From contig NZ_FSRU01000002.1 of NCBI RefSeq assembly GCF_900142845.1, positions 434,001-498,000 on the forward strand: a DNA stretch of 64,000 nucleotides, read 5' to 3'. Positions 1 through 64,000 of this stretch are shown here, in pieces. Every line of letters starts with the position of its first letter. The stretch's first letter is position 1. Source of the DNA: Paraburkholderia phenazinium (lineage in GTDB: Bacteria; Pseudomonadota; Gammaproteobacteria; Burkholderiales; Burkholderiaceae). The notes under the pieces were generated by a model that was not told where the DNA came from, did not search any database, and worked only from the letters and a program-made list of their open reading frames with translations. The translations under genes and the position numbers were made by a program.

Positions 1-2202
1 CGCGACGACGGCCAGGACGACCTGTTCCTGCCCACCGGCGAGATGCAGAAGGTCATGCACAACGACCGCGTGCTCGCGCGGATCGTCGGCTACGACCGGC
101 GCGGCCGGCCCGAAGGCCATATCGTCGAAGTCACGGACCGCGCCAACAAGCGCGTGATCGGCCGCCTGCTCAACGAGAACGGCGCCCTGATCGTCGCGCC
201 GGAAGACAAGCGCATCGGCCACGACATTCTGATCACGCAAAACACCAAGAAGGCGAAGGTCGGCCAGGTGGTGGTGGTCGAACTGACGGATTTCCCGAGC
301 CGCCATTCGCAGCCGCTCGGCCGCGTCGTGGAAGTGCTGGGCGATATCGACGACCCGGGCATGGAAATCGAAATCGCCGTGCGCAAGTACGGCGTGCCGC
401 ACGAGTTCAGCCAGGCCGCGCTGGATGACGCCGCGCGGCTGCCGGACGAAGTGCGTCCCACGGACATCCGCCATCGCGTCGACCTGCGCGATGTGCCGCT
501 CGTCACGATCGACGGCGAAGACGCCCGCGACTTCGACGATGCGGTGTACTGCGAACCGGTGGCGGTCGGCAAGGGCGAGGGCTTCCGCCTGATCGTCGCC
601 ATCGCCGACGTCTCGCACTACGTGCATCCGAAGAGCGGCCTCGACGTCGATGCGATCGAGCGCAGCACCTCGGTCTACTTCCCGCGCCGCGTGATCCCCA
701 TGCTGCCGGAGAAGCTGTCGAACGGGTTGTGTTCGCTGAATCCGCACGTCGACCGCTGCGTGCTGGTGTGCGACATGGTGATCACCGCGCGCGGCGAGAT
801 CAAGGCGTATCAGTTCTATCCGGGCGTGATGCATTCGTCGGCGCGCCTGACCTATACCGAAGTCGCCGCGGTGCTGAAGAACACCAAGGGCCCCGAAGCG
901 ACCCGTCGCGCGGCCTTGCTGCCGCAACTGCAGAACCTGTACGGCGTCTACAAGTCGCTGTTCGCCGCCCGGCAAAAGCGCGGCGCGATCGACTTCGACA
1001 CTACCGAGACCTACATCGTCTGCAATGCGCAGGGCAAGATCGAGCAGATCATTCCGCGCACTCGCAACGACGCGCACAAGCTGATCGAAGAATGCATGCT
1101 GGCCGCCAACGTCTGCGCGGCCGACTTCATGAAGCGCAACAAGCACCCGGGCCTGTACCGCGTGCACGCGGGGCCGACGACCGAGAAGCTCGAGAACCTG
1201 CGCACCTTCCTGCGCGGCATGGGCCTCACGCTGGGCGGCGGCGACTCGCCGCATGCGAGCGACTACGCCGCGCTGATGGCGCACATTCGCGACCGGCCCG
1301 ACGCGCAGATGCTGCAGACCATGCTGCTGCGCTCGATGCAACAGGCCGTCTACAGCCCCGAGAACATCGGCCACTTCGGTCTCGCCTATGAAGCGTACGC
1401 GCACTTTACGAGCCCGATCCGCCGCTATCCCGATCTGCTGACCCACCGCGCGATCTACGCGATCCTGCAGGGCCGCAAGTACACGCCGGAGGCGCCGCAC
1501 GGCGTCGATCTGAACACGGCCTTGTCGCCGCGTGCCCGCGCCATGCAGCAGGCCGACGACGAAAAGCGCGGCCGCACGCGTTCGAACAACGTGGCGATCT
1601 GGGAAGAGCTCGGCCTGCATTGCTCGGCCAACGAGCGCCGTGCCGACGAAGCCTCGCGCGACGTCGAAGCGTGGCTCAAGTGCTACTTCATGCGCGACAA
1701 GCTCGGTGAAGAATACGGCGGCATGGTGAGCGGCGTGACGTCGTTCGGCATCTTCGTGCAGCTCGACGCGCTCTTCATCGAAGGCCTCGTGCACGTCACC
1801 GAACTCGGCTCCGATTACTTCCAGTACGACGAGATCAAGAACGAGCTGCGCGGCGAACGCACGGGTATCCGCTATCGTCTGTCGGACCGCGTGCGCGTGC
1901 AGGTGAGCCGCGTCGATCTGGATGCGCGCAAGATCGATTTCCGGCTGGTGCGCGATACGCCGATCAAGTCGCCGGGCTCGCGTGCGCCGCTCGCCGACAA
2001 GGCCGTCGCCGAAACCGGCGGCGCGCGGGTGCGCTCGCTGCCGCCGGCAGAAGGCGGTGCGGGTGCGCGCCGTAAAAAGGCGGCACCGGCGCCGACGCTG
2101 GCAGTCAAGGAAGCACGCGCGGCACGCGGTGCGGCCAAGAAGCATGGCGCCTCGGCCAAGTCCACGTCGTCGTCGAAGCCACAGACGCGCAAGAAGCGCT
2201 GA
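1..2202 (+). CDS. rnr: Ribonuclease R (5'-truncated by window edge)
   Basis: This is a 3'-to-5' exoribonuclease that degrades structured RNA. The reading frame is open from base 1, so the N-terminal cold-shock part begins outside the window; 733 residues are visible. The RNB catalytic core shows the acidic metal-binding signature [15 protein letters not shown] near base 510, and the conserved block [15 protein letters not shown] near base 1400. An S1 RNA-binding domain follows ([16 protein letters not shown], about 1720-1930). The last 70 residues form a Lys/Ala-rich basic tail, as is usual for RNase R. The gene lies directly upstream of rlmB in the same direction, a common proteobacterial pairing. 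Identification is secure. Confidence 0.97.
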
Positions 2203-2378
2203 GCGCGCGAGGCGGGCCGCCTGCCGGCGGCTGTGCTGCGGCGCCTGGCGTGCAGCGGGTTCACCGCGCGCAACGGGTACATGTCCATGTGCCGGTTGCG
2301 CGCGGTCTGCATTTGATTTGTCTTTATCCCAGTAGCGCATCCGCATGGCGGAGCGCTCAATCAAAGGTTGTTTCAGTC

Positions 2379-3122
2379 ATGTCACGTCTCAAGGTTCTAT
2401 ACGGTTTTCACGCAGTGACCGCACGTCTGCGCCACGATGCTGCAACGGTCGAAGAGGTGTATTACGACGCGACACGCAAAGATCGCCGCATGACGGAGTT
2501 CCTGCATGCCGCGAAGGAAGCGGGCGTGCGTCTGATCGCGGCTGACGAAACGCGTCTGTGGGGCCTCGCGCACACCGAGCGGCATCAGGGCGTCGTGGCG
2601 CGCGCAGGCGACCTGCCGCTCGCGCAGAATCTCGCGGAACTGCTGGACGGCATCGCCGGTTCGCCGCTGATTCTCGTGCTCGACGGCGTGACCGATCCGC
2701 ACAATCTCGGCGCGTGTCTGCGGGTCGCGGATGCGGCCGGCGCCCACGCTGTGATCGCGCCGCGCGACCGGGCGGTCGGCCTGAACGCCACCGCAGCGAA
2801 AGTGGCGAGCGGCGCTGCCGATACGGTGCCGTACATCACCGTCACGAATCTGGCGCGCGCCCTGCGCGAGCTCAAGGATGCCGGCGTGTGGGTGGTCGGG
2901 ACGGCCGACGAAGCCACCGCAAGCCTCTACGACACCAAGCTCGACGGTCCGGTTGCGCTGGTGATGGGCGCGGAAGGCGAGGGCATGCGCCGTCTCACGC
3001 GCGACACCTGCGATATCGTGATGCAGATTCCGATGGCGGGTAGCGTCGAGAGTCTGAATGTGTCCGTGGCGAGCGGCGTGTGCCTGTACGAAGCGGTGCG
3101 GCAGCGCTCGGTCAAGAAATAG
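2379..3122 (+). CDS. rlmB: 23S rRNA (guanosine-2'-O-)-methyltransferase RlmB
   Basis: This SpoU/TrmH-family methyltransferase methylates the 2'-O of G2251 (E. coli numbering) in 23S rRNA. The 247-residue product starts at [13 protein letters not shown]; an upstream in-frame extension to 2250 has no family similarity and is rejected. Visible are the N-terminal substrate-binding domain and the knotted SAM-binding domain: [20 protein letters not shown] (motif 1), [13 protein letters not shown] (motif 2) and [17 protein letters not shown] (motif 3). Its length equals the family norm. It follows rnr by about 175 bases in the same direction and precedes rpiA. Confidence 0.97.
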
Positions 3123-3224
3123 CCGGCTGCGCTCGCGGCCGTCTTTAGCGGACTTGCCGGATAAACCGGGGCGGCGCATGCTACTCCGGTAAACTTGCGG
3201 TTTTTCCGCCTCTCTGCAATTTCC

Positions 3225-3920
3225 ATGACTCAAGACGAACTCAAGCAACTGGTCGGCCAGGCCGCCGCCGACTATGTGAATGCGAACGTGCCCGAAGGCG
3301 CCGTAATCGGCGTCGGCACCGGCTCGACGGCGAACTGTTTCATCGACGCGTTGGCCGCGACGAAGCATCGCTATCGCGGCGCGGTGTCCAGCTCGCTCGC
3401 CACCACGACGCGCCTGCAGTCGCATGGCTTCAAGGTGCTCGACCTAAACGAAATCGATTCGCTGCCGGTGTATGTCGACGGCGCCGACGAGATCGACCAT
3501 AGCGGCGCAATGATCAAGGGCGGCGGCGGTGCGCTCACGCGCGAGAAGATCGTCGCATCGGTGTCGGACGTGTTCGTCTGCATCGCGGACACCACCAAGC
3601 GCGTCGACGTGCTCGGCCAGTTCCCGCTGCCGGTGGAAGTGGTGCCGATGGCGCGCACCGCAATCGGCCGCCGCGTGACGGCGCTGGGCGGCGTGCCGGT
3701 GGTACGCGTGACGAAGGACGGCGCACCGTTCATCACGGACAACGGCAACGAGATCATCGACATCAAAGGTCTGAAGATCGGCGATCCGCGCGCGCTCGAA
3801 GCGCAGATCAATGCGTGGCCGGGCGTCGTGACCGTGGGCCTGTTCGCAGGACGCGGAGCGAATCTGTGTCTGCTCGGTACCGACACCGGCGTCGAGACGA
3901 TCCAGTATCCGCGGGACTGA
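3225..3920 (+). CDS. rpiA: Ribose-5-phosphate isomerase A
   Basis: The enzyme interconverts ribose 5-phosphate and ribulose 5-phosphate in the non-oxidative pentose phosphate pathway. The product has 231 residues, with start [18 protein letters not shown] chosen over an upstream in-frame start at 3195. Family hallmarks are [15 protein letters not shown] (phosphate loop), [19 protein letters not shown] (active-site Asp and Lys region) and TREKIVAS. Its product feeds PRPP, which is the likely sugar donor for the UbiA-type enzyme at 6332-7759. That link is metabolic inference only, because rpiA is a core gene. Confidence 0.97.
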
Positions 3921-3931
3921 ACCCGGGTCTT

Positions 3932-3972
3932 GCCGGCAACGCGCGCCGTCGAATGCCGCGCGTTGCCGTTGT
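3932..3972 (+). terminator. Hairpin downstream of rpiA
   Basis: A perfect 12-bp inverted repeat (CGGCAACGCGCG at 3934-3945 and its complement at 3957-3968) with an 11-base loop lies 13 bases after the rpiA stop. It is followed by a mixed TTGTACTTTG tract rather than a clean T run. It probably terminates the rnr-rlmB-rpiA transcript and marks the border between core genes and the EPS island. Confidence 0.6.
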
Positions 3973-4250
3973 ACTTTGCCACGCCTTGACGGGACACCGC
4001 GCTGCGTCATCCACACATGCCTCCGCGCACGCCGCGCATCTTCGCTTCGCCTGACACCCACTTCACGCAATCCCTGACGCGACGCTAAACACGCGACGCG
4101 TGCCGCGTGCCGCATTCACCGCGCTTCAGCAAGCTTGCACGCTTTGACGATTGTCGCGCGTGGAGTGTGGTCGTGCGCACGCACGCCCGGAAACGCTGCC
4201 CGTACACTGCTTTTCATGGCCGTGGGCCGTCTTCTACAGGTGTCGACATT
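3973..4250. other. Intergenic region between rpiA and the first EPS gene
   Basis: No convincing gene is visible. A TTGACG hexamer near 4142 and a TACACT hexamer near 4203 could be promoter parts for the glycosyltransferase at 4251, but they are not correctly spaced as a pair. No tRNA, IS end or direct repeat is seen at this border of the EPS region. Confidence 0.4.
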
Positions 4251-5432
4251 ATGAAAGTGGCGATCGTGCACGACTGGCTCGTCGCGCCAGGCGGCGCCGA
4301 GAAAGTACTGGAGCAGATCATTCAGTGCTTTCCCGATGCTGACCTGTTCAGCCTCGTCGACTTTCTCGAAGACCGCGCGCCGGTGTGCGGCAAGCCTGTG
4401 ACGACCTCGTTCATCCAGCATCTGCCGTTCGCGCGCCGCCGCTATCGCGCCTATCTGCCGCTCATGCCGCTGGCGATCGAGCAGCTCGATCTGTCCAGCT
4501 ACGACCTCGTCATCACGAGTTCTTATGCGGTCGCCAAGGGCGTGCTGGTCGGTCCGGATCAAACCCACGTGAGCTACGTGCACTCGCCGATGCGTTACGC
4601 GTGGGACCTGCAGCATCAATATTTACGTGAAGCGCGACTCACGCGCGGCCCGCGTTCATGGGCCGCGCGCGCGCTGTTGCATTACCTGCGCGGCTGGGAT
4701 TCGCGTTCCGCGAACGGCGTGGACCGTCTGATTGCCAACTCGCAATTTGTGGCGCGTCGCGTGATGAAAACCTATCGGCGCGACGCGGCCGTGATTCCGC
4801 CGCCCGTCGACGTCCACAAGTTCGATCTGTGCGTACAGAAGGACGATTTCTATCTGACGGCATCGCGCCTCGTGCCGTACAAGCGGATCGACCTGATCGT
4901 CGAAGCCTTTACCGCGACGCCGCACCGCAATCTGGTGGTGATCGGCGACGGTCCGGAGATGGCGGCGATCCGCAGCAAGGCAGGGCCCAACGTGAAAATT
5001 CTTGGCTATCAAGCTTTCGCTGTACTAAAGGATTACATGCAGCGCGCCAAGGCCTTCATCTTCGCGGCTGAAGAAGATTTCGGCATTGTGGTGATCGAAG
5101 CCCAGGCGTGCGGCACGCCCGTGATTGCGTACGGCAAGGGCGGTGCGCTCGAGACGGTCGTGCCGCTCGGCGAAGCCCGCCCGACTGGCGTGTATTTCGC
5201 ACGCCAGACGGTCACGGCGATTCTCGACGCCGTCGAGACCTTCGAACGGCAACGGTCGCTGATTACGCCGGCGGCTTGCCGCGCGAATGCCGAGCGGTTC
5301 TCCGCGGCGACGTTCCGGCACTCGTTCATGATCGAAGTGACCCGGACCATCGCCGCGGCAGCGGGGCCGCGCACGCGTGTCGAACGCGTGCAGGCGGATC
5401 TCGCATGGCCCGGCGACGCAGTGTCTCGCTAA
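4251..5432 (+). CDS. Glycosyltransferase, GT4 family
   Basis: This retaining GT-B glycosyltransferase of 393 residues starts at MKVAIVHDWLVAPGGAEKVL; the frame extends upstream to 4107 without family similarity. The N-terminal Rossmann domain carries the HDWLVAPGGAEKV glycine loop and SPMRYAWDLQHQYL, typical of mannosyltransferases acting on lipid-linked intermediates. The C-terminal nucleotide-sugar domain shows RLVPYKRIDLIVEAF and the EX7E catalytic motif EDFGIVVIEAQACGTP. It has no membrane segment, so it probably works at the cytoplasmic face during repeat-unit assembly. Given manC at 49208, GDP-mannose is a plausible donor, but specificity cannot be read from sequence. Confidence 0.9.
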   Translation: MKVAIVHDWLVAPGGAEKVLEQIIQCFPDADLFSLVDFLEDRAPVCGKPVTTSFIQHLPFARRRYRAYLPLMPLAIEQLDLSSYDLVITSSYAVAKGVLVGPDQTHVSYVHSPMRYAWDLQHQYLREARLTRGPRSWAARALLHYLRGWDSRSANGVDRLIANSQFVARRVMKTYRRDAAVIPPPVDVHKFDLCVQKDDFYLTASRLVPYKRIDLIVEAFTATPHRNLVVIGDGPEMAAIRSKAGPNVKILGYQAFAVLKDYMQRAKAFIFAAEEDFGIVVIEAQACGTPVIAYGKGGALETVVPLGEARPTGVYFARQTVTAILDAVETFERQRSLITPAACRANAERFSAATFRHSFMIEVTRTIAAAAGPRTRVERVQADLAWPGDAVSR

Positions 5433-5499
5433 TGCTTTACCGCATGAGTGCAGTCAGACAGGTGTGCTGAGTCTGCGTCGTCGTAGTAGGAGGGGAACA

Positions 5500-5607
5500 A
5501 TGCGCGGCGATCGGCCGCTGCTTGCCGGGGCCATCCGCCCTGGCGGACGGCGGCGCTTCGCCGCGTATTGCAGCACGCCATTCAATAAGACTTTCGAACA
5601 GGGATAA
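5500..5607 (+). CDS. Small ORF, 35 residues, upstream of HigA-like gene
   Basis: This short reading frame has a strong Shine-Dalgarno sequence (AGGAGGGG, 5 bases before the ATG) and ends 9 bases before the HigA-like gene. The product is basic (MRGDRPLLAGAIRPGGRRRF at the start) and resembles no family I know. It occupies the place where a HigB-type toxin gene would be expected but is far too short to be one. It may be a leader peptide, a remnant of a toxin gene, or fortuitous. Confidence 0.4.
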   Translation: MRGDRPLLAGAIRPGGRRRFAAYCSTPFNKTFEQG

Positions 5608-5616
5608 TCGAAGCAC

Positions 5617-6039
5617 ATGAACGCCGATCGCCTTTCGGGACATTTCCCCGACATCATCGAAGCCTGGGCTGCCTTGCAGCAAACCGTCTCTATCAGGCCG
5701 ATTCGCAACGAGAAGGACTACCAGACGATGCTGCAGCTCTCGAGGGAGCTCGCCACGCATCTGAACGGCGACGCGCAGAGCGCGCTCGACGATCTGCACG
5801 GCGTGCTCGTCACGTTGATCGAGGCGTGGGAAACGCGTGTGGTCGCCATGCCCAAAGCGGAGCCGCGCGAGGTGCTGCGCCATCTGCTGGAGACGCACGG
5901 TCTCAAGCAAAAGGATCTGGCCGGCATTGCTTCGCCGACGGTCGTCAGCGATATTCTCGCTGGGCGCCGGGCGATCAGCAAAAACGTCGCCAAGGCGCTT
6001 GCCGCCCGATTCCATGCGGACGTGAGCGTGTTTCTTTGA
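5617..6039 (+). CDS. HigA-like antitoxin / XRE-family DNA-binding protein
   Basis: This 140-residue protein has a helical N-terminal half and a C-terminal helix-turn-helix (about residues 88-135: LRHLLETHGLKQKDLAGIAS, then VVSDILAGRRAISKNVAKAL). This is the architecture of the HigA antitoxin family, which neutralises a HigB mRNA interferase and represses its own promoter. No HigB-like gene lies on either side; only a 35-codon ORF precedes it. It is therefore probably an orphan antitoxin that survives as a small regulator. A 12-base AT-rich stretch precedes the start, and an intrinsic terminator follows at 6119. Confidence 0.8.
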   Translation: MNADRLSGHFPDIIEAWAALQQTVSIRPIRNEKDYQTMLQLSRELATHLNGDAQSALDDLHGVLVTLIEAWETRVVAMPKAEPREVLRHLLETHGLKQKDLAGIASPTVVSDILAGRRAISKNVAKALAARFHADVSVFL

Positions 6040-6118
6040 GGCGCTGAGACGCGGGTTTGGCCGTCGTTCGGGTTTGGGTTTGAGTTTGAGGTTGCCTGAC
6101 GGCTCGATGCATCGAAAG

Positions 6119-6146
6119 ACCGCGCGGTTGCTACGCGCGGTTTTTT
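6119..6146 (+). terminator. Intrinsic terminator after HigA-like gene
   Basis: An 8-bp GC-rich stem (ACCGCGCG at 6119-6126 with its complement at 6134-6141) encloses a 7-base loop and is followed by a TTTTTT run at 6141-6146. It ends the plus-strand unit from 4251 and separates it from the oppositely oriented genes beyond. Confidence 0.85.
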
Positions 6147-6331
6147 CGTTTTCTATGGAAGTTCTGGCGAGGTGCAGCAGTCCCCACTGCGATAGAGCGG
6201 AGTGCTGACGAAAGCGTGAAGCAATGGGGGAGGCTGAAGCCGGACTGCAGAAATGAAACCGCCCGCCGGAACTGACGACGGGCAGCGGGTGGTGATCCGT
6301 TCGCTAGCTGGTGCGGGTTCTTGCCCGCCGC

Positions 6332-7759
6332 TCAGATGGCAAACAGCATGCACAGTCCGCACAATCCGATCACGCCCACACTGACACGATCCTTGAAGGC
6401 GAACACAATCGGGTCGTCGTGCATCTTGCCGCGAAACGCAAACATCCAGATGCGGCTGACCCAGTAGAGCGTCAGCGCAAACACGGCCCACAGTGCCGGC
6501 GGATGACGGTACAACTGCTTGAGTTCCGGCGAGTTCAGATAGAGCGCCAGCACCAGCACGGCGAGGTAGGCCGACGAGGTGCCGAACGAACGGAGAATCG
6601 ACAGATCCTGCGTGATGTACCCGCGTCCGGCGGCTTCCACTTTGCCGTCGCGCAGGATCGCGTCGAGCTCGACATAGCGCTTGACCATGGCGAGGCTCAG
6701 GAAGATCGGCACGCAGAACAGGATCAGCCAGTACGACAGCGTGATGCCATTGGCGGCGCCGCCGGCAATGACGCGCACCGTGTACAGGCAGGCGAGGGCG
6801 AACACGTCGATCAGCGCCATGCGTTTGAGCGCGAACGAGTAGGCCAGCGTGGCGACGAAGTAGGCCGCCAGCACGGCGCCGAAGCGCCACGGCAGCAACA
6901 CGCCGATCCCCACCGAGGCGGCCAGCAGCAACACGGTCAGCACCGCGCCGAACGACAGCGGCAGCTTGCCCGAGGCGAACGGCCGGTTGCGTTTGCGCGC
7001 ATGCCGGCGGTCGGCGTCGAGATCGAGCATATCGTTGAGCAGATACACGGACGACGCACACAGGCTAAACGACAGGAATGCCAGGCAAACGGCGACGATC
7101 GAAGGGAGGTCGAAGCGGTGGGCGGTCAGGAGCGGTACGAACACGAGCACGTTCTTGACCCACTGGTGTACGCGCATTTCCTTGAGCACCAGCGGCAACA
7201 GGCGGCGCTTTTGCTCGAAGAAGATGATCGCCGCGTTGACCTTGCGCGCGGCGGCCGCAATGTGCTTGTCGCCGACCACAATGGCGCGGCGCGACTGGCG
7301 CCACACCGGCACGTCGGCCATCGCATCGCCGCAGTAATCGAAGCCGCCGTCGCCGAACTGGTCGACCAGCGCCTGCGCTTTGCTGCGGCCAAACAGGTTG
7401 CGGTCCTCGGTGCTCGCCAGCACGCCGGTAAACAGGCCGAAGTGCGCTGCGATCTGGGTGGCGAGACGTTGATTGGTGGCGGTGCACAGATAGAGGTGCC
7501 GTCCGCTCGAATGTTCGTCGCGCAGATATGCGACCAGCTCGGTGTTATACGGCAGCACGCCGACGTCGATCGTCACGCGGCGGGCAATCTGTTCTTTCAG
7601 ATACGCGCGTCCGTGCAGCAGCCAGCCGATGCACAGGAAGATCGCAAAGGGGTTCTGCTTGAAGAGGACGAAGAAGGCTTCGAAAAGCAGATCGGTGCGT
7701 GTGAGCGTCCCGTCCAGATCGACGCATAACGGAACCGAATTGACTGCCGGGGTTGCCAT
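6332..7759 (-). CDS. HAD phosphatase-UbiA prenyltransferase fusion (DPPR synthase-like)
   Basis: This 475-residue fusion starts at MATPAVNSVP, with GGAG 7 bases upstream; an in-frame ATG 5 codons earlier is less well placed. Residues 1-195 are a HAD phosphatase: VDLDGTLTRTD (D14, D16), LCTATNQ, and GDAMAD (D145, D149). Residues about 200-475 are a polytopic UbiA-family transferase with LLNDMLDLDADRRHARKRNRP (N242, D243, D246, D250) and a second site around YSFALKRMALIDVF. These motifs resemble mycobacterial Rv3806c, which transfers 5-phosphoribose from PRPP to decaprenyl phosphate. The fused HAD domain could remove the 5'-phosphate, a step done by a separate protein in mycobacteria. It is the last gene of a dprE1-dprE2-gtrA unit. 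Confidence 0.88.
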   Translation of the reverse strand: MATPAVNSVPLCVDLDGTLTRTDLLFEAFFVLFKQNPFAIFLCIGWLLHGRAYLKEQIARRVTIDVGVLPYNTELVAYLRDEHSSGRHLYLCTATNQRLATQIAAHFGLFTGVLASTEDRNLFGRSKAQALVDQFGDGGFDYCGDAMADVPVWRQSRRAIVVGDKHIAAAARKVNAAIIFFEQKRRLLPLVLKEMRVHQWVKNVLVFVPLLTAHRFDLPSIVAVCLAFLSFSLCASSVYLLNDMLDLDADRRHARKRNRPFASGKLPLSFGAVLTVLLLAASVGIGVLLPWRFGAVLAAYFVATLAYSFALKRMALIDVFALACLYTVRVIAGGAANGITLSYWLILFCVPIFLSLAMVKRYVELDAILRDGKVEAAGRGYITQDLSILRSFGTSSAYLAVLVLALYLNSPELKQLYRHPPALWAVFALTLYWVSRIWMFAFRGKMHDDPIVFAFKDRVSVGVIGLCGLCMLFAI

Positions 7760-7910
7760 GACCAATCTCCGCACCGGGGGAACAGATAGTCCGATCCGGT
7801 GCGATGCCGCAGCCGTATCAGCAGGTGGCGGGACGAACCAGCGTGGTCCGAGCCTGAATGCATGCTATCGACGGCACGGATAAACCTCTGTGCGCCAGCG
7901 CACTTCGCGC

Positions 7911-8360
7911 TTACGCAAAAACAAATCGTTTGTCGAGGTGATACTTCGCGACGTAGCCGATGGCGAGCCCCAACGCGCCGCCGGCAAGTCGTGCGTTCTC
8001 CGTATGAAAAACTGCGCTTGCTGCGAACTCCACCGCCCAGAACACGAAGGTCGTACCGAGCCCCATCAGGACGTAGAGCGCAAAGGTGCGCGCGCCGTGC
8101 GCGACGCTGCGATGCTCGTAGCGAAAGATCCATGCCTTGTCGAGCAGATACTTGACGACAAGTCCGGCGCCTGTGCCGACGCATACCGACAGCGGCACGG
8201 CAAACGCCGCCTGGTACACGAGGTAGGCGAGCTTCTGACTGCCCAGGTTCGAGGCCATCGAGATCGCCGCGAACACGGCATACCAGAAGACGAGGCGCGA
8301 GCGGCTCGCGGTCAATCCGCCGGCAGGACGGGCAGCGGAACTCGAGGCGGGACTGTTCAC
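7911..8360 (-). CDS. GtrA-family membrane protein (putative polyprenyl-phospho-sugar flippase)
   Basis: This small polytopic protein (149 residues, four predicted membrane segments) starts at a GTG that overlaps the stop codon of the upstream reductase (GTGA). A longer ATG version from 8429 is possible but would lie inside the upstream gene. The GtrA signature is seen in VGTGAGLVVKYLLDKAWIF and at the C-terminus in GYVAKYHLDKRFVFA. Members help move polyprenyl-phosphate-linked sugars across the inner membrane. Mycobacterial Rv3789, adjacent to dprE1 and dprE2, belongs to the same family. Placement in this unit suggests it handles the lipid-linked pentose made by its neighbours. Confidence 0.85.
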   Translation of the reverse strand: MNSPASSSAARPAGGLTASRSRLVFWYAVFAAISMASNLGSQKLAYLVYQAAFAVPLSVCVGTGAGLVVKYLLDKAWIFRYEHRSVAHGARTFALYVLMGLGTTFVFWAVEFAASAVFHTENARLAGGALGLAIGYVAKYHLDKRFVFA

Positions 8361-9097
8361 AGCGAGATCCGCTTGAACACGAAGTCGGGCACCGAGCGGA
8401 TCACGAACATGATTTGCGCCCAGAACCACGGGGTGTAGAGCGAATCCTTGCCGCGCGCGATGGCGCGCACGATGTCGGTGGCGACCCGTTCGGGCGTGGC
8501 GACGAGCGGTCCGGGCAGCGGCAGGCCGGCGGTCATCGGTGTGTTCACGAAACCCGGCTTGATGGTCAGCACTTTCACGTTGAATTTGAACAGGCGCGCG
8601 CGCAGTCCTTCGCAGAACGTCGTGACGGCCGCTTTGGCGGTGCCGTACACATAGTTGGAAGGCCTGCCACGGTCGCCGGCAACGGATGAAATCACCGCAA
8701 TCGATCCGCTTTTCTGCGCTTCGAAGGTGCAGGCGAGCAGCGTGAGCAGGGCGATGGTGGAGAGCGCGTTGGTCGAGATCTCGCGTACGGTCGCTTCCGG
8801 ATCGCGTTCGCAGACGGATTGGTCGGACAGCGTGCCGTGCGCCAGCAGCACGATGTCGATGCGGCCCATGGCGGTCAGACAGGCATCGAGCATCGGGCGA
8901 TGCTGCGGGTAATCGTTGACGTCGAGCACGTAGGTGCCGACACTGCCCGCTCCACGCACCCGCAGGTCCTGGGCGACGGCTTCAAGACGGGTTTCGTGAC
9001 GTCCGGCGAGAAACAGGTTGGCGCCTTCCTTGACCCACTCGCGTGCGCACGCAACTGCAATCGCCGAGGAACCGCCGATGATCAGAATGTTTTTCAT
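8357..9097 (-). CDS. Short-chain dehydrogenase, DprE2-like keto-reductase
   Basis: This is a 246-residue classical SDR. The Rossmann nucleotide loop is IIGGSSAIAVACAREW near the N-terminus. The catalytic residues are S138 (VISSVAGDRG), Y151 and K155 (YVYGTAKAA), followed by LTIKPGFVNTPMT. The region around the active site strongly resembles mycobacterial DprE2, which uses NADH to reduce decaprenylphospho-2'-keto-D-erythro-pentofuranose to decaprenylphospho-D-arabinofuranose. The gene overlaps the DprE1-like oxidase by 4 bases (ATGA) and the gtrA start by 4 bases, so translation is probably coupled. A C-terminal hydrophobic patch (WFWAQIMFVIRSVPDFVF) may anchor it at the membrane. Confidence 0.88.
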   Translation of the reverse strand: MKNILIIGGSSAIAVACAREWVKEGANLFLAGRHETRLEAVAQDLRVRGAGSVGTYVLDVNDYPQHRPMLDACLTAMGRIDIVLLAHGTLSDQSVCERDPEATVREISTNALSTIALLTLLACTFEAQKSGSIAVISSVAGDRGRPSNYVYGTAKAAVTTFCEGLRARLFKFNVKVLTIKPGFVNTPMTAGLPLPGPLVATPERVATDIVRAIARGKDSLYTPWFWAQIMFVIRSVPDFVFKRISL

Positions 9098-10416
9098 TGC
9101 TGTGTGGTCCGTTGCCAGAAACGCGACATCAAAGCGGGGTCGCGAAGTTGTTCGATTGCCTGCCACGCCGGATAGGCGGCGCGAAAATCCGCGCCGCTCA
9201 TATGGGCGTCCTTGGCAGGATAGAGACGACCGCCTGCGTCGCGCACGATCGCGTCGAGCCTCGCGAACAGCGCCTGGTTCTTCGCTTCGTGTTGGGGAAA
9301 ATCGAGCGCGAGCGAGATGCCCGGCATCGGGAATGACAGCAGTCCCGGCGAAGCCAGCGTGCCGCAGCGCTTGAGTACGGCGAGAAACGAACCGGAACCG
9401 CTCGACGCAATCGTCTGCAGGAAAGCGCGCAAGGCATCGCGCGCCGCCGTCTCCGGCACCACGAACTGGTATTGCTGGAAACCGAGGCGGCCATACATCC
9501 TGTTCCATTCGAGCAGGCTGTCGAGCGGATAGAAGTAGTCCGCGTAGTCCACCTCGGCGGTGCCTGCCCGGGCCGCCTGGCGGCGATAGTAGAGGGCGTT
9601 GAATGCCTTCAGCGTGACCCGGTTCACGGGCGACCACGGCAGCGCGAACGGCACCCGCCGCACGCGCCGTGCGTGGCTGGAATAGTGGCCGTCGGCCGCG
9701 TGATCCGCCGACATATAAATGCCGCGTCCGAGCGAGGCGCCGCTGCTGAGGCAATCGATCCACGCCACCCCGTATTCGTGGGCCGGATCGAGTACCTGCG
9801 AGAGCGCAAGGAATTCGTCGAGGTTGTCGAACGGCAGCGTCTTGACCGTGAGGCGGCTCGAGCCGACCTTCAGCAACTGTATTTCGACCCACTCGACGAT
9901 GCCGGTGAGCCCCAGGCCGCCGATCGTCGCGCAAAACAGCGCGGCGTTGTCATCGGCGGCGCATTCGAGCGGCGCCGAGTCTGAGCGCAGCAGCGAAAAA
10001 CGCCGCACATGTCGCCCGAAAGTCCCCCGCACATGATGGTTCTTGCCATGCACGTCGTTCGCCAGCGCGCCGCCCAAAGTCACGAACTGGGTGCCGGGCG
10101 TGACCGCCAGCATCCAGCCGTGCGGGACCGCGAGCGCCAGCACTTCGCCCAGCGTCACACCCGCTTCGGCACGCAGCACGCCCGTGTTCCAGTCGGCGCT
10201 GATGAAGCGATCGAGACCGCGCAGCGTGACCACGTGGTCAGTCGCGGCGAGGCAACTGTCGCCGTAGCTGCGGCCGTTGCCGAACGGCAAGGTCGTGCCG
10301 AAGCGCGTGCCCAGTTCGCGCAATGCCGTCTGCGTGCTTTGGCGCCACGCCAGCGGATGGCTCGCCTGGGGGGCGTAAGGGTAGTGGCCCCACGAGAGGA
10401 GCTTGGAGACGCTCAT
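9094..10416 (-). CDS. FAD-binding oxidoreductase, DprE1-like decaprenylphosphoryl-ribose oxidase
   Basis: This 440-residue flavoenzyme of the vanillyl-alcohol-oxidase fold starts at MSVSKLLSWGHYPYA. FAD-binding blocks are FGNGRSYGDSCLA (47-56), TPGTQFVTLGGALANDVHGK (106-125), NHHVRGTFG and ATIGGLGLTGIVE. In mycobacteria this family oxidises the 2'-OH of decaprenylphosphoryl-ribose as the first epimerisation half-reaction. The active-site lysine is retained (K402 in RLYPAKDAH). The position of mycobacterial Cys387, the covalent target of benzothiazinones, is alanine here (A370 in PGISLALDF). It is the first gene of the four-gene minus-strand unit and overlaps the reductase by ATGA. Confidence 0.9.
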   Translation of the reverse strand: MSVSKLLSWGHYPYAPQASHPLAWRQSTQTALRELGTRFGTTLPFGNGRSYGDSCLAATDHVVTLRGLDRFISADWNTGVLRAEAGVTLGEVLALAVPHGWMLAVTPGTQFVTLGGALANDVHGKNHHVRGTFGRHVRRFSLLRSDSAPLECAADDNAALFCATIGGLGLTGIVEWVEIQLLKVGSSRLTVKTLPFDNLDEFLALSQVLDPAHEYGVAWIDCLSSGASLGRGIYMSADHAADGHYSSHARRVRRVPFALPWSPVNRVTLKAFNALYYRRQAARAGTAEVDYADYFYPLDSLLEWNRMYGRLGFQQYQFVVPETAARDALRAFLQTIASSGSGSFLAVLKRCGTLASPGLLSFPMPGISLALDFPQHEAKNQALFARLDAIVRDAGGRLYPAKDAHMSGADFRAAYPAWQAIEQLRDPALMSRFWQRTTQQ

Positions 10417-10544
10417 TGGATGGCAGAACCGTAAGCAGCGTGAACGATGAGCCATCTTAGGTCTGCCCGCACGCAGGCCACCGTTGGCTAGTACACACAC
10501 CGCGGCAGGACCCTGCAGGCGTGGGCGTAGGCGTGAGCCCTGGC

Positions 10545-11828
10545 TCAGGCGCTGGCCGGACTGGCGGCGTTCGTGATGGCCGCGACGCCGGTGGCGAGCG
10601 CGATGGTCCGCTTCATCTGCTCGAGGTAAGCCTCGACCGAGAACTGGCGGCTGACGTCGATCAGGGCCTGATCCGCGAGGCGCTGGGCGAGTTCGGGCGC
10701 GGCGTGCAGCGTTTCGATCGCATCGGCGAGCGCCTCGACATTGCCAGGCGGCACCAGCCAGCCGTTCTTGCGATGCCGCACGATCTCCGTCACGCCGCCG
10801 GCGGATGCGGCGATCACCGGCCGGCCCGCGGCCATGCCTTCGATGATCACGCGCCCGAACGGCTCCGGCTCGGTGGAGGTATGCAGGATCACGTCGACCG
10901 CTTTCATCCACGCCGGCATATCGTCGCGAAAGCCGGCGAAGATCAGGCGGTCTTCGACGCCGAGGCGCGCGGCCTGCTCGCGCAGCGATGCCACATAGGC
11001 CTGTTCGCCGAACAGCGCCGAGCCGACCAGCACCAGATGCAGGTCGGGCAGCCGGGCGAGGGCCGCGAGCGCGATGTGCTGGCCTTTCCACGGCGCGAGG
11101 CGGCCAAACAGGCCGGCCAGGTAGACATCCTCGGGCAGTCCGAGGCGGCGGCGCAGCGCGCCGGTATCGGCATCGTCGACGTGGCTGAACTCGTTCAGAT
11201 CGACGCCGTTATGCACGACCGGCACGGCTTCCGGCGCGCAGCCGGTGAGCGCAACGAGCGAGGCCGCCGAAGCATGCGAATTGGCGACGACGTGATCGAC
11301 CGCATAGCGCGTGAGCCACCTGACGATGAGCCGTTGCAACGGCCCGAAGTGATCGCCCGACATGATGTCGTGCAGATGCCAGATGATCCGCTTGCGGTGC
11401 AGCGGCTTGCCGAGCGCACCGAGCACGAGCGCCTTCTGCGTGTTGAGAAACAGCACGTCGAACGACTCGGCATGCCGCGCAATGGTGCGGATTTGCCGCA
11501 CGATACCCGGCAGCGCCATCAGCCAGTTCACATGCACTGCCCGTTTTCTGATCCCGGAAACGCGCGTGTCGCAGGCGACCCGAACCGGTACGCCGAGCGA
11601 TTCGAGCCGCGTGCGAAACGGTCCATCGGAAAGCAACAGGACTTCGCGGCGGGCGGCCCAGGTGACGGCCAGCGGCAACAGCGAAAATTCGGCGCCCCCG
11701 AGTTGACCGCTCTGGTCCACGAACAGGATGCTCACGACTCTGCTTACATCTGCTGGGTAGCTGGGCGCATAGAGCGGTGTCGCTTGAGAAGCGATCACCG
11801 GTGCGTTCGCTGGGGCGGTTGACTTCAT
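10545..11828 (-). CDS. Glycosyltransferase, GT4 family (copy A of an inverted pair)
   Basis: This 427-residue GT4 enzyme starts at MKSTAPANAP, with GGGAA a few bases upstream; an in-frame start at 11918 is poorly supported. Its hallmarks are LFVDQSGQLGGAEFSLLPL, HLHDIMSGDHFGPL, RLAPWKGQHIA and the EX7E region EPEPFGRVIIEGMAAGRP. The oppositely oriented gene at 12247-13503 is about 85% identical over the shared 375 residues by eye, and the two diverge from a common 418-base region. This indicates a recent inverted duplication followed by modest divergence. Donor and acceptor are unknown. The C-terminus carries an Ala-rich extension absent from the other copy. Confidence 0.9.
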   Translation of the reverse strand: MKSTAPANAPVIASQATPLYAPSYPADVSRVVSILFVDQSGQLGGAEFSLLPLAVTWAARREVLLLSDGPFRTRLESLGVPVRVACDTRVSGIRKRAVHVNWLMALPGIVRQIRTIARHAESFDVLFLNTQKALVLGALGKPLHRKRIIWHLHDIMSGDHFGPLQRLIVRWLTRYAVDHVVANSHASAASLVALTGCAPEAVPVVHNGVDLNEFSHVDDADTGALRRRLGLPEDVYLAGLFGRLAPWKGQHIALAALARLPDLHLVLVGSALFGEQAYVASLREQAARLGVEDRLIFAGFRDDMPAWMKAVDVILHTSTEPEPFGRVIIEGMAAGRPVIAASAGGVTEIVRHRKNGWLVPPGNVEALADAIETLHAAPELAQRLADQALIDVSRQFSVEAYLEQMKRTIALATGVAAITNAASPASA

Positions 11829-12246
11829 CTGGGTTCCCGGGCGAGGGTTTGTTATAGAAGGGGGGACCGAATCGGCATTATTCGGGTTCGATACCTGTTT
11901 CAATGTGCCCCGACGCACTTACGGCAACTGACAAACGCATTACGGCGGCCCGACGATTCATAAGATCAAGCAGGGCGTTTGTCAATTCCAGCGCCATTGC
12001 CCGGGAGGGCGGCAAGTGTCGATATAGTCAGGACACTTATCTATCCTTGGGCCGGCGCGTCTGGGCGCGCGCCGAGCTGCCGCGAGAGATGTCTGGCGGG
12101 CTTGCCTGCAGCGCATCAACACGCCTGCGCGTTCACCGGAAATCCACGTCGGATGTTTGTCGCGCTGAGTGCGGCCGGCCACATAGAGAACGTCGCGTCG
12201 CGCGAATAATGTGTCTTTGGATTTTCTTGCCGCCCGGTCAATCGCA
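11829..12246. promoter_or_regulatory. Divergent control region between duplicated GT4 genes
   Basis: This 418-base non-coding region separates the two divergent GT4 paralogues and must hold promoters for both. It contains an inverted repeat AAGTGTC-N11-GACACTT at 12014-12038 whose spacer is AT-rich (GATATAGTCAG), a geometry suited to a dimeric regulator. I find no confident -35/-10 pair. No gene is visible in it. Confidence 0.45.
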
Positions 12247-13503
12247 ATGAACACCTCCGCATCTGCGGCCGCGAAGACAATCGCGTCCGACACTGTAGCG
12301 CCAGTATTCATGGGTAGACAGGCCGCCAGTCTGCCGGCCGGGGCCGGGACGCCGAGCGTCCTGTTTGTCGACCAGAGCGGCCAGCTCGGCGGCGCGGAAG
12401 TCTGTCTGTTGCCGCTCGCCGCGACGTGGGCCGCACGCCGCGAAGTGCTGCTGCTTTCCGATGGGCCATTTCGCGCGCGGCTTGAATCGCTCGACGTGCC
12501 GGTGCGGCTCGCGTGCGACGCGCGCGTCTCCGGCATCAAGAAGCAGGCGGCTCGCCTCAGTTGGCTGATGGCGCTGCCGGGCATCGTCCGGCAGGTTCGC
12601 ACGATCGCGACCCATGCCGAATCGTTCGACGTGCTGTTTCTCAATACGCAGAAGGCGCTCGTGCTCGGCGCCCTCGGCAAGCCGCTGCACCGCAAGCGGA
12701 TCATCTGGCATCTGCACGACATCGTGTCGGGCGATCACTTCGGGCCGCTGCAGCGCTTTATCGTCAAGTGGCTCGCGCGCTACGCGGTCGATCAGGTGGT
12801 GGCCAACTCGCATGCTTCAGCGGCGTCGCTCGTCGCGCTCACCGGCTGCGAGCCGGCAGACGTGCCGGTGGTGCATAACGGCGTGGATCTGGACGAATTC
12901 AGCCGTGCGGACAACGACGATCGCGGCGCGCTGCGCCGCCGCCTGGGCCTGCCCGAGCACGTCTATCTGGCCGGCCTGTTCGGGCGCCTCGCGCCGTGGA
13001 AAGGTCAGCACATTGCGGTGGACGCGCTCGCACGGCTGCCCGGGCTGCACCTGGTGCTGGTGGGCTCGGCGCTGTTCGGCGAGCAAGCCTACGTCGAGTC
13101 GCTGCGCGAGCAGGCCGCGCGCCTGGGCGTCGCAGACCGCCTGATCTTCGCCGGCTTTCGCGACGACATGCCGGCCTGGATGAAAGCGGTGGACGTGATC
13201 CTGCATACGTCGACGGAGCCGGAGCCCTTTGGCCGCGTGATCATCGAGGGGATGGCCGCGGGCCGGCCGGTGATTGCGACGTCGGCCGGCGGCGTGAGGG
13301 AGATCGTGCGGCATCGCAAGAACGGCTGGCTGGTGGCGCCGGGCGATGCCGAGGCGCTGGCCGAGGCCATCGAAACGCTGCATGCGATGCCCGAGTTCGC
13401 ACAACAGCTCGCCGCTCAGGCGCTGGTGGATGTGAAGCAGCATTTTTCCGTCGACGTCTATCTCGAGCAGATGACGCAGACCATTGCGGACGCGACCCGT
13501 TGA
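12247..13503 (+). CDS. Glycosyltransferase, GT4 family (copy B of an inverted pair)
   Basis: This 418-residue protein is close to the enzyme encoded on the other strand at 10545-11828. Matching blocks include LFVDQSGQLGGAEVCLLPL, HLHDIVSGDHFGPLQRF, APWKGQHIAVDALARLPG and the catalytic EX7E segment EPEPFGRVIIEGMAAGRP. The ATG at 12247 is preferred, though its ribosome site is weak; an in-frame GTG at 12211 is the alternative. Substitutions are scattered rather than clustered, and motif residues are unchanged, so both copies are probably active. It may add the same sugar to a second acceptor, or the pair may be redundant. Confidence 0.9.
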   Translation: MNTSASAAAKTIASDTVAPVFMGRQAASLPAGAGTPSVLFVDQSGQLGGAEVCLLPLAATWAARREVLLLSDGPFRARLESLDVPVRLACDARVSGIKKQAARLSWLMALPGIVRQVRTIATHAESFDVLFLNTQKALVLGALGKPLHRKRIIWHLHDIVSGDHFGPLQRFIVKWLARYAVDQVVANSHASAASLVALTGCEPADVPVVHNGVDLDEFSRADNDDRGALRRRLGLPEHVYLAGLFGRLAPWKGQHIAVDALARLPGLHLVLVGSALFGEQAYVESLREQAARLGVADRLIFAGFRDDMPAWMKAVDVILHTSTEPEPFGRVIIEGMAAGRPVIATSAGGVREIVRHRKNGWLVAPGDAEALAEAIETLHAMPEFAQQLAAQALVDVKQHFSVDVYLEQMTQTIADATR

Positions 13504-13532
13504 TACGCCGCGCGCGCTCGCCGGGCGGACCA

Positions 13533-13583
13533 GTGTTCGGCATCGAACGATGCGCCGGTCGCGCTTCGCCTAGCATGTTCTGA
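13533..13583 (+). promoter_or_regulatory. 51-base promoter-like element, copy 1
   Basis: This stretch matches 16129-16179 base for base without gaps at its two ends: GTGTTCGGCATCGAACGAT on the left and CTTCGCCTAGCATGTTCTGA on the right (39 bases, 4 differences), with a divergent 12-base centre. TAGCAT (13571-13576) would serve as a -10 box. No good -35 box is present, so an activator may bind the left part. It lies 34 bases before the membrane protein gene at 13618. Confidence 0.5.
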
Positions 13584-13617
13584 CGCGGCTGTTCCTGCCT
13601 GCCGAACGGAGACCACC

Positions 13618-14778
13618 ATGAGCTTGCCTGGATTGCCGCGTGCGACGACGCGCTGGATCGTACTCCTGTGCGTCTACACGCTGGTCGCCAGCGCGTCGTA
13701 TTGCGGTTTCTTCGCAAAGTATGCGCTGCGCGACGACTCGAAGAACGATGCGCTGACCCTGATGCTGGACGGCACGGCGGATCGTCCGTACGTGTACCGG
13801 CAATTGCTGCCGGCCACGGCCAATCTGCTCGAAGCGGCGCTTCCGCGCGCGGCGAGGCAGCGATTCCTCGATCATTTGCAGGCAGACTATCCGCAACACA
13901 ACTGGCTGAGCAATACGTTCGTGCGGGCGACCGACGCCGCGAATCCGCACTACGCACTGCGTTATTACATGGTGTACGCCATGACGTTCGGCGCATTGCT
14001 GGGGGCGATGCTGATGCTCCGGCTGTTGTGCCTGCAACTCGTCGGCAACGAAATCGCGGCGACGTTGGCGCCGCTTGCCTTTGCGCTCGCGGTGCCTGTC
14101 GGCAATTTCTGGGACTTCCCCGAACTGCTTTTCATGACCGTGGCCGTCTGGATCGCCCTGCGTGCGAACCTGCTCTGGCTGCTGCCGCTCACGCTGGTTG
14201 CGACGCTCAACAAGGAATCGTTTCTGTTTTTCCTGATCGCGCTGTATCCGTTCGTCTCGATGCGGGTGTCGTCCCGATCGCGCGCGCTGCTCTTGCTCGG
14301 CACCTGCGTGGCGCTGGCCGCGGCGGTCAACCTCGCAACGAAACTGCACTACGCCGGCAATCCCGGCGAGCTTGCGCAGTTCCATCTCTGGGACAACCTG
14401 CGTTTTCTGGCCGATCCGCGTAACTACCTGCATGGCGAGTACACCTACGGGATCCTCTTGCCCAAGGGCTTCAATATTCTGCTGCTGTTTCTGGCGTTCG
14501 TCGTCGTGCGCGCCGGGTGGTCCGCGTTGCCGCCCGCTGCGCGGCACCATGCGCTGCTCGTCTGTGCGATCAATATCCCGCTGTACCTGCTGTTCGGCTA
14601 TGGGGACGAAATTCGCGCCTTGAGCATGGTCGACGTCAGCGCAGCGCTGCTGATCTGCGGCGGCGTTGCGGGTTATGTGTCGCGTGCCCTGGAACCGGCG
14701 GCCGTGCCGGTTACGAAGCATCAGGCAGTCCCGCAGGCACGCAGACAGCCTGCGCTGGACTTGACCACAGATTCCTGA
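13618..14778 (+). CDS. Multi-span membrane protein, possible GT-C enzyme
   Basis: This 386-residue protein has about nine to ten predicted membrane segments. After the first segment comes an acidic periplasmic loop (YALRDDSKNDALTLMLDG), then RPYVYRQLLPATANLLEAAL. An acidic residue pair in the first outer loop is typical of polyprenyl-phosphate-dependent GT-C glycosyltransferases, but I recognise no named family. Other conserved-looking features are VGNFWDFPELLFM and LNKESFLFF. The start ATG is preceded by CGGAGACCACC. It lies between the duplicated GT4 gene and two GT87 genes and probably acts on the lipid-linked saccharide at the outer face of the inner membrane. Confidence 0.7.
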   Translation: MSLPGLPRATTRWIVLLCVYTLVASASYCGFFAKYALRDDSKNDALTLMLDGTADRPYVYRQLLPATANLLEAALPRAARQRFLDHLQADYPQHNWLSNTFVRATDAANPHYALRYYMVYAMTFGALLGAMLMLRLLCLQLVGNEIAATLAPLAFALAVPVGNFWDFPELLFMTVAVWIALRANLLWLLPLTLVATLNKESFLFFLIALYPFVSMRVSSRSRALLLLGTCVALAAAVNLATKLHYAGNPGELAQFHLWDNLRFLADPRNYLHGEYTYGILLPKGFNILLLFLAFVVVRAGWSALPPAARHHALLVCAINIPLYLLFGYGDEIRALSMVDVSAALLICGGVAGYVSRALEPAAVPVTKHQAVPQARRQPALDLTTDS

Positions 14779-14860
14779 GCGCGCGGTAAAGAAGGGAAAG
14801 CGTACAGCGCGGCCGTTTTACTGTCGGCGCTGACCTGCTTCGTCAATTGTCGAGGTCTGC

Positions 14861-16063
14861 TTGAACATTCAGAGAAACCATTGGGCAGCCGATTCGCGGA
14901 CCATGATAGGGGTCTGCTCGGTCGCGCTGCTCGTTTATCTGTTCATGGCGGCGGGCCACGCAATCTTTTGGGACCTGTCCGTCTACGAACGGGCGGTGCG
15001 CGATCTCGGCCTGGGTCTCGATCCTTACCGCACCGACGCCGGTCTGCCGTTTGTCTACCACCCGCTGGTGCTCGACGGGCTGTTCCTGCTGAACCGGCTT
15101 GTGCCGCTGCGCCTCGCGCTGGTACTCGTCTATGCGCTCAGCCTCGGTTGGTTCTGCGTTGAAGCCGGCCGCTGGCTTCGTCTGCATGCGGACGAACCCA
15201 CAGGCGCAGGCGTTGCCGCGCCGCAGCCAGCCGGACTGCTGTGCGGTGCCTCATCGTTCATGGCGGCCCTCGTTTTTGGCGGGGTCGGTGTCACGTCGAT
15301 GCTGTCGGGAAACCTCACGACCTTCATGCACTTCGCGTTGATCGCGGCCTTCCTGATGGCGCAGCGAACGCATGGTCCATTCGCCCGATACGCCCCCATA
15401 GGGCTGGTTTTGCTGCTCTCGATCGTCAAGCCGTATTTCCTGCTGTATCTGTTGATTCCCGTGCTGCTGACTAGCGACAGGCGCGCGGAACTGCTCAGAG
15501 CCGCAGGGGCGCTCGCACTCTTCGGCGTAGCGTGGCTGTTTCTCGCGCATGCCGATCCGCAAGGCTATGCCGCATTTATGGCGGCGCTCAAGTATCAGTC
15601 GCTCGGCAAAAGCGATCTCGGCTATTCGTTTTTCGCGACGTTCATGCGTGTGGTTCATCACGCCTGGCTCGCGCTGGGCCTGCATGTCGTCGCCTCCGTG
15701 GTCTTCGTGATGCTTGCGGTTGCGCTGTTCATGCGCAGGCCGGCGTCGGGCCGGTCCACGGGAGCGGCGTTCTTTCTGTTCTACATGGTTCTGACGTTAG
15801 CGAATCCACGTATGAAGGAGTACGATTTTTTCCCGGCCCTCGTCTGCTTCTTCATTTTTCTGCGCACGTTCTCGGCCAGAGCTGGCGCGATCATCTTCGT
15901 CGGTCTCGCGATTTCATGGATTCCGTTGCTGCTGAGCGGCGTCCGTGCCGCGGGGGTGACCTTCGTGACGCTATCGGGCGCGTCGAACACCTGGCAGATC
16001 GTTGGGCTGGCGGCGGTCGCGCTCACGTTGACGTTGACCACGTTCAGGGCGCGCCGGACGTGA
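14861..16063 (+). CDS. GT87-family membrane glycosyltransferase (tandem copy 1)
   Basis: This 400-residue polytopic protein contains the GT87/DUF2029 signature FWDLSVYERAVRDLGLGLDP followed by GLPFVYHPLVLD; an aspartate in the first outer loop is the expected catalytic base. GT87 enzymes use polyprenyl-phosphate sugars as donors in the periplasm. I chose the TTG at 14861 because GAGG sits 5 bases upstream; the ATG at 14903 is an alternative that would drop 14 residues. The next gene is a paralogue with the same motifs. A lipid-linked pentose from the 6332-10416 unit is a candidate donor, by inference only. Confidence 0.85.
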   Translation: MNIQRNHWAADSRTMIGVCSVALLVYLFMAAGHAIFWDLSVYERAVRDLGLGLDPYRTDAGLPFVYHPLVLDGLFLLNRLVPLRLALVLVYALSLGWFCVEAGRWLRLHADEPTGAGVAAPQPAGLLCGASSFMAALVFGGVGVTSMLSGNLTTFMHFALIAAFLMAQRTHGPFARYAPIGLVLLLSIVKPYFLLYLLIPVLLTSDRRAELLRAAGALALFGVAWLFLAHADPQGYAAFMAALKYQSLGKSDLGYSFFATFMRVVHHAWLALGLHVVASVVFVMLAVALFMRRPASGRSTGAAFFLFYMVLTLANPRMKEYDFFPALVCFFIFLRTFSARAGAIIFVGLAISWIPLLLSGVRAAGVTFVTLSGASNTWQIVGLAAVALTLTLTTFRARRT

Positions 16064-16128
16064 GCGCATCGACCTGAGCGAACGGATCCATCCGCATCGA
16101 TACGTCACGTATGGCCTGCAATCAGGCT

Positions 16129-16179
16129 GTGTTCGGGATCGAACGATCGGTCGCGCCAGGTTCGCCTACCATGCTCTGA
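16129..16179 (+). promoter_or_regulatory. 51-base promoter-like element, copy 2
   Basis: This is the second copy of the element at 13533-13583, with left part GTGTTCGGGATCGAACGAT and right part GTTCGCCTACCATGCTCTGA. TACCAT (16167-16172) is at the position of the -10-like TAGCAT in copy 1. It precedes the second GT87 gene by about 100 bases. Conservation of the two ends but not the centre, with identical overall length, suggests a protein-contacted promoter rather than leftover coding homology. Confidence 0.5.
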
Positions 16180-16280
16180 GATCACTTTTCTGCGTAGTTG
16201 GCATGCTGTTGCGCGTCCGTCGGCGCGACCGTTGCTGGCCTGCCTGCGGACACCGGCAGACAACACATGGAGTAGCCGAA

Positions 16281-17501
16281 TTGGACTTGAGATTGCCAAA
16301 GAAGGGATGGCGTACCGATCTGGGCGTGATGGCGATCTGCGCGCTGGGCCTGCTGGTCTATTTCTACACGCGGCCTACGCCCTTCCTGTTTTGGGACACC
16401 ACCGTCTACGAGCGCGCGGTCGCCGACCTTGCCCGCGGCGCGAATCCCTACCGCATCGACGCAGGACTACCGTTCGTTTACCACCCGCTCGTGCTTGACG
16501 TGTTCGCCTGGCTGAACCGCGTCATCCCGTTAGGCGTGGCGCTGATTGCGTTATACGTGGCGAGCGTCGGATGGTTTGCGTTCGAGCTCGCCCTCTGGCT
16601 GCGCGCCGACGCTTCGAGGTCAGGCTCGGGCGCTGCGCGTCTCGTCGACCGCTCGCCGTGGCTTCGCGGCTGCGCGTCGGTCATGGCGGCGGCAGCCTTC
16701 GGCGGCGTGGGCGTCACGTCTACGATTTCCGGAAACCTGACGGTATTCATGCATTTCGCGCTGATCGCGGCCTTTTTGCGCAGCGGCCGCAGGGCAGGGT
16801 GGATGTCGAAGAACATGCCGCTGGCCCTGTTGCTGGTGTTCTCGATCATCAAGCCATATTTTCTGGTCTATCTGCTGGTGCCACTCGTGACCGCATGGCG
16901 CGGCTGGCGCGATCTCGTGCGCGTCGGGTCGGTCGTGGTGGGCTTCGCTCTGTCGTGGTGGGCCGTCAGCCGTATCGATCCGGTAGCGTATGGCGAATTC
17001 ATGGAGACCTTGAAGTACCAGGTGCTGGATCGGGGCGACCTCGGTTATTCGTTCTTCTCGATCCTGGTCCATCTCACGCTCAACGACCGGTTGGCGCTAG
17101 CCATCCATGCAGTCGTGTCGCTGTCTCTGCTGGTACTGGTGACGGTGGCCTTTGCGGGAGAAAAGCCGCCGCCCGATCGTCTCGGGAGAGTCTTCTTTAT
17201 CCTCTACATGGTGCTCACGCTGACCAATCCGCGGATGAAGGAATACGACTTCTTCCCGGGGCTGGTCTGCTTCTTCATCTTCTTGCGGGCCACGTCGAAG
17301 AGCGCGGAATGGATCATCCTCGCCGGCCTGTGTGTCTCTTCCATACCGCTCGTGGTAGCCGGTTGCACTGCCGCGGGACTGGTCCTTCCAGGTCTCTATA
17401 GCGCGGCGAAAGCCTGGCAGATCGTGGGCCTGAGCGTGGCGACCCTGGCGTTCGCATGGACCCGCGTGCGCCCGCTCGGCCGCCGCCGCGCTTGCCCATA
17501 G
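16281..17501 (+). CDS. GT87-family membrane glycosyltransferase (tandem copy 2)
   Basis: This paralogue of the preceding gene has 406 residues from the TTG at 16281, chosen for its GGAG 8 bases upstream; an in-frame start at 16203 adds an Arg/Cys-rich segment unlike the family. Shared blocks are FWDTTVYERAVADLARGANP, GLPFVYHPLVLD, NPRMKEYDFFPGLVCFFIFL and FGGVGVTSTISGNLT. About ten membrane segments are predicted. It is probably a periplasmic transferase using a polyprenyl-phosphate sugar. The two copies look roughly 55-60% identical by eye in the N-terminal half, so this duplication is older than that of the GT4 pair. Confidence 0.85.
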   Translation: MDLRLPKKGWRTDLGVMAICALGLLVYFYTRPTPFLFWDTTVYERAVADLARGANPYRIDAGLPFVYHPLVLDVFAWLNRVIPLGVALIALYVASVGWFAFELALWLRADASRSGSGAARLVDRSPWLRGCASVMAAAAFGGVGVTSTISGNLTVFMHFALIAAFLRSGRRAGWMSKNMPLALLLVFSIIKPYFLVYLLVPLVTAWRGWRDLVRVGSVVVGFALSWWAVSRIDPVAYGEFMETLKYQVLDRGDLGYSFFSILVHLTLNDRLALAIHAVVSLSLLVLVTVAFAGEKPPPDRLGRVFFILYMVLTLTNPRMKEYDFFPGLVCFFIFLRATSKSAEWIILAGLCVSSIPLVVAGCTAAGLVLPGLYSAAKAWQIVGLSVATLAFAWTRVRPLGRRRACP

Positions 17502-17695
17502 CGTACGGCGATGCAGGTGGTGCAGCATCGGCCCATAACGTGTGCGAACGTACTGTGCAGGGGCAACCCGCGTCATACATTGATGGACAACCGCTTGCAA
17601 CCCTTCGTGCGATCTGCACGTCCGGGTTGTGATTCGCTGCGCGCCGCGTTGCTCGCGCGCGTTCGATCCACCTATGTTGTCGATCCCACACGCTC

Positions 17696-18859
17696 ATGGC
17701 GCCGGCCATCAACAAGCACTGCGACACACTTGACCTGATCCGCGCGCTGGCTGCCGCCGCGGTGTGCGTGAGCCATATTCGCGCGCTGCTGTTCGTCGAT
17801 TACCGCGCCGGCCTGCACCTCGGGCTGATCGGCCAGGCCTTCTATTTCCTCAGCAACTACGGCCACACCGCTGTGACGGTGTTCTTTGTGCTGAGCGGCT
17901 ATTTCGTCGGCGGCACGGTGATACGCCAGGTGGCGGCGGGGACGTGGAGCTGGCAGCGCTATCTGGGCGAACGGCTTTCGCGGCTCTGGATCGTGCTGAT
18001 CCCGGCGCTGATCTTGACCCTGTTCTGGGACCGGATGGGACTCGCGACCATAGGCGGTCCGTTTTATCTGGGCACCGAGGGTAATTTCGATCAACGCGTC
18101 AACGTCGCGGCGCAGCTCGGACATGCCACGCTGTTTTGCAACGTCGCGTTTCTGCAGACGCTTTACTGCGGCACATACGGATCGAATGGTCCCTTGTGGA
18201 GCCTCGCCAACGAGTTCTGGTACTACCTCTGGTTTCCCGCCTGCTATGTGCTGGTCGGACGGCGGCGCATGCTGCAGGGACTGGTCGTGCTCGGTCTGGC
18301 GCTGGGTTCGATGGTGTTGTTTCAGCCGCTGCTGAACGGTTTCGTGCTTTGGCTGCTCGGCGCGCTGATTGCCTGGATCGAAAAGCGCATACCCCGGCGC
18401 GCATGGCGAAGCCGCTATCCGGTGTCGACGTGGGTCAGCGGCGTGCTGTTCCTGGTTGCGCTCGCGGCGACCCGTTGGCAGAAGGAATGGGCTGACGAAT
18501 GGACGGTCGGTTTTGCCTGCTTCGCTTTTATCGCCTGCGTCCTGCGCGAGGACGTGCGCCTGCGTTCGCCCAGGCTGTCGCGGCTCGCGATCGCGTTCTC
18601 CGGGTTTTCCTATTCGCTGTATCTGACGCACTTTCCGTTCGTGCTGTTTCTTATCGCCACCATGATCGGGCATCGCATCCAGCCCGACGGCTACGGTGCG
18701 CTTGTTTTCATCGCCTTGCTGGCCGCCTGTTATGTCTACGCGTATGCGGTGTACTTCCTGTTCGAGCGCAACACGCGGCGCGTGCAACGGCTGATCCAGC
18801 AGTTTCATCCGTTCGGGACGAAGCCGGAAGCGGAGACGGCCGGGCGGGTGGGAAGCTGA
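17696..18859 (+). CDS. Acyltransferase 3 family membrane protein (OafA/YrhL-like)
   Basis: This 387-residue protein with about ten membrane segments begins with the family signature LDLIRALAAAAVCVSHIRAL (the His in CVSHIRA is the proposed catalytic residue), followed by FFVLSGYFVGGTVIR and GERLSRLWIVLIPAL. It also has WSLANEFWYYLWFP and the terminal FSYSLYLTHFPFVLFL. Such enzymes transfer acetyl or other acyl groups to sugars of lipid-linked or polymeric glycans. There is no C-terminal SGNH domain. It converges with the Wzc-type kinase gene, and the gap between them carries an intrinsic terminator. Confidence 0.9.
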   Translation: MAPAINKHCDTLDLIRALAAAAVCVSHIRALLFVDYRAGLHLGLIGQAFYFLSNYGHTAVTVFFVLSGYFVGGTVIRQVAAGTWSWQRYLGERLSRLWIVLIPALILTLFWDRMGLATIGGPFYLGTEGNFDQRVNVAAQLGHATLFCNVAFLQTLYCGTYGSNGPLWSLANEFWYYLWFPACYVLVGRRRMLQGLVVLGLALGSMVLFQPLLNGFVLWLLGALIAWIEKRIPRRAWRSRYPVSTWVSGVLFLVALAATRWQKEWADEWTVGFACFAFIACVLREDVRLRSPRLSRLAIAFSGFSYSLYLTHFPFVLFLIATMIGHRIQPDGYGALVFIALLAACYVYAYAVYFLFERNTRRVQRLIQQFHPFGTKPEAETAGRVGS

Positions 18860-18900
18860 ACTGATTGCGGGCGATTCGAACGCACTCCACGCAACCCCAG

Positions 18901-18951
18901 AAACAAAACCGGCGAGTCGCCGGGACGTTGAACTGTCCCGCGAACTCGCCG
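18901..18951 (-). terminator. Intrinsic terminator of the wza-wzc operon
   Basis: Read on the minus strand, an 8-bp outer stem (18910-18917 with 18944-18951, CGGCGAGT/ACTCGCCG) continues into an inner stem TCGC-GGGAC with one bulge. It is followed by GGTTTTGTTT, giving a U-rich tail. It sits 34 bases past the autokinase stop codon and ends the long minus-strand EPS operon. It may also slow the convergent acyltransferase transcript. Confidence 0.75.
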
Positions 18952-18985
18952 TGCCCTGAACTGCGAACAACCGTCTCGTCGGATC

Positions 18986-21376
18986 CTACCTCGGGTCGAG
19001 CGGATCGGCGGTCTCGTACGTATAAGCGTAGGCGTAATCGTAGGTCCCATAGCGGCCGTTGTGCTTGACGGACACCGCATTCATCACGCCGCCGATCACA
19101 TGCGCCCGCGCCCGGCGCAGCTTCTTGAGCGCCTCGCTGATATGACGTTCCGTATGTGCCCCCGCGCGCATCACCAGCACGGTCGCGCCGGCGATGTTGG
19201 CGATGATCGCCGCATCGGCGACGGCCAGCAGAGGGGGCGTGTCCACGATGACCAGATCGAACTCCTGCGAAAAGCGGCGCAGGATCTCGCTGAAGCGATG
19301 CGAGGTGAGAATCTCCGACGGGTTGGGCGGATAGGCGCCGGCGGCGATGAAGTGCAGTCCGTCGACACCGGTGGCGCGCGCCGCCGTTTCCAGATCGACC
19401 TGTCCGGTCAGCAGTTCGGTCAGGCCGCCGTTCGGCGAGCGGCCGAAGTAGTGAGCGAGCCGGCCGCGGCGCAGATCGGCGTCGATCAGCAGCACCCGCT
19501 TGCCCGATTCCGCAAACAGCGCGGCAAGATTGGCGCACAGGAAGCTCTTGCCGTCGGCCGGCGCGGGGCTGGTGAACGCGATGACGCGGTTCGGCACTTC
19601 GATCAGGCCGAACTGCAAGGTGGCGCGCAACCCGCGCAAGCCTTCGACGGACGTATCGAACGGATGAGTCTTCGCGAGCAGCGAACGGGTCGCCGCGTAC
19701 GGGGCCGGCATCACCGTTTGCGCACCCTGGCGCACCGGCGCCGGCGCAGGAGCGGGCGCCGCGCGCAGACCGAGCAACCTGCCGAGGCTCGCTGGCCCGC
19801 TCGCCAGCACGCCGCTCATGCGCTGTGTGCCGCTCGGCAACGCCGGGTGCCGCAGGCTGGCGATGAGCCGGTCGCCGCGCGACTGCTCGGCGCTGATCGG
19901 AATGGAGCCGAAGATCGGCAACTGAAAGCGGCGTTCGATCATTTCCGGATCGGCCACGCCGGTGAAAAAGGTGCGGCGGCAAAAGGCGAAACCGACGCCC
20001 GCGATGATGCCGAGCAGCGCACCCGCCGAAATGATCAGGCCGCTTTTCGGGCTGACCGGAGCGGAAGGCACCAGCGCCTCGTCGACGATGTGCACGTTGC
20101 CGATCGTCCCGGCACGCGTAATCGACAGTTCCTGGGTCTTGTTCAGCAGTGCCACATAGATTTCTTCCGCCACCTTGGCGTCGCGTTGCAGCGAAACGGC
20201 TTCGCGTTCCGAACCCGGCAAGGTCTTGAAATGGTCTTCGAAGCGGGTCTTCTCCGCGCTCAGCGCGGCGAGCTGCGCATCGACGGTGGCGACCTCGGGA
20301 CTATCGGCCATAAAACGTTGCAGCAATTGCGCGCGCGCGATGCGCAGTCCGGCAATCTGCTTTTCGTACTCGAGTCCGCCCGACAGGTAAACCGAGGCTT
20401 CCTGAGTCGGCTGGAACGAACCCACGCGGGCCTGATACTCCGAGAGCGCCGTTTCCGAGCGCTTCAGGTCGTCGCGCAGACGCGGCAACTCGCTGTTCAG
20501 GAAGGTCAGCATCTTGCTCGCTTCTTCCTGGGCGCGCTCGGTGCGCTGGCGCAGGTACGACTGCGCCACCGCGTTGGTGATCGCGGTGATGGCCTTGGGA
20601 TCCCCGCCCATGTACGAGAGTTGCACGATGCCGGTGTCGTGGCTCTTTTCGACCACTTGCAGACCGCCGGCCAGACCCATGACGGCGTCGAGCTGGTTGG
20701 CGCGCGTGACGAAAAATTCCGTGCCGGCACGGGCGACCAGTTTCGTCACCAGGATCGACACGCCATTGGCTTCGGCGAGCGTGCCCGCCTTGCCGGTCAG
20801 GATCGGCTGCTGGGTGGCGGGGTCGAGCAGTTCGTAGCGTCCGTCGCCGAGCGCGCGCAGCGTCATTTGCACGCCTTCCAGAGACTTTGGCACGCTGATG
20901 GAATCGACGTTGAACTCTTCGCCGCCCCAGGCGTACGAGCGCATGCCGAACCAGGCCGGAAGCGGGTGGCCGGGATGGGCAAAGAGCCGCGAGACGCGCC
21001 CGAGATACGGCATGACGTTGGCCGCCGTGCCGAAGTTGAGCTTGAACTGCTCGACGACCGGCTCGACCACGGCGCGGCTCTTGATGATTTCGATTTCGGC
21101 GTCGGTGCGGATGGTGCTGGTGCCGCCGGACGAGAGCGAAGCGATCGTCGAGACGGCGGACGAACCCGGCGACGACGGATCGATCTGCAGCATCGCATCG
21201 GCCGAATAGATGCGTGTCGCCACATGCGCGTAGATCACCGCGGCGAGCAGCACCGTGGCCGCAATGCCGATTACCCACCAGATCTGTTCGACCACCATGC
21301 GCACCAGGTCGCGCATCACCTCGTCTTCGTCGTTACCGGACGCGGGCGAGAATTCAGGCATGTCATAGGTACTCAT
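18986..21376 (-). CDS. Polysaccharide biosynthesis tyrosine autokinase (Wzc/BceF-type)
   Basis: This 796-residue inner-membrane bacterial tyrosine kinase controls EPS chain length and export. The N-terminal Wzz domain has a membrane segment (WWVIGIAATVLLAAVIYAH), a periplasmic coiled-coil region rich in Glu/Arg (about 270-420) and a second membrane segment (SGLIISAGALLGIIAGVGF). The cytoplasmic kinase shows Walker A APADGKS (about 605-611), Walker A' VLLIDADLR (628-636) and Walker B LVIVDTPP (708-715). A C-terminal cluster of six tyrosines lies between residues 776 and 787 for autophosphorylation. It follows the Wza-type gene by 25 bases. No cognate low-molecular-weight tyrosine phosphatase gene (Wzb/BceD) is in this window. 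Confidence 0.95.
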   Translation of the reverse strand: MSTYDMPEFSPASGNDEDEVMRDLVRMVVEQIWWVIGIAATVLLAAVIYAHVATRIYSADAMLQIDPSSPGSSAVSTIASLSSGGTSTIRTDAEIEIIKSRAVVEPVVEQFKLNFGTAANVMPYLGRVSRLFAHPGHPLPAWFGMRSYAWGGEEFNVDSISVPKSLEGVQMTLRALGDGRYELLDPATQQPILTGKAGTLAEANGVSILVTKLVARAGTEFFVTRANQLDAVMGLAGGLQVVEKSHDTGIVQLSYMGGDPKAITAITNAVAQSYLRQRTERAQEEASKMLTFLNSELPRLRDDLKRSETALSEYQARVGSFQPTQEASVYLSGGLEYEKQIAGLRIARAQLLQRFMADSPEVATVDAQLAALSAEKTRFEDHFKTLPGSEREAVSLQRDAKVAEEIYVALLNKTQELSITRAGTIGNVHIVDEALVPSAPVSPKSGLIISAGALLGIIAGVGFAFCRRTFFTGVADPEMIERRFQLPIFGSIPISAEQSRGDRLIASLRHPALPSGTQRMSGVLASGPASLGRLLGLRAAPAPAPAPVRQGAQTVMPAPYAATRSLLAKTHPFDTSVEGLRGLRATLQFGLIEVPNRVIAFTSPAPADGKSFLCANLAALFAESGKRVLLIDADLRRGRLAHYFGRSPNGGLTELLTGQVDLETAARATGVDGLHFIAAGAYPPNPSEILTSHRFSEILRRFSQEFDLVIVDTPPLLAVADAAIIANIAGATVLVMRAGAHTERHISEALKKLRRARAHVIGGVMNAVSVKHNGRYGTYDYAYAYTYETADPLDPR

Positions 21377-21401
21377 TTTATTTTCTCTCGCTAGCCGTAT
21401 G

Positions 21402-22652
21402 TTAAGGAGCCAGTTGCTTGGTGAAGAACAGCGTCTGCAGCGACGGCGTGATCAGATCGAGCAGGCGGTTAAAGCGGGCGGAGCTGGCGATCTGCACATA
21501 GATCACGTCGCGCGCCTGCAACTCGAACTTGGTCATCAGCATCAGCGCGTCGACCTGGGTCATGTCGAGCCGGTACACGTCGGGGGTGGTCAGTTTGGTG
21601 GTCACCTGGCCATTGGCGCCGGCCTCCGGATCGATGCCGCGAATCACGTAGATGACGTGCGGGTCGGACGTGTGGCTGTCGATGCTGCCCGCGCTCGTCA
21701 GCGCATCGGCGAGGGTCAGCCTGCCGCGGTTCATCGGCACGATCGACGGATGCGAGATCTCGCCGAGCACGAACACGCGGCTGTTGGTGCGATCCGGCAC
21801 GTCGATGATGTCGCCGTCGTTGAGCACGACGTTTTGCAGCACGTTGCCGGATTCCAGAATCGAGGCGACGTTGATCGGGTAACGCTGGCCGTTGCGCGTG
21901 AGGCCGACATTCTGCAGGTCGGCGTCCGCATTGGCGCCGCCGGCGCGATTGAGCGCGTCGATGATCGTCAGCGGCACCGCGGTGATCGCCTGGGCCTGCG
22001 GCGCGTGCACGTCGCCCAGCACCTGCACCGCCTTGCTGTTGAAGCCGGTCACGCTGACGTCGAGTTGCGGGCCGCGGATGGTTTTGGCCAGACCGGCGGT
22101 GAGGCGCCTTTGCACCTGCTCGGCCGTCATGCCCTCCACCTTGATCCGTCCGACGCGCGGGAAAAACACCGTGCCGTTGGCGGCGACGCGCAGCGTCAGG
22201 CCGCCGGGCTCGCCGCCGCCGGTGGCGGCCGGGCTGGTGGACGGCGACGCGGCGATGGAATTGCCGCTGCCTTCGCTGCCGCCGCCGGACAGGGCGGGCA
22301 ACGGCGGCGTACCGGCACTGCCGGTCCCGCCGCCTGGCGAGGTCAGCTCGGGGTGATCCCAGACGATCACCTGCAACAGGTCGCCCGGACCGATCCGATA
22401 CTCGTATTGCGCGCGCGTTTTCGGCGTGAGACAGGTGAGCGGACAGGTTGCCGCGGGCGTGGCTTGCAGCGACGTCCGGCTGAAATACCCCGCGTTGATC
22501 GGCTGCACCTGAACCGTTGTGGCAACCGGTTCGGCGTCCTTGTTTTCCTGCAGATTGGTGGTGTCGAGAAAGCCGCCCGGCGTAAACGAACACGCCGAGA
22601 AGAGACACAACGACACAACCGCAAGCCCCGTTACTATCGTTCTGGATATCAT
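21402..22652 (-). CDS. Polysaccharide export outer-membrane lipoprotein (Wza/BceE-type)
   Basis: This 416-residue exporter starts at MISRTIVTGL, with GAGGG 9 bases upstream; upstream in-frame starts would bury the signal peptide. The lipoprotein signal ends in LFSAC, so C21 is the lipidated residue. The Poly_export domain begins YRIGPGDLLQVIVWDHPELT, followed by two SLBB-type repeats (VTGFNSKAVQVLGDVHAPQA, and RVFVLGEISHPSIVPMNRGR). A Gly/Ser-rich insertion of about 45 residues sits within the export domain. The protein forms the outer-membrane channel that works with the adjacent Wzc-type kinase. Confidence 0.94.
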   Translation of the reverse strand: MISRTIVTGLAVVSLCLFSACSFTPGGFLDTTNLQENKDAEPVATTVQVQPINAGYFSRTSLQATPAATCPLTCLTPKTRAQYEYRIGPGDLLQVIVWDHPELTSPGGGTGSAGTPPLPALSGGGSEGSGNSIAASPSTSPAATGGGEPGGLTLRVAANGTVFFPRVGRIKVEGMTAEQVQRRLTAGLAKTIRGPQLDVSVTGFNSKAVQVLGDVHAPQAQAITAVPLTIIDALNRAGGANADADLQNVGLTRNGQRYPINVASILESGNVLQNVVLNDGDIIDVPDRTNSRVFVLGEISHPSIVPMNRGRLTLADALTSAGSIDSHTSDPHVIYVIRGIDPEAGANGQVTTKLTTPDVYRLDMTQVDALMLMTKFELQARDVIYVQIASSARFNRLLDLITPSLQTLFFTKQLAP

Positions 22653-22692
22653 GGTTTCGGTCCCTCGCATTACATGAAACGCCGCACCCCGC

Positions 22693-23637
22693 TCAGCGTT
22701 TTGCTTCCTGCCACGCACCGCGCATCGCGCGAATGCCGATCCACCACTGGCGAAGGGCGAGCGCCGGTCCGGCGCCGCCGATCGCAAGCGTCAGCGCGCG
22801 GGCCAACCCCGGGTCCGCGCGTGTGCCGATCAGCGTTGCATAGACGACGAACGCGCACCGTCCTGGCAGGGACAGGTGTTCGCGCATGATGAGCCGCAGG
22901 TTGAACGACGCGTTATAGAACGCGGCATAGTTGAAAATGAAGCGTTGGTCTTCGTCGCCGCGCGGCGCCGGATAATGCTCGACGAGTATCGACGGGTCGT
23001 AGATCAGGATCCAGCCGCGCCTCACGACGTCGAGGCTGAACTGCATTTCGCAATGCACCTGCGCGCCGGTACCGCGCAGTCTTTCGTCAAAGCGCAGGCC
23101 CGCTACGGCCGCGCGCCTGAATGCCATGTTGACGCCTTTCAGCACGTGCACCGGACGCGGCTCGCCGCAGCCGATGTGATGATTGCCGATGGCGCGTCCA
23201 TACCAGCGCACGAGTCCCACGCGGCCGTTCGCGCCGGCGAGGATCGCGCCTTTTTCGTGCACGATGTCGCGTCCGCCGATGCCGCCCGCGTCGGGCCGGC
23301 GGGCAAGCCCGTCGATGAGGCGCTGCGTCCAGTCGGGATGCGGCGCGGCGTCGTCGTCGGTGAAGCAGACAATGTCGCCTTGCGCCGTTTCAAGCCCGCA
23401 GTTGTAGGCCGCGACCACGCCCGGCGTGCCGACGAACGCGACCCGCAACGCCTCGCTGCCGGCGTTCTGCAGACGTTCACGCAGCAGCGCATGGGTCGCG
23501 GCGTCCTCGGGACGCGCGACGACGATCACTTCGTCGGCCGGACGCAGTTGTGCATCGAGCGCTGCAAGGCAGCGCGCGAGATCCGCCGGCCGGCGGTAGG
23601 TCGGAACGATGACTGAAAGGCGTGGCGCCTCGTTCAC
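22693..23637 (-). CDS. Glycosyltransferase, GT2 family
   Basis: This 314-residue inverting GT-A enzyme begins LSVIVPTYRRPADLARCLAA; the metal-binding DXD motif is FTDDDAAPHPDW, and LKGVNMAFRRAAV and DIVHEKG follow. The C-terminal part carries hydrophobic helices that may associate with the membrane. It sits within the EPS operon between the priming transferase (27-base gap) and the Wza-type gene (40-base gap). It may therefore add an early sugar of the repeat unit; the donor cannot be inferred. Confidence 0.9.
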   Translation of the reverse strand: MNEAPRLSVIVPTYRRPADLARCLAALDAQLRPADEVIVVARPEDAATHALLRERLQNAGSEALRVAFVGTPGVVAAYNCGLETAQGDIVCFTDDDAAPHPDWTQRLIDGLARRPDAGGIGGRDIVHEKGAILAGANGRVGLVRWYGRAIGNHHIGCGEPRPVHVLKGVNMAFRRAAVAGLRFDERLRGTGAQVHCEMQFSLDVVRRGWILIYDPSILVEHYPAPRGDEDQRFIFNYAAFYNASFNLRLIMREHLSLPGRCAFVVYATLIGTRADPGLARALTLAIGGAGPALALRQWWIGIRAMRGAWQEAKR

Positions 23638-23664
23638 CGCAGGCTCCTGTCGGTTCTGCTGCGT

Positions 23665-25068
23665 TTAGTAGGCATTGCGGTTCACAAAGCCCTTGAACAA
23701 CGTGATCAGGACAATCTTGATGTCAAACCAGAACGACCAGTTGTGGATGTAGAAGAGGTCGAACTTGACGCGTGCTTCCATCTTTTCCACCTTGCGTGTC
23801 GCGCCGCGATAGCCGTTCACCTGGGCCCAGCCGGTAATGCCCGGCTTGATGCGGTAGCGATGCATGTAGCCGTAGACGAGGTCCTTGTAGAGATCGTCGT
23901 GTTCGAGCGCATGAGGGCGCGGTCCCACCACCGACATCTGGCCCATCAGCACGTTGTAGAACTGCGGCAGTTCGTCGAGACTCGTGCGGCGCAGGAAGGC
24001 GCCGATCTTCGTCACGCGCACGTCGTGCTGGGTCGCCTGGGTGAGCTGTCCGCCGCTTTCCTCGTGCACGGTCATGGAGCGGAACTTGTAGATCCTGAAC
24101 GTGTGTCCGTCGATGCCCTTGCGCTGTTGCGCGAAGAACACCGGCCCGCGCGTGCTGACCTTGATCGCAATGGCAATCGCCGCGAACAGCGGCGTGAGCG
24201 CAAGCAGGGCGGCGAGCGCAAATAATCGGTCGAACACCAGCTTGGGCCACATTTGCGGCGGCGAGATCGGCGTGCCGGTCAGGTTGATGGTCGTGAGACC
24301 CATCACGTCGACCAGCGAATGGCCGAACAGCGTCATGCTGCGCGTATCCGGAATGAAGCGCAGGTTGACGAAGTCATGCTGGAACGTGCGCGTGAAGCGG
24401 TAGATCGTGCGTTCTTCCGAGAGCGGCAGCGCGAGCCACACTTCGTTGATGTGTTCGGCGCGTACCTTCGCCGCGAACGCATCCAGATCGCTCAACACCG
24501 GCAGACGATTCATGCGCGTGCCGGCCTCGGCGGGCTCGCCCGCTTCGGCGGCTTCGGCCAGCGTGGTGTCGAACACGCAGACGGGCTTGAAGCCGGCCTG
24601 CGGCACCTGCTCCAGATGGGCGAGCAGCATGCGGGCGAAGCCGGGCGAGCCGACCACCGCCACGCTGCGGAAGTTCAGGCCGCGCCGCCGTACCACGCGC
24701 AACATCAGATGGGCGGCGAGCTTGGTCGCGACGATCATGGCGCCGGAGATCAGCGTCGAGTAGCCGAACCAGAGCCGCGACACGGCATCCATCCGGTGCA
24801 GCGTGAAGACCAGCAGCAGGCCCGTCACCACCACGAAGAACCAGCCGGCGCAGACGCGCACCAGCATCTCCGCGAGCGACTTGCCGCGCCAGGTCTCGTA
24901 GATGCCGAAGACCGGGAACAGCAAGAGGACGAGCACGCAGTTAAAGGCGATCAGCAGCCGTTCGGTATCGGCGAGCGAGAGCGTGGCATCGAAGCGCATC
25001 CAGTGAGCGAGCAGTGCACCCGCGATCACGAATAACGCGTCGAGACAGCGCGCAGTATTGCGCAACAT
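23665..25068 (-). CDS. Undecaprenyl-phosphate sugar phosphotransferase (WcaJ/BceB-type)
   Basis: This 467-residue priming enzyme starts EPS repeat-unit synthesis by moving hexose-1-phosphate, usually glucose, onto undecaprenyl phosphate. Four N-terminal membrane helices (first: LDALFVIAGALLAHWM) are followed by a CoA-binding-like Rossmann domain (VAVVGSPGFARMLLAHLEQV). The catalytic bacterial sugar transferase domain (about 265-467) has RLFALAALLALTPLFAAIAI, GPVFFAQQRKGIDG, YKFRSM, RRTSLDELPQFYNVLMGQMS, VGPRPHA and KPGITGWAQVNGYRG. This architecture fits the undecaprenyl-phosphate glucose phosphotransferase subfamily. It is the second gene of the operon, after the Crp-family regulator. Confidence 0.94.
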   Translation of the reverse strand: MLRNTARCLDALFVIAGALLAHWMRFDATLSLADTERLLIAFNCVLVLLLFPVFGIYETWRGKSLAEMLVRVCAGWFFVVVTGLLLVFTLHRMDAVSRLWFGYSTLISGAMIVATKLAAHLMLRVVRRRGLNFRSVAVVGSPGFARMLLAHLEQVPQAGFKPVCVFDTTLAEAAEAGEPAEAGTRMNRLPVLSDLDAFAAKVRAEHINEVWLALPLSEERTIYRFTRTFQHDFVNLRFIPDTRSMTLFGHSLVDVMGLTTINLTGTPISPPQMWPKLVFDRLFALAALLALTPLFAAIAIAIKVSTRGPVFFAQQRKGIDGHTFRIYKFRSMTVHEESGGQLTQATQHDVRVTKIGAFLRRTSLDELPQFYNVLMGQMSVVGPRPHALEHDDLYKDLVYGYMHRYRIKPGITGWAQVNGYRGATRKVEKMEARVKFDLFYIHNWSFWFDIKIVLITLFKGFVNRNAY

Positions 25069-25098
25069 GGTCGGTCTACCTTGCAGGTCCGCGGCGGC

Positions 25099-25833
25099 TT
25101 AGTTGACGGCCTCGGCCTGATGCAGGCGCGGCAGCAGCCGGTCGAATTCGCGCTTCACGAGCCCGTAGCATTCGCAGGCGCGCGCTTCCAGACCTTGACG
25201 GTCGAGCACCTTGATGTGGCCGCGGCTGTGATGGATCAGGCCTTCGTCGTGCAGCTTGCCGGCCGCTTCGGTGATGCCCTCGCGGCGCACGCCGAGCATG
25301 TCTGCGATCAGTTGCTGCGTGACGGTCAGCTCGTTGGAGGCGACCCGGTCCACTTCGATGAGCAGCCACCGGCACAGTTGCTTGTTGAGCGAGTGGTGAC
25401 GGTTGCAGGCGGCGGTCTGGGCGACCTGGGTGAGCAGCGCGTGCATGTAGAGCATCATCAGGCGGCGCAGCAGGTCGGAGCGCAGGAAATGCTGCTTCAG
25501 GCTCTGGGCGGTCATGCGATAGGCGAAGCCGGCGCTTTGCACCTGCACGCGGTTGGGCATGGTTTCGCCGCCGGTCAATACCGGCACGCCGGTCATGCCT
25601 TCGCGGCCGACCGCGGCGATCTCGACCGAGCTGCCGTCTTCCATCGTCGAGAGCATCGAGATGATCGCAGTGGTCGGAAAGTACACGTGATGAATTCGTT
25701 GTCCTGAATCGCAGAGCAACTGCTCGGTGCGCAGATGGACAAGTTCGAGGTGAGGGGCGAGTGCTTGCCACTCATGCGATGGCAGTGCGCCGAGCAAATG
25801 ATTGCCGTGCAGATCGGATTGAAGCGTTAACAT
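25099..25833 (-). CDS. Crp/Fnr-family transcriptional regulator
   Basis: This 244-residue regulator starts at MLTLQSDLHGNHLL, with GAGG 8 bases upstream; a longer frame to 26010 reads through the control region and is rejected. The N-terminal cyclic-nucleotide-binding beta-barrel contains LCDSGQRIHHVYFPTTAIIS and a truncated phosphate-binding cassette, so classical cAMP binding is doubtful. The C-terminal winged helix has LTVTQQLIADMLGVRREGIT as its recognition region. It is the first gene of the EPS operon, 30 bases before the priming transferase, and so probably regulates EPS synthesis, possibly its own promoter. The ligand is unknown. Confidence 0.92.
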   Translation of the reverse strand: MLTLQSDLHGNHLLGALPSHEWQALAPHLELVHLRTEQLLCDSGQRIHHVYFPTTAIISMLSTMEDGSSVEIAAVGREGMTGVPVLTGGETMPNRVQVQSAGFAYRMTAQSLKQHFLRSDLLRRLMMLYMHALLTQVAQTAACNRHHSLNKQLCRWLLIEVDRVASNELTVTQQLIADMLGVRREGITEAAGKLHDEGLIHHSRGHIKVLDRQGLEARACECYGLVKREFDRLLPRLHQAEAVN

Positions 25834-26445
25834 GATCGGTCCTCGCACGAAGTCGCTGACGCGACTCGTTGGTTTTTTTACCCGCCTCTGCATCCCTGGT
25901 GTATTGCCGCCTGGCGAGCGGCTATGGACGAACAGTGCGGGCCCCGTATGGCCTTTTTGCGCCGTCGTTTGAATGGTTGTTGGCGTCGGCGCTAGTGCTG
26001 CGCTTCTCATTTAGCGAGGACTGTGCCATGCAGGTCCAAAGCAAGCACTGGTGCGGCGCAGCGAAAAGCGGCATGGCGTTTTGCGAGGCAAAACGTGCGT
26101 TTTTGTTTCAATTTTGTACGACGCCCCAAGGCCACCCAGGGTTTGCCAGAGACTGTTAAATTCAACGCAAGTGATTGATAGAATTCGTTTAAAACGCGTT
26201 CTCGTAGAATCTGCATGAGGTCTTTCGCAGGGGGCGGGCTACGTGTGGTGGCGTTTGGCGCGGCGGTCCGGGATGACTCAGATTTGATTCATATGTGTTC
26301 CACCGGTTAGGTGCCCTGGCGCACGGAAGGAATTTTTGGCGAAGCGTGCGGGCGCTTGTGCTGACGTGATGACAGCGTCCGCGAAACTGCAGCAGAACGA
26401 GCGTCTGCGAGCCTTGCAGGGGAGCGGTGTGGGAGACGGGCGGAT
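25834..26445. promoter_or_regulatory. Control region upstream of the EPS operon (612 bases)
   Basis: No convincing gene is present. The segment 26095-26215 is much more AT-rich than its surroundings and probably holds the promoter of the minus-strand EPS operon. A perfect 8-bp inverted repeat CGTTTTGC-GAG-GCAAAACG spans 26077-26095; it could be an operator or, on the plus strand, a terminator-like hairpin because TGCGTTTTTGTTT follows. I cannot assign -35/-10 boxes. The stretch 26216-26445 shows nothing recognisable. Confidence 0.5.
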
Positions 26446-29025
26446 TCAGCCGTAGAACACGGGCGCGCTTGAGTTGATGGCGCGTACTTCGCCCGAGGGT
26501 GCGGGGTGTGTTGCGTCGGCGTTCATTGCCGGCAAAGGGCGCAGTGCGATCGTGCGCGGCTCGCCAGGCGGCAGATGAAACCAGTTGTCGACGGCACGGT
26601 AGTGCATATCTGCAACGTTGACGAAGCGCGCGAAGCGCTTCGCTTCGACGATCAGTTGCCAGCCGCTACCGGTGGCTTCGAGCGTGGCGCTAAGGCCCGT
26701 GTCGTAACGTTCGGCAGCGCGCCGCTCGGGCAGATGAAACGCTTGCGAGAGGATCTGTCTGCTCGCCGGATCGCGCAGCGTGGCAAACGTCACATCATGC
26801 GAACGTGGACCGAAACGATACGCATGCGTGAGATCGAAGAACTGCCCCAGACACTCCGCTGCCGCGAGACGCTGCTTGCTGCGCGGCGCGAGTTCCACCA
26901 GAGAGGTTGCGCCCGCAACCTTTACCGCGCCGTCGCGCAGGCACACCAGTTCAAGCTGTGCCGTCACGCTCTCGCAGGTCTCGTTGATGAGATGCAGGTC
27001 GAGTCCGTTGAGGCCTTCGTCGGTCATGACCACCTGAACCGGACGCAGCACCTGGGCGAGCGCGTGCCACGCGCTCTTGGGCCGTCCGGTCGAATCCACG
27101 ATGCCCCAGCCGGCGCCCGCGCGCAGATCCTGGAACTGCCAGACGAGGGCGCCGCCGCACGGCGAACCGGCGCGCCGCCATTCGGCGAATACCTCGGTCA
27201 TCAGCTCGGCCACCACCGCTCTCGAGAGCTCCAGATAGCGCTGCGGATCCTCGTAGCGCAGGCGGGCTGGCTCGATGCCATAGAGCGTGGCCAGGTAGTG
27301 GTCGCGCACGTCGTCGAAGTCCCAGCCGGCGCCCTGGTCGCGCGGCACGGCCGCCTTCCATCGCGGATCGTGAACTTGAATCGTGCCGAGCGCCTGCTGC
27401 AGGGTGGCGTCGTCGGGCACGTTGGCGAAGGCCAGGCATTCGGCTGCGAAGCGCACTTCGGCGCGCCGCACGTCGTCGAGTGGCCGTTGATACGCACCCA
27501 CGCCGTAGTAGTGCGTGATGCCGGTGCGAGTCGAAAACGGCCACACGCCCCCGGTCGGAGAATTGTTCACATACGTTACATCGGGCCGTTCCTGCGCGGC
27601 GAGACCGGCCAGGCATTCGGTGAAAAGAGGTTGCGCGCGCATCGAAGGCGGCAGGCCGAACATCGCAGCTTGCTGATCGACCTCGCTGCCGCCGCACAGC
27701 ACGGCCAGGGATGCGAAGCGGCGCGTGCGGGCCAGAAACTGCGTCGCCTCGCGACGCACGGAGGCGGCGAAGGCTTCGTCGGTGGGGTAGTCGAAGTTCG
27801 CAAAAGCGAAATCCTGCCAGATCAGGATTCCGAAACGGTCGGCGAGCGCATAGAAGGCGTCCGATTCGTACACCATCGTGCCGCCCACGCGCAGCATGTT
27901 CAGGCCGGCGTCGCGTGCGAGCGTGAAGGCGTGTTCGAGTTGCTGTGGCGTACCGGCGAGCGTGACGAGATCGGCACTGGTCCAGCAGGCGCCGCGGCAG
28001 AACAGCGGCACGCCGTTCACACGCAGGGCGAAGCCGTCGCCGTCCGCGCCGCGGTCCACTTCGATCTCTCTGAAGCCGAGCCGGCCCAGTTCGAAGCGCT
28101 GGCCGCCCAGTTCCAGCGCGACAGAATGCAGTGTGGGCGCGCCATGGGTATGCGGCCACCAGCGTTCGGCGCGCGGCACGCGCAGTTCGCCCGTGAGCGT
28201 GACTGCGTCGCGCCACTCGAGAGACGCACGGGCCGCGCCGCAATTCAACGTCGCGGGGACGGTCTCGCTCTGCGGATGCACGAAGCGCAGCGTGAGCGAC
28301 ACGACGCCGTCGTCGCCGTCGACGCGGCTCGCGAGGTCGATCGTATCGAAGGCTTCGCCGGCATCGCCGAGCAGTTCGATGGGGCGCCACGGACCGACGG
28401 CCTGCAGCGGCGGACACCAGCCGGGCATGTGTCCGAGCAGCGTCGTGCGGACGTTGCGCAAGGTGGGCGGCGAGGCGAGGCGAGGGCGCCAGCGGGCGCG
28501 CGAGCGGCGGGCGGCGAGCAACGGCGCGAGCGAACGGAAGCACAGGGCGAGCGTGGCCGGTCCGGTCAGCTCGAGCTCGAGATCGTGCGCGACGAACATC
28601 GAATCCGAGTCGAGCCGCTTCACGCCGTCGAGCCACACTTCGGCGAGCGTCGCGAGGCCGTGCAGACGCAGACGTTGCGGACCGCTGCCGGTCAGCGCGG
28701 GCGTCAGGCTCAGGCGATACCAGTGATCGTCGAAGGCAAACGGCGGCGGACGATCCGCGTCGAGCTGTCCAGCGGCCCGCCACGCGGCTGCCACCGTGCC
28801 GGGCACCTGCGCATCCAGCCAGCCCCCGGCAGGCCAGTCAGCCGGCGATACGCACGCGCCGGCGGCCGTGCTCACGCATTGCCAGCCCGTGTCGAGCGCA
28901 CGCGGCCAGACGGTGCGGGCCTGCGTACCGTCCGCGGTTGCGAGCCCGCCGTGAGTTGTCCCGGCGGCGGGCGGTGCAGCGGCTTCGCGCACCAGGTCAG
29001 GCGGGGTGGTGGGCAAGGCGCGCAC
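26446..29025 (-). CDS. Glycoside hydrolase family 2 protein (beta-mannosidase-like)
   Basis: This 859-residue protein starts at a GTG with GGAG 5 bases upstream, 24 bases after the DUF1839 gene. Domain order fits GH2: sugar-binding jelly roll (DHWYRLSLTP, LHGLATLAEVWLDG), immunoglobulin-like domain, then a TIM barrel beginning near FCRGACWTSAD. The general acid/base glutamate is probably in LCGGSEVDQQ, in place of the usual NGNNE. The nucleophile candidate lies in VRFAAECLAFANVP. No signal peptide is seen, so it may act in the cytoplasm on oligosaccharide or carrier-linked sugar. It ends a five-gene unit of carrier-protein chemistry, an unusual partner for a glycosidase. Confidence 0.85.
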   Translation of the reverse strand: MRALPTTPPDLVREAAAPPAAGTTHGGLATADGTQARTVWPRALDTGWQCVSTAAGACVSPADWPAGGWLDAQVPGTVAAAWRAAGQLDADRPPPFAFDDHWYRLSLTPALTGSGPQRLRLHGLATLAEVWLDGVKRLDSDSMFVAHDLELELTGPATLALCFRSLAPLLAARRSRARWRPRLASPPTLRNVRTTLLGHMPGWCPPLQAVGPWRPIELLGDAGEAFDTIDLASRVDGDDGVVSLTLRFVHPQSETVPATLNCGAARASLEWRDAVTLTGELRVPRAERWWPHTHGAPTLHSVALELGGQRFELGRLGFREIEVDRGADGDGFALRVNGVPLFCRGACWTSADLVTLAGTPQQLEHAFTLARDAGLNMLRVGGTMVYESDAFYALADRFGILIWQDFAFANFDYPTDEAFAASVRREATQFLARTRRFASLAVLCGGSEVDQQAAMFGLPPSMRAQPLFTECLAGLAAQERPDVTYVNNSPTGGVWPFSTRTGITHYYGVGAYQRPLDDVRRAEVRFAAECLAFANVPDDATLQQALGTIQVHDPRWKAAVPRDQGAGWDFDDVRDHYLATLYGIEPARLRYEDPQRYLELSRAVVAELMTEVFAEWRRAGSPCGGALVWQFQDLRAGAGWGIVDSTGRPKSAWHALAQVLRPVQVVMTDEGLNGLDLHLINETCESVTAQLELVCLRDGAVKVAGATSLVELAPRSKQRLAAAECLGQFFDLTHAYRFGPRSHDVTFATLRDPASRQILSQAFHLPERRAAERYDTGLSATLEATGSGWQLIVEAKRFARFVNVADMHYRAVDNWFHLPPGEPRTIALRPLPAMNADATHPAPSGEVRAINSSAPVFYG

Positions 29026-29049
29026 AGTGACTCCGGGCAGCGTAGCGCG

Positions 29050-30066
29050 TCAAAACGCGAGCGCGGCAAGCGGCGGCATGGTCTTGTCGTAGGCGTTTTC
29101 AAGCACGTCGAAGCAGTCGTTGCACAGGTCGTGGCGACCGCGCGCCATGGCCCGCACGAGGCGAAACTGCATCACCATCGACTCCGAGGCGATCTTCTGC
29201 GCCGAACCCGCAATCTCCGGAGGAATGTCGAAGCCTTGCACGGACAGCCACTGCAGGTACTTCGCCAGGAACTCGAAGTTCGCGCCCAGTTGCCGCATCA
29301 GGTTGAACGAATAGAGGTGGAAAAATTTCTCGCCGCGCGCGAGCACCGTGTCGAGCTGCTGCGGAAACTCGGCGCGCCACTGCGTGATGGGGTTGCGCAT
29401 GGGACGGCGCGCCAGATGGGTACACAGCAGTTCCGCGGACGCTTCCGCGAGCGCGGTGCCTTCGAGCGCGGGCCGCACCTGCTTGGCGAATTCGACGTAC
29501 GGGAACAGCAGGTCCGCCTGCCCGCTGAACTGCGGCAGCTTGCGAAACACCCCTTCGTAGTCCTCGCCTTCGAGCAGGTGATAACCGGTGTTGTGGAAAT
29601 AGCCGAGGCGCTGCCCCGCCGGATCGATGAAGTCGATGCCGACGGTGGTCTTCGGATGTTCGCGCCGGTACGAAGTGGCGCGTGTGTTCGGCAGATAGTA
29701 GCCGTCCACCTCGACCAGCACCGTGTGGCCGCGCAGGGTCTGCGCCAGCACGCGGTCTTCCAGCGAGTCGTAGATCGCCAGTTCCTGCACCTGGGTGCCG
29801 TAGAGCCGCTCGAGATCCTCCAGCGGGAACTTGAAGAAGGTGAACTGGTCGCCCTCGAAGTCCTGCGTCACGGTGAACGCGAAGGCTGCCCGCGGGTCGA
29901 GCCCGAAGCCGTGCAGCAGCTCGATCCACAGGTCAACGTAGCAATTGGTCTCCTGCCAGACCCGGTCGCCCTGATGCAAGGCATGCGGCTGGTGCGAGCG
30001 CATCGGGTGGGGCATGGCCAGCGCGCGGAGCGAGCCGGTGAGCGCGGTCGTGAGCGGGGGCGTCAT
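29050..30066 (-). CDS. DUF1839 family protein (putative papain-like acyltransferase)
   Basis: This 338-residue protein of uncharacterised family DUF1839 overlaps the upstream ligase by ATGA. Visible are ETNCYVDLWIELLHGFGLDP (C42), VLVEVDGYYLPNTRA (116-130), REHPKTTVGIDFIDP (H137, D148) and NTGYHLLEGEDYEGVF. This layout (Cys early in a helix, a VDxYYLP strand, then His and Asp) resembles BtrH of butirosin synthesis, which moves an amino-acyl group from a carrier protein to an aminoglycoside. I infer a Cys-His-Asp acyltransferase that unloads the carrier protein. The family call is fairly firm; the catalytic proposal is inference. The C-terminal half is helical. Confidence 0.8.
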   Translation of the reverse strand: MTPPLTTALTGSLRALAMPHPMRSHQPHALHQGDRVWQETNCYVDLWIELLHGFGLDPRAAFAFTVTQDFEGDQFTFFKFPLEDLERLYGTQVQELAIYDSLEDRVLAQTLRGHTVLVEVDGYYLPNTRATSYRREHPKTTVGIDFIDPAGQRLGYFHNTGYHLLEGEDYEGVFRKLPQFSGQADLLFPYVEFAKQVRPALEGTALAEASAELLCTHLARRPMRNPITQWRAEFPQQLDTVLARGEKFFHLYSFNLMRQLGANFEFLAKYLQWLSVQGFDIPPEIAGSAQKIASESMVMQFRLVRAMARGRHDLCNDCFDVLENAYDKTMPPLAALAF

Positions 30067-31094
30067 GCGGCGCCTCCCGCGAGTCCTTGCAGCACGCGCG
30101 CCCGGGTGTCGCCCCACAGCAGCGCGCGCACGTCGTCGGGCCAGACGTTGACGTCGAGGCCGTGATGGCGGAACAGCGCCAGCGTGATGCGCTCCATGCC
30201 GAAGCCCACGCAACCGGTATGCGCCACCGAGCCGTCCGCGCATTCGATCTTCCAGATCGCGCCGAAGTGGTCCATGTGATAGTTGAACGACAGGCAGGCC
30301 GTCTTGCCGTCGGCATTGGCCACCGGAATCAGCAGCTCGAACTTGAGCGCCTGGGCGCGCTGGCTGTCCGCGACGATCTTGCCGCCACGGCCGAAGAACG
30401 GATCGTTGGCGAGGTCGACGTCGACCGGCAACTGCAGCATGTGCACGAGCGCCGAGCCGCGTTCGATCCACATCTGACGAAACGCCATCACCTGGTCCGG
30501 GCTGCCGAGGCGCACGTATTCGCGCTGGCGGAACATCTGCATACGGGCCGGATCGAGCGACGGTTCGTGGCGGAAGCAATACGACAGCACGTCGATGGTG
30601 CGGCCTTCTTCAGGCAGCGGACCGCGCCGTGCCATCACCGGATAGATCGGATAGCAGGCAGCCGGCGTCAGCACCACGCGGGTGGGTTTCTGCTGCGCCA
30701 TCCACTCGTCGCTGCGGTCGTCGTCGCGCTCGGTCATGGCGTCGTCGAGCGCGCGCAACAGGCGCTGGTGGCCCATGTCGTTGCCGCAGAACGAATGGAT
30801 CGTGCCGGCGAGATTCGGGAAGCTCTTCAGATATTCGCTATCTTCGAAGTCGGTGCGGCGCATGGCCGGCGGAAAGCGCAGCACTTCCGGCTGCTGGTCG
30901 GCGCCGAGATGGGTAATCGCCACGTTCAGCCGTTCGACCACGTCCTCGAACACCTGGCTGCGGCCATACAGGCCGTTTTCGCCGGTATCGATCAGGATGC
31001 CCTTCTCGAGCAGTTCGTCGCGAAAGCTGGGGGCGGCCGGGGCGGCTTCGGCTTGCGCGGCGGCGAGGGCGGCGGTGTCGGTCATCGTGTTCAT
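30063..31094 (-). CDS. Amino acid:[carrier protein] ligase (class II aaRS-like)
   Basis: This 343-residue enzyme resembles the catalytic core of atypical seryl-tRNA synthetases but lacks a tRNA-binding domain. Characterised homologues (Bradyrhizobium, Agrobacterium) activate glycine or alanine with ATP and load it onto the phosphopantetheine arm of a small carrier protein. Class II motif 2 is FRQREYVRLG (188-197) and motif 3 is GFGMERITLALF (297-308). C147, E192 and C295 match in spacing the Cys-Glu-Cys zinc site known from the Bradyrhizobium enzyme. Its carrier protein and a flavoprotein are encoded just upstream, and the downstream gene overlaps by 4 bases. The substrate is likely a small amino acid. 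Confidence 0.92.
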   Translation of the reverse strand: MNTMTDTAALAAAQAEAAPAAPSFRDELLEKGILIDTGENGLYGRSQVFEDVVERLNVAITHLGADQQPEVLRFPPAMRRTDFEDSEYLKSFPNLAGTIHSFCGNDMGHQRLLRALDDAMTERDDDRSDEWMAQQKPTRVVLTPAACYPIYPVMARRGPLPEEGRTIDVLSYCFRHEPSLDPARMQMFRQREYVRLGSPDQVMAFRQMWIERGSALVHMLQLPVDVDLANDPFFGRGGKIVADSQRAQALKFELLIPVANADGKTACLSFNYHMDHFGAIWKIECADGSVAHTGCVGFGMERITLALFRHHGLDVNVWPDDVRALLWGDTRARVLQGLAGGAA

Positions 31095-31095
31095 C

Positions 31096-32370
31096 TCAGG
31101 CTCTCCCCGGGGCGGCCGGACGCTGCGCCAGCAGCAGGCTCGCGGTGTTCTGTGCGATGCGGTCGTTGTTGATCATCAGCGGTGCGGAATACAGGTCGCG
31201 CAGATGGCGGCCCACGCTGTACTCGGTGCCGTTCTTGTAACCGGCCATGCCGCAGATCATCAGCACTTCGTGGACCACCTGCAGCGCGGTCGTCGAAATG
31301 CTGGTTTTCAACGTGTTCATGTCGGAGGCGAAGCCGAGCAGCGCCGACAGCGGCAGATCGGCCTGGCAGGCGCCCTGTTTGGCGTGATGCGCGACACGGG
31401 CGGCGTCGAGTGCGACGGCGAGGCGCGCCTGCATCATCTGCAGGAGGCCTACGGCTTCGGCGAGACGCAGGCCGGCCGGCGGCACCGAACCGGGTTTGGC
31501 GCGCGCCTGGGCGCGGAAAAACGCTTTCGCGCGATTGACCGCATCGGTGGCGATGCCGGTCCATACCGCGGCCCACAGCGTGTGCGAGATCGGCAGCATG
31601 GTCTGGTCGGCGATCTCGGCGAACGGCGTCGGCAGGATCTGCTCGGCCAGGCCGGTCGCGACGAGGCGAAAGCCCTCGCTGCAGGTGCCGCGCATGCCCA
31701 TCGAATCCCAGCCGCCGCGTTTTTCGAGCGTCGTTTCGGCGCGCAACGCGACGATCATCACCTGGTCGGCCGCAGCCGATTCCGCCGTGCGGCGTGCCGT
31801 GACGAGAATGCCGTCGGCCTGCGCGCCGTAGGAGATGGTCGGCGCCAGCTTTTCGATGCGCAGGCGCTCGCCGTCGAGTTCGACCGAGCAGGCGCTGGTG
31901 CGCATGTTGCCGCCAATGGTCTCCTCGGAGGTCGCCGAGGCGAGCAGCCATTGCTGTTCGACCAGTTGCGCGAGGAGGGCCTGGTGCCACGGCGAGGCGC
32001 TGCCATGCGCTTCGATGCAGGCTACCTGGATCTGGTGCATCGCGTACACCATCGCGGTCGAAGCACAGCCTTGCGCGAGGATTTCGCAAATCGCGGCGAC
32101 GTCGGCGAGCGGCAGGCCCGCGCCGCCGAACGCTTGCGGCACCAGCGCGGAGAGCAGCCGCTCGCGGCGCAGGGCGTCGAACGCTTCGCTCGGAAAGCGG
32201 GCTTCGCGGTCCACGGCGTCCGCATGCTGGGCGGCGACCTGCGCCGCGCGCTGGGCGGCGGCGCGCCAGCCGGCGTCGGCTTCGACGGCGGCGAGCGACG
32301 CGCCGCCGGCCGTCGGGTCGGGAGGTGGGCCGTCGAGCGGGCCCGCGTCGTGCATCAGCGGGGCGTTCAT
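31096..32370 (-). CDS. Acyl-CoA-dehydrogenase-like flavoprotein
   Basis: This 424-residue protein has the acyl-CoA dehydrogenase fold: a helical N-terminal domain (LVPQAFGGAGLPLADVAAIC), a central beta domain (SATSEETIGGNMR, GGWDSMGMRGTCSEGF) and a helical FAD domain (VHEVLMICGMAGYKNGTEYS). The catalytic glutamate of the classical enzymes, in the EGT motif near the C-terminus, is missing; the equivalent stretch reads SAPLMINNDRI. It overlaps the carrier-protein gene by ATGA and ends 1 base before the ligase start. I infer that it oxidises an aminoacyl group on the carrier, as PltE/PigA-type dehydrogenases oxidise prolyl-carrier proteins. Confidence 0.88.
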   Translation of the reverse strand: MNAPLMHDAGPLDGPPPDPTAGGASLAAVEADAGWRAAAQRAAQVAAQHADAVDREARFPSEAFDALRRERLLSALVPQAFGGAGLPLADVAAICEILAQGCASTAMVYAMHQIQVACIEAHGSASPWHQALLAQLVEQQWLLASATSEETIGGNMRTSACSVELDGERLRIEKLAPTISYGAQADGILVTARRTAESAAADQVMIVALRAETTLEKRGGWDSMGMRGTCSEGFRLVATGLAEQILPTPFAEIADQTMLPISHTLWAAVWTGIATDAVNRAKAFFRAQARAKPGSVPPAGLRLAEAVGLLQMMQARLAVALDAARVAHHAKQGACQADLPLSALLGFASDMNTLKTSISTTALQVVHEVLMICGMAGYKNGTEYSVGRHLRDLYSAPLMINNDRIAQNTASLLLAQRPAAPGRA

Positions 32371-32618
32371 GCGGCCGCCTTTGCCTGTTGTAGCTCGCTC
32401 ACCGCGGCGGCCAGCGAATCGATGCTGGAAAAGAGCCGGCGGGTCAGCATGCGGTCGGGAATCTCGATGTCGAACTCGTCTTCGATCGCGAGCATCAGGT
32501 GCACGGTCGCGAGCGACGACAGGCCCGCCGCGTAGAGGTCGGCGTCGTCCGCCAGGGTGTCGGGCGGCACGTCGAGACGTGCGGACTCGGAAAGAATGCG
32601 TCGCAGTGCAGTTTTCAT
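32367..32618 (-). CDS. Acyl carrier protein (aminoacyl carrier)
   Basis: This 83-residue carrier protein is first in the unit. It starts at MKTALRRILS (GAGG further upstream); an extension to 32642 is possible but unlike carrier proteins. The four-helix pattern is clear. The phosphopantetheine attachment serine is S35 in LYAAGLSSLATVHLM, a variant of the usual DSL motif. An acidic helix II/III (EDEFDIEIPDRML) follows. A basic/Ala-rich tail ends the protein. Its position beside the ligase gene makes it the likely acceptor of the activated amino acid. Confidence 0.9.
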   Translation of the reverse strand: MKTALRRILSESARLDVPPDTLADDADLYAAGLSSLATVHLMLAIEDEFDIEIPDRMLTRRLFSSIDSLAAAVSELQQAKAAA

Positions 32619-32877
32619 GGGAAGGCGCCCCCTCAAGGACATGTCGCTAAGCCGCTTCTGGTTGGATTCGCCGCATTCGCCGCCCCCGGGCGGCGAATGC
32701 GTTGCCGGATGCGCCGAGCGCTGCAGGTTCGGACGATGTGTGCCGGCTGTCCGTATTTAACTGATCGCGATGCAGCATCGTCGGTGCGCTTCCGCACGGA
32801 GATTCAAGGGTCGCCGGAGGTAACGTGCAGTCATGGCAACGGGCTTGTCCCGTCAAACGAATCGCTGGGGGAATCTG

Positions 32878-33411
32878 ATGAACTGGAAAACGCTCGAATT
32901 CGAACAGTTCACGGCACGCGAGTTGTATCTGGTCATGCGTGCGCGCAGTGCGGTGTTCGTCGTCGAACAATCCCATGTGTGTCTCGATGCCGATGGGCAC
33001 GACGAGCAGGCCCTGCATGTCTTCGCAGTCGAAGACATGTCCCGGCCCATGCCGGTGATGGCGTATGCGCGCATTCAGCCTGGCGACGCGGAAGATCCGG
33101 AAGTGGTGATCGACAAGGTGTTGACGAGTCCCGCGCGGCGCGGCGACGGCACGGCGGAAATGCTGATCGAGCGGGTGTTGCAGGCGATTGCCGAGCGTTG
33201 GGCGGCGCGCGTCGTCCGGGTCACCGCGCCGGTCAGCCTGCGCGGTTTCTACGAGCAGTTCGGCTTTCGCAAGACCGAAGGTCCGTTTCTCGAACATGGG
33301 GTGCCGTTCATCGGCCTCACCTGCCAGTTGCGCGGCGCGCGCACGGCCCTGGGAAGCTGGCGCCGCGAGCGCACTGCCGCGCCGGTGGCCAGCACCTTCG
33401 AACTGCTCTAA
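32878..33411 (+). CDS. GNAT-family N-acetyltransferase (ElaA-like)
   Basis: This 177-residue protein starts at MNWKTLEFEQFTARELY, directly after GGGGGAA; an upstream ATG at 32833 lacks such a site. It matches the ElaA branch of GNAT enzymes: RSAVFVVEQSHVCLDADGHD, then MAYARIQPGD, then VLTSPARRGDGTAEMLIERV, the acetyl-CoA pyrophosphate loop, and FYEQFGFRKTEGPFLEHGVP. The substrate is unknown. It diverges from the carrier-protein operon and stands 9 bases before the Wzy-like gene, so it may belong to the EPS transcript. Confidence 0.88.
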   Translation: MNWKTLEFEQFTARELYLVMRARSAVFVVEQSHVCLDADGHDEQALHVFAVEDMSRPMPVMAYARIQPGDAEDPEVVIDKVLTSPARRGDGTAEMLIERVLQAIAERWAARVVRVTAPVSLRGFYEQFGFRKTEGPFLEHGVPFIGLTCQLRGARTALGSWRRERTAAPVASTFELL

Positions 33412-33420
33412 GGGCGCGCG

Positions 33421-34923
33421 ATGAATCGCACTGCGGCTCTGCCGTTGCCGCGCACCCGGGCGCATCCGAAGGCGAGCTCGTTGGCTTCGCGCGTCGCCGG
33501 GCCGGTGGGCATGCAGGTCAGCCTGCTGGTCGTGACGCTGGTCCTGATCGTCGCGCATCAGGGCAAGCTGCTCGAGCTGGCGTTCACCCCCATGACGGTG
33601 CCGATCGCCTGGCGGCTTTATCGCCGCTATCCGGCGCACTATCTCGGCTTCGTCTGCTGGCTGTTTTTTCTCACGCCTGAAGTGCGGCGCTTTGCCGACT
33701 TCTTCAACGGTTCGTTCAATCCGCGCAGCATGATCATGGTCGCGCCGCTGCTCGCGGCGGCCATCTCCGGCATGGCGGTGTTTACGCACTACCGCATGCT
33801 GGGGCAGCGTTGCGCCGCGCCGCTGCTGCTGATCATGACGGCGCTGCTGTACGCGTTCCTGATCGGCGTGGTGCGCGCCGGCATTGCGCCGGCGGCGTTC
33901 ACGCTGTGCGGCTGGATGTTCCCCACGCTGATCGGCTTTCGCATGATCGTGACCTGGCAGGAGTATCCCGCCTATCACCGGGTGCTGCTGAAGACCTTCG
34001 TTTACGGCACCTTCGTGATGGGGGCGTACGGCGTGATCCAGTTCGTCAGCCCGCCGCCGTGGGACGCGTTCTGGCTCATCTCCTCGGGCATGGAGTCGGA
34101 CGGTCTGCCCGTGCCGTTCAGCATGCGCATCTCGAGCACGATGAACTCGTCGGGTCCGTTCGGGATCGCCATCATGGTGGGCCTGTTGATGTCGCTCGCC
34201 GCGCGCGGCAAGATGCGCGCCGCCGCGGCCGTGGTGGGCGTGCCGGCGCTGTTGTTCACGTCGGTGCGGGCGGCGTGGGGCGGCTGGACGATCGGGCTGC
34301 TGTACCCGCTGGCGATGCTGGACGGCCGCAGCCGCGTCCGCCTGATCGTCGGCGTGGTGGCCTTCGCCGGCATCTGCATGCCGTTGACGATGATCGACGA
34401 AATCGCCACGCCGCTGATCAAGCGCGTCGAGTCGTTTCAGAACATCAACGACGACAGCAGCTACCGCGTGCGCGAAAACTTCTACAAGAATTTCCTGTTC
34501 ACGGCCTTGTCCGATATCTCGGGCGAGGGCTTTGGAATGACCGGTATCGGCACCAAGCTGGCGGACGATCCCACCAAGGTCAACGTCGTGTTCGACAGCG
34601 GCCTGATGGAGGTGCCCTACGTGATGGGCTGGCCCGGCACGCTGCTGTATGCCACGGGCCTGCTCACGCTGATCTGGCGAGCCTTCGCCGCGAGCTACGC
34701 GCGCAAGCGGGACCGTGTGGCGATTTCCGGTGTCGGCACGGCGCTCGCGATCTTTTCGATGATGATCTTCATGAACACGCTGCAGGCGGCAGGGGGCATG
34801 TTCTTCATGATCGGCGTGGTGATGCCGGTGATCGGCCTGCGCTATTCCCGCGCCATGAATGCGCACGCGAGTCCGCACAAGACCGCGCGCGTCGATAACG
34901 TCCTATCCCCGGCGGTGCTATGA
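33421..34923 (+). CDS. O-antigen ligase/polymerase-like membrane protein (Wzy candidate)
   Basis: This 500-residue protein with about eleven to twelve membrane segments is the best Wzy candidate: it polymerises flipped repeat units at the periplasmic face. A large periplasmic loop (about residues 315-400) carries RVESFQNINDDSSYRVRENF and GFGMTGIGTKLADDP, the RX10G-like region typical of Wzy/WaaL proteins. TSVRAAWGGWTIGLLYPLAM resembles the arginine-bearing segment before this loop. The C-terminus is cytoplasmic and basic. It overlaps the next glycosyltransferase gene by ATGA. Confidence 0.85.
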   Translation: MNRTAALPLPRTRAHPKASSLASRVAGPVGMQVSLLVVTLVLIVAHQGKLLELAFTPMTVPIAWRLYRRYPAHYLGFVCWLFFLTPEVRRFADFFNGSFNPRSMIMVAPLLAAAISGMAVFTHYRMLGQRCAAPLLLIMTALLYAFLIGVVRAGIAPAAFTLCGWMFPTLIGFRMIVTWQEYPAYHRVLLKTFVYGTFVMGAYGVIQFVSPPPWDAFWLISSGMESDGLPVPFSMRISSTMNSSGPFGIAIMVGLLMSLAARGKMRAAAAVVGVPALLFTSVRAAWGGWTIGLLYPLAMLDGRSRVRLIVGVVAFAGICMPLTMIDEIATPLIKRVESFQNINDDSSYRVRENFYKNFLFTALSDISGEGFGMTGIGTKLADDPTKVNVVFDSGLMEVPYVMGWPGTLLYATGLLTLIWRAFAASYARKRDRVAISGVGTALAIFSMMIFMNTLQAAGGMFFMIGVVMPVIGLRYSRAMNAHASPHKTARVDNVLSPAVL

Positions 34924-36098
34924 GAGTCCTGATCGTGACCCATGCCTTCGTGATCAACGACGGCCAGGGCCGGGTGAACTACGAGATCGTGCGCGCCGCG
35001 CTCGCGGCCGGCCACTCGGTGACGCTGGTCGGCTCGCAGGCGGCGCCGGCGCTGCTCGCGCTGCCGCGCGTGCGCTTCGTGCAGATCCCGGCGAGCCGTC
35101 TGCCGACCCGCCTGCTGCAGTACCAGATGTTTGCGGCGAAGAGCGCGCTGTGGATTCGCCGCCACCGCGCCGAGTTCGACGTGATTCACGTGAACGGTTT
35201 CATCACGTGGGCCCGCGCCGATGTGAACACAGTCCACTTCGTGCACGACGGCTGGTATCGCTGCGGCTTCTATCCGTTCCGGATTCGCGACGGCGCGTAT
35301 CCGGCCTATCAGGTGCTCTATACGCGCCTGAACGCCTGGTGCGAGAAGCGCGCCTTGCGCCGCGCACGGGTGGTCGTGCCGGTGTCGCTCAAGGTGGCGG
35401 CCGAGGTGCGCGCGCTCGGCATCGGCGATGAGCGGATGCAGGTGATCCACAACGGCGTCGACGTGACGGAGTTTGCGCCCGGCGCGGCGGAGCGTGCGCG
35501 CTTCGGCTTGCCCGAGGCGCCGTTCATGCTGCTGTTCGCGGGCGACCTGCGCCTGTCGCGCAAGAACCTCGACGCGGTGCTGCGCGCGCTCGTGTCGATG
35601 CCGCCGCACGTGCATCTCGCCGTGGCCGGCGCGCTGCGCAACAGCCCGTATCCCGCCCTGGCGCAGACGCTGGGCGTCGCAGAGCGGGTGCATTTCGTCG
35701 AATTCGTGAAGGACATGCCGGCGCTCATGCGCTCCGTGGATGCGTTCGTGTTTCCGTCGCGCTACGAGGCGATGAGCCTCGTGATGCTGGAGGCGCTCGC
35801 GAGCGCACTGCCGGTGGTGACCGCCGCGACGGCCGGCGGCGCCGAAGTGATCGACGACGACTGCGGCGTCGTGCTGGGGAGTCCTGAGGATGTGGCCGGT
35901 CTCGCCGCGGCGGTGACGCGGCTCGCCTCTGACCCGGCCTATGCCGGCGCCATGGGACGCGCCGCGCGCGAGCGGGCCCAGACGCTCAGCTGGCAAAACA
36001 TGGCGACGCGCTATCTGTCGCTCTACGAGGAGCTCTGCGCGCGGCGGGTGCCGCAACTCGCCCCGGTCGGGGGCTTTAGCGTGTCGACCGAAACATGA
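34920..36098 (+). CDS. Glycosyltransferase, GT4 family
   Basis: This 392-residue GT-B enzyme has MRVLIVTHAFVINDGQGRVN at the N-terminus, VIHNGVDVTEF, FAGDLRLSRKNLDAVLRALV and the catalytic EX7E segment RYEAMSLVMLEALASALP. It is translationally coupled to the polymerase gene upstream and to the next glycosyltransferase downstream (ATGA overlaps at both ends). This tight packing suggests the three products act on the same repeat unit. There are no membrane segments. The donor is unknown. Confidence 0.9.
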   Translation: MRVLIVTHAFVINDGQGRVNYEIVRAALAAGHSVTLVGSQAAPALLALPRVRFVQIPASRLPTRLLQYQMFAAKSALWIRRHRAEFDVIHVNGFITWARADVNTVHFVHDGWYRCGFYPFRIRDGAYPAYQVLYTRLNAWCEKRALRRARVVVPVSLKVAAEVRALGIGDERMQVIHNGVDVTEFAPGAAERARFGLPEAPFMLLFAGDLRLSRKNLDAVLRALVSMPPHVHLAVAGALRNSPYPALAQTLGVAERVHFVEFVKDMPALMRSVDAFVFPSRYEAMSLVMLEALASALPVVTAATAGGAEVIDDDCGVVLGSPEDVAGLAAAVTRLASDPAYAGAMGRAARERAQTLSWQNMATRYLSLYEELCARRVPQLAPVGGFSVSTET

Positions 36099-37246
36099 GC
36101 ACGATCGATTCGCTGCAGATCGGCATGCACTGGTTCGGCGAGCGCCCAGGGGGCCTCGATCGCATGTTCAAGGAGCTGATCGAGTCGCTGCCCGGCCAGG
36201 GCGTGACGGTGCGCGGCCTGGTGGCCGGCAGCACAGGCGTGCTGGCCGACTCGCATGGCGTCGTCGACGCCTTCGCGGCGGCACAGGAGCCGCTCAGAAC
36301 CCGGATGTGGCAGATGCGCGCGCACTCGCGCCGGCTCAAGCGCGTGTCGGTTCCCGATGTGGTGGCCACGCACTTCGCGTTGTATGCGGCCCCGACCATC
36401 GGGGTGTTTCCGCGTGTGCCGCGCGTCGTGCATTTTCACGGACCGTGGGCGGCCGAAAGCACGGCGGAAGGACGCGGCGGGGTATCGCGCGCGTTTCGCC
36501 ATGCGCTCGAGTGGTCGGTGTATCGGGGCGCCCAGCGCCATATCGTGCTCTCGCACGCGTTCGGCGACATCCTGCGCAAAAGCTATGGGGTCTCGGACGA
36601 GACGATCCGTGTCGTGCCCGGATGCGTCGATGTCGACCACTTCCATACGTCGCTCACGCGGCAGCAGGCGCGCGCCGCACTGGGCTTGCCGAACGACCGC
36701 CCGCAGATCTTCTGCATCCGGCGTCTGGTGTCGCGCATGGGCCTCGAAAATCTGATCGATGCGATGTTTGTGGTCAAGCAGGCGGTGCCCGATGTGTTGC
36801 TGACGATCGCGGGGAAAGGCCCGCTGGAGTCGGCGCTGCTGATGCGGATCGAGCAGCGCGGACTCACTGGGCACGTCAAGCTGGCCGGTTTCGTCGCCGA
36901 CGCCGCGTTACCCCTGTGGTACCGCAGCGCGGACGTGACGGTGGTGCCGACCGTCGCGCTCGAAGGCTTCGGCCTGACGACGGCGGAGTCGCTGGCGGCC
37001 GGCACGCCGGCGCTGGTGACGCCTGTGGGCGGCCTGCCGGAAGTGGTGGCGCCGCTCTCGCCGGATCTGGTGCTGGGTTCGGTCGGCTTTCATGCAATCG
37101 GCAGCGGCATCGTGGATGCGCTGCTGGGGCGCCGGGTGTTGCCGGGCAGCGAGGCCTGCAGTGCCTACGCGCGTGCAAACTTCGACCGCGCGGTGGTCGC
37201 GGCTCAGGTGGCCGATGTGTATCGGGAAGCGGTGAGCGAGCGCTGA
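36095..37246 (+). CDS. Glycosyltransferase, GT4 family
   Basis: This 383-residue GT-B enzyme is the last gene of the GNAT-wzy-GT4-GT4 unit and overlaps the preceding gene by ATGA. Motifs are MHWFGERPGGLDRMFKELIE, HFHGPWAAESTAEGR, VPGCVDVDHFH, CIRRLVSRMGLENLIDAM and the EX7E region ALEGFGLTTAESLAAGTPAL. The protein is soluble. It converges with the GT4 gene on the other strand; the 76-base gap holds only GC-rich sequence with no clear terminator. Confidence 0.9.
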   Translation: MSTIDSLQIGMHWFGERPGGLDRMFKELIESLPGQGVTVRGLVAGSTGVLADSHGVVDAFAAAQEPLRTRMWQMRAHSRRLKRVSVPDVVATHFALYAAPTIGVFPRVPRVVHFHGPWAAESTAEGRGGVSRAFRHALEWSVYRGAQRHIVLSHAFGDILRKSYGVSDETIRVVPGCVDVDHFHTSLTRQQARAALGLPNDRPQIFCIRRLVSRMGLENLIDAMFVVKQAVPDVLLTIAGKGPLESALLMRIEQRGLTGHVKLAGFVADAALPLWYRSADVTVVPTVALEGFGLTTAESLAAGTPALVTPVGGLPEVVAPLSPDLVLGSVGFHAIGSGIVDALLGRRVLPGSEACSAYARANFDRAVVAAQVADVYREAVSER

Positions 37247-37322
37247 TGCGCTGACTGCACGTTGACGCACCGGCGCACCGACGCGCTGAGGGATGCCGCC
37301 GCACCCGAAGCGGCCGCGCGGC

Positions 37323-38498
37323 TTACTCGTACAGCAGCGCGGTGCGCTCCGCCATGCGTTGTTTGGAAAACAGCGCCTTGCCCTTCAGCACGGCATTGGC
37401 GGCGGTGCGCTGACGCAACTGCACATCCTCGAGCAACGTCGCGATGATGCGCGCGAGCGGTTCCGGCTCGTCGAACGGCGTGATGAAGCCGCACTCGCCG
37501 TCTTCGATCTGATCGCGCGAACCGCCGCTCGGCGTGCGCACCGGCAGCAGTCCCGCGCACATCGCCTCCGCGACGACCAGCCCGAACCCTTCATAGCGGC
37601 TGGGCAGCACGAACACGTCGCTGGCCCAATACACCGCCGGCAGATTTTTCACGAAACCGAGGAACGTGAAGAGTTCCGCGCCGGTGCCGTCCTTGAAGGC
37701 GTAGGCCTTGATCTCCTCTTCCTGATCGCCCGAGCCGACAAACACCACCCGGAACCTGGCCGTGGGCAGACGTGTCTTGACGATCCGCGCGGCATCGATC
37801 AGCACGTCGTGCCCCTTGTTCCACGAGAGACGGCCAGCCAGCAGGAAAATGCATTCGTCGTCGGCGATGTTCAACGCCCGGCGCGCGGCCAGACGTTCCG
37901 CGGGCGAAGGCTCACGGTAGGCGTCCGAATCGATGCCGAGCGGAATGTGAATGACCTTGGCCAGCGGCAGACCCACGTCGCCGAGCAGCCAGTCGCGGAT
38001 TTCGAGCGAGGTGGCGATCAGGGCCTTGGGCGAGGCGAGCGTAAACAGCAGCCGGTATTTCAGCGACTGCTGACGCCGTCTGGTTTGCGACGTCATCTGT
38101 TGCGGATCGGTGCCGTGCAGCGAGGGGTGGAAGGTGGCGACGCAGCGCACGCCGGTCAGCAGGCGCAGCAACGCCGCGAGCGGCAGCGCCGAGAAGCCGT
38201 GGCCGTGCAGGATCGACACGTGGTGCTGCTTCATGACATGCCGGCAACGCGCGATGTGGCGGATCGACGGCGTGACCGTATTCAATCCTTCGATCACTTC
38301 CCAGTGCTCGACGAGCGACATCAGATTGCGATAGCGCATCTCCGAGCGGGCGTCGTAGTCGACCGCGCCGCTTATCACGATGACGCGCCAGCCATTGCGT
38401 TTCAAGGCGCCAATCAGGGTTTCGCAATGGGACGCCACGCCGTCGTTACAGTGCACCGAGCGCAGTAAAAAGCCGACTGTTTTACTCTTGTCTTGCAC
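37323..38498 (-). CDS. Glycosyltransferase, GT4 family
   Basis: This 391-residue GT4 enzyme has KTVGFLLRSVHCNDGVASHC, LHGHGFSALPLAALL, LAGRLSWNKGHDVLIDAARI and the EX7E segment RYEGFGLVVAEAMCAGLL. I chose the GTG at 38498 because AGGGGAG lies 5 bases upstream; an ATG 6 codons earlier (38516) is the alternative, and longer frames to 38723 are Arg-rich and unlike the family. It is a single-gene unit on the minus strand between two plus-strand glycosyltransferase groups. Its role is probably addition of one sugar of the repeat unit or of a side chain. Confidence 0.88.
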   Translation of the reverse strand: MQDKSKTVGFLLRSVHCNDGVASHCETLIGALKRNGWRVIVISGAVDYDARSEMRYRNLMSLVEHWEVIEGLNTVTPSIRHIARCRHVMKQHHVSILHGHGFSALPLAALLRLLTGVRCVATFHPSLHGTDPQQMTSQTRRRQQSLKYRLLFTLASPKALIATSLEIRDWLLGDVGLPLAKVIHIPLGIDSDAYREPSPAERLAARRALNIADDECIFLLAGRLSWNKGHDVLIDAARIVKTRLPTARFRVVFVGSGDQEEEIKAYAFKDGTGAELFTFLGFVKNLPAVYWASDVFVLPSRYEGFGLVVAEAMCAGLLPVRTPSGGSRDQIEDGECGFITPFDEPEPLARIIATLLEDVQLRQRTAANAVLKGKALFSKQRMAERTALLYE

Positions 38499-38865
38499 TG
38501 CTGCTCCCCTGTCCATAGCCGGTCTGTGCGGGCGTCGAGCGCGCCGCCGGGCGAACCGTCCCGGCGCGTCGCTCACGTGCCTTATCAGATTGCATTTCAT
38601 CGACGCGCGCCGCCGGCGTCGGTTCGGCAGCACACGCAGCGCAGCATGGCCGCGCCGGCGCGGACGGGTCGGCCCGAGATCCGGGCGGCGGGACGCATGG
38701 CGCCGAAGGGAGGGCGAGCGCACAGACGGTAGAAGCCGCAGCTTTCATGATCACGATGCAGCGCACCATGCGGCGGTTTCGTAGCGGATGGCGCGCGTTA
38801 GGCAGATTCAGACAGGTGTGCCCGAGCGTGGCGCACCACGACGATTTCCCAGGCGGAGTGCGGCG
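38499..38865. other. Divergent intergenic region between GT4 and GT2 genes
   Basis: These 367 bases separate a minus-strand GT4 gene from a plus-strand GT2 gene and must contain a promoter for each. I see no clear -35/-10 pair, inverted repeat or small gene. The GGAG site for the GT2 gene lies at its right edge. Confidence 0.4.
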
Positions 38866-39819
38866 ATGAGCAACCCAGGGCCAGTGGCGCAAGCCGACTT
38901 GGCGATAGCGGAACCGGGCAACCCACCGGACTGGCAGCCGGCCTTCGCCGTTTGCGTGACGACCATGAACCGGGTCGACACGCTGGCGGCGTGCCTCGCC
39001 AATCTGGCGCGTTGCGAGCCGCCCGCGGCGCTCGTGGTGGTGAGCGACGATTCGCCCGAGCCGGCCGTGCGTGCGGCCAACGAAGCGGTGGTGGCCGCTC
39101 ACGCCGGCGTCGTGTATCTCGCCGGACCGCGGCGCGGCGTCTGCGCCAATCGCAACAACGCAGTGAAATACTGCCTGGAACACGCGCCGAAATGCGACTA
39201 CGTGTCGTTCGTCGACGACGACATTCTGGTCTACGCCGATTTCTTCGCCGTCGCGCGTCAGCATTTCGCCAGTCTGCCCGTCCTGCAGCGGCGCATGACG
39301 ATGCTGACGGGCGGGGCGTCGAGCGGTCCAGGCCTGCACGAGTGCAAGCCGGTGCGCCTGTCGTTCACCGGCTATTTCAAGGAAGGCCGCGAGCCGCAGT
39401 GCGTGAACCTGCATGCGTCGGTCTTTCCGCTGGCGCTATTCACCCACGACCTGTGGGACGAAAACATTTTCTTCGGCACCGAAGATGCCGAGTTGTCCTT
39501 ACGAGCGCTTAGGCGCGGCTACCGGATCGATCTGGAGCCCGCCTTGTGCTCGCGGGACACCATGCCGGGCGGCGGCGTCCTGAACGGCGCCGGTGCGGTG
39601 GACGGGCTCACGCGCTATCAGCTGAATTGCGAGGCGGCGCGCCTTTATATCGGCGTGAAACGATATCGGCTGATCGAGCCTAGCCTGTCGCGTTGCGCGG
39701 CTTTCTTGCTGATCTATTTTGGTCATCTCACACTGTATCTGGCGCGGCGCCGGGCGTTGTCCCAGCTCGTGCCGATCGTCAGGATATCGAAGGTATGGCG
39801 TGCCGGCGTGCAAGGCTGA
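38866..39819 (+). CDS. Glycosyltransferase, GT2 family
   Basis: This 317-residue GT-A enzyme starts at MSNPGPVAQADLAIA, with GGAG 7 bases upstream. It shows FAVCVTTMNRVDTLAACLAN, the DXD-containing SFVDDDILVYADFF and the acceptor-site segment FFGTEDAELSLRALRRGYRI. In ordinary GT2 enzymes this segment reads ED, as here (GTEDAEL). The C-terminal 60 residues contain one hydrophobic helix (AAFLLIYFGHLTLYLARR) that may tether the enzyme to the inner membrane. The following GT9 gene begins 42 bases later, likely on the same transcript. Confidence 0.88.
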   Translation: MSNPGPVAQADLAIAEPGNPPDWQPAFAVCVTTMNRVDTLAACLANLARCEPPAALVVVSDDSPEPAVRAANEAVVAAHAGVVYLAGPRRGVCANRNNAVKYCLEHAPKCDYVSFVDDDILVYADFFAVARQHFASLPVLQRRMTMLTGGASSGPGLHECKPVRLSFTGYFKEGREPQCVNLHASVFPLALFTHDLWDENIFFGTEDAELSLRALRRGYRIDLEPALCSRDTMPGGGVLNGAGAVDGLTRYQLNCEAARLYIGVKRYRLIEPSLSRCAAFLLIYFGHLTLYLARRRALSQLVPIVRISKVWRAGVQG

Positions 39820-39861
39820 GTGGCGCCGCGCCGTGCGGATGTCGAACCTGGAGGAGTCGCA

Positions 39862-41043
39862 ATGGGGTGGAAGGGCGCATTACTGGAGATACCAGTCTGG
39901 GCGGCCGGGCAGTTTCATCGGCCGCGCATCGATCCGCTGCGCGAGACGCCGCGCGATATTCTCGTGCTGCGGCCCAACGATTTCGGCGACCTGCTGACCA
40001 CGACGCCGCTCTTTCAGGCCTTGCGATGGCGCTTTCCGTCGACCCGCATCGTGGCCGGCGTGGGCCGCTGGGGGCGTCCGATCCTCGAGAACAATCCTTA
40101 TGTCGACGAGATCGTCGAGCTCGACGCACCGTGGAACAACAAGGTCGTGCGCAACCAGTCGCCGCTCGACGTGGCGCAGTTCATCTGGCGCTCCGGGCAG
40201 GTTGCGGCCTTGCGCCGCCGCAATGGCTTCGACGTCGGCATCGATGTGCTCGGCTCGCACGTGGGCGCCTTGCTGATGATGCGCGCGAAAGTCCGCTACC
40301 GGGTAGGCGTGCGCGGGTATCGCGGCGGCTGGAGTGCCTGCCGTTCGCATATCGTGTTTACACCGGAGATCCACGTGGCGCGGGCGGCGCTGGCGCAGGC
40401 CGAATTGCTCGGCGCCAGCAGGCTCCCGGAGCCGCGGCCGCAGTTGTACCTCACCGACACCGAGCGCGCGCAAGCCGCCGCGCTCTGGCGCACGGCCGGT
40501 TCCAGCCAGCCTGAACCGCTGCGTCTGCTGGTGGGTTGCGCGGCCGGTCTGGTCGAGAAGAGCTGGCCGGCACAGGCGTTGATCGCGGCGCTCGAGGCCC
40601 TCTCGCACGCGCTCGGTCACGCGCTCGATATCGTGGTGGTCGGCGGTGCCGCCGATGAGGCGAAAGCCGCCGAGATCGTCGCGGCTTGCGGCAGCGGCGT
40701 GACGATCCGCTCGCTTGCCGGCCGAGTCTCGTTGCGGGGCACTTTTGCGCTCGCCGAGCAGGCCGACGTGGTGTTGACCAATCCGTCGATGCTCCTGCAT
40801 GCGGCCGCCGCTTTTCGCCGTCCCACGGTGGCGGTGCTGGGTGGCACGTTTGCCGATGCGAAAGCGCACGATACCGTCTGGGGCTACGCGCCGCCGTATA
40901 GCAGCGTGGCGCCGTTGAAGAGCGCCACGGGCGCCGCTGCGGGCAACTGGCCGACCGTGGAGCAGGTCGTGCAGGCAGTGCTGCGCGCCATGCAGTTGCG
41001 CGGCGAAACGCAGCGCACCTTGAGCACGGAAGCACGCGGCTGA
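39862..41043 (+). CDS. Glycosyltransferase, GT9 family (heptosyltransferase-like)
   Basis: This 393-residue protein starts at MGWKGALLEIPVW, with GGAGGAG 6 bases upstream. It resembles ADP-heptose:LPS heptosyltransferases: LVLRPNDFGDLLTTTPLFQA, WRFPSTRIVAGVGRWG, the nucleotide-sugar domain LRLLVGCAAGLVEKSWPAQA, and DVVLTNPSMLLHAAAAFRRP in place of the usual DSGPMHLAAA. The change of the DSG motif to NPS may alter donor handling. GT9 enzymes in EPS loci need not use heptose. It converges with the GT-C gene on the other strand across a 58-base gap. Confidence 0.87.
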   Translation: MGWKGALLEIPVWAAGQFHRPRIDPLRETPRDILVLRPNDFGDLLTTTPLFQALRWRFPSTRIVAGVGRWGRPILENNPYVDEIVELDAPWNNKVVRNQSPLDVAQFIWRSGQVAALRRRNGFDVGIDVLGSHVGALLMMRAKVRYRVGVRGYRGGWSACRSHIVFTPEIHVARAALAQAELLGASRLPEPRPQLYLTDTERAQAAALWRTAGSSQPEPLRLLVGCAAGLVEKSWPAQALIAALEALSHALGHALDIVVVGGAADEAKAAEIVAACGSGVTIRSLAGRVSLRGTFALAEQADVVLTNPSMLLHAAAAFRRPTVAVLGGTFADAKAHDTVWGYAPPYSSVAPLKSATGAAAGNWPTVEQVVQAVLRAMQLRGETQRTLSTEARG

Positions 41044-41101
41044 GACCCGGCCGAATGGGCCATCCATGCCCGCGCATGCCGCGCGTGGCGGGTCCGTCTC
41101 C

Positions 41102-43066
41102 CTACCGTTCGAGGATCGCGTCGAACCACACCTGATGGCTGGTCGAGCCGGCATTCGTTTCCTGAGCGACTTCCACTTCGTACCGATGCACCTGTCCGTC
41201 TCCGGAGACCGGGAACTTGTAGGTCGAGTCGAATACCGGCGCGTAGAGATCCACCGTGTCGAGCAGCACGCCGTCGCGATAGACATTAGCCATGCCGGAC
41301 GATGCCTGACGCAGGAAGCGCAGATCGAACGGTCGATCGGACGAGAACGCTACGCGGGCACCGGGCGTCGCGCTCACGAGGGCATGGCGAAAGGTGGCAT
41401 ACGGTTGCGACGTCTCGGCCCATCCTGCTGCCGGTTCGGGTTTGCGGATCGCCTTGTAGGGTTCGCTGCCGATCCGGTAGATCGTGTAGAGATAGGCTGG
41501 ATTGGCGTAGACCTGCGAAAGCCGCGCGAGGAAGCTGGCGCGATCCTGTTCGGTCTTCATGTCGCGGGTTAGCGAGAGCGGAAACGGATCCTCGTCGGCG
41601 ATGAACTTGATGTTGTTTTGCGTGACGTATTCGTCGATCGTCTTGTTCATGCGCGCGTGATAGGCGTTCATGTTGACCACACCGTCCAGGTTGACGGCCC
41701 GGCCCTTGTCGTAGAAGTAGCCGGTGTTGCCGGTCTGGAACGCGCCCACGGTGTCGCCGGGCCGCGCGATGCGGTTCAGCACCCGGATGCCGTCATACCA
41801 GCCATACGTGCGCGTCTCTTCCGACAGCAGCTTGGCCTTCGAGGTCACACCGAAGCAGACCAGCGGCAAAACCACGGCGGCGGCTATCGTGGAGCCGCGC
41901 AGGCGGGCGGGAAAGCGCAGCGAAGCGAGCAGGCCGGTTGCGGCCACGGTCACGAGGATCGTGAAGGCGAAGATCGGCGGCAGGAAATAACGCTCATACG
42001 GCATCAGGCCGTAGAGGATATTGCCGAGCGTGTACAGGCCGCCCACCCCGGCGACGAACAGGATCTGGCGGCGGCTCGCGGGAAAGCTTCGATAGCTGAA
42101 GACCGCCGTTGCGACCAGCACCACAGCCGTGATCAGCGCAACGGGCCTCGACCACGTCGTCGAGAAGGGATCGTAGCCGTTCACCGAGGTGATGCCCACC
42201 AGCATCCGGCCGATGATGTAAAAGGCGCATAGCACGTGGTTGCGCAGTTCGGCCTGCGACTGGTTCGACAGCGGCGAGGAGAACAGACTCGATTTGCCCG
42301 TGGTCACCTGGCCGCTGGTCGGCAACGGCGAACCATAGTGAAGCTGGTTCCAGAGGCAATACGGACCGACCACCAGCGCGAACACCGCGAGCGTCACGAT
42401 CAGGAATGCCAGGGTTTCCCGGCGGCTGGCCCGCTTGCCGGACAGGAAATACAGCAGCGTGACGGCGACGAGAAAGGCCGCGTCGACCCGGGCCAGAAAG
42501 GTGACACCCAGCAAAGCGCCTAGCGCGAGCGCCTTGCGCGTGGCGTGCTCGCCGATCTCGAGCGACACGACGTAGGTCATGGTCGCCGCGACCATCATCG
42601 TCGAGAGTCCGGTTTCGAGGCCGAGGCTGCCGTTGCGGGCGATCGCGAGATTGAACGCCCACAACGCGGCCGCGGCGATGCCGCTCCACTGGCGCTTCGT
42701 CAGCCGGGCGACGATGGCGTAGATGAACACCACGGTGACGCTATTGCAGATGGCGAGCAGCGTCTCGGCCAGATACACCGGAATTTCCAGATTCTTCGGG
42801 AAAATCCAGAAGACCGGCACCATCAGCCACACATAGAGCGGCTGGTAACCGCTCGTGAATACGACTCCGTCGAAGGTTTCTCCGAGCCCCAGCGCAATGT
42901 TGCGGGCGATTTTCAGCGAGTAGCCGAAGTCCTCGAACAGCCAGAAATTCGTGACCCATTCGATCGAGCGGTAGATGAAGACCGCGCGCCAGGCGAAGGC
43001 CAGCAGCACCAGGGCCATCAGGATGAAGAGCGGGTCGATCTTGAGGGGCGCTTTGATGGTTTTCAC
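41102..43066 (-). CDS. GT-C membrane glycosyltransferase (AftB-like architecture)
   Basis: This 654-residue protein has about ten membrane segments in its N-terminal two thirds and a soluble periplasmic C-terminal domain. The first outer loop carries WLFEDFGYSLKIARNIALGL (E45, D46), then TSGYQPLYVWLMVP. This matches in layout the acidic loop of arabinofuranosyltransferase AftB and related GT-C enzymes. After the membrane part, RPGDTVGAFQTGNTGYFYDK and AVNLDGVVNMNAYHARM are also AftB-like. It could transfer a polyprenyl-phospho-pentose onto the EPS, but sequence alone does not prove donor identity. It lies 12 bases after the flippase gene on one transcript. Confidence 0.8.
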   Translation of the reverse strand: MKTIKAPLKIDPLFILMALVLLAFAWRAVFIYRSIEWVTNFWLFEDFGYSLKIARNIALGLGETFDGVVFTSGYQPLYVWLMVPVFWIFPKNLEIPVYLAETLLAICNSVTVVFIYAIVARLTKRQWSGIAAAALWAFNLAIARNGSLGLETGLSTMMVAATMTYVVSLEIGEHATRKALALGALLGVTFLARVDAAFLVAVTLLYFLSGKRASRRETLAFLIVTLAVFALVVGPYCLWNQLHYGSPLPTSGQVTTGKSSLFSSPLSNQSQAELRNHVLCAFYIIGRMLVGITSVNGYDPFSTTWSRPVALITAVVLVATAVFSYRSFPASRRQILFVAGVGGLYTLGNILYGLMPYERYFLPPIFAFTILVTVAATGLLASLRFPARLRGSTIAAAVVLPLVCFGVTSKAKLLSEETRTYGWYDGIRVLNRIARPGDTVGAFQTGNTGYFYDKGRAVNLDGVVNMNAYHARMNKTIDEYVTQNNIKFIADEDPFPLSLTRDMKTEQDRASFLARLSQVYANPAYLYTIYRIGSEPYKAIRKPEPAAGWAETSQPYATFRHALVSATPGARVAFSSDRPFDLRFLRQASSGMANVYRDGVLLDTVDLYAPVFDSTYKFPVSGDGQVHRYEVEVAQETNAGSTSHQVWFDAILER

Positions 43067-43078
43067 GAGTGACCCGAA

Positions 43079-44545
43079 TTAGTGAGAACCGGCCGGCAAG
43101 GAGACCCGGGTCCAGAGCTTGCGCGCGAGTGCGCGCAATTCCTGCGAGCGGTACAGCGACCACGCGAGGTTCGCGCCGGTCATGACGCAGGCCGCGGCGA
43201 TGATGGCGGGCAAGCCGCTCAGATTGCAGGCGAGCGCAAGCGAGACCAGCAGGAACGACAGATGCGCCAGCATGCTCGTGACAATTGCGCGCACATGCAG
43301 GCGCGCGAAGTAGAGGTAGGCGCCATAGTCGAACAGCGCCTTGGCGACCACGACGCTGCCGGCGCCCACCAGTCCGAACAGATGGGTCGCAAACCAGAGC
43401 GACGCGACGAACACCGGCAGTTGCAGCCAGCTCACCCGCGCGACGTAGGCCGGATTGGCCTGGGCCTGGATCAGGATGCCGAGAATGCCCGACTGGCCCG
43501 CGAGCCACACGCCGAGCACGAGGATGCGCCCAACCGGCGCCGACGCCGCAGCGATGGGCGCGCCGAGCCAGATCGTCAGAAACGGCGCGAGCGCGAATAA
43601 CGCGACGATCATGCAGGGCGTGAACGCGCCGTTGAGGAACGCCAGCGCATCGCGGGCGAGATCGTCGGCGTCGGTGCGCGAGGCGGCCGAGAGACGCGGA
43701 AACAGCGAGCGCAGCATCGCGCTCGGCAGCATGTTCAGGCGTTGCACGAGGTTTTGCGGCGTCGCGTAGTAAGTGACGAAGCGCGCGCCGAGTATCGAGC
43801 CCACCAGCACCCGGTCGAGCGAGCCGGAAATCGCGCCCGCGCCGGAAAACAGCAGCATCCATTTGCCGTAGCCGAACAGCTCGCCGATCACGCGCCGTTC
43901 GGGCCAGCGCATGCGCTTGATGCCGAGTGCGCGGAACGTCGCGATGCCGAGCAGGATGCCGGCGATCAGGCGCGCCGCGACGGCCGCCGGAATCACCACC
44001 GCGAGCGACGGCGAAAAGCAGTAGATGGCGGCGAGCGGTAGCAACTGGAACAGCATCGTGCCCAGGGTCTGGTTCGCGTTATAGCTGGCAAAACGCTCGA
44101 CCGCGGTGATGGCGCCGGCGAACACCCAGGTGACGTTGGCAAGCGGCACGGCGATCGCGATCCACGGCAGCGCGCTCATGACTTCGCGGCGGAAAGCGGG
44201 TTCGATATGCACGCCGTACGAGACGTAGAAATAGGTGCCGAAGTACACCATCAGGCCGCCCAGCACCCCGGTGCCGAGATTGAGAAAGCAGGCCCCCCAG
44301 AAGATCCGCTCGACCGAATCGTCCTGCGCTTCGCGGACTTTCGCGATCTGGTTCTCGGTGGCGAGGCTGGTGCCCAGATCGAGCAGGCTGAAGTAGCCGA
44401 TCAGCGCCCACACGAGATTGATCACACCGTAGCGCTCGACGCCCATCAGATGAATGTACGCCGGCACGGTCGCGAGCGACACGATGGTCGGTGCGATCAA
44501 CCCGGCGAAGTTGATGACGATATTCTTGAGAAGGGTTTTTTCCAT
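43079..44545 (-). CDS. Polysaccharide flippase (Wzx/MOP superfamily)
   Basis: This 488-residue membrane protein starts at MEKTLLKNIVINFAGLIAPT; the frame continues upstream to 44815 without similarity. About twelve to fourteen helices are predicted. N-terminal features typical of Wzx are VPAYIHLMGVERYGVINLVW and SLLDLGTSLATENQIAKVRE. It should translocate the undecaprenyl-diphosphate-linked repeat unit to the periplasm. It is followed immediately by the AftB-like GT-C gene, which would act on the flipped unit. Confidence 0.92.
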   Translation of the reverse strand: MEKTLLKNIVINFAGLIAPTIVSLATVPAYIHLMGVERYGVINLVWALIGYFSLLDLGTSLATENQIAKVREAQDDSVERIFWGACFLNLGTGVLGGLMVYFGTYFYVSYGVHIEPAFRREVMSALPWIAIAVPLANVTWVFAGAITAVERFASYNANQTLGTMLFQLLPLAAIYCFSPSLAVVIPAAVAARLIAGILLGIATFRALGIKRMRWPERRVIGELFGYGKWMLLFSGAGAISGSLDRVLVGSILGARFVTYYATPQNLVQRLNMLPSAMLRSLFPRLSAASRTDADDLARDALAFLNGAFTPCMIVALFALAPFLTIWLGAPIAAASAPVGRILVLGVWLAGQSGILGILIQAQANPAYVARVSWLQLPVFVASLWFATHLFGLVGAGSVVVAKALFDYGAYLYFARLHVRAIVTSMLAHLSFLLVSLALACNLSGLPAIIAAACVMTGANLAWSLYRSQELRALARKLWTRVSLPAGSH

Positions 44546-44717
44546 GTGACCGGCGGGCTTGCGGCGAAAGGAGGCGACCGGCGCGTGGCGCCAGGCGCCC
44601 GATGCATCCACGCGACGCCCTGTTAGCCGCGATAGTGCCAGCGCAAGCCGCTCGTGTTTGTGCGAGGCCGCACCCAGTGGCACAGTCGGCCGCGCCGGCG
44701 CCGCCTGGGCATGGCGC

Positions 44718-46892
44718 TCACCCCGGCGACGCCAGCAGGCCGAGAAGCTGCGGCTTGAACAGGAGCGCCCCCTGGGCGCTGACGTGATTGTCGTCGTCAT
44801 AGACCGGCACGCCATTCAGCACCGCATGGCACAGCGTGCCGTCGCACAACGCCGGGGTGGCGTCGAACAGCTTCACGCCGGGCGTTGCCCCCATGCGCTC
44901 GACGAGCGCGCGGTTGAACGCCTGGTCGGCCCGGTCCGCGGCCGCGGCAGGTTCGACCCGCGCGGGGTCCGCGTACGAGCGCGGTAACAGGTAGCCCTTC
45001 AGCGTGGGCGGATTCTGGAAGATCACGACCCGCGGCGTACTCTCGAGCAGCGCCTTGACCGTGAGCGGAAGCTGGCTGGCGAGGGCGTCGCGCGAACGGG
45101 TCTGGGTGGCGTCCGCATGCGCATCGGTGGTCACGAAATGGGTGGCCTTCTGCAGTTCGCCGTCGCTGATCCAGCCGTTGCTGTAGAGGCTCCAGCGCGC
45201 CACCAGAAACACCACCGCGGGCTTGAGGCTGTGAAGCGAAGCGACGATCGGCTCGGCGAGCCCCAACTGGCTGCAGAACTTGCCGCTCTCCGCGCCGTCG
45301 CTGCGCCGCGTATCGAGCAGCGGCGGGCAACCGAGATGCGAGAACAGCATGAGGCGATAGTTGCGCTCCTGCGCCATCGCGACGAAAACGGGTAGCCATG
45401 CCCCCGCGTGCGAGTCGCCCCACACCACCATCAGCGGTCCCGTGGCCGCGCTGTTGTAGGCCTTGCAAAACGAGTCCGCTTGCGCGTTGGCGAGATGGCA
45501 GGGTTCCTCGGGAACCTGATGTCTGAGCGACAGGTTGAGCGCAACCTGCGCGATGCCGGCATTCTGCGCCACCGGGCGCGACGGCACGCCGCCTTTCGCG
45601 TAGAGGAGCGCGCCGCTTGCCGCCAGCGCCGCGAGCGCGGCGCACAGCGTGCCGATCTTCAGCGGGTTGTTTTTCCAGGCACGCAGAGGACGTTCGAGCA
45701 GTTGATAGGTCAGCGTTGCCAGGACGAAGCTCGCCGCCAGCAGGGCCAGCTTCGTGCCGTTCGAGACGAGGCCGACGTCGATGATATTGGCGAGCGAGAG
45801 CAGCGGCCAGTGCCAGAGATAGAGCGGATAGCTGATCAGGCCGATTGCAACCATGAGGCGGTTGCCGAGCAGCTTGCGGTTGAGCCACGCGTCGGGCCCG
45901 GCGGCAATGATCAGGAAGGCGCCGACGGTCGGCAGCAGGGCGCGCCAGCCGGGAAAGACGTCGTTCTTGTCCAGCAGAAGCAGCGCCGCCGCGATGACAG
46001 CGAGGCCCGCCAGCGACAGGCGATTGCCCTGTTTCGACAGGCTCGCGGGCCGATGCAGCAGGACGTAGGCCAGCACGCTGCCGATCATCAGTTCCCACAC
46101 GCGCGAGAGCGGCGAATAGAACGCGGCGGTCGGATCGGCCTTGACGGTGAGCATATTGACCGCGAACGACGCGCTGCCGACGATCGCCATGAGCGCGAGA
46201 AACCCGAGCTTGCGCCGCCATGCGAAGCTGACCAGCAAGGGCCAGAAAATATAGAACTGCTCTTCGATGCCGAGCGACCACAAATGCAGCAGCGGTTTGG
46301 TGGCGGCCGTATTGTCGAAGTAACCGGACTCGCGCCACAGCGCGATATTCGAAATGAAGCCGGCGCCGGTAAACACATGCTTGCCGAGCTGCTGATATTC
46401 GTCGGGCATCAGCGTGTACCAGCCGAACGCGAGACTCGCGAACAGTACGAGCACGAGCGCCGGGAAGATCCGCTTGATGCGCCGCATGTAGAACTCGGCG
46501 TAGCTGAAGCGGTTTTCTTCGAGGCTTTCGAAAATGATGGTGCTGATCAGGAAGCCCGAGATGACGAAGAAGATGTCCACGCCGATGAAACCGCCGCGCA
46601 CGAGCGACGGGAACGCGTGAAAGCCCAGCACCGAGAGGACCGCGATAGCGCGCAGGCCGTCGATGTCGCGCCGGTACTTCGGTGCATGCAGAGGCCGCAG
46701 ATGCGGCTGCGGACGTGGCTGCGCGGTCGCGCCGTGCGCCGGCCGCTTCGGGTGAGCCGGGCGGTCCGCGCTGGTGTCCCGGAACAGGGCGGCCGGCAGC
46801 GCCGTCGCGGCCGCTGCGCCTCCTTCGAGGTCGGCGGACGCTACGCGGGCTTCGGTCTCAGGCAATGAAGCGCCCTGGCTCTTGAATGGCAT
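44718..46892 (-). CDS. Acyltransferase 3 with C-terminal SGNH domain (OafA-type)
   Basis: This 724-residue enzyme starts at MPFKSQGASLPETEARV; an in-frame extension to 47162 crosses the control region and is rejected. After a 75-residue Ala/Pro/Arg-rich cytoplasmic leader, the acyltransferase domain begins KYRRDIDGLRAIAVLSVLGF, with GVDIFFVISGFLISTII and LHLWSLGIEEQFYIFWPLLV. The C-terminal periplasmic SGNH domain shows MVVWGDSHAGAWLPVF and DDDNHVSAQGA, giving Ser, Asp and His. Such two-domain proteins O-acetylate surface polysaccharides, with the SGNH part performing the final transfer. The long leader is unusual. Confidence 0.92.
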   Translation of the reverse strand: MPFKSQGASLPETEARVASADLEGGAAAATALPAALFRDTSADRPAHPKRPAHGATAQPRPQPHLRPLHAPKYRRDIDGLRAIAVLSVLGFHAFPSLVRGGFIGVDIFFVISGFLISTIIFESLEENRFSYAEFYMRRIKRIFPALVLVLFASLAFGWYTLMPDEYQQLGKHVFTGAGFISNIALWRESGYFDNTAATKPLLHLWSLGIEEQFYIFWPLLVSFAWRRKLGFLALMAIVGSASFAVNMLTVKADPTAAFYSPLSRVWELMIGSVLAYVLLHRPASLSKQGNRLSLAGLAVIAAALLLLDKNDVFPGWRALLPTVGAFLIIAAGPDAWLNRKLLGNRLMVAIGLISYPLYLWHWPLLSLANIIDVGLVSNGTKLALLAASFVLATLTYQLLERPLRAWKNNPLKIGTLCAALAALAASGALLYAKGGVPSRPVAQNAGIAQVALNLSLRHQVPEEPCHLANAQADSFCKAYNSAATGPLMVVWGDSHAGAWLPVFVAMAQERNYRLMLFSHLGCPPLLDTRRSDGAESGKFCSQLGLAEPIVASLHSLKPAVVFLVARWSLYSNGWISDGELQKATHFVTTDAHADATQTRSRDALASQLPLTVKALLESTPRVVIFQNPPTLKGYLLPRSYADPARVEPAAAADRADQAFNRALVERMGATPGVKLFDATPALCDGTLCHAVLNGVPVYDDDNHVSAQGALLFKPQLLGLLASPG

Positions 46893-47173
46893 AGTGGACT
46901 CGTGCTGGGTGATTCGGCGGACGACGGCTCGCGCAACGCCTGCCGGGCCGCTGCACGCGCCCGCAGGCGTGGTCATCGCCCCGATTGTGAGACCTGGCCG
47001 CGACGCAATGTGTGGGCGGCCGTACAGATAGGCGGACGCGCGTTTGATTAAATTCCAACAAACACCTGACACACAGGCTTGCAAATACCAAATCGAGTTG
47101 CGGCGATGCCGATGCGATCGCGTGCCTTGCTGGCGCGCTTCGCTCCGGGGTCGCGATCGCACGAGGAATCACC
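46893..47173. promoter_or_regulatory. Divergent control region between acyltransferase and hydrolase genes
   Basis: This 281-base region lies between two divergent genes. A markedly AT-rich segment at 47040-47095 (around TTTGATTAAATTCCAACAAA) stands out from GC-rich surroundings and is the likely promoter area. No paired -35/-10 boxes are certain. Confidence 0.35.
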
Positions 47174-49042
47174 ATGAGACCTGTCGTCTTCGACGGCTGT
47201 GCGGGTTGGCTTCATGCGGGGAAAGGACGCCACGGCGTGGTGCTCTGCAATCCGTTCGGCTACGACGCGTTGTGCACCCACCGGGGCTGGCGCCGGCTGG
47301 CGGAACGGCTCGCCGCGGCGGGCATGCCGGTGCTGCGCTTCGACTACCCGGGAACCGGCGATTCGGCCGGCAGCGAAGAAGAGCGTGGCCGGGTCGATGC
47401 ATGGCTCGCGAGCATCGCGTCGGCGATCCGCTATCTGCGCAGCAGCACGGGCGTCGAGCGGGTGTCGCTGTGCGGACTGCGCCTCGGCGCCACGCTTGCC
47501 GCACTTGCGGCGCAACGCAGCGGTGAGGTGGAGTCGCTGGTGCTTCTTTCGCCGGCGCTGTCGGGGAAGAACTATCTGCGCGAATTGCGGGCGCATCGCC
47601 AGAGCTGGTTGAGCACACCCGACGGCATCAACGCACAGCCCATTGCCGAGGGTACGGCCTATGTCGAGGCCTTCGGCTTCGGCGTGCACGGCGACGACAT
47701 CGCGCAACTCGCGGCCATCGACTTGCGCCGCGATACCACGGCGCCCGCATCTCGCGTGATGATGCTCGATGCCAGCGACCGGGCGCGCGCCGCTGCGCTT
47801 GTGGATCACTACGCGGCGCATGGCGTGGCCGTTGAACGGCGTGCGTTCGACGAGGCCGATCGTTTTCTCATCGAAGCGCTTTATAGCGTGGAACCGGTCG
47901 AGGCGTTTTCCGCGGTTGCGGAATGGCTTGCCGCGCTGCCCGAGGCGAAGCGGGATGCAGGTGACGCGCATGGAGCGCATGACACGCATGACACGGCCAG
48001 CCACGCGGCCCTGCCTGCCGCCGGCCGCGAAGAAGAGGACCCCGAACAACCGTTGCTGCCTTTGCCGGAGGCGCAAGCCGTCGAGCGTCCAGTGGTTTTC
48101 GGTGCGTACTTCGGCGTGCATTGCCAGCCCGATACCCCGCGCGCCGAGGCGCCGGCCGTGCTGTTCATCAATACCGGCGCCAGTCATCACATTGGCGACG
48201 GCCGCATTTTCGTCCTGTTCGCCCGCCGGCTCGCCGCGCTTGGCATCGCCTCGCTGCGCATGGATCTGGGCGGCCTTGGCGACAGTACGCCGGCGGCGCA
48301 GAGCGTCACGCTCGATACGATCTACGCGCCGCAGTCCTGCGCCGATGCCATGGCCGGCGCGGACTGGCTGGTCGCGCAGGGGCACCGCCAGGTGGTGACG
48401 TTCGGGGTCTGCGGCGGGGCGTTCGTCGGCTTGCATGCCTGTGCACACCATCCCCAGATGACCGCCTGTTTCGGCGTGAATCTGCAGAAGTTCATCTGGG
48501 ATGGCGAAGCGCGCTCGCCCGGCACGGCCGGTCTCGCCTCGTCGCGAGTCTTGCGGCGCTCGGCGCTGCGGCTCGACAAATGGAAGCGTGTGCTGCGCGG
48601 CGAAACCTCGCTGCTGCGGGTGTTGCGCGGCCTGTCGCAACGCGGCGCGCGCAGCGTGCTGTTGCGCGTGGCCGAGCGGATCGAGCAGGTCACCGGGCTC
48701 TCCCTCGTGCGCAACGAGGCGGTTGGGCTGCTGCAGAAGCTCGAGAGAAAAGGCGTCGACGTGCATCTCGTGTACGGCGAATACGACCTCGGGGTCGACG
48801 AACTGAAGATCCAGTTCGGCGCGAGGCTGCGCGCGCTGCGGCGCTTTTCGCGGGTCCGGGTGCTGACTTTGCCGACACTGGATCATGCGTTGTTCACCCG
48901 CGAGGCGCGCGAGGCGGCCATGGCCGATGCGCAGGCGTGGTTGCTCGAGCGCTGCGTGGCGTCGCCCGCCGCGTCCGGACATCACGGCGCGGTGCGCCCG
49001 GCCGGCGCGCCGGTGGGCGGCGTGCTCGGCAATGCGCCGTAA
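47174..49042 (+). CDS. Two-domain alpha/beta hydrolase (exosortase-system hydrolase-like)
   Basis: This 622-residue protein has two tandem alpha/beta-hydrolase domains joined by a Glu/Pro/His-rich linker (about 255-305). Domain 1 shows LRFDYPGTGDSAG and a nucleophile elbow CGLRLG (100-105) with arginine (R103) where serine is expected. Domain 2 shows LRMDLGGLGDS and FGVCGGAFVG with cysteine C413 at the nucleophile position. These GLR and GxC elbows resemble the exosortase-A-associated hydrolase 2 and 1 families, usually separate proteins in EPS loci. No exosortase is in the window. The AGGA site precedes the ATG. It probably acts on activated acyl or lipid-linked intermediates; the reaction is unknown. 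Confidence 0.78.
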   Translation: MRPVVFDGCAGWLHAGKGRHGVVLCNPFGYDALCTHRGWRRLAERLAAAGMPVLRFDYPGTGDSAGSEEERGRVDAWLASIASAIRYLRSSTGVERVSLCGLRLGATLAALAAQRSGEVESLVLLSPALSGKNYLRELRAHRQSWLSTPDGINAQPIAEGTAYVEAFGFGVHGDDIAQLAAIDLRRDTTAPASRVMMLDASDRARAAALVDHYAAHGVAVERRAFDEADRFLIEALYSVEPVEAFSAVAEWLAALPEAKRDAGDAHGAHDTHDTASHAALPAAGREEEDPEQPLLPLPEAQAVERPVVFGAYFGVHCQPDTPRAEAPAVLFINTGASHHIGDGRIFVLFARRLAALGIASLRMDLGGLGDSTPAAQSVTLDTIYAPQSCADAMAGADWLVAQGHRQVVTFGVCGGAFVGLHACAHHPQMTACFGVNLQKFIWDGEARSPGTAGLASSRVLRRSALRLDKWKRVLRGETSLLRVLRGLSQRGARSVLLRVAERIEQVTGLSLVRNEAVGLLQKLERKGVDVHLVYGEYDLGVDELKIQFGARLRALRRFSRVRVLTLPTLDHALFTREAREAAMADAQAWLLERCVASPAASGHHGAVRPAGAPVGGVLGNAP

Positions 49043-49207
49043 GCGCAGTGTCGCCGCGTGCGGCGACCGCATCGCGCGAAGCCAGTGTGGTCGCACGAAC
49101 AGACCGGCGTTTGCGGCGATGCTTCAATGCCTCTGTCGCGGCGGACCGCGCGATCTCGGCGCTTCGTTGCGCAGGTCCGGCTTGCCGCACCACTTGGGGA
49201 ATCCCGC

Positions 49208-50761
49208 ATGAACGATTTTGCCTCGCCTGTCATGCTGCCCGCCCACGTGCGGCAAGCACAGGTGTGTTGCACGGTCCAGTCCGTGATCCTGGCCGGAGGT
49301 TCCGGCACGCGGCTGTGGCCGCTGTCGCGAGAACATAGTCCCAAACAGCTCGTCGATCTGCTCGGCGACCGCTCGTTGCTCGAAGCCACCGTGCAGCGCG
49401 TGAGCCACGTGTTCGATGCGCGGCGCTTCGTGCAACTCGAGCCGCTGGTGGTGTGCCGCGAGGATCTGCGCCTGCCGACGGCGGAGCGCCTGCTCGACTG
49501 CGCGCCGCACGCCCGCATCGTGCTCGAGCCGGCCTCGCGCAATACCGCGCCTGCGCTCACCGTGGCCGCGCTGGCAGCGCGTGCGGCAGCACCCGACGGC
49601 GACGATCCGGTGCTCATGGTGATGCCGGCCGACCATCTGATCGCCGGACAGGCCGCTTTTGCCGCGGCGCTCGGCTATGCCGTCGAACATGCGGCAAGCG
49701 GCGCGATCGTCGCGCTCGGCGTTCCGCCGCAGCACGCCGAAACCGGCTATGGCTACATTCGCACCGGTGCGCTGCTGGGCGAGGCCGGCTCGCGTGCGAT
49801 CGAGCGCTTCGTGGAGAAGCCCGGTAGCGAGCTGGCCGAACACTATGTCGCGTCCGGCGAGTACTGGTGGAACAGCGGCATCTTCGTGGTGCGCGCTTCG
49901 GTATGGCTCGCGGCGATTGCGCATTACCAGCCGGCGATGGCGTCGGCGTGTGCCGATGCCTTCGCGCGCGCGGCGTCGGACAGCAGCGGTGCGCTTCATC
50001 TGGATGCGGCCGCCTTCGCGGGCTGCCCGTCCGATTCGATCGACTATGCGGTGATGGAACACCTCGGCTCCGATCCGCGTTTTGCCGGCGTGGTCGTGCC
50101 GCTCGTCGCGGGCTGGTCCGATGTGGGCGCATGGGATGCCGTGTGGCAGGTCTCGGACAAGGATGGCGACGGCAATGTGGCGCGGGGCCGCGTCATGTTC
50201 GAAGGCAGCACCGATAGCTTTGCGCACTCGGGCGGCCGGCTGGTGGCGTGTGTCGGCGTGACGGGCCTCGTGGTGGTCGAGACGGCCGATGCCGTGCTGG
50301 TCGCCGCGAAGGATCGCGTGCAGGACGTGAAGGCGATCGTCGGGCGCCTCAAGGCCGAACACGGCGCCGAGGCGCAAGAGCATCGCAAGGTGCAGCGGCC
50401 GTGGGGCTACTACGACTCGATCGACCGCGGCGAGCGCTTTCAGGTCAAGCGCATTGTCGTCAAACCGGGCGGGCGTCTGTCGCTGCAGATGCATCATCAT
50501 CGCGCCGAGCACTGGGTGGTGGTGCGCGGCACGGCGCGCGTCACGCGCGGTGCGGAAAGCTTCCTGCTGTCCGAGAACGAGTCGACCTATATCCCGCTCG
50601 GCGTCACGCACCGCCTCGAAAATCCGGGCAAGACACCGCTCGAAATCATCGAGGTGCAATCGGGTGGCTATCTCGGCGAAGACGACATTGTGCGCTTCGA
50701 CGATCAATACGGCCGTATGCAGGGGACCGCCGATGAATGCCCGGGCACTTCAAGTCAGTGA
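49208..50761 (+). CDS. manC: Mannose-1-phosphate guanylyltransferase/mannose-6-phosphate isomerase
   Basis: This 517-residue bifunctional type II enzyme (BceA/ManC-like) makes GDP-mannose. It starts at MNDFASPVMLPAHV, after GGGGA. The guanylyltransferase domain has ILAGGSGTRLWPLSREHSPK (27-46), the FVEKPGSELAEHYV sugar site and MVMPADHLI. The C-terminal cupin isomerase domain contains RPWGYYDSIDRGERFQVKRI, PGGRLSLQMHHHRAEHWVVV and YIPLGVTHRLENPG, with histidines for metal binding. It supplies donor for the mannosyltransferases of the EPS island. The next gene begins 29 bases before its stop, in another frame. Confidence 0.95.
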   Translation: MNDFASPVMLPAHVRQAQVCCTVQSVILAGGSGTRLWPLSREHSPKQLVDLLGDRSLLEATVQRVSHVFDARRFVQLEPLVVCREDLRLPTAERLLDCAPHARIVLEPASRNTAPALTVAALAARAAAPDGDDPVLMVMPADHLIAGQAAFAAALGYAVEHAASGAIVALGVPPQHAETGYGYIRTGALLGEAGSRAIERFVEKPGSELAEHYVASGEYWWNSGIFVVRASVWLAAIAHYQPAMASACADAFARAASDSSGALHLDAAAFAGCPSDSIDYAVMEHLGSDPRFAGVVVPLVAGWSDVGAWDAVWQVSDKDGDGNVARGRVMFEGSTDSFAHSGGRLVACVGVTGLVVVETADAVLVAAKDRVQDVKAIVGRLKAEHGAEAQEHRKVQRPWGYYDSIDRGERFQVKRIVVKPGGRLSLQMHHHRAEHWVVVRGTARVTRGAESFLLSENESTYIPLGVTHRLENPGKTPLEIIEVQSGGYLGEDDIVRFDDQYGRMQGTADECPGTSSQ

Positions 50762-51281
50762 TCTCGCCGGCGGCGCGGGCGTGGCCGATGCCCCATCCGC
50801 GTTCGACGAACGGCGCTTTCGCCATGCGCTGGGCCGCTTCGCCACCGGCGTGGTGGTGATTTCGACCGGCGCGGGCGAGAGCATGCACGCGATGACGGCC
50901 AACGCCTTTATGTCCGGCTCGTTGAATCCGCCGCTGATCGTGGTGTCGGTCGGGCACCGCGCGCGCATGCATCGCTGCCTGATGGATCACGCGCACTTCG
51001 GCGTCAGCGTGCTCTCGGACGAGCAGGAGTCGCATAGCCGCCACTTCGCCGGCGACGCGCAGACCGCGTTTGCGCCGCGCTTCGCCGAAGTCGACGGGTT
51101 GCCGGGCGTGGTGCTGCTCGAGCATGCGGTGGCGCGCTTTGCCGCGCGCGTGGTGGACCGTCATCCGTGCGGCGACCACACGCTCTTTATCGGCGAGGTG
51201 CTGGTGTTCTCACTCGATGAGCAGGCGCCGCTGGTGTTTTTTGGCGGACGCTATGCCTCGGTCGCCATGGGCCGCGCCTGA
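50733..51281 (+). CDS. Flavin reductase family protein
   Basis: This 182-residue FMN-binding split-barrel protein starts inside the end of manC, with AGGGGA 6 bases upstream. The family signature runs FRHALGRFATGVVVISTGAG, then AMTANAFMSGSLNPPLIVVS, FGVSVLSDEQE, CGDHTLFIGEVLVFS and PLVFFGGRYASV. Members reduce free flavin with NAD(P)H for partner oxygenases, or use flavin as a cofactor. No flavin-dependent monooxygenase is visible nearby. The coupling to manC by overlap is odd because no known step of GDP-mannose metabolism uses it. Confidence 0.88.
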   Translation: MNARALQVSDLAGGAGVADAPSAFDERRFRHALGRFATGVVVISTGAGESMHAMTANAFMSGSLNPPLIVVSVGHRARMHRCLMDHAHFGVSVLSDEQESHSRHFAGDAQTAFAPRFAEVDGLPGVVLLEHAVARFAARVVDRHPCGDHTLFIGEVLVFSLDEQAPLVFFGGRYASVAMGRA

Positions 51282-51607
51282 GCGGGCCGCCGCGCCGCTC
51301 GCGCAGGCCTCGCACGAACTGTGGTGGATTTGCCAATCGCTGCGCTTGCGTGCGTCTTCGCACGATGCAACTTTTCCATCTCCCGCACGCTTATCACGCA
51401 AGCTTGCAGCGCGTCGCTGCAAGGTGCGTTACATGAACGAAACAATTCTTCAGAGGGATAACCCTGTTAGGACGTTTCCCAACTGGCGCATCTGTTTTTA
51501 TGCTAGCAACGTATCGATTAATACAACAAAACAAAAGAAAAAAACCGAGAGGGCCGTTTCATCAACAGGCTACGCGGGGGATACAAACCCGCAGCGGGGA
51601 GAGTGTC
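51282..51607. promoter_or_regulatory. Intergenic region upstream of GntR/FCD regulator
   Basis: The right half (51440-51560) is strongly AT-rich in contrast to its surroundings. TATGCT at 51499-51504 could be a -10 box. A palindrome GTATCGATTAATAC (GTAT-N6-ATAC, 51511-51524) lies just downstream and has the form of a dimeric repressor site, which would suit autorepression by the FCD-type regulator that follows. No gene is visible. Confidence 0.45.
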
Positions 51608-52327
51608 ATGGAACAGGGAAACAAGGATCGATCACTGGTCAGCAAGGTGATGGATGGGCTGGTCACGGGTATCGTCGAAGAGAAGTACGGCGCCGTGCTG
51701 CCGCCGCAGGATGTGCTGTCCAAGGAGTTCGACGTGAGCCGGACGGTCATGCGCGAGGCGTTGTCGATGCTGCTCGCGCGTGAGATGCTCGACGTGAGGC
51801 CGAAGATCGGCACGCGTATCCGGCCCATGCGCGACTGGCGGATGATCGATGAGGACGTGGTGAGCTGGCGTTTTCGCGCGAAGCCCGATCCGGTTTTTCT
51901 GCGCGACGTGATCGAGTTCCGTGCGTTGATCGAGCCGCGCGCCTGCGCCCAGGCGGCCGCGCGCGGGACGGCCGCCGAGATTGCGGGAATCCGCGAAGCC
52001 TTCGATCTGTTCCGCTCGAGCCGGCCCGGCGAGAGCGGCTACCAGGGCGCCGACGAGCTGCTGCATACGCGGATCGTCTCGGCGAGCGGCAACCAGTTCT
52101 TCCAGCAGATGGCGACGATCATTCGTGGCGCGCTGTCGGCGATCAATCCGATCGTGGCGGGGCGCGAGGGCGGCTGGGAGGCTGTGATCGGCACGCATGG
52201 CCGCGTCGTCGAGGCGATTGAACGGCGCGATCCGAAGGAGGCCGAAGCGGCCTCGATTGCGATGATCGACTTTACCGCGGAAGAGATCCGTCACGCGCTG
52301 TCGATCGAGCCGCTCGGCCATACCTGA
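51608..52327 (+). CDS. GntR-family transcriptional regulator, FadR/FCD type
   Basis: This 239-residue regulator starts at MEQGNKDRSLVSKVMDGLVT, after GGGGAGAG. The N-terminal winged helix reads LPPQDVLSKEFDVSRTVMRE with ALSMLLAREMLDVRPKIGTR, and the C-terminal all-helical FCD ligand domain includes EFRALIEPRACAQAAARGTA, HTRIVSASGNQFF and HGRVVEAIERRD, with the His residues that bind a metal in this family. The sequence resembles regulators of sugar-acid catabolism (galactonate type). Its target may be its own promoter or nearby genes. Confidence 0.92.
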   Translation: MEQGNKDRSLVSKVMDGLVTGIVEEKYGAVLPPQDVLSKEFDVSRTVMREALSMLLAREMLDVRPKIGTRIRPMRDWRMIDEDVVSWRFRAKPDPVFLRDVIEFRALIEPRACAQAAARGTAAEIAGIREAFDLFRSSRPGESGYQGADELLHTRIVSASGNQFFQQMATIIRGALSAINPIVAGREGGWEAVIGTHGRVVEAIERRDPKEAEAASIAMIDFTAEEIRHALSIEPLGHT

Positions 52328-52421
52328 GCGGCACGCCGTGCGCGGCGCCAGTGTGGCGCCGCGTACAGACCACGCGGGCTGCATCGCGGACAGTGTCGCG
52401 AGAACTTCGCGGGAGTCCGCC

Positions 52422-53573
52422 ATGTACAAATCGCTTCAGGCCTGCCGGGGACTCGCCGCGTTGATGGTGGTCTTCTATCATGCGCGTGGCGCGATTTCCC
52501 AACCCAAATACTTCGGCGAGTCTGTGCTCGGCAATGCGTTCATCTTCGGCGGCTCCGCCGGGGTCGACTTCTTCTTCGTGCTGAGCGGCTTCATCATCTT
52601 CTGGATCCACGCGAAGGACATTGGTCAGCCGAAGCGCCTCGGCAGCTATCTGGCCAAGCGGGCGATCCGGATCTATCCGACCTACTGGACGATCTTCGCC
52701 GTGGTGTGCTGCGCGGCGCTGGCCGTGCCCGCATTGCGCCAGACGGTGCCAGGCGATCCATGGACGCTGCTCAAGGCATTGCTGCTCGTGCCGATGGATC
52801 CGGCCACGCCGGGTGTCACCGCGACCGGAGCGCCGGTTCTGACCGTGGCGTGGTCGCTGCAATTCGAGGTGATGTTTTATCTGTTCGTTGCGCTGGCTAT
52901 CATCGCGCCGCGTGCGTGTCTGCTCGTCGCGGCGCTGTGGGTCGTCAATTTCTTCACGTGCCGGACGGTTTGCAGTTTTCCGCTTGGCTTCTTCGCCGAT
53001 TACCGCATCCTGCTGTTCGCGCTTGGCGGCGCGACCGCCTGGCTATGCCGCAGGACCGTGGCGAGCGGTGCGGCGGCTACGCTGCCTGCTGCGGTCGCGC
53101 GCGGCGGATGGCGCGTCGGGCCGTGGACGGACCGGCTATCGCTGATGCTCGGAGTGAGCATCCTGGTCGCCGCGGCTACGTTGCACACGCTGGGTTTGAT
53201 GGACGCCGGCGTGGTACGGCAGGAGTCGCTGATCAGCCTGTATGGCCTCGCCAGCGCGCTGATCATTTTCGGCGTGGTCAAAGCCGAGGACCGTGGCGCG
53301 GTCCATGGCGCGCACGCAGGATGGCAAGTGCTGGGCGCCGCTTCCTATGCGCTGTATCTGCTGCACTATCCGCTCATCAGCGTGGTGATGAAGCTGATGA
53401 TGGTGCTCGGCCTGCGAGGCCTGGGGGGTGCGCTGTTCGCGCTGGCTGTGGCCGTCAGCGTATCGGTGGCGGCCGCGGTCCTGTTTCATCTGCATGTGGA
53501 GCGGCCGATGCTGCGCACGCTTGGCGCCTGGCGCTGGCCGGCGCTGCGCGCGGCAGGCAGCCCGCGCGTGTGA
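52422..53573 (+). CDS. Acyltransferase 3 family membrane protein
   Basis: This 383-residue protein starts at MYKSLQACRGLAALMVVFYH, with GGGAG 7 bases upstream. The segments are CRGLAALMVVFYHARGAIS (catalytic-type His), AGVDFFFVLSGFIIFWIH, LAKRAIRIYPTYW, VAWSLQFEVMFYLFVALAII and ASYALYLLHYPLISVVM. About ten membrane segments are predicted and no SGNH domain is present. It is similar to ExoZ-type acetyltransferases of succinoglycan synthesis. It is the third acyltransferase of the island, suggesting multiple O-acyl groups on the polymer. Confidence 0.9.
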   Translation: MYKSLQACRGLAALMVVFYHARGAISQPKYFGESVLGNAFIFGGSAGVDFFFVLSGFIIFWIHAKDIGQPKRLGSYLAKRAIRIYPTYWTIFAVVCCAALAVPALRQTVPGDPWTLLKALLLVPMDPATPGVTATGAPVLTVAWSLQFEVMFYLFVALAIIAPRACLLVAALWVVNFFTCRTVCSFPLGFFADYRILLFALGGATAWLCRRTVASGAAATLPAAVARGGWRVGPWTDRLSLMLGVSILVAAATLHTLGLMDAGVVRQESLISLYGLASALIIFGVVKAEDRGAVHGAHAGWQVLGAASYALYLLHYPLISVVMKLMMVLGLRGLGGALFALAVAVSVSVAAAVLFHLHVERPMLRTLGAWRWPALRAAGSPRV

Positions 53574-53599
53574 GCGCGTTCGCTTCGCGTCTGCGTTTG

Positions 53600-53622
53600 C
53601 GTCGCGTCGCGTCGCGTCGCGT
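53600..53622 (+). repeat. Pentanucleotide tandem repeat (GTCGC)n
   Basis: Four to five consecutive copies of GTCGC lie just after the acyltransferase stop codon. The tract is non-coding and may vary in copy number between isolates. It is probably of no functional importance. Confidence 0.7.
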
Positions 53623-53792
53623 GCGCTGGGCGGTGCTCTCGCATGTCGAGCGGTGCGCCCTGCGCCTGTGTTGCTTCGTCACCGTCACCGCGGCAGTGGT
53701 CTGCGTGATATCGTCTTTTCCTTTTGATTTCTACCGGTAGGGCCGGGTCGTCTTGGCCTGCCCGTGCCGGGATCGATGGGAGAGAACGGGTC

Positions 53793-54770
53793 ATGAACGA
53801 CACCGCCGTGATTCACTGGGGCATCGTCGGCACCGGCCGCATTGCCCGCCGCTTCGCGCAAGGTCTGGCGCACGTGCCGGCCGCACAACTCACCGCGCTC
53901 TGGTCGCGCCGTCCCGAACCCGCCGCAGCCTTCGCCGAAGAATACGGCGGCAGCGTGTGCGCCGGCTTCGAAGCCCTGCTCGCCAGCGGCATCGACGCGC
54001 TCTACATCGCCACGCTGCAGGACAGCCACGTCGACTACGCGATCGCCGCGCTCGAAGCGGGCCTGCACGTTCTGTGCGAAAAGCCGGCCACCATCAACGC
54101 GGCGCAGCTCGAACGTGTGCTCGCGGCGGCCCGCCAGGCACAGCGGCTCTTCATGGAAGCGATGAAGCCGCCGTTCTATCCGCTCTACGAGGCGCTGCGC
54201 GCCCATCTCGCTGCCGACCCGATCGGCGAGATCGGTCTCGTGCGGGCCGGTTGTTCGGCGGCGAACGTGCCGCCCGACCATCCTTCGTTTTCCTTCGAGC
54301 ACGCCGGCGGGGCGTTGCTCGATATCGGCATCTACGAGATGTTTCTCGCCGTCGACTGGCTCGGCGCGCCGCTCGAAGTGCAGACGCTGGGGCGGCTCGG
54401 CGCGACCGGCGTCGATACCTTCGCGAGCCTCAATAGCCAGCACGAGCGCGGTATCGCGCAACTGTTCTGCGGACTCGATCTGTACGGCAAGGGCGACGCG
54501 CTGCTGCTCGCGCCCGGCGGCCACGTGACGATTCACGAGAACTGGTGGAACCCGGCGCGCGCGACGATCCGTTATGGCGACGGCCGCGTCGTCGAACTGG
54601 ATGTGCCGTTCGAAGGCGGCGGGCTCAACTACGAGACCGCGCATTTCTGCGAGCTGATCCGCGCGGGGCAACTGGAGAGTCCGGTGATGCCGCACGCCAA
54701 ATCCTTGCAGATGATCGCGATGGCCGATGCGGCGCGCGCCGCGCTTGGGCTGCGGTTCGCGGGCGAGTGA
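53793..54770 (+). CDS. Gfo/Idh/MocA family NAD(P)-dependent oxidoreductase
   Basis: This 325-residue oxidoreductase starts at MNDTAVIHWGIVGTGRIARR. The N-terminal Rossmann fold carries GIVGTGRIARRFAQG, followed by YIATLQDSHVDYAIAALEAG and the family motif LCEKPATIN with the catalytic lysine. The C-terminal alpha/beta domain contains SFEHAGGALLDIGIYEM. Such enzymes oxidise or epimerise sugars or reduce keto-sugars. Here it could supply a modified sugar for EPS, although trans-dihydrobenzenediol-dehydrogenase-like roles are also possible. Confidence 0.88.
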   Translation: MNDTAVIHWGIVGTGRIARRFAQGLAHVPAAQLTALWSRRPEPAAAFAEEYGGSVCAGFEALLASGIDALYIATLQDSHVDYAIAALEAGLHVLCEKPATINAAQLERVLAAARQAQRLFMEAMKPPFYPLYEALRAHLAADPIGEIGLVRAGCSAANVPPDHPSFSFEHAGGALLDIGIYEMFLAVDWLGAPLEVQTLGRLGATGVDTFASLNSQHERGIAQLFCGLDLYGKGDALLLAPGGHVTIHENWWNPARATIRYGDGRVVELDVPFEGGGLNYETAHFCELIRAGQLESPVMPHAKSLQMIAMADAARAALGLRFAGE

Positions 54771-54820
54771 GGGGCAATGAGGGGTAGTGGGGACAGTGAG
54801 GGGCAATGAGGGGCAGTGGG
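54767..54820 (+). repeat. Direct repeat, two 25-base copies, 29-base period
   Basis: GTGAGGGGCAATGAGGGG followed by YAGTGGG occurs at 54767-54791 and again at 54796-54820, differing at one base. The first copy includes the stop codon of the oxidoreductase gene. The repeats contain smaller GGGGCAATGA units and look like replication slippage. Confidence 0.75.
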
Positions 54821-54985
54821 TGACGCCGCGGCGGCGCGAGCGTGCGGGTGCGTGGGCATGCGCGTCCCTATGTCGTCACGTTGACTGCAAGCCGCGGTGG
54901 TACGATTTGCGTCGGCGCGTTTGCGTCGGCGCGGCGCAGAGGTGCCGCCAAAGCTTTCGATTACCTTCCGCAGGAGCTGTCCTCG

Positions 54986-55684
54986 ATGCGCATGCTTGGA
55001 AAACTGTGGCGCGACAACAAAAGTCTCGTCGCCTTTCTCGTTCTGATGGTGCTGTTCCGCAGCGCGATCGCCGACTGGAACGTGGTGCCGAGCGGCTCGA
55101 TGCTGCCCACCATTCGCGAAGGCGACCGCATTTTCGTCGACAAGATGGCCTACGATCTGCGCGTGCCGCTCACGCATATCGCCATCGCGCATTTGCACGA
55201 TCCGCAGCGCGGCGACATCGTGACGATCGAGTCGTCGGCCGCGCATGAACTGCTCGTCAAGCGGCTGATCGGCCTGCCCGGCGACAGCGTGGCGATGCGC
55301 GACAACGTGCTGTATGTGAACGGCGTGCGCGCCGCTTATCAACCGCTGAAGTTCGGGCCGCTGCCGGGCGATGCGACGTCGCCGGCCGACTATCTGACTG
55401 AGCGTTTCGACGGCGTGGTGCATACGGTGCGGCTCTCGCCCGAGTCGCCGAGCCCGCGCAATTCGTTTGGGCCGGTGATCGTGCCGCCGGGCCAATACCT
55501 GATGCTCGGAGACAATCGCGACAACAGCGCGGACTCGCGCTACTTCGGCTTTTTCCCGCGAGGGGAATTGATGGGCCGCACGCGCCGCGTGGCGTTTTCG
55601 CTTGACCCCGATCATTACTATGAGCCGCGCTTTAGCCGCTTCGGTGCGCGGCTCGATACGCCGCCGCCGCTCGCTGCGCGTTGA
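54986..55684 (+). CDS. lepB: Signal peptidase I
   Basis: This 232-residue inner-membrane peptidase starts at MRMLGKLWRDNK, with AGGAG 10 bases upstream. One membrane helix (residues about 13-29) precedes the catalytic box VVPSGSMLPTIREGD with S38. The general-base lysine is in LLVKRLIGLPGDSV, and the C-terminal box is MLGDNRDNSADSRYFGFFPR. It is shorter than the principal LepB of proteobacteria, with a single transmembrane anchor. The principal copy is normally found beside lepA, which is absent here, so this may be an additional paralogue. No EPS-specific partner is evident. Confidence 0.92.
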   Translation: MRMLGKLWRDNKSLVAFLVLMVLFRSAIADWNVVPSGSMLPTIREGDRIFVDKMAYDLRVPLTHIAIAHLHDPQRGDIVTIESSAAHELLVKRLIGLPGDSVAMRDNVLYVNGVRAAYQPLKFGPLPGDATSPADYLTERFDGVVHTVRLSPESPSPRNSFGPVIVPPGQYLMLGDNRDNSADSRYFGFFPRGELMGRTRRVAFSLDPDHYYEPRFSRFGARLDTPPPLAAR

Positions 55685-55786
55685 GCGTCTGAGCGGGGCA
55701 GCCACGGTCAACTTGACGCCGGGTGATACCGGCGGCTGCGCGGCCCGAGCAGCTAGCTTAAGCCCCGCGCAAGCGCCCCTGCCGAT

Positions 55787-56446
55787 TCAATGCCGTGTGG
55801 GCAGCGCGAGACGCTGCTCATACCAGTGCTGCACCCATTCCAGCACCTGGCAGAGCACCCAATAGATCGCGGCCGCCGCGAGGTACAGCGGCAACGGCTG
55901 ATAGGTCGACGCGATCACTTCCTGCGCGCTTCTCAGCAACTCGGTCACGGTGATCACCGAGACCAGTGAGGTGTCCTTGATCAGGCTGATCAGACTGTTC
56001 GACAGGCTCGGCACGGCAATGCGCAGCGCCTGCGGCGCAATCACATAGCGCAGGGTCTGGCGCCGCGACAGGCCGAGGCTATACGACGCCAGCCACTGGC
56101 CGCTCGGAATGCCGAGGATCGCGCCGCGCATGCTCTCGGACAGATACGCGGCCACATTGGCCGATAGCGCGATCACGCCCGCCGGCGTCGGATCGAGCGA
56201 GACGCCGAGGCTCGGCAGGCCGTAGTAGATCACGAAGATCTGCACCAGCAGCGGCGTGCCGCGCATCAGGCTCACATAGATCCGCGCGATCCAGTTCAAT
56301 CCCCGGTTGTGGCTGATCCCCATCACGGCGAGCACGCTGGCGGCCAGCAACCCGAAGATCATCGACAGAACCGCGAACTTGACCGTCAGGACGGCGCCCT
56401 GAGCGAGCACCGGGAGCGATTGGACGAGCAGGGAAGTGGTGGACAT
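55787..56446 (-). CDS. Amino-acid ABC transporter permease (cystine-type)
   Basis: This 219-residue permease of the His/Glu/Gln family begins LPVLAQGAVLTVKFAVLSMI and carries RGTPLLVQIFVIYYGLPSLG and the EAA-loop segment LGLSRRQTLRYVIAPQALRI that contacts the ATPase. Five membrane segments are predicted. With the binding protein at 56620 it should import cystine or a related amino acid. The matching ATPase gene is not in this window. A strong terminator lies between the two genes. Confidence 0.9.
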   Translation of the reverse strand: MSTTSLLVQSLPVLAQGAVLTVKFAVLSMIFGLLAASVLAVMGISHNRGLNWIARIYVSLMRGTPLLVQIFVIYYGLPSLGVSLDPTPAGVIALSANVAAYLSESMRGAILGIPSGQWLASYSLGLSRRQTLRYVIAPQALRIAVPSLSNSLISLIKDTSLVSVITVTELLRSAQEVIASTYQPLPLYLAAAAIYWVLCQVLEWVQHWYEQRLALPTRH

Positions 56447-56552
56447 GGGCGGTGAGTGTTGTGTGCAACAAAGCGCACATCATAAACGGGTGATGGGGCG
56501 CAGACGTATACGCGCGCTCACCAGGGCAGGGCGCATGGGCGTTGCTGCAAAG

Positions 56553-56582
56553 AAAAAGGCGGCATCGCCAGGATGCCGCCTT
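56553..56582 (-). terminator. Intrinsic terminator between binding-protein and permease genes
   Basis: On the minus strand, AAGGCGGCAT (complement of 56573-56582) pairs with ATGCCGCCTT (complement of 56556-56565) across a 7-base loop, followed by TTTTTCTTTG. It stands 38 bases after the binding-protein stop and 107 bases before the permease start. Partial termination here would give more binding protein than permease, a usual ratio in ABC importers. Confidence 0.8.
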
Positions 56583-56619
56583 GTGTCCCGCGTGGGGTTT
56601 TCTACCGGCGCAGTCAGCT

Positions 56620-57417
56620 TCAGTTCGTGACGGGCTTGGTCACGTCGATGCCGAACCACTTGTCGGAGATCTTCGCGAAGGTGCCGTCCGCTTCGAGCTG
56701 GGTCATTGCCTCGTCGATCGCCTTGGCGAACTTCGGATTACCCTTCTTGAACGGAATGCCCGACGGCGTGCCCGCGCCGACCATCGCACCCGTGCGCAGC
56801 GGCAGCGGCGAGGTCTTCAGCAGGTAGGCGAGCATCAGGCGGTCATTCAGCGCGGCGTCGAGACGGCCGGCGGCCAGATCGGCCAGATACTCGGGCGCGC
56901 CCGGATAGGTCTTCACATCGATGCCCGGCACCGACTTCGCCATGTCCATGTAGTTCGTGCCCAGACCGACGCCGAGCTTCTTGCCCTTCAGATCGTCCAG
57001 CGACTTGAACTGGCGCGTGTCGTCCTTACGCTGGATCAGCTGCGCAGCCGAAAACGTGTAGCCGGGCGAGAAATCGAGCACCTGCTTGCGGGCGTCGGTG
57101 ATGCCGACCTGGTTGACGATCACATCGAACTTGCCGGCCTGCAGGCCGGCGATGATGCCGCTCCATTCCGTCGTCACAAACTCGGGCTTCACGCCGAGTT
57201 TCGCGGCGACGGCCTTGGCGATGTCCACGTCGAAACCGACCAGCTCACCCGACGGCGCCTTCGAATCGAACGGCGGGAACGTGCCTTCGAGGCCGATGCG
57301 CAGCGTGCCGCGTTGCTTGACCTGGTCGAGCAGGTCGTCCGCGTGGGCCGTCGCGGCGGTGAACGAGGCGCCAATCAGGCCGGCCACCAGAATGTTTTTC
57401 AGCAAGCCAAACTTCAT
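56620..57417 (-). CDS. Periplasmic amino-acid-binding protein (cystine-type)
   Basis: This 265-residue solute-binding protein carries a Sec signal peptide (KNILVAGLIGASFTAATAHA, cleavage after AHA). The family 3 binding fold shows RGTLRIGLEGTFPPFDSKAP, GFDVDIAKAVAAKLG, FDVIVNQVGITDARKQVLDF and LKGKKLGVGLGTNYMDMAKS, the arrangement of cystine-binding proteins FliY/TcyJ. Upstream (57470-57530) lies an AT-rich stretch including TTTATGTCTATATAACC that may be a promoter or a CysB-type site; this is not established. Confidence 0.92.
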   Translation of the reverse strand: MKFGLLKNILVAGLIGASFTAATAHADDLLDQVKQRGTLRIGLEGTFPPFDSKAPSGELVGFDVDIAKAVAAKLGVKPEFVTTEWSGIIAGLQAGKFDVIVNQVGITDARKQVLDFSPGYTFSAAQLIQRKDDTRQFKSLDDLKGKKLGVGLGTNYMDMAKSVPGIDVKTYPGAPEYLADLAAGRLDAALNDRLMLAYLLKTSPLPLRTGAMVGAGTPSGIPFKKGNPKFAKAIDEAMTQLEADGTFAKISDKWFGIDVTKPVTN

Positions 57418-57593
57418 CGTGTTCCCTTATTCATGCTTGTTGCCCAGGAGGGCGGTTTGAACAGCGGAAAGGATAACAAAGCAGACTATCGGCACTTAAA
57501 TACTGTTTGTTTATGTCTATATAACCTGGTCGGACCCTTGGCCTGTTGGTGCTTCAGCCCGCGCTTCAGCCCGCGCGCCGGCAGTGTCTCAGT

Positions 57594-58616
57594 TTAAGCC
57601 AGCGCCTGTGCGCATTCTGCCACCAGCGCGGGGCCGCGGTAGATAAAGCCCGTGTAGAGCTGCACCAGCGCCGCGCCGGCTGCGAGCTTGGTGCGTGCGT
57701 CCGCGCCCGAGAAGATACCGCCGACGCCGATGATCGGCACCGTCTCGCCGACCTCGGCGCGCAGCTTGCGGATCACTTCATTGGACGCGTCGAACACCGG
57801 CTTGCCCGACAGGCCACCGGCTTCGTCAGCGTGCGGCAGGCCCGTCACCGCGGTGCGCGAGAGTGTCGTATTGGTGGCGATCACGCCTTCGAAGCGGTGC
57901 CGCAGCAGCGTGTCGGCGATCGACTTGATCTGCTCGTCGTCGAGGTCCGGGGCGATCTTCAGCGCGAGCGGCACCAGCTTGCCGTGCAGGTCGGCGAGGC
58001 GCTGCTGCTTGTCCTTCAAGGCGGCGAGCAGGGAATCGAGTTCGCCCGCGCCCTGCAACTGGCGCAGGTTCTTCGTGTTCGGCGAGGAGATGTTGACCGT
58101 CACGTAGCTCGCAAACGGATACACGCGTTCGAGGCAGTACAGGTAGTCTTCGGCGGCGCGCTCGATCGGCGTGTCGGCGTTCTTGCCGATGTTCAGGCCC
58201 AGCGTGCCGCGATAGCGCGCGGCCTGCACGTTCTTCACGAACTGGTCGACCCCGGCGTTGTTGAAGCCCATCCGGTTGATCACGCCACCTGCCTCCGGCA
58301 GCCGGAACATGCGCGGCCGCGGATTGCCCGCCTGCGGGCGCGGCGTGACGGTCCCCACTTCGATAAAGCCGAAGCCGAGGGCCGCCAGCCCGTCGATGCA
58401 CGCGCCGTCCTTGTCCAGCCCGGCGGCGAGGCCCACCGGGTTACGGAAGGTGAGCCCCATCACGGTGCGTGGCGCCTCGGGCACGCGCGGCGCGAGCGTG
58501 CCGGCGATGCCGGTGCGGCCGGCTGCGCCGAGCAGGCGCAAGGTCAGATGGTGAGCATCTTCCGCGTCCATGCGAAAGAGTTGGGCGCGTACGAGCGGAT
58601 AGAAGGAACTGAACAC
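57594..58616 (-). CDS. pyrD: Dihydroorotate dehydrogenase (quinone), class 2
   Basis: This 340-residue membrane-associated flavoenzyme oxidises dihydroorotate to orotate in pyrimidine synthesis, using ubiquinone. The class 2 N-terminal amphipathic extension is [20 protein letters not shown]. Core motifs are [50 protein letters not shown] (catalytic Ser), TNTTLSR and [11 protein letters not shown]. Length and order are normal. It is followed in the same direction by bpt and aat genes read from further right. Confidence 0.97.
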
Positions 58617-58745
58617 AGGGCGGAGCCGGGCGGCTAAAAATGGGAACCCGCCATTTTACCGGCTTTGACGGGGCGGCAGGGTGCGTAGGACGCGATGGGG
58701 GCGATCGCGGACGCTGGTGCTTGCCTCAGCGCCGCGCCGCCGGCG

Positions 58746-59567
58746 TCACAGCCGTATCGGGCCGCGCCGGCCCTGGATGGCGGCGTCGACCGGCGCCAGC
58801 TCGAGGCTATGCGGATCGAGCGTTTTCCAGGCGCCGTCGACGAGGCCTTCGAGCGGCCGGAAATTGGCCTTGTACGCCATCTTCTGGCTCTCGCGGATCC
58901 AGTAGCCCAGATACACATAGGGCAGGCGCAGGCTGCGCGCCTGCTCGATCTGCCAGTAGATGTTGTAGGTGCCGAAACTGCTGTGCGGCAGCTCCGGCTC
59001 GAAGAAGGTATAGACCGAGGACAACCCGTCGCCGAGGATGTCGATCATGCTGATCATGCGCAGGATGCCTGGCGCATCGGGATATCCGGCCAGCGGCTCG
59101 CGGAATTCGACGAGCCGCGAGTTGATCCGGCTTTGCAGCAGGAACTGCTCGTACTGGTCGCGGCTGTCGCGGTCCATGCCGCCGCCCGCGTGCCGCGCCG
59201 ACTGATAGCGCATGTAAAGCGCATAGTGTTCTTCGTCGTAATGCAGCGGGGCGACCGTGGCGATGAGGCCGCCATGTTTTTTCCACACTTTGCGCTGCGT
59301 GCGGTTCGGCTCGAACCGGTCCACCGGCACGCGCACCGGCACGCACGCGCGGCAGCCGTCGCAATAGGGGCGGTAGGTGAACACGCCCGAGCGCCGGAAG
59401 CCCGCCTTGACAAGGTCGGTGTAAACATCGGAGTTGATCAGATGGCTGGGCGTGGCGACCTGCGAGCGTGCCACGCGCCCCTCCAGATAGCTGCAGGGGT
59501 ACGGCGCCGTTGCATAGAATTGCAGCGCGGAAAGGGGTGAAAGCGGCAGCTCGTTGGGGTGCGTCAC
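58746..59567 (-). CDS. bpt: Leucyl-tRNA:protein transferase Bpt (aspartate/glutamate leucyltransferase)
   Basis: This 273-residue enzyme joins leucine to N-terminal aspartate or glutamate of proteins, marking them for ClpAP through the N-end rule. It is related to eukaryotic Ate1. Features are [38 protein letters not shown] (Cys cluster) and [20 protein letters not shown] near the C-terminus. It pairs with Aat, the gene read just before it on the same strand, so both N-degron transferases come from one unit. Confidence 0.95.
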
Positions 59568-59639
59568 GTTGGCAGCTCTCGAAGCGTCTCTGGTATTTCA
59601 CACCCGCCGCAGTCTCGGCAGCGGGCCCGGCTTGGCACG

Positions 59640-60377
59640 TTACGCCGCGGGCGCGACGACATCGAGCAGGACCGTCTTGTCGAAGCGCCAGGGGATGGGC
59701 GCGGCATCGACAGACGCGCGGACATGCGCGATGAACGCCTTGCGCGCTATCTCGCGACCGCCCAGCGACGCCAGATGCGACGTGTTCTGCTGGCAGTCTA
59801 TCATTTCTATTTTGTGACGTCGCAAGTGTCCGACGAGCGCGGAGAGCGCCATTTTCGACGCATCGGTCACCTCGGCGAACATCGATTCGCCGAAGAACAT
59901 CCGGCCGAACGACACGCCATACAGACCGCCTACGCGCTCGCCCTCGAACCAGGTTTCGATGCTGTGCGCTTCGCCCGCGCGATGCAGCGACGAATAGGCT
60001 TCCACCACATCGGCGGTGATCCAGGTGCCGCGCTGCCCGCGCCGTGGCGCCTGCGCGCAGGCGCGCATCACGGCGGCGAAGTCGTGGTCGACGCGGATTT
60101 CCCACGCATCGTCGCGCAGCACGCGCTTGAGCGTCTTGCGCAGCGAAGGCGAGACCTTGAATTCAGCCGGACGCAGGATCATGCGCGGATCGGGGCTCCA
60201 CCAGAGCACCGGCTGGCCGTCGGAGTACCAGGGGAAAATGCCGCGCCGGTAGGCGTCGATGAGGCGCGACGGCAGCAGGTCGGCGCTGGCGGCGAGCAGT
60301 CCCGGCGCGCCGCTCGACGCGCCGAGCGCGCGCTCGACGGCGGGGAACGGATCGTCGGGTCCGAGCCAGGGAACCAT
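59640..60377 (-). CDS. aat: Leucyl/phenylalanyl-tRNA:protein transferase
   Basis: This 245-residue enzyme starts at [16 protein letters not shown]; a longer frame to 60509 lies inside the Nudix gene and is rejected. It transfers leucine or phenylalanine to N-terminal lysine or arginine. The family blocks are [51 protein letters not shown] and [20 protein letters not shown]. It lies 11 bases after the Nudix hydrolase gene and 72 bases before bpt. Confidence 0.96.
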
Positions 60378-60388
60378 GCGTGCGCCGC

Positions 60389-60934
60389 TCAGCCTTCGCG
60401 CAGCGAGCGGAAGATGTCGCCGGTATGCAGGCCGTAGCTGCCGGATTGGCGGTCGGCAAAGAAGAAGCGCAGCGTCTGGCCGACGGTCGGAAAGGCGATG
60501 TCGTCCCACGGAATCTCGTGTTCCTCGAACAGCTTCACTTCGAGGCTTTCCTCACCGGCGTCGACGTCGAGATCGAGCAGCCGCGCGAGGTAGAACAGAT
60601 GCACCTGATGCACGTGCGGCACGTTGAGCAGCGAGAACAGGCTCTGCACCTCGACGCGCGCACCGGCTTCCTCGAGGGTTTCGCGGGAGGCGCCTTCGGA
60701 GGTGGTCTCGCCCATTTCCATGAAGCCGGCGGGCAAGGTCCAGTAGCCGTAGCGCGGTTCGATGGCGCGACGGCACAGCAGCACCTTGTCGTCCCACACC
60801 GGGATGGTGCCCACCACGTTGCGCGGATTCTGATAGTGCACGGTACCGCAACTGGCGCAGATGAAGCGCTCGCGATTGTCGCCCGGCGGAATGCTCAGGC
60901 TGACCGGGTGACCGCAGACAGAACAGAATTTCAT
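60389..60934 (-). CDS. Nudix hydrolase with zinc ribbon
   Basis: This 181-residue protein has an N-terminal zinc ribbon ([11 protein letters not shown] and [18 protein letters not shown], two CxxC pairs) and a Nudix box [20 protein letters not shown] followed by AGA, which fits GX5EX7REUXEEXGU. This layout resembles the NADH pyrophosphatase group, though it is shorter than NudC and lacks its SQPWPFPxS motif, so the substrate is uncertain. It probably hydrolyses a nucleoside diphosphate derivative. It is the first gene of the Nudix-aat-bpt run. Confidence 0.92.
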
Positions 60935-60988
60935 AGGAAGGGGACGAAGAGTGGTAACAGGAGTTTATCACCAGGGCGAATTATCAAG

Positions 60989-61150
60989 ATGGCGGTGCCT
61001 GGCGAGGGCGCGAAATCGGAGCGGGAAGCCGCGCCGGCGGCCCTGGCCGGATGGCTAGTGTGGAAAAAATCGCTTAGCAAAGGGCTGGTGATTGCATTAG
61101 GATTGCTATTCAGTTTGGACGCCCTGACAAGGGCATTTTCAATGCGGTAG
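60989..61150 (+). CDS. Small membrane protein ORF, 53 residues
   Basis: This short reading frame encodes a protein whose C-terminal half is one hydrophobic helix (GLVIALGLLFSLDALTRAF) preceded by basic residues (WKKSLSK), the profile of a single-pass small membrane protein. Its stop codon TAG is immediately followed by the GGAGGAGGG ribosome site of the next small ORF, so the two are probably cotranslated. I recognise no family. Its own start has a weak ribosome site. Confidence 0.45.
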   Translation: MAVPGEGAKSEREAAPAALAGWLVWKKSLSKGLVIALGLLFSLDALTRAFSMR

Positions 61151-61159
61151 GAGGAGGGC

Positions 61160-61336
61160 ATGATGCGCAACAAACAACGCTCCGAGCGGGTTCGGTTTAT
61201 CGTCGCCTGCGGGGTCATGGGCGGGCTCGCGGTCAGCAAGTTCTTCGGCTGGATCGACCGGTCGGTTGACATGCAGACCATCGGCGTCGTGATCGGAGCA
61301 GGGGTGGGGTCGCTCAGAGTATTTACGCTCGTCTGA
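61160..61336 (+). CDS. Small membrane protein ORF, 58 residues
   Basis: A very strong Shine-Dalgarno sequence (GGAGGAGGG) lies directly before this ATGATG start. The product begins MMRNKQRSERVRFIVACGVM and has two short hydrophobic stretches (VRFIVACGVMGGLAV and TIGVVIGAGVGSLRVFTLV) separated by a charged turn (WIDRSVDMQ). It could be a hairpin of two short helices. No family is recognised. It sits in a compact run of three small ORFs (53, 58 and 113 codons). Confidence 0.6.
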   Translation: MMRNKQRSERVRFIVACGVMGGLAVSKFFGWIDRSVDMQTIGVVIGAGVGSLRVFTLV

Positions 61337-61338
61337 GC

Positions 61339-61680
61339 ATGTCGCTTCAGGTTGGCATGTCTTTATTCGGACTACAGATTGATGGAGGTTGGATTGATGA
61401 CTTTTCCTACGTGACGGCCGTTGCGTGGTCGTGGGCCCGCTATGTCAAACGCCGGCGTATGCCGGTGCGGCGTTCCGCGAGGCGGGTGCATCCCATGCGG
61501 GCGCTTTTCTGCTCGTCCACTGCTGCGGACTTTTTCAGCGGCCTCTGTCTTTTCCCGCTGTGCGCGCTGGCCGTATCGCTGTTTTCGGATCCGTTGCTGC
61601 ACGCACTGCTGTCGGGTAACCGTTTGCTTCTGAGTGCGGCCGGGGTCGTTGCGCTGTGTTCGGTGACAGAGAATTTTTAG
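61339..61680 (+). CDS. Small membrane protein ORF, 113 residues
   Basis: This frame begins 2 bases after the stop of the 58-codon ORF. The N-terminal half has basic residues (RYVKRRRMPVRRSARR), and the C-terminal half has two hydrophobic helices (FFSGLCLFPLCALAVSLF and LLLSAAGVVALCSVTENF). No family is recognised. The run of three abutting ORFs, all with membrane-like helices, supports a real small operon, but the gene could be spurious on its own evidence. Confidence 0.45.
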   Translation: MSLQVGMSLFGLQIDGGWIDDFSYVTAVAWSWARYVKRRRMPVRRSARRVHPMRALFCSSTAADFFSGLCLFPLCALAVSLFSDPLLHALLSGNRLLLSAAGVVALCSVTENF

Positions 61681-61715
61681 CGAGGCCGCGAACGAAACGC
61701 ACAAAGCGCACAAAC

Positions 61716-61742
61716 AAAAAAGGCCTGCCGGTTAGGCAAGCC
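61716..61742 (-). terminator. Intrinsic terminator of the tRNA-fMet transcript
   Basis: On the minus strand, GGCTTGCC pairs with GGCAGGCC across a 5-base loop (one G-T pair), followed by TTTTTTG. It lies about 54 bases beyond the tRNA 3' end. It also faces the end of the small plus-strand ORFs. Confidence 0.75.
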
Positions 61743-61795
61743 CTTGATGTTTTCGACGTTAGCTATTCGATGCGTACGCGATACGATTAGCTGCT

Positions 61796-61872
<77 letters not shown>

Positions 61873-61887
61873 TCCGTCGAAGAAAAG

Positions 61888-61916
61888 ATTATAGGACAAA
61901 CCGCATACCCGCGCAA
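61888..61916 (-). promoter_or_regulatory. Sigma-70 promoter of tRNA-fMet
   Basis: Minus strand: TTGCGC (complement of 61911-61916), a 17-base spacer, and a perfect TATAAT (complement of 61888-61893), ending 15 bases before the first base of the mature tRNA. Confidence 0.85.
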
Positions 61917-62174
61917 TACCTTTTTAAGAACAGACTTCAACATGGCGGTGAGCGCGCTGCTGATACGTATGCGCCGCGTTGTGTGCAGCCATGAGGGCGA
62001 AGGGTCTCGATGTCGTATTGCCACTGATGTTGTGCGGATCTCGAAGCGAGTCATCAGGACCGCTGCGCTAGAATCCGTTTTCCATCTGCGTCGCTACGCC
62101 GTGTCTATCCAACACCCGGCATTGATATCCGCCAGGTTGCGGCGACGCATCCCTCTCTCGTTCTTCTTCCGCCC
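61917..62174. other. Intergenic region upstream of UPF0303 gene
   Basis: This region between the tRNA promoter and the UPF0303 start shows no gene. TAGAAT at 62069-62074, a common Burkholderia -10 form, may serve the downstream gene, but no matching -35 hexamer is evident. Confidence 0.4.
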
Positions 62175-62672
62175 ATGGACATCGTTCAAGATCTGCAGTC
62201 GATTGCCGCTCAGGAAAACGCCCTGGTGTTCCCCCATTTCGATGCCGATCGCGCATGGCAACTCGGCGCGTATCTGCACGAGGTTGCGCAAGCGCGCGGA
62301 CTCGCGCTCGCCATCGACATCCGCACCTTCGGCCAGCCGCTGTTCTTCAGCCTCCTCGCGGGCGCGACGCCGGACAATGTCGACTGGGCGCGCCGCAAGG
62401 GCAACGTGGTGGCGCATTTCCGCCGCAGCTCATACGCGCTCGGTTTGCGCATGCAGCAGGCGGGCAGCACGCTCGCCGAAAAGCACGGCTTGCCGCTCGG
62501 CGAATACGCCTCGCATGGCGGCGCGTTTCCATTGACGGTGGCGGGCGCGGGTGTGATCGGTTCGGTGACGGTGTCCGGCCTGCCGCAGCGCGCCGATCAT
62601 GAGCTCGTCGTGGAGGCGCTGTGCGCGCACCTCGGTCAGGACTACAGCAAGCTCGCGCTTGCAAAGGCCTGA
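62175..62672 (+). CDS. UPF0303 / heme-degrading-domain family protein
   Basis: This 165-residue protein of the UPF0303 (GlcG/HbpS-like, DUF336) fold begins [20 protein letters not shown] and contains [40 protein letters not shown] and the glycine-rich [20 protein letters not shown]. Relatives bind heme or small ligands; no enzymatic function is established for this subgroup. It is a single domain with no signal peptide. It is followed 4 bases later by an SMR-family exporter, likely cotranscribed. Confidence 0.9.
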
Positions 62673-62676
62673 ACTC

Positions 62677-63015
62677 ATGCGCGTGCCTCCTTATGCGCTG
62701 CTCGCCATCGCCATCGTCGCCGAGGTGATTGCCACCTCCGCGCTGCGTGCGTCGGAAGGCTTCTCACGCTGGTTGCCTGCGGCGGTGGTCGTGCTCGGTT
62801 ACGGCGTGGCGTTCTACTGTCTGTCGTTGACGCTCAAGACCATTCCAGTCGGGATCGTCTATGCGATCTGGTCGGGTGCCGGCATCGTTCTGATCAGTCT
62901 CGTCGCCCTGGTGCTGTATCGGCAGGTGCCCGATTTGCCGGCCATCATCGGGCTCGGGCTGATCATCTCCGGTGTCGTCGTGCTCAACCTGTTCTCGAAG
63001 ATGCAGGCGCATTGA
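62677..63015 (+). CDS. Small multidrug resistance (SMR/EmrE-family) exporter
   Basis: This 112-residue protein with four membrane helices starts at MRVPPYALLAIAIVAEVIAT. The essential membrane glutamate is E16 (VAEVIATSAL). The family motif PVGIVYAIWSGAGIVLIS contains the conserved tryptophan, and GLIISGVVVLNLFS closes helix four. Dimers export cationic compounds in exchange for protons; some family members export guanidinium. Specificity cannot be decided from sequence. Confidence 0.94.
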   Translation: MRVPPYALLAIAIVAEVIATSALRASEGFSRWLPAAVVVLGYGVAFYCLSLTLKTIPVGIVYAIWSGAGIVLISLVALVLYRQVPDLPAIIGLGLIISGVVVLNLFSKMQAH

Positions 63016-63026
63016 GGCGTTGCGCG

Positions 63027-63416
63027 TTACTTGCAGCGGACGATCATCGAACGGTTTTTCACGTTGGCCGATACGACGTTGGTAACGCTGCCGCCGGCGG
63101 CGCCGCCTTCATCGTTGTCTTTTGAAATGATGTCGTAGCCGGTGGCGCCGCAGGCTTGCCCCGCCTGGACATAGCAGGACGCCCAGCTCGACGCGGCGTC
63201 CGCGCCGCTGCAGTTCACCGCAAAGCCGGTCTGGCCGTTCGGCAGGTTGATCAGCGAGGTCGTATTCGACGACGCACACGCGCTCAAGGCGACGGCGGCC
63301 AGCAGCGCAACGGGCAGGGCGCCGATACGCGCCCACGCGCTGCGGCTCGCGCCGTGCGCTGCCTCGGTGGCAGGGCACTGGCCGGACGGGCGAAAGCGCC
63401 GCGTAAGTTGCTTCAT
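63027..63416 (-). CDS. Hypothetical lipoprotein
   Basis: This 129-residue protein has a lipoprotein signal (GALPVALLAAVALSAC, lipid-anchored Cys at 47) preceded by an unusually long polar N-region, so the true start may be downstream at a non-ATG codon. The mature part contains three further cysteines (FAVNCSGADA, SWASCYVQAGQACGATGYDI, and RCK at the end) that could form disulphides. The fold is unknown, but similar small lipoproteins with CxxxG-type repeats are common in Burkholderia. It converges with the SMR gene. Confidence 0.8.
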   Translation of the reverse strand: MKQLTRRFRPSGQCPATEAAHGASRSAWARIGALPVALLAAVALSACASSNTTSLINLPNGQTGFAVNCSGADAASSWASCYVQAGQACGATGYDIISKDNDEGGAAGGSVTNVVSANVKNRSMIVRCK

Positions 63417-63531
63417 GGTGTGTCCTCTTTAAACGGATGGCTAGACGAATGGCGAAAGCGACGGCGTTGCAAACGCCGCGCGGCCGGAGCGCGAGCAGCG
63501 CGAGTGGCGACCGGAGGCGCTACGGCGCGGC

Positions 63532-63729
63532 TCAGTCGAGCTCCGGGTCGATCGTAATGCCCGCGCTTCTGACAATGCGGCGGCTCTCGGCCCCGCTTTC
63601 AGTGGCCGCATCTTCCCAGATGCTGATGGCCTTTGGAATCTCGATGCCATGGTTGCCGGCATAGGCGAACCATGTGTTGGCCGCATCGGGCTCGGCGATT
63701 TCAGTTTGCTCTAAAAAATATTTTCCCAT
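63532..63729 (-). CDS. Small hypothetical protein, 65 residues
   Basis: This short acidic protein starts at MGKYFLEQTEIAEPDAANTW. Longer frames to 63831 have a weaker start. The composition is soluble and Glu/Asp-rich, with NHGIEIPKAISIWEDAATES in the middle. No family is recognised. It is upstream of, and co-oriented with, the lipoprotein gene. Confidence 0.5.
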   Translation of the reverse strand: MGKYFLEQTEIAEPDAANTWFAYAGNHGIEIPKAISIWEDAATESGAESRRIVRSAGITIDPELD

Positions 63730-64000
63730 ATTGCGGACTCCCGGATCGATTAGGTCCCACGCACATATCGTGCCGCGTACCGGGTTCGACCGTGTCGCGT
63801 CGCGCAAGTGCGGCGCAAGGCTTTTTTTCACGGAGAACTTATTGCCGCCAGATGCGACTTATACCTGTTGGATGCACGCAGTGGTCCGATTGCACCCAGG
63901 CTCCTGGTCGAGTACGTCCGAGGGTGGACCGCGGTGCAGTCCGGCGAGTACCATAAGTGCGAAGTCCGATTTCGCCGGGCCTGTGGTTCCGGCGTCTGAC
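63730..64000. other. Right end of window, no assigned gene
   Basis: A plus-strand reading frame at 63808-63999 (63 codons) ends close to the window edge. It lacks a good ribosome site and resembles no family. Nothing else is recognised in this stretch. Confidence 0.3.

What the first reader, a model, noticed from the sequence alone, without database searches (positions are those of the whole stretch)
29050..32618. Amino acid:[carrier protein] ligase operon with its own flavoprotein and a BtrH-like transferase
Carrier protein, acyl-CoA-dehydrogenase-like flavoprotein, ligase and DUF1839 are joined by overlaps or a 1-base gap. The ligase family is known to charge carrier proteins with Gly or Ala, but what happens next is unknown. 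DUF1839 shows C42, VDGYYLP, H137 and D148 in the arrangement of BtrH, which transfers amino-acyl groups from a carrier. I propose a load-oxidise-transfer module that attaches an unusual amino-acyl group to an acceptor, possibly an amino sugar of this EPS.
Basis: partly seen in the sequence, partly recalled or inferred. Interest (0 to 1): 0.85.

Follow-up and report, generated by a model that had tools for sequence, protein, structure and literature searches.

The report
Carrier-protein amino-acyl transfer operon
A gene set shared by many soil and plant-associated bacteria appears to load an amino acid onto a carrier protein, alter it and attach it to another molecule, probably a sugar; its general role was already guessed in print, but what it makes is still unknown.

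The parts
32367..32618 (-). Carrier protein (84 aa from the ATG); phosphopantetheine site Ser35, codon 32514-32516
   Evidence: PF00550, NF005480 128 bits against 72; Ser35 invariant in 20 aligned carriers
31096..32370 (-). Flavoprotein of the acyl-CoA dehydrogenase fold, without the usual catalytic Glu
   Evidence: PF02771; no acidic residue between positions 392 and 403 in 27 sequences; Foldseek's first rows are the FMN monooxygenases TdsC and DszC, with true dehydrogenases close behind
30063..31094 (-). Amino acid:[carrier protein] ligase
   Evidence: NF005479 535 bits, cut-off 357; PDB relatives 4h2w (E 4e-88) and 3mey
29050..30066 (-). DUF1839, predicted carrier-dependent amide synthase; Cys42 codon 29941-29943, Thr140 codon 29647-29649, His158 codon 29593-29595
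26446..29025 (-). GH2 beta-mannosidase-like glycosidase, fifth gene of the cassette (start GTG as listed; exact start not tested)
   Evidence: PF17753, PF22666; solved beta-mannosidases, best E 2.7e-42; Glu448 and Glu529 invariant in 16 of 16
47174..49042 (+). Two-domain alpha/beta hydrolase, possible sixth partner (about 15 kb away here, adjacent to the cassette elsewhere)
   Evidence: TIGR03100 and TIGR03101, both below cut-off; a relative in 9 of 15 other phylum loci and directly after GH2 in L219, L220, L226
18986..25068 (-). Polysaccharide genes beside the cassette: Wzc-like kinase (18986-21376), export protein (21402-22787), priming glucose phosphotransferase (23665-25068)

Best explanation
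The five genes form a carrier-protein aminoacylation module. The ligase activates a small amino acid (Gly or Ala) and loads it on the carrier protein (inferred from the family). The flavoprotein oxidises the carrier-bound amino acid, more likely by flavin oxygenation than by classical desaturation (inferred). DUF1839 takes the acyl group onto Cys42 and passes it to an amine, as CcbD does with an amino sugar (fold shown on a predicted model; reaction inferred). GH2 trims or recycles a sugar that carries or receives the group (inferred, the weakest step). In this window the most likely acceptor is an amino sugar or another amine in a surface-polysaccharide pathway.
Against: No reaction, acceptor or modified glycan was observed. 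No amino-sugar enzyme turned up among the window proteins scanned (not every window gene was scanned). In several records the flanks read show little or nothing for polysaccharides: none in L221 (Caballeronia) and L224 (R. binae), one cut GumC-like gene in L222 (Shinella), an EPS-production repressor only in L225 (R. gallicum). In six Cupriavidus or Cupriavidus-like loci the operon copy lacks Cys42, while a stand-alone copy has it. Intact DUF1839 persists where the ligase was not found, and five genomes have an intact ligase without DUF1839.
Confidence: 0.55

Rival explanations
1. The module makes a small diffusible amino-acid-derived metabolite, with DUF1839 as release or coupling enzyme; the polysaccharide neighbourhood is a regional accident in Burkholderiaceae.
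For: On a Priestia plasmid relatives of the carrier, flavoprotein and ligase lie with acpS, an ATP-grasp protein, a thioesterase-domain protein, an alanine permease, an alanine racemase and a D-Ala-D-Ala ligase, which looks like a small-molecule cluster with self-protection. The carrier resembles the cispentacin carrier AmcB, below cut-off. Some cassettes sit away from polysaccharide genes.
Against: A GH2 glycosidase belongs to the cassette in 16 of 16 sampled genomes; the nearest solved fold works on an amino sugar; the five conserved genes include no exporter.
Confidence: 0.25
2. DUF1839 has a role that does not need the ligase: it uses another acyl carrier, or removes a group, for example as protection against the cassette's product.
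For: Ten of 279 Burkholderiaceae genomes have DUF1839 and no ligase match; in six the match is nearly full length without stops (G421, G504, G558, G626, G649, G677), and four of these keep Cys42. Five genomes of named loci with intact DUF1839 show no ligase (L117, L120, L127, L128, L160); L160 appears to be the same genome as G558. Rhizobium plasmid L218 lacks the three upstream genes but keeps DUF1839 on a backbone 89-94% identical to that of L224, which has them. Pairwise dN/dS is 0.08 for orphan pair L127-L128 and 0.10-0.18 for six pairs of Cys-less Caballeronia paralogues.
Against: The reverse occurs: G426, G456, G459, G478 and G639 have an intact ligase and no DUF1839. Other pairs look relaxed (L116-L121 0.38, L197-L199 0.44). 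Some losses may be recent, and most genomes are drafts. The 80 named loci were found through DUF1839, a biased sample.
Confidence: 0.15
3. The flavoprotein is a true dehydrogenase and the module attaches a desaturated acyl group.
For: The best PDB profile hit is titled a short-chain acyl-CoA dehydrogenase (7p98, E 4e-17); FadE16 is the best NCBIfam row, below cut-off.
Against: No acidic residue at the canonical base position in 27 of 27 sequences (dehydrogenase motif recalled). A relative of the flavoprotein also accompanies the second ligase type in 12 of 12 loci; I take that type, unverified, to include the Bradyrhizobium enzymes recalled to charge Gly, which has no beta carbon to desaturate.
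Confidence: 0.15

Closest known systems
CcbD/LmbD lincosamide condensing enzymes (PDB 7yn1, 7yn2, 9dkr, 9dks)
   Different: 13% identity; Cys-His-Glu triad against a proposed Cys-Thr-His; donor loaded there by an adenylation domain (recalled), here by a tRNA-synthetase-like ligase
CtaG (PDB 9quz) and AziU3 (PDB 7wuw); pathway names closthioamide and azinomycin are recalled
   Different: 12-14% identity; other pathways
BtrH (PF14399)
   Same: A weak profile alignment puts Cys42 and the LP motif on the cysteine and LPY of seven BtrH-like proteins (E 0.05)
   Different: Not a member by sequence: BtrH_N matched 2 of 28 DUF1839 proteins, best E 0.11
Solved amino acid:[carrier protein] ligases (Bll0957, PDB 3mey, 4h2w)
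   Same: Same ligase family
   Different: In 12 sampled loci of the ligase type without DUF1839, GH2 is absent too; the carrier gene points the other way in 10 and was not found in 2. That Bll0957 belongs to this type was not tested
Prediction in PMC2922099 (note in proof, 2010; that section read)
   Same: Ligase, carrier, redox enzyme, an uncharacterised protein (Atu2574) and a glycosidase proposed to put a modified amino acid on a surface amino sugar
   Different: No structure for the uncharacterised protein; that Atu2574 is DUF1839 is my inference, not checked

Membership tests
Amino acid:[carrier protein] ligase | NF005479 profile over its cut-off | tested here: met
   535 against 357 bits
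Amino acid:[carrier protein] ligase | Zinc ligands (recalled as Cys131, Glu176, Cys279 of Bll0957) conserved | tested here: met
   Cys147, Glu192, Cys295 invariant in 22 aligned sequences with the same spacing; the residues' role is recalled
Amino acid:[carrier protein] ligase | Charges a carrier protein | not testable with these tools
   needs an assay
CcbD/CtaG-fold carrier-dependent amide synthase | Two-domain fold over the whole protein | tested here: met
CcbD/CtaG-fold carrier-dependent amide synthase | Cysteine at the start of the first core helix | tested here: met
   Cys42 starts helix 42-53; but it is absent in some operon copies and in stand-alone paralogues elsewhere
CcbD/CtaG-fold carrier-dependent amide synthase | Canonical Cys-His-Asp/Glu triad | tested here: inconclusive
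   Hand alignment and spacing are mixed; PMC10318531 reports C(T/S)H; model coordinates not available
CcbD/CtaG-fold carrier-dependent amide synthase | Acyl transfer from carrier to amine | not testable with these tools
   needs an assay
BtrH (Pfam BtrH_N) | PF14399 profile match | tested here: not met
   The window protein matched only PF08893 at E 1 or better; 2 of 28 relatives matched BtrH_N, best E 0.11
Acyl-CoA dehydrogenase | Acyl-CoA_dh_N domain | tested here: met
   51.4 bits, cut-off 22.9
Acyl-CoA dehydrogenase | Catalytic glutamate at the canonical C-terminal place | tested here: not met
   Ile400 and Asn402 lie there; no acidic residue in 27 sequences; the dehydrogenase motif is recalled and the alignment by hand
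GH2 beta-mannosidase | Both catalytic glutamates | tested here: met
   Glu448 and Glu529 invariant in 16 and aligned near the corresponding Glu of solved beta-mannosidases; which Glu are catalytic is recalled

The most novel reading that the evidence does not exclude
The flavoprotein N-oxygenates carrier-bound Gly or Ala, and DUF1839, with an unusual Cys-Thr-His active site, installs the N-hydroxy (or further oxidised) aminoacyl group on an amino sugar of a surface glycan, a decoration I know of nowhere. DUF1839 paralogues without Cys42 act as partner subunits, and orphan DUF1839 genes serve a second, ligase-independent acyl donor.
Probability: 0.2. Interest if true: 0.8.

Novelty: new member of a known kind. 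Interest (0 to 1): 0.55.

Why it matters
[quoted passage not shown] A structural link between their partner DUF1839 and an enzyme that moves an amino acid from a carrier to an amino sugar makes that question testable with five purified proteins. The natural copies with and without Cys42, and the orphan genes, offer ready-made comparisons.

Tried and rejected
BtrH membership by sequence: rejected. Asp148 as catalytic residue: rejected on conservation. My own idea that DUF1839 is always the last gene kept: weakened, because five genomes have an intact ligase without DUF1839 and the two of those loci that I put in a ligase tree fall inside the DUF1839-linked clade. Phage origin: no DUF1839 match in the phage collection. 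Sequence search of the PDB with DUF1839 gave no meaningful row. A PDB search with a BtrH-like protein, meant to bring in CcbD or CtaG letters, found neither. A paper search on CtaG listed nothing relevant. A search for Atu2573, Atu2574, bll0957, bll0956 or PF08893 listed four papers; I opened PMC2922099 and PMC10318531 and saw the other two in the listing only. Searches with DUF1839 found one paper and none in combination. Gly against Ala specificity of this ligase was not decided.
Full report
WHAT IS THERE. On the minus strand, 32618 to 29050, lie a carrier protein, a flavoprotein of the acyl-CoA dehydrogenase fold, an amino acid:[carrier protein] ligase and DUF1839, with 4-base overlaps at the first and third junctions and one base between the second and third genes. 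Families: PF00550 and NF005480 for the carrier, PF02771 for the flavoprotein, NF005479 (535 bits, cut-off 357) for the ligase, PF08893 (445 bits) for DUF1839. A GH2 glycosidase starts 24 bases after DUF1839 on the same strand; it aligns to solved beta-mannosidases (best E 2.7e-42).

CONSERVATION. Of 398 genomes of the phylum, 16 have DUF1839; 44 have a ligase match at E 0.001 and 28 over the cut-off; all 16 have both. In all 16 the order is carrier, flavoprotein, ligase, DUF1839, GH2. Twelve further genomes with a ligase over the cut-off have the flavoprotein beside it but no DUF1839 or GH2 in the stretch of up to 20 kb read; their carrier gene points the other way in 10 and was not found in 2. 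Of 80 named Burkholderiaceae loci found through DUF1839 (the best 80 of 558), 62 hold a match to each of the five genes and 18 do not, one of these (L134) at a contig end. Fifty-nine plasmid records hold DUF1839. The stretches read in Azospirillum (L219, L226), Mycetohabitans (L220), Caballeronia (L221), Shinella (L222) and Rhizobium (L223, L225) show the same five genes; Rhizobium L224 lacks GH2.

FLAVOPROTEIN. Twenty-seven aligned relatives have no acidic residue between positions 392 and 403, where dehydrogenases carry their base (motif recalled). Foldseek lists FMN monooxygenases first with dehydrogenases close behind. The profile search lists a dehydrogenase first, then TdsC, DnmZ and others including a nitrososynthase. 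The scores do not decide; the missing base favours oxygenation.

GH2 AND HYDROLASE. Glu448 and Glu529 are invariant in 16 GH2 proteins. A two-domain alpha/beta hydrolase lies near the cassette in 9 of 15 other phylum loci and 15 of 80 named loci, and in 0 of 12 loci of the second ligase type. It directly follows GH2 in L219, L220 and L226. In the window it is about 15 kb away.

CONTEXT. The window carries a priming glucose phosphotransferase, an export protein, a Wzc-like kinase, a flippase-like protein, glycosyltransferases and a GDP-mannose enzyme. Among the 80 named loci a relative of the priming transferase is found in 55, of the Crp-like regulator in 65, of the GNAT protein in 55, of the Wzc-like kinase in 38. 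In the 15 other phylum loci these relatives are few (3, 4, 2 and 2). Elsewhere the cassette lies beside nif genes, plasmid genes or amino-acid transport. A Tsukamurella plasmid has a ligase and carrier inside an EPS-type cluster, with no flavoprotein or DUF1839 found in the stretch. A Priestia plasmid has carrier, flavoprotein and ligase with alanine racemase, alanine permease and D-Ala-D-Ala ligase.

RESULTS THAT DO NOT FIT. (a) In G255, G328, G415, G416, L156 and C. metallidurans CH34 the operon copy of DUF1839 lacks Cys42 and a stand-alone copy has it. In nine Caballeronia genomes (G405 to G413) the operon copy has Cys42 and the stand-alone copy lacks it. Two multi-copy genomes do not follow this: in G401 both copies keep Cys42, and in G414 both of the two copies read do (a third was not read). 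(b) Of 279 Burkholderiaceae genomes, 129 have DUF1839, 125 a ligase match (123 over cut-off), 119 both. Ten have DUF1839 only: in G421, G504, G558, G626, G649 and G677 the match is nearly full length without stops, in G572, G573, G585 and G678 it is partial. Of the six, G558, G626, G649 and G677 keep Cys42; G504 has Ala and G421 Arg. Six genomes have the ligase only: G518 has it in pieces, and G426, G456, G459, G478 and G639 have it intact. The loci of G426 and G456 fall in the DUF1839-linked clade of a ligase tree, on long branches (support 0.99 as printed after re-rooting). GH2, searched in the same 279 genomes, matches in 117: 115 of them have DUF1839, and the two without it (G633, G676) show only fragments. 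(c) Rhizobium plasmid L218 lacks the three upstream genes but keeps DUF1839 on the backbone of L224 (89-94% identity on both sides). (d) Three loci with flavoprotein and carrier but no ligase have Ala, Ser or Arg for Cys42 (L192, L197, L199), two of them also Arg for His158; L193, with flavoprotein but no carrier or ligase found, keeps Cys42. The genome of L197 (G444) has a weak ligase match elsewhere, below cut-off. (e) Pairwise dN/dS: Cys-less Caballeronia paralogues 0.10-0.18 (six pairs), pairs with an orphan or ligase-less copy 0.04-0.44, complete cassettes 0.04-0.13 (four pairs). The method is simple and the dates of decay are unknown.

PRIOR WORK. PMC2922099 (note in proof, that section read) proposed in 2010 that this ligase, its carrier, a redox enzyme, an uncharacterised protein and a glycosidase attach an amino acid, modified probably by monooxygenation, to a surface amino sugar. 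PMC9437257 (passages) states that the role of the loading is unknown.

VERDICT. A real, conserved five-gene module whose transfer step now has a precise structural parallel. The reaction, donor, acceptor and glycan link remain inference.

Noticed in passing
L218 (Rhizobium sp. NZLR1 p3) 8941-9927 against L224 (R. binae p4) 3602-6930: Closely similar plasmid backbones; one lacks carrier, flavoprotein and ligase but keeps DUF1839.
   Followed up: partly
L227 (Priestia megaterium plasmid) 866-14689: Carrier, flavoprotein and ligase sit with acpS, an ATP-grasp protein, a thioesterase-domain protein, alanine permease, alanine racemase and D-Ala-D-Ala ligase: looks like an alanine-derived small-molecule cluster with self-protection genes.
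   Followed up: partly
L228 (Tsukamurella tyrosinosolvens plasmid) 4731-15454: Ligase and carrier with a phosphopantetheinyl transferase inside an EPS-type cluster, without flavoprotein or DUF1839 in the stretch.
   Followed up: partly
L050, L157, L230 and related loci: Two DUF1839 copies a few kb apart: the operon copy lacks Cys42, the stand-alone copy has it.
   Followed up: partly
L067 8552-9427: A 291-aa protein without Pfam match directly follows the second-type ligase, where DUF1839 would be in the other type.
   Followed up: partly
window 25099-26010: A Crp-like regulator beside the cassette, with a relative near it in 65 of 80 named loci.
   Followed up: partly
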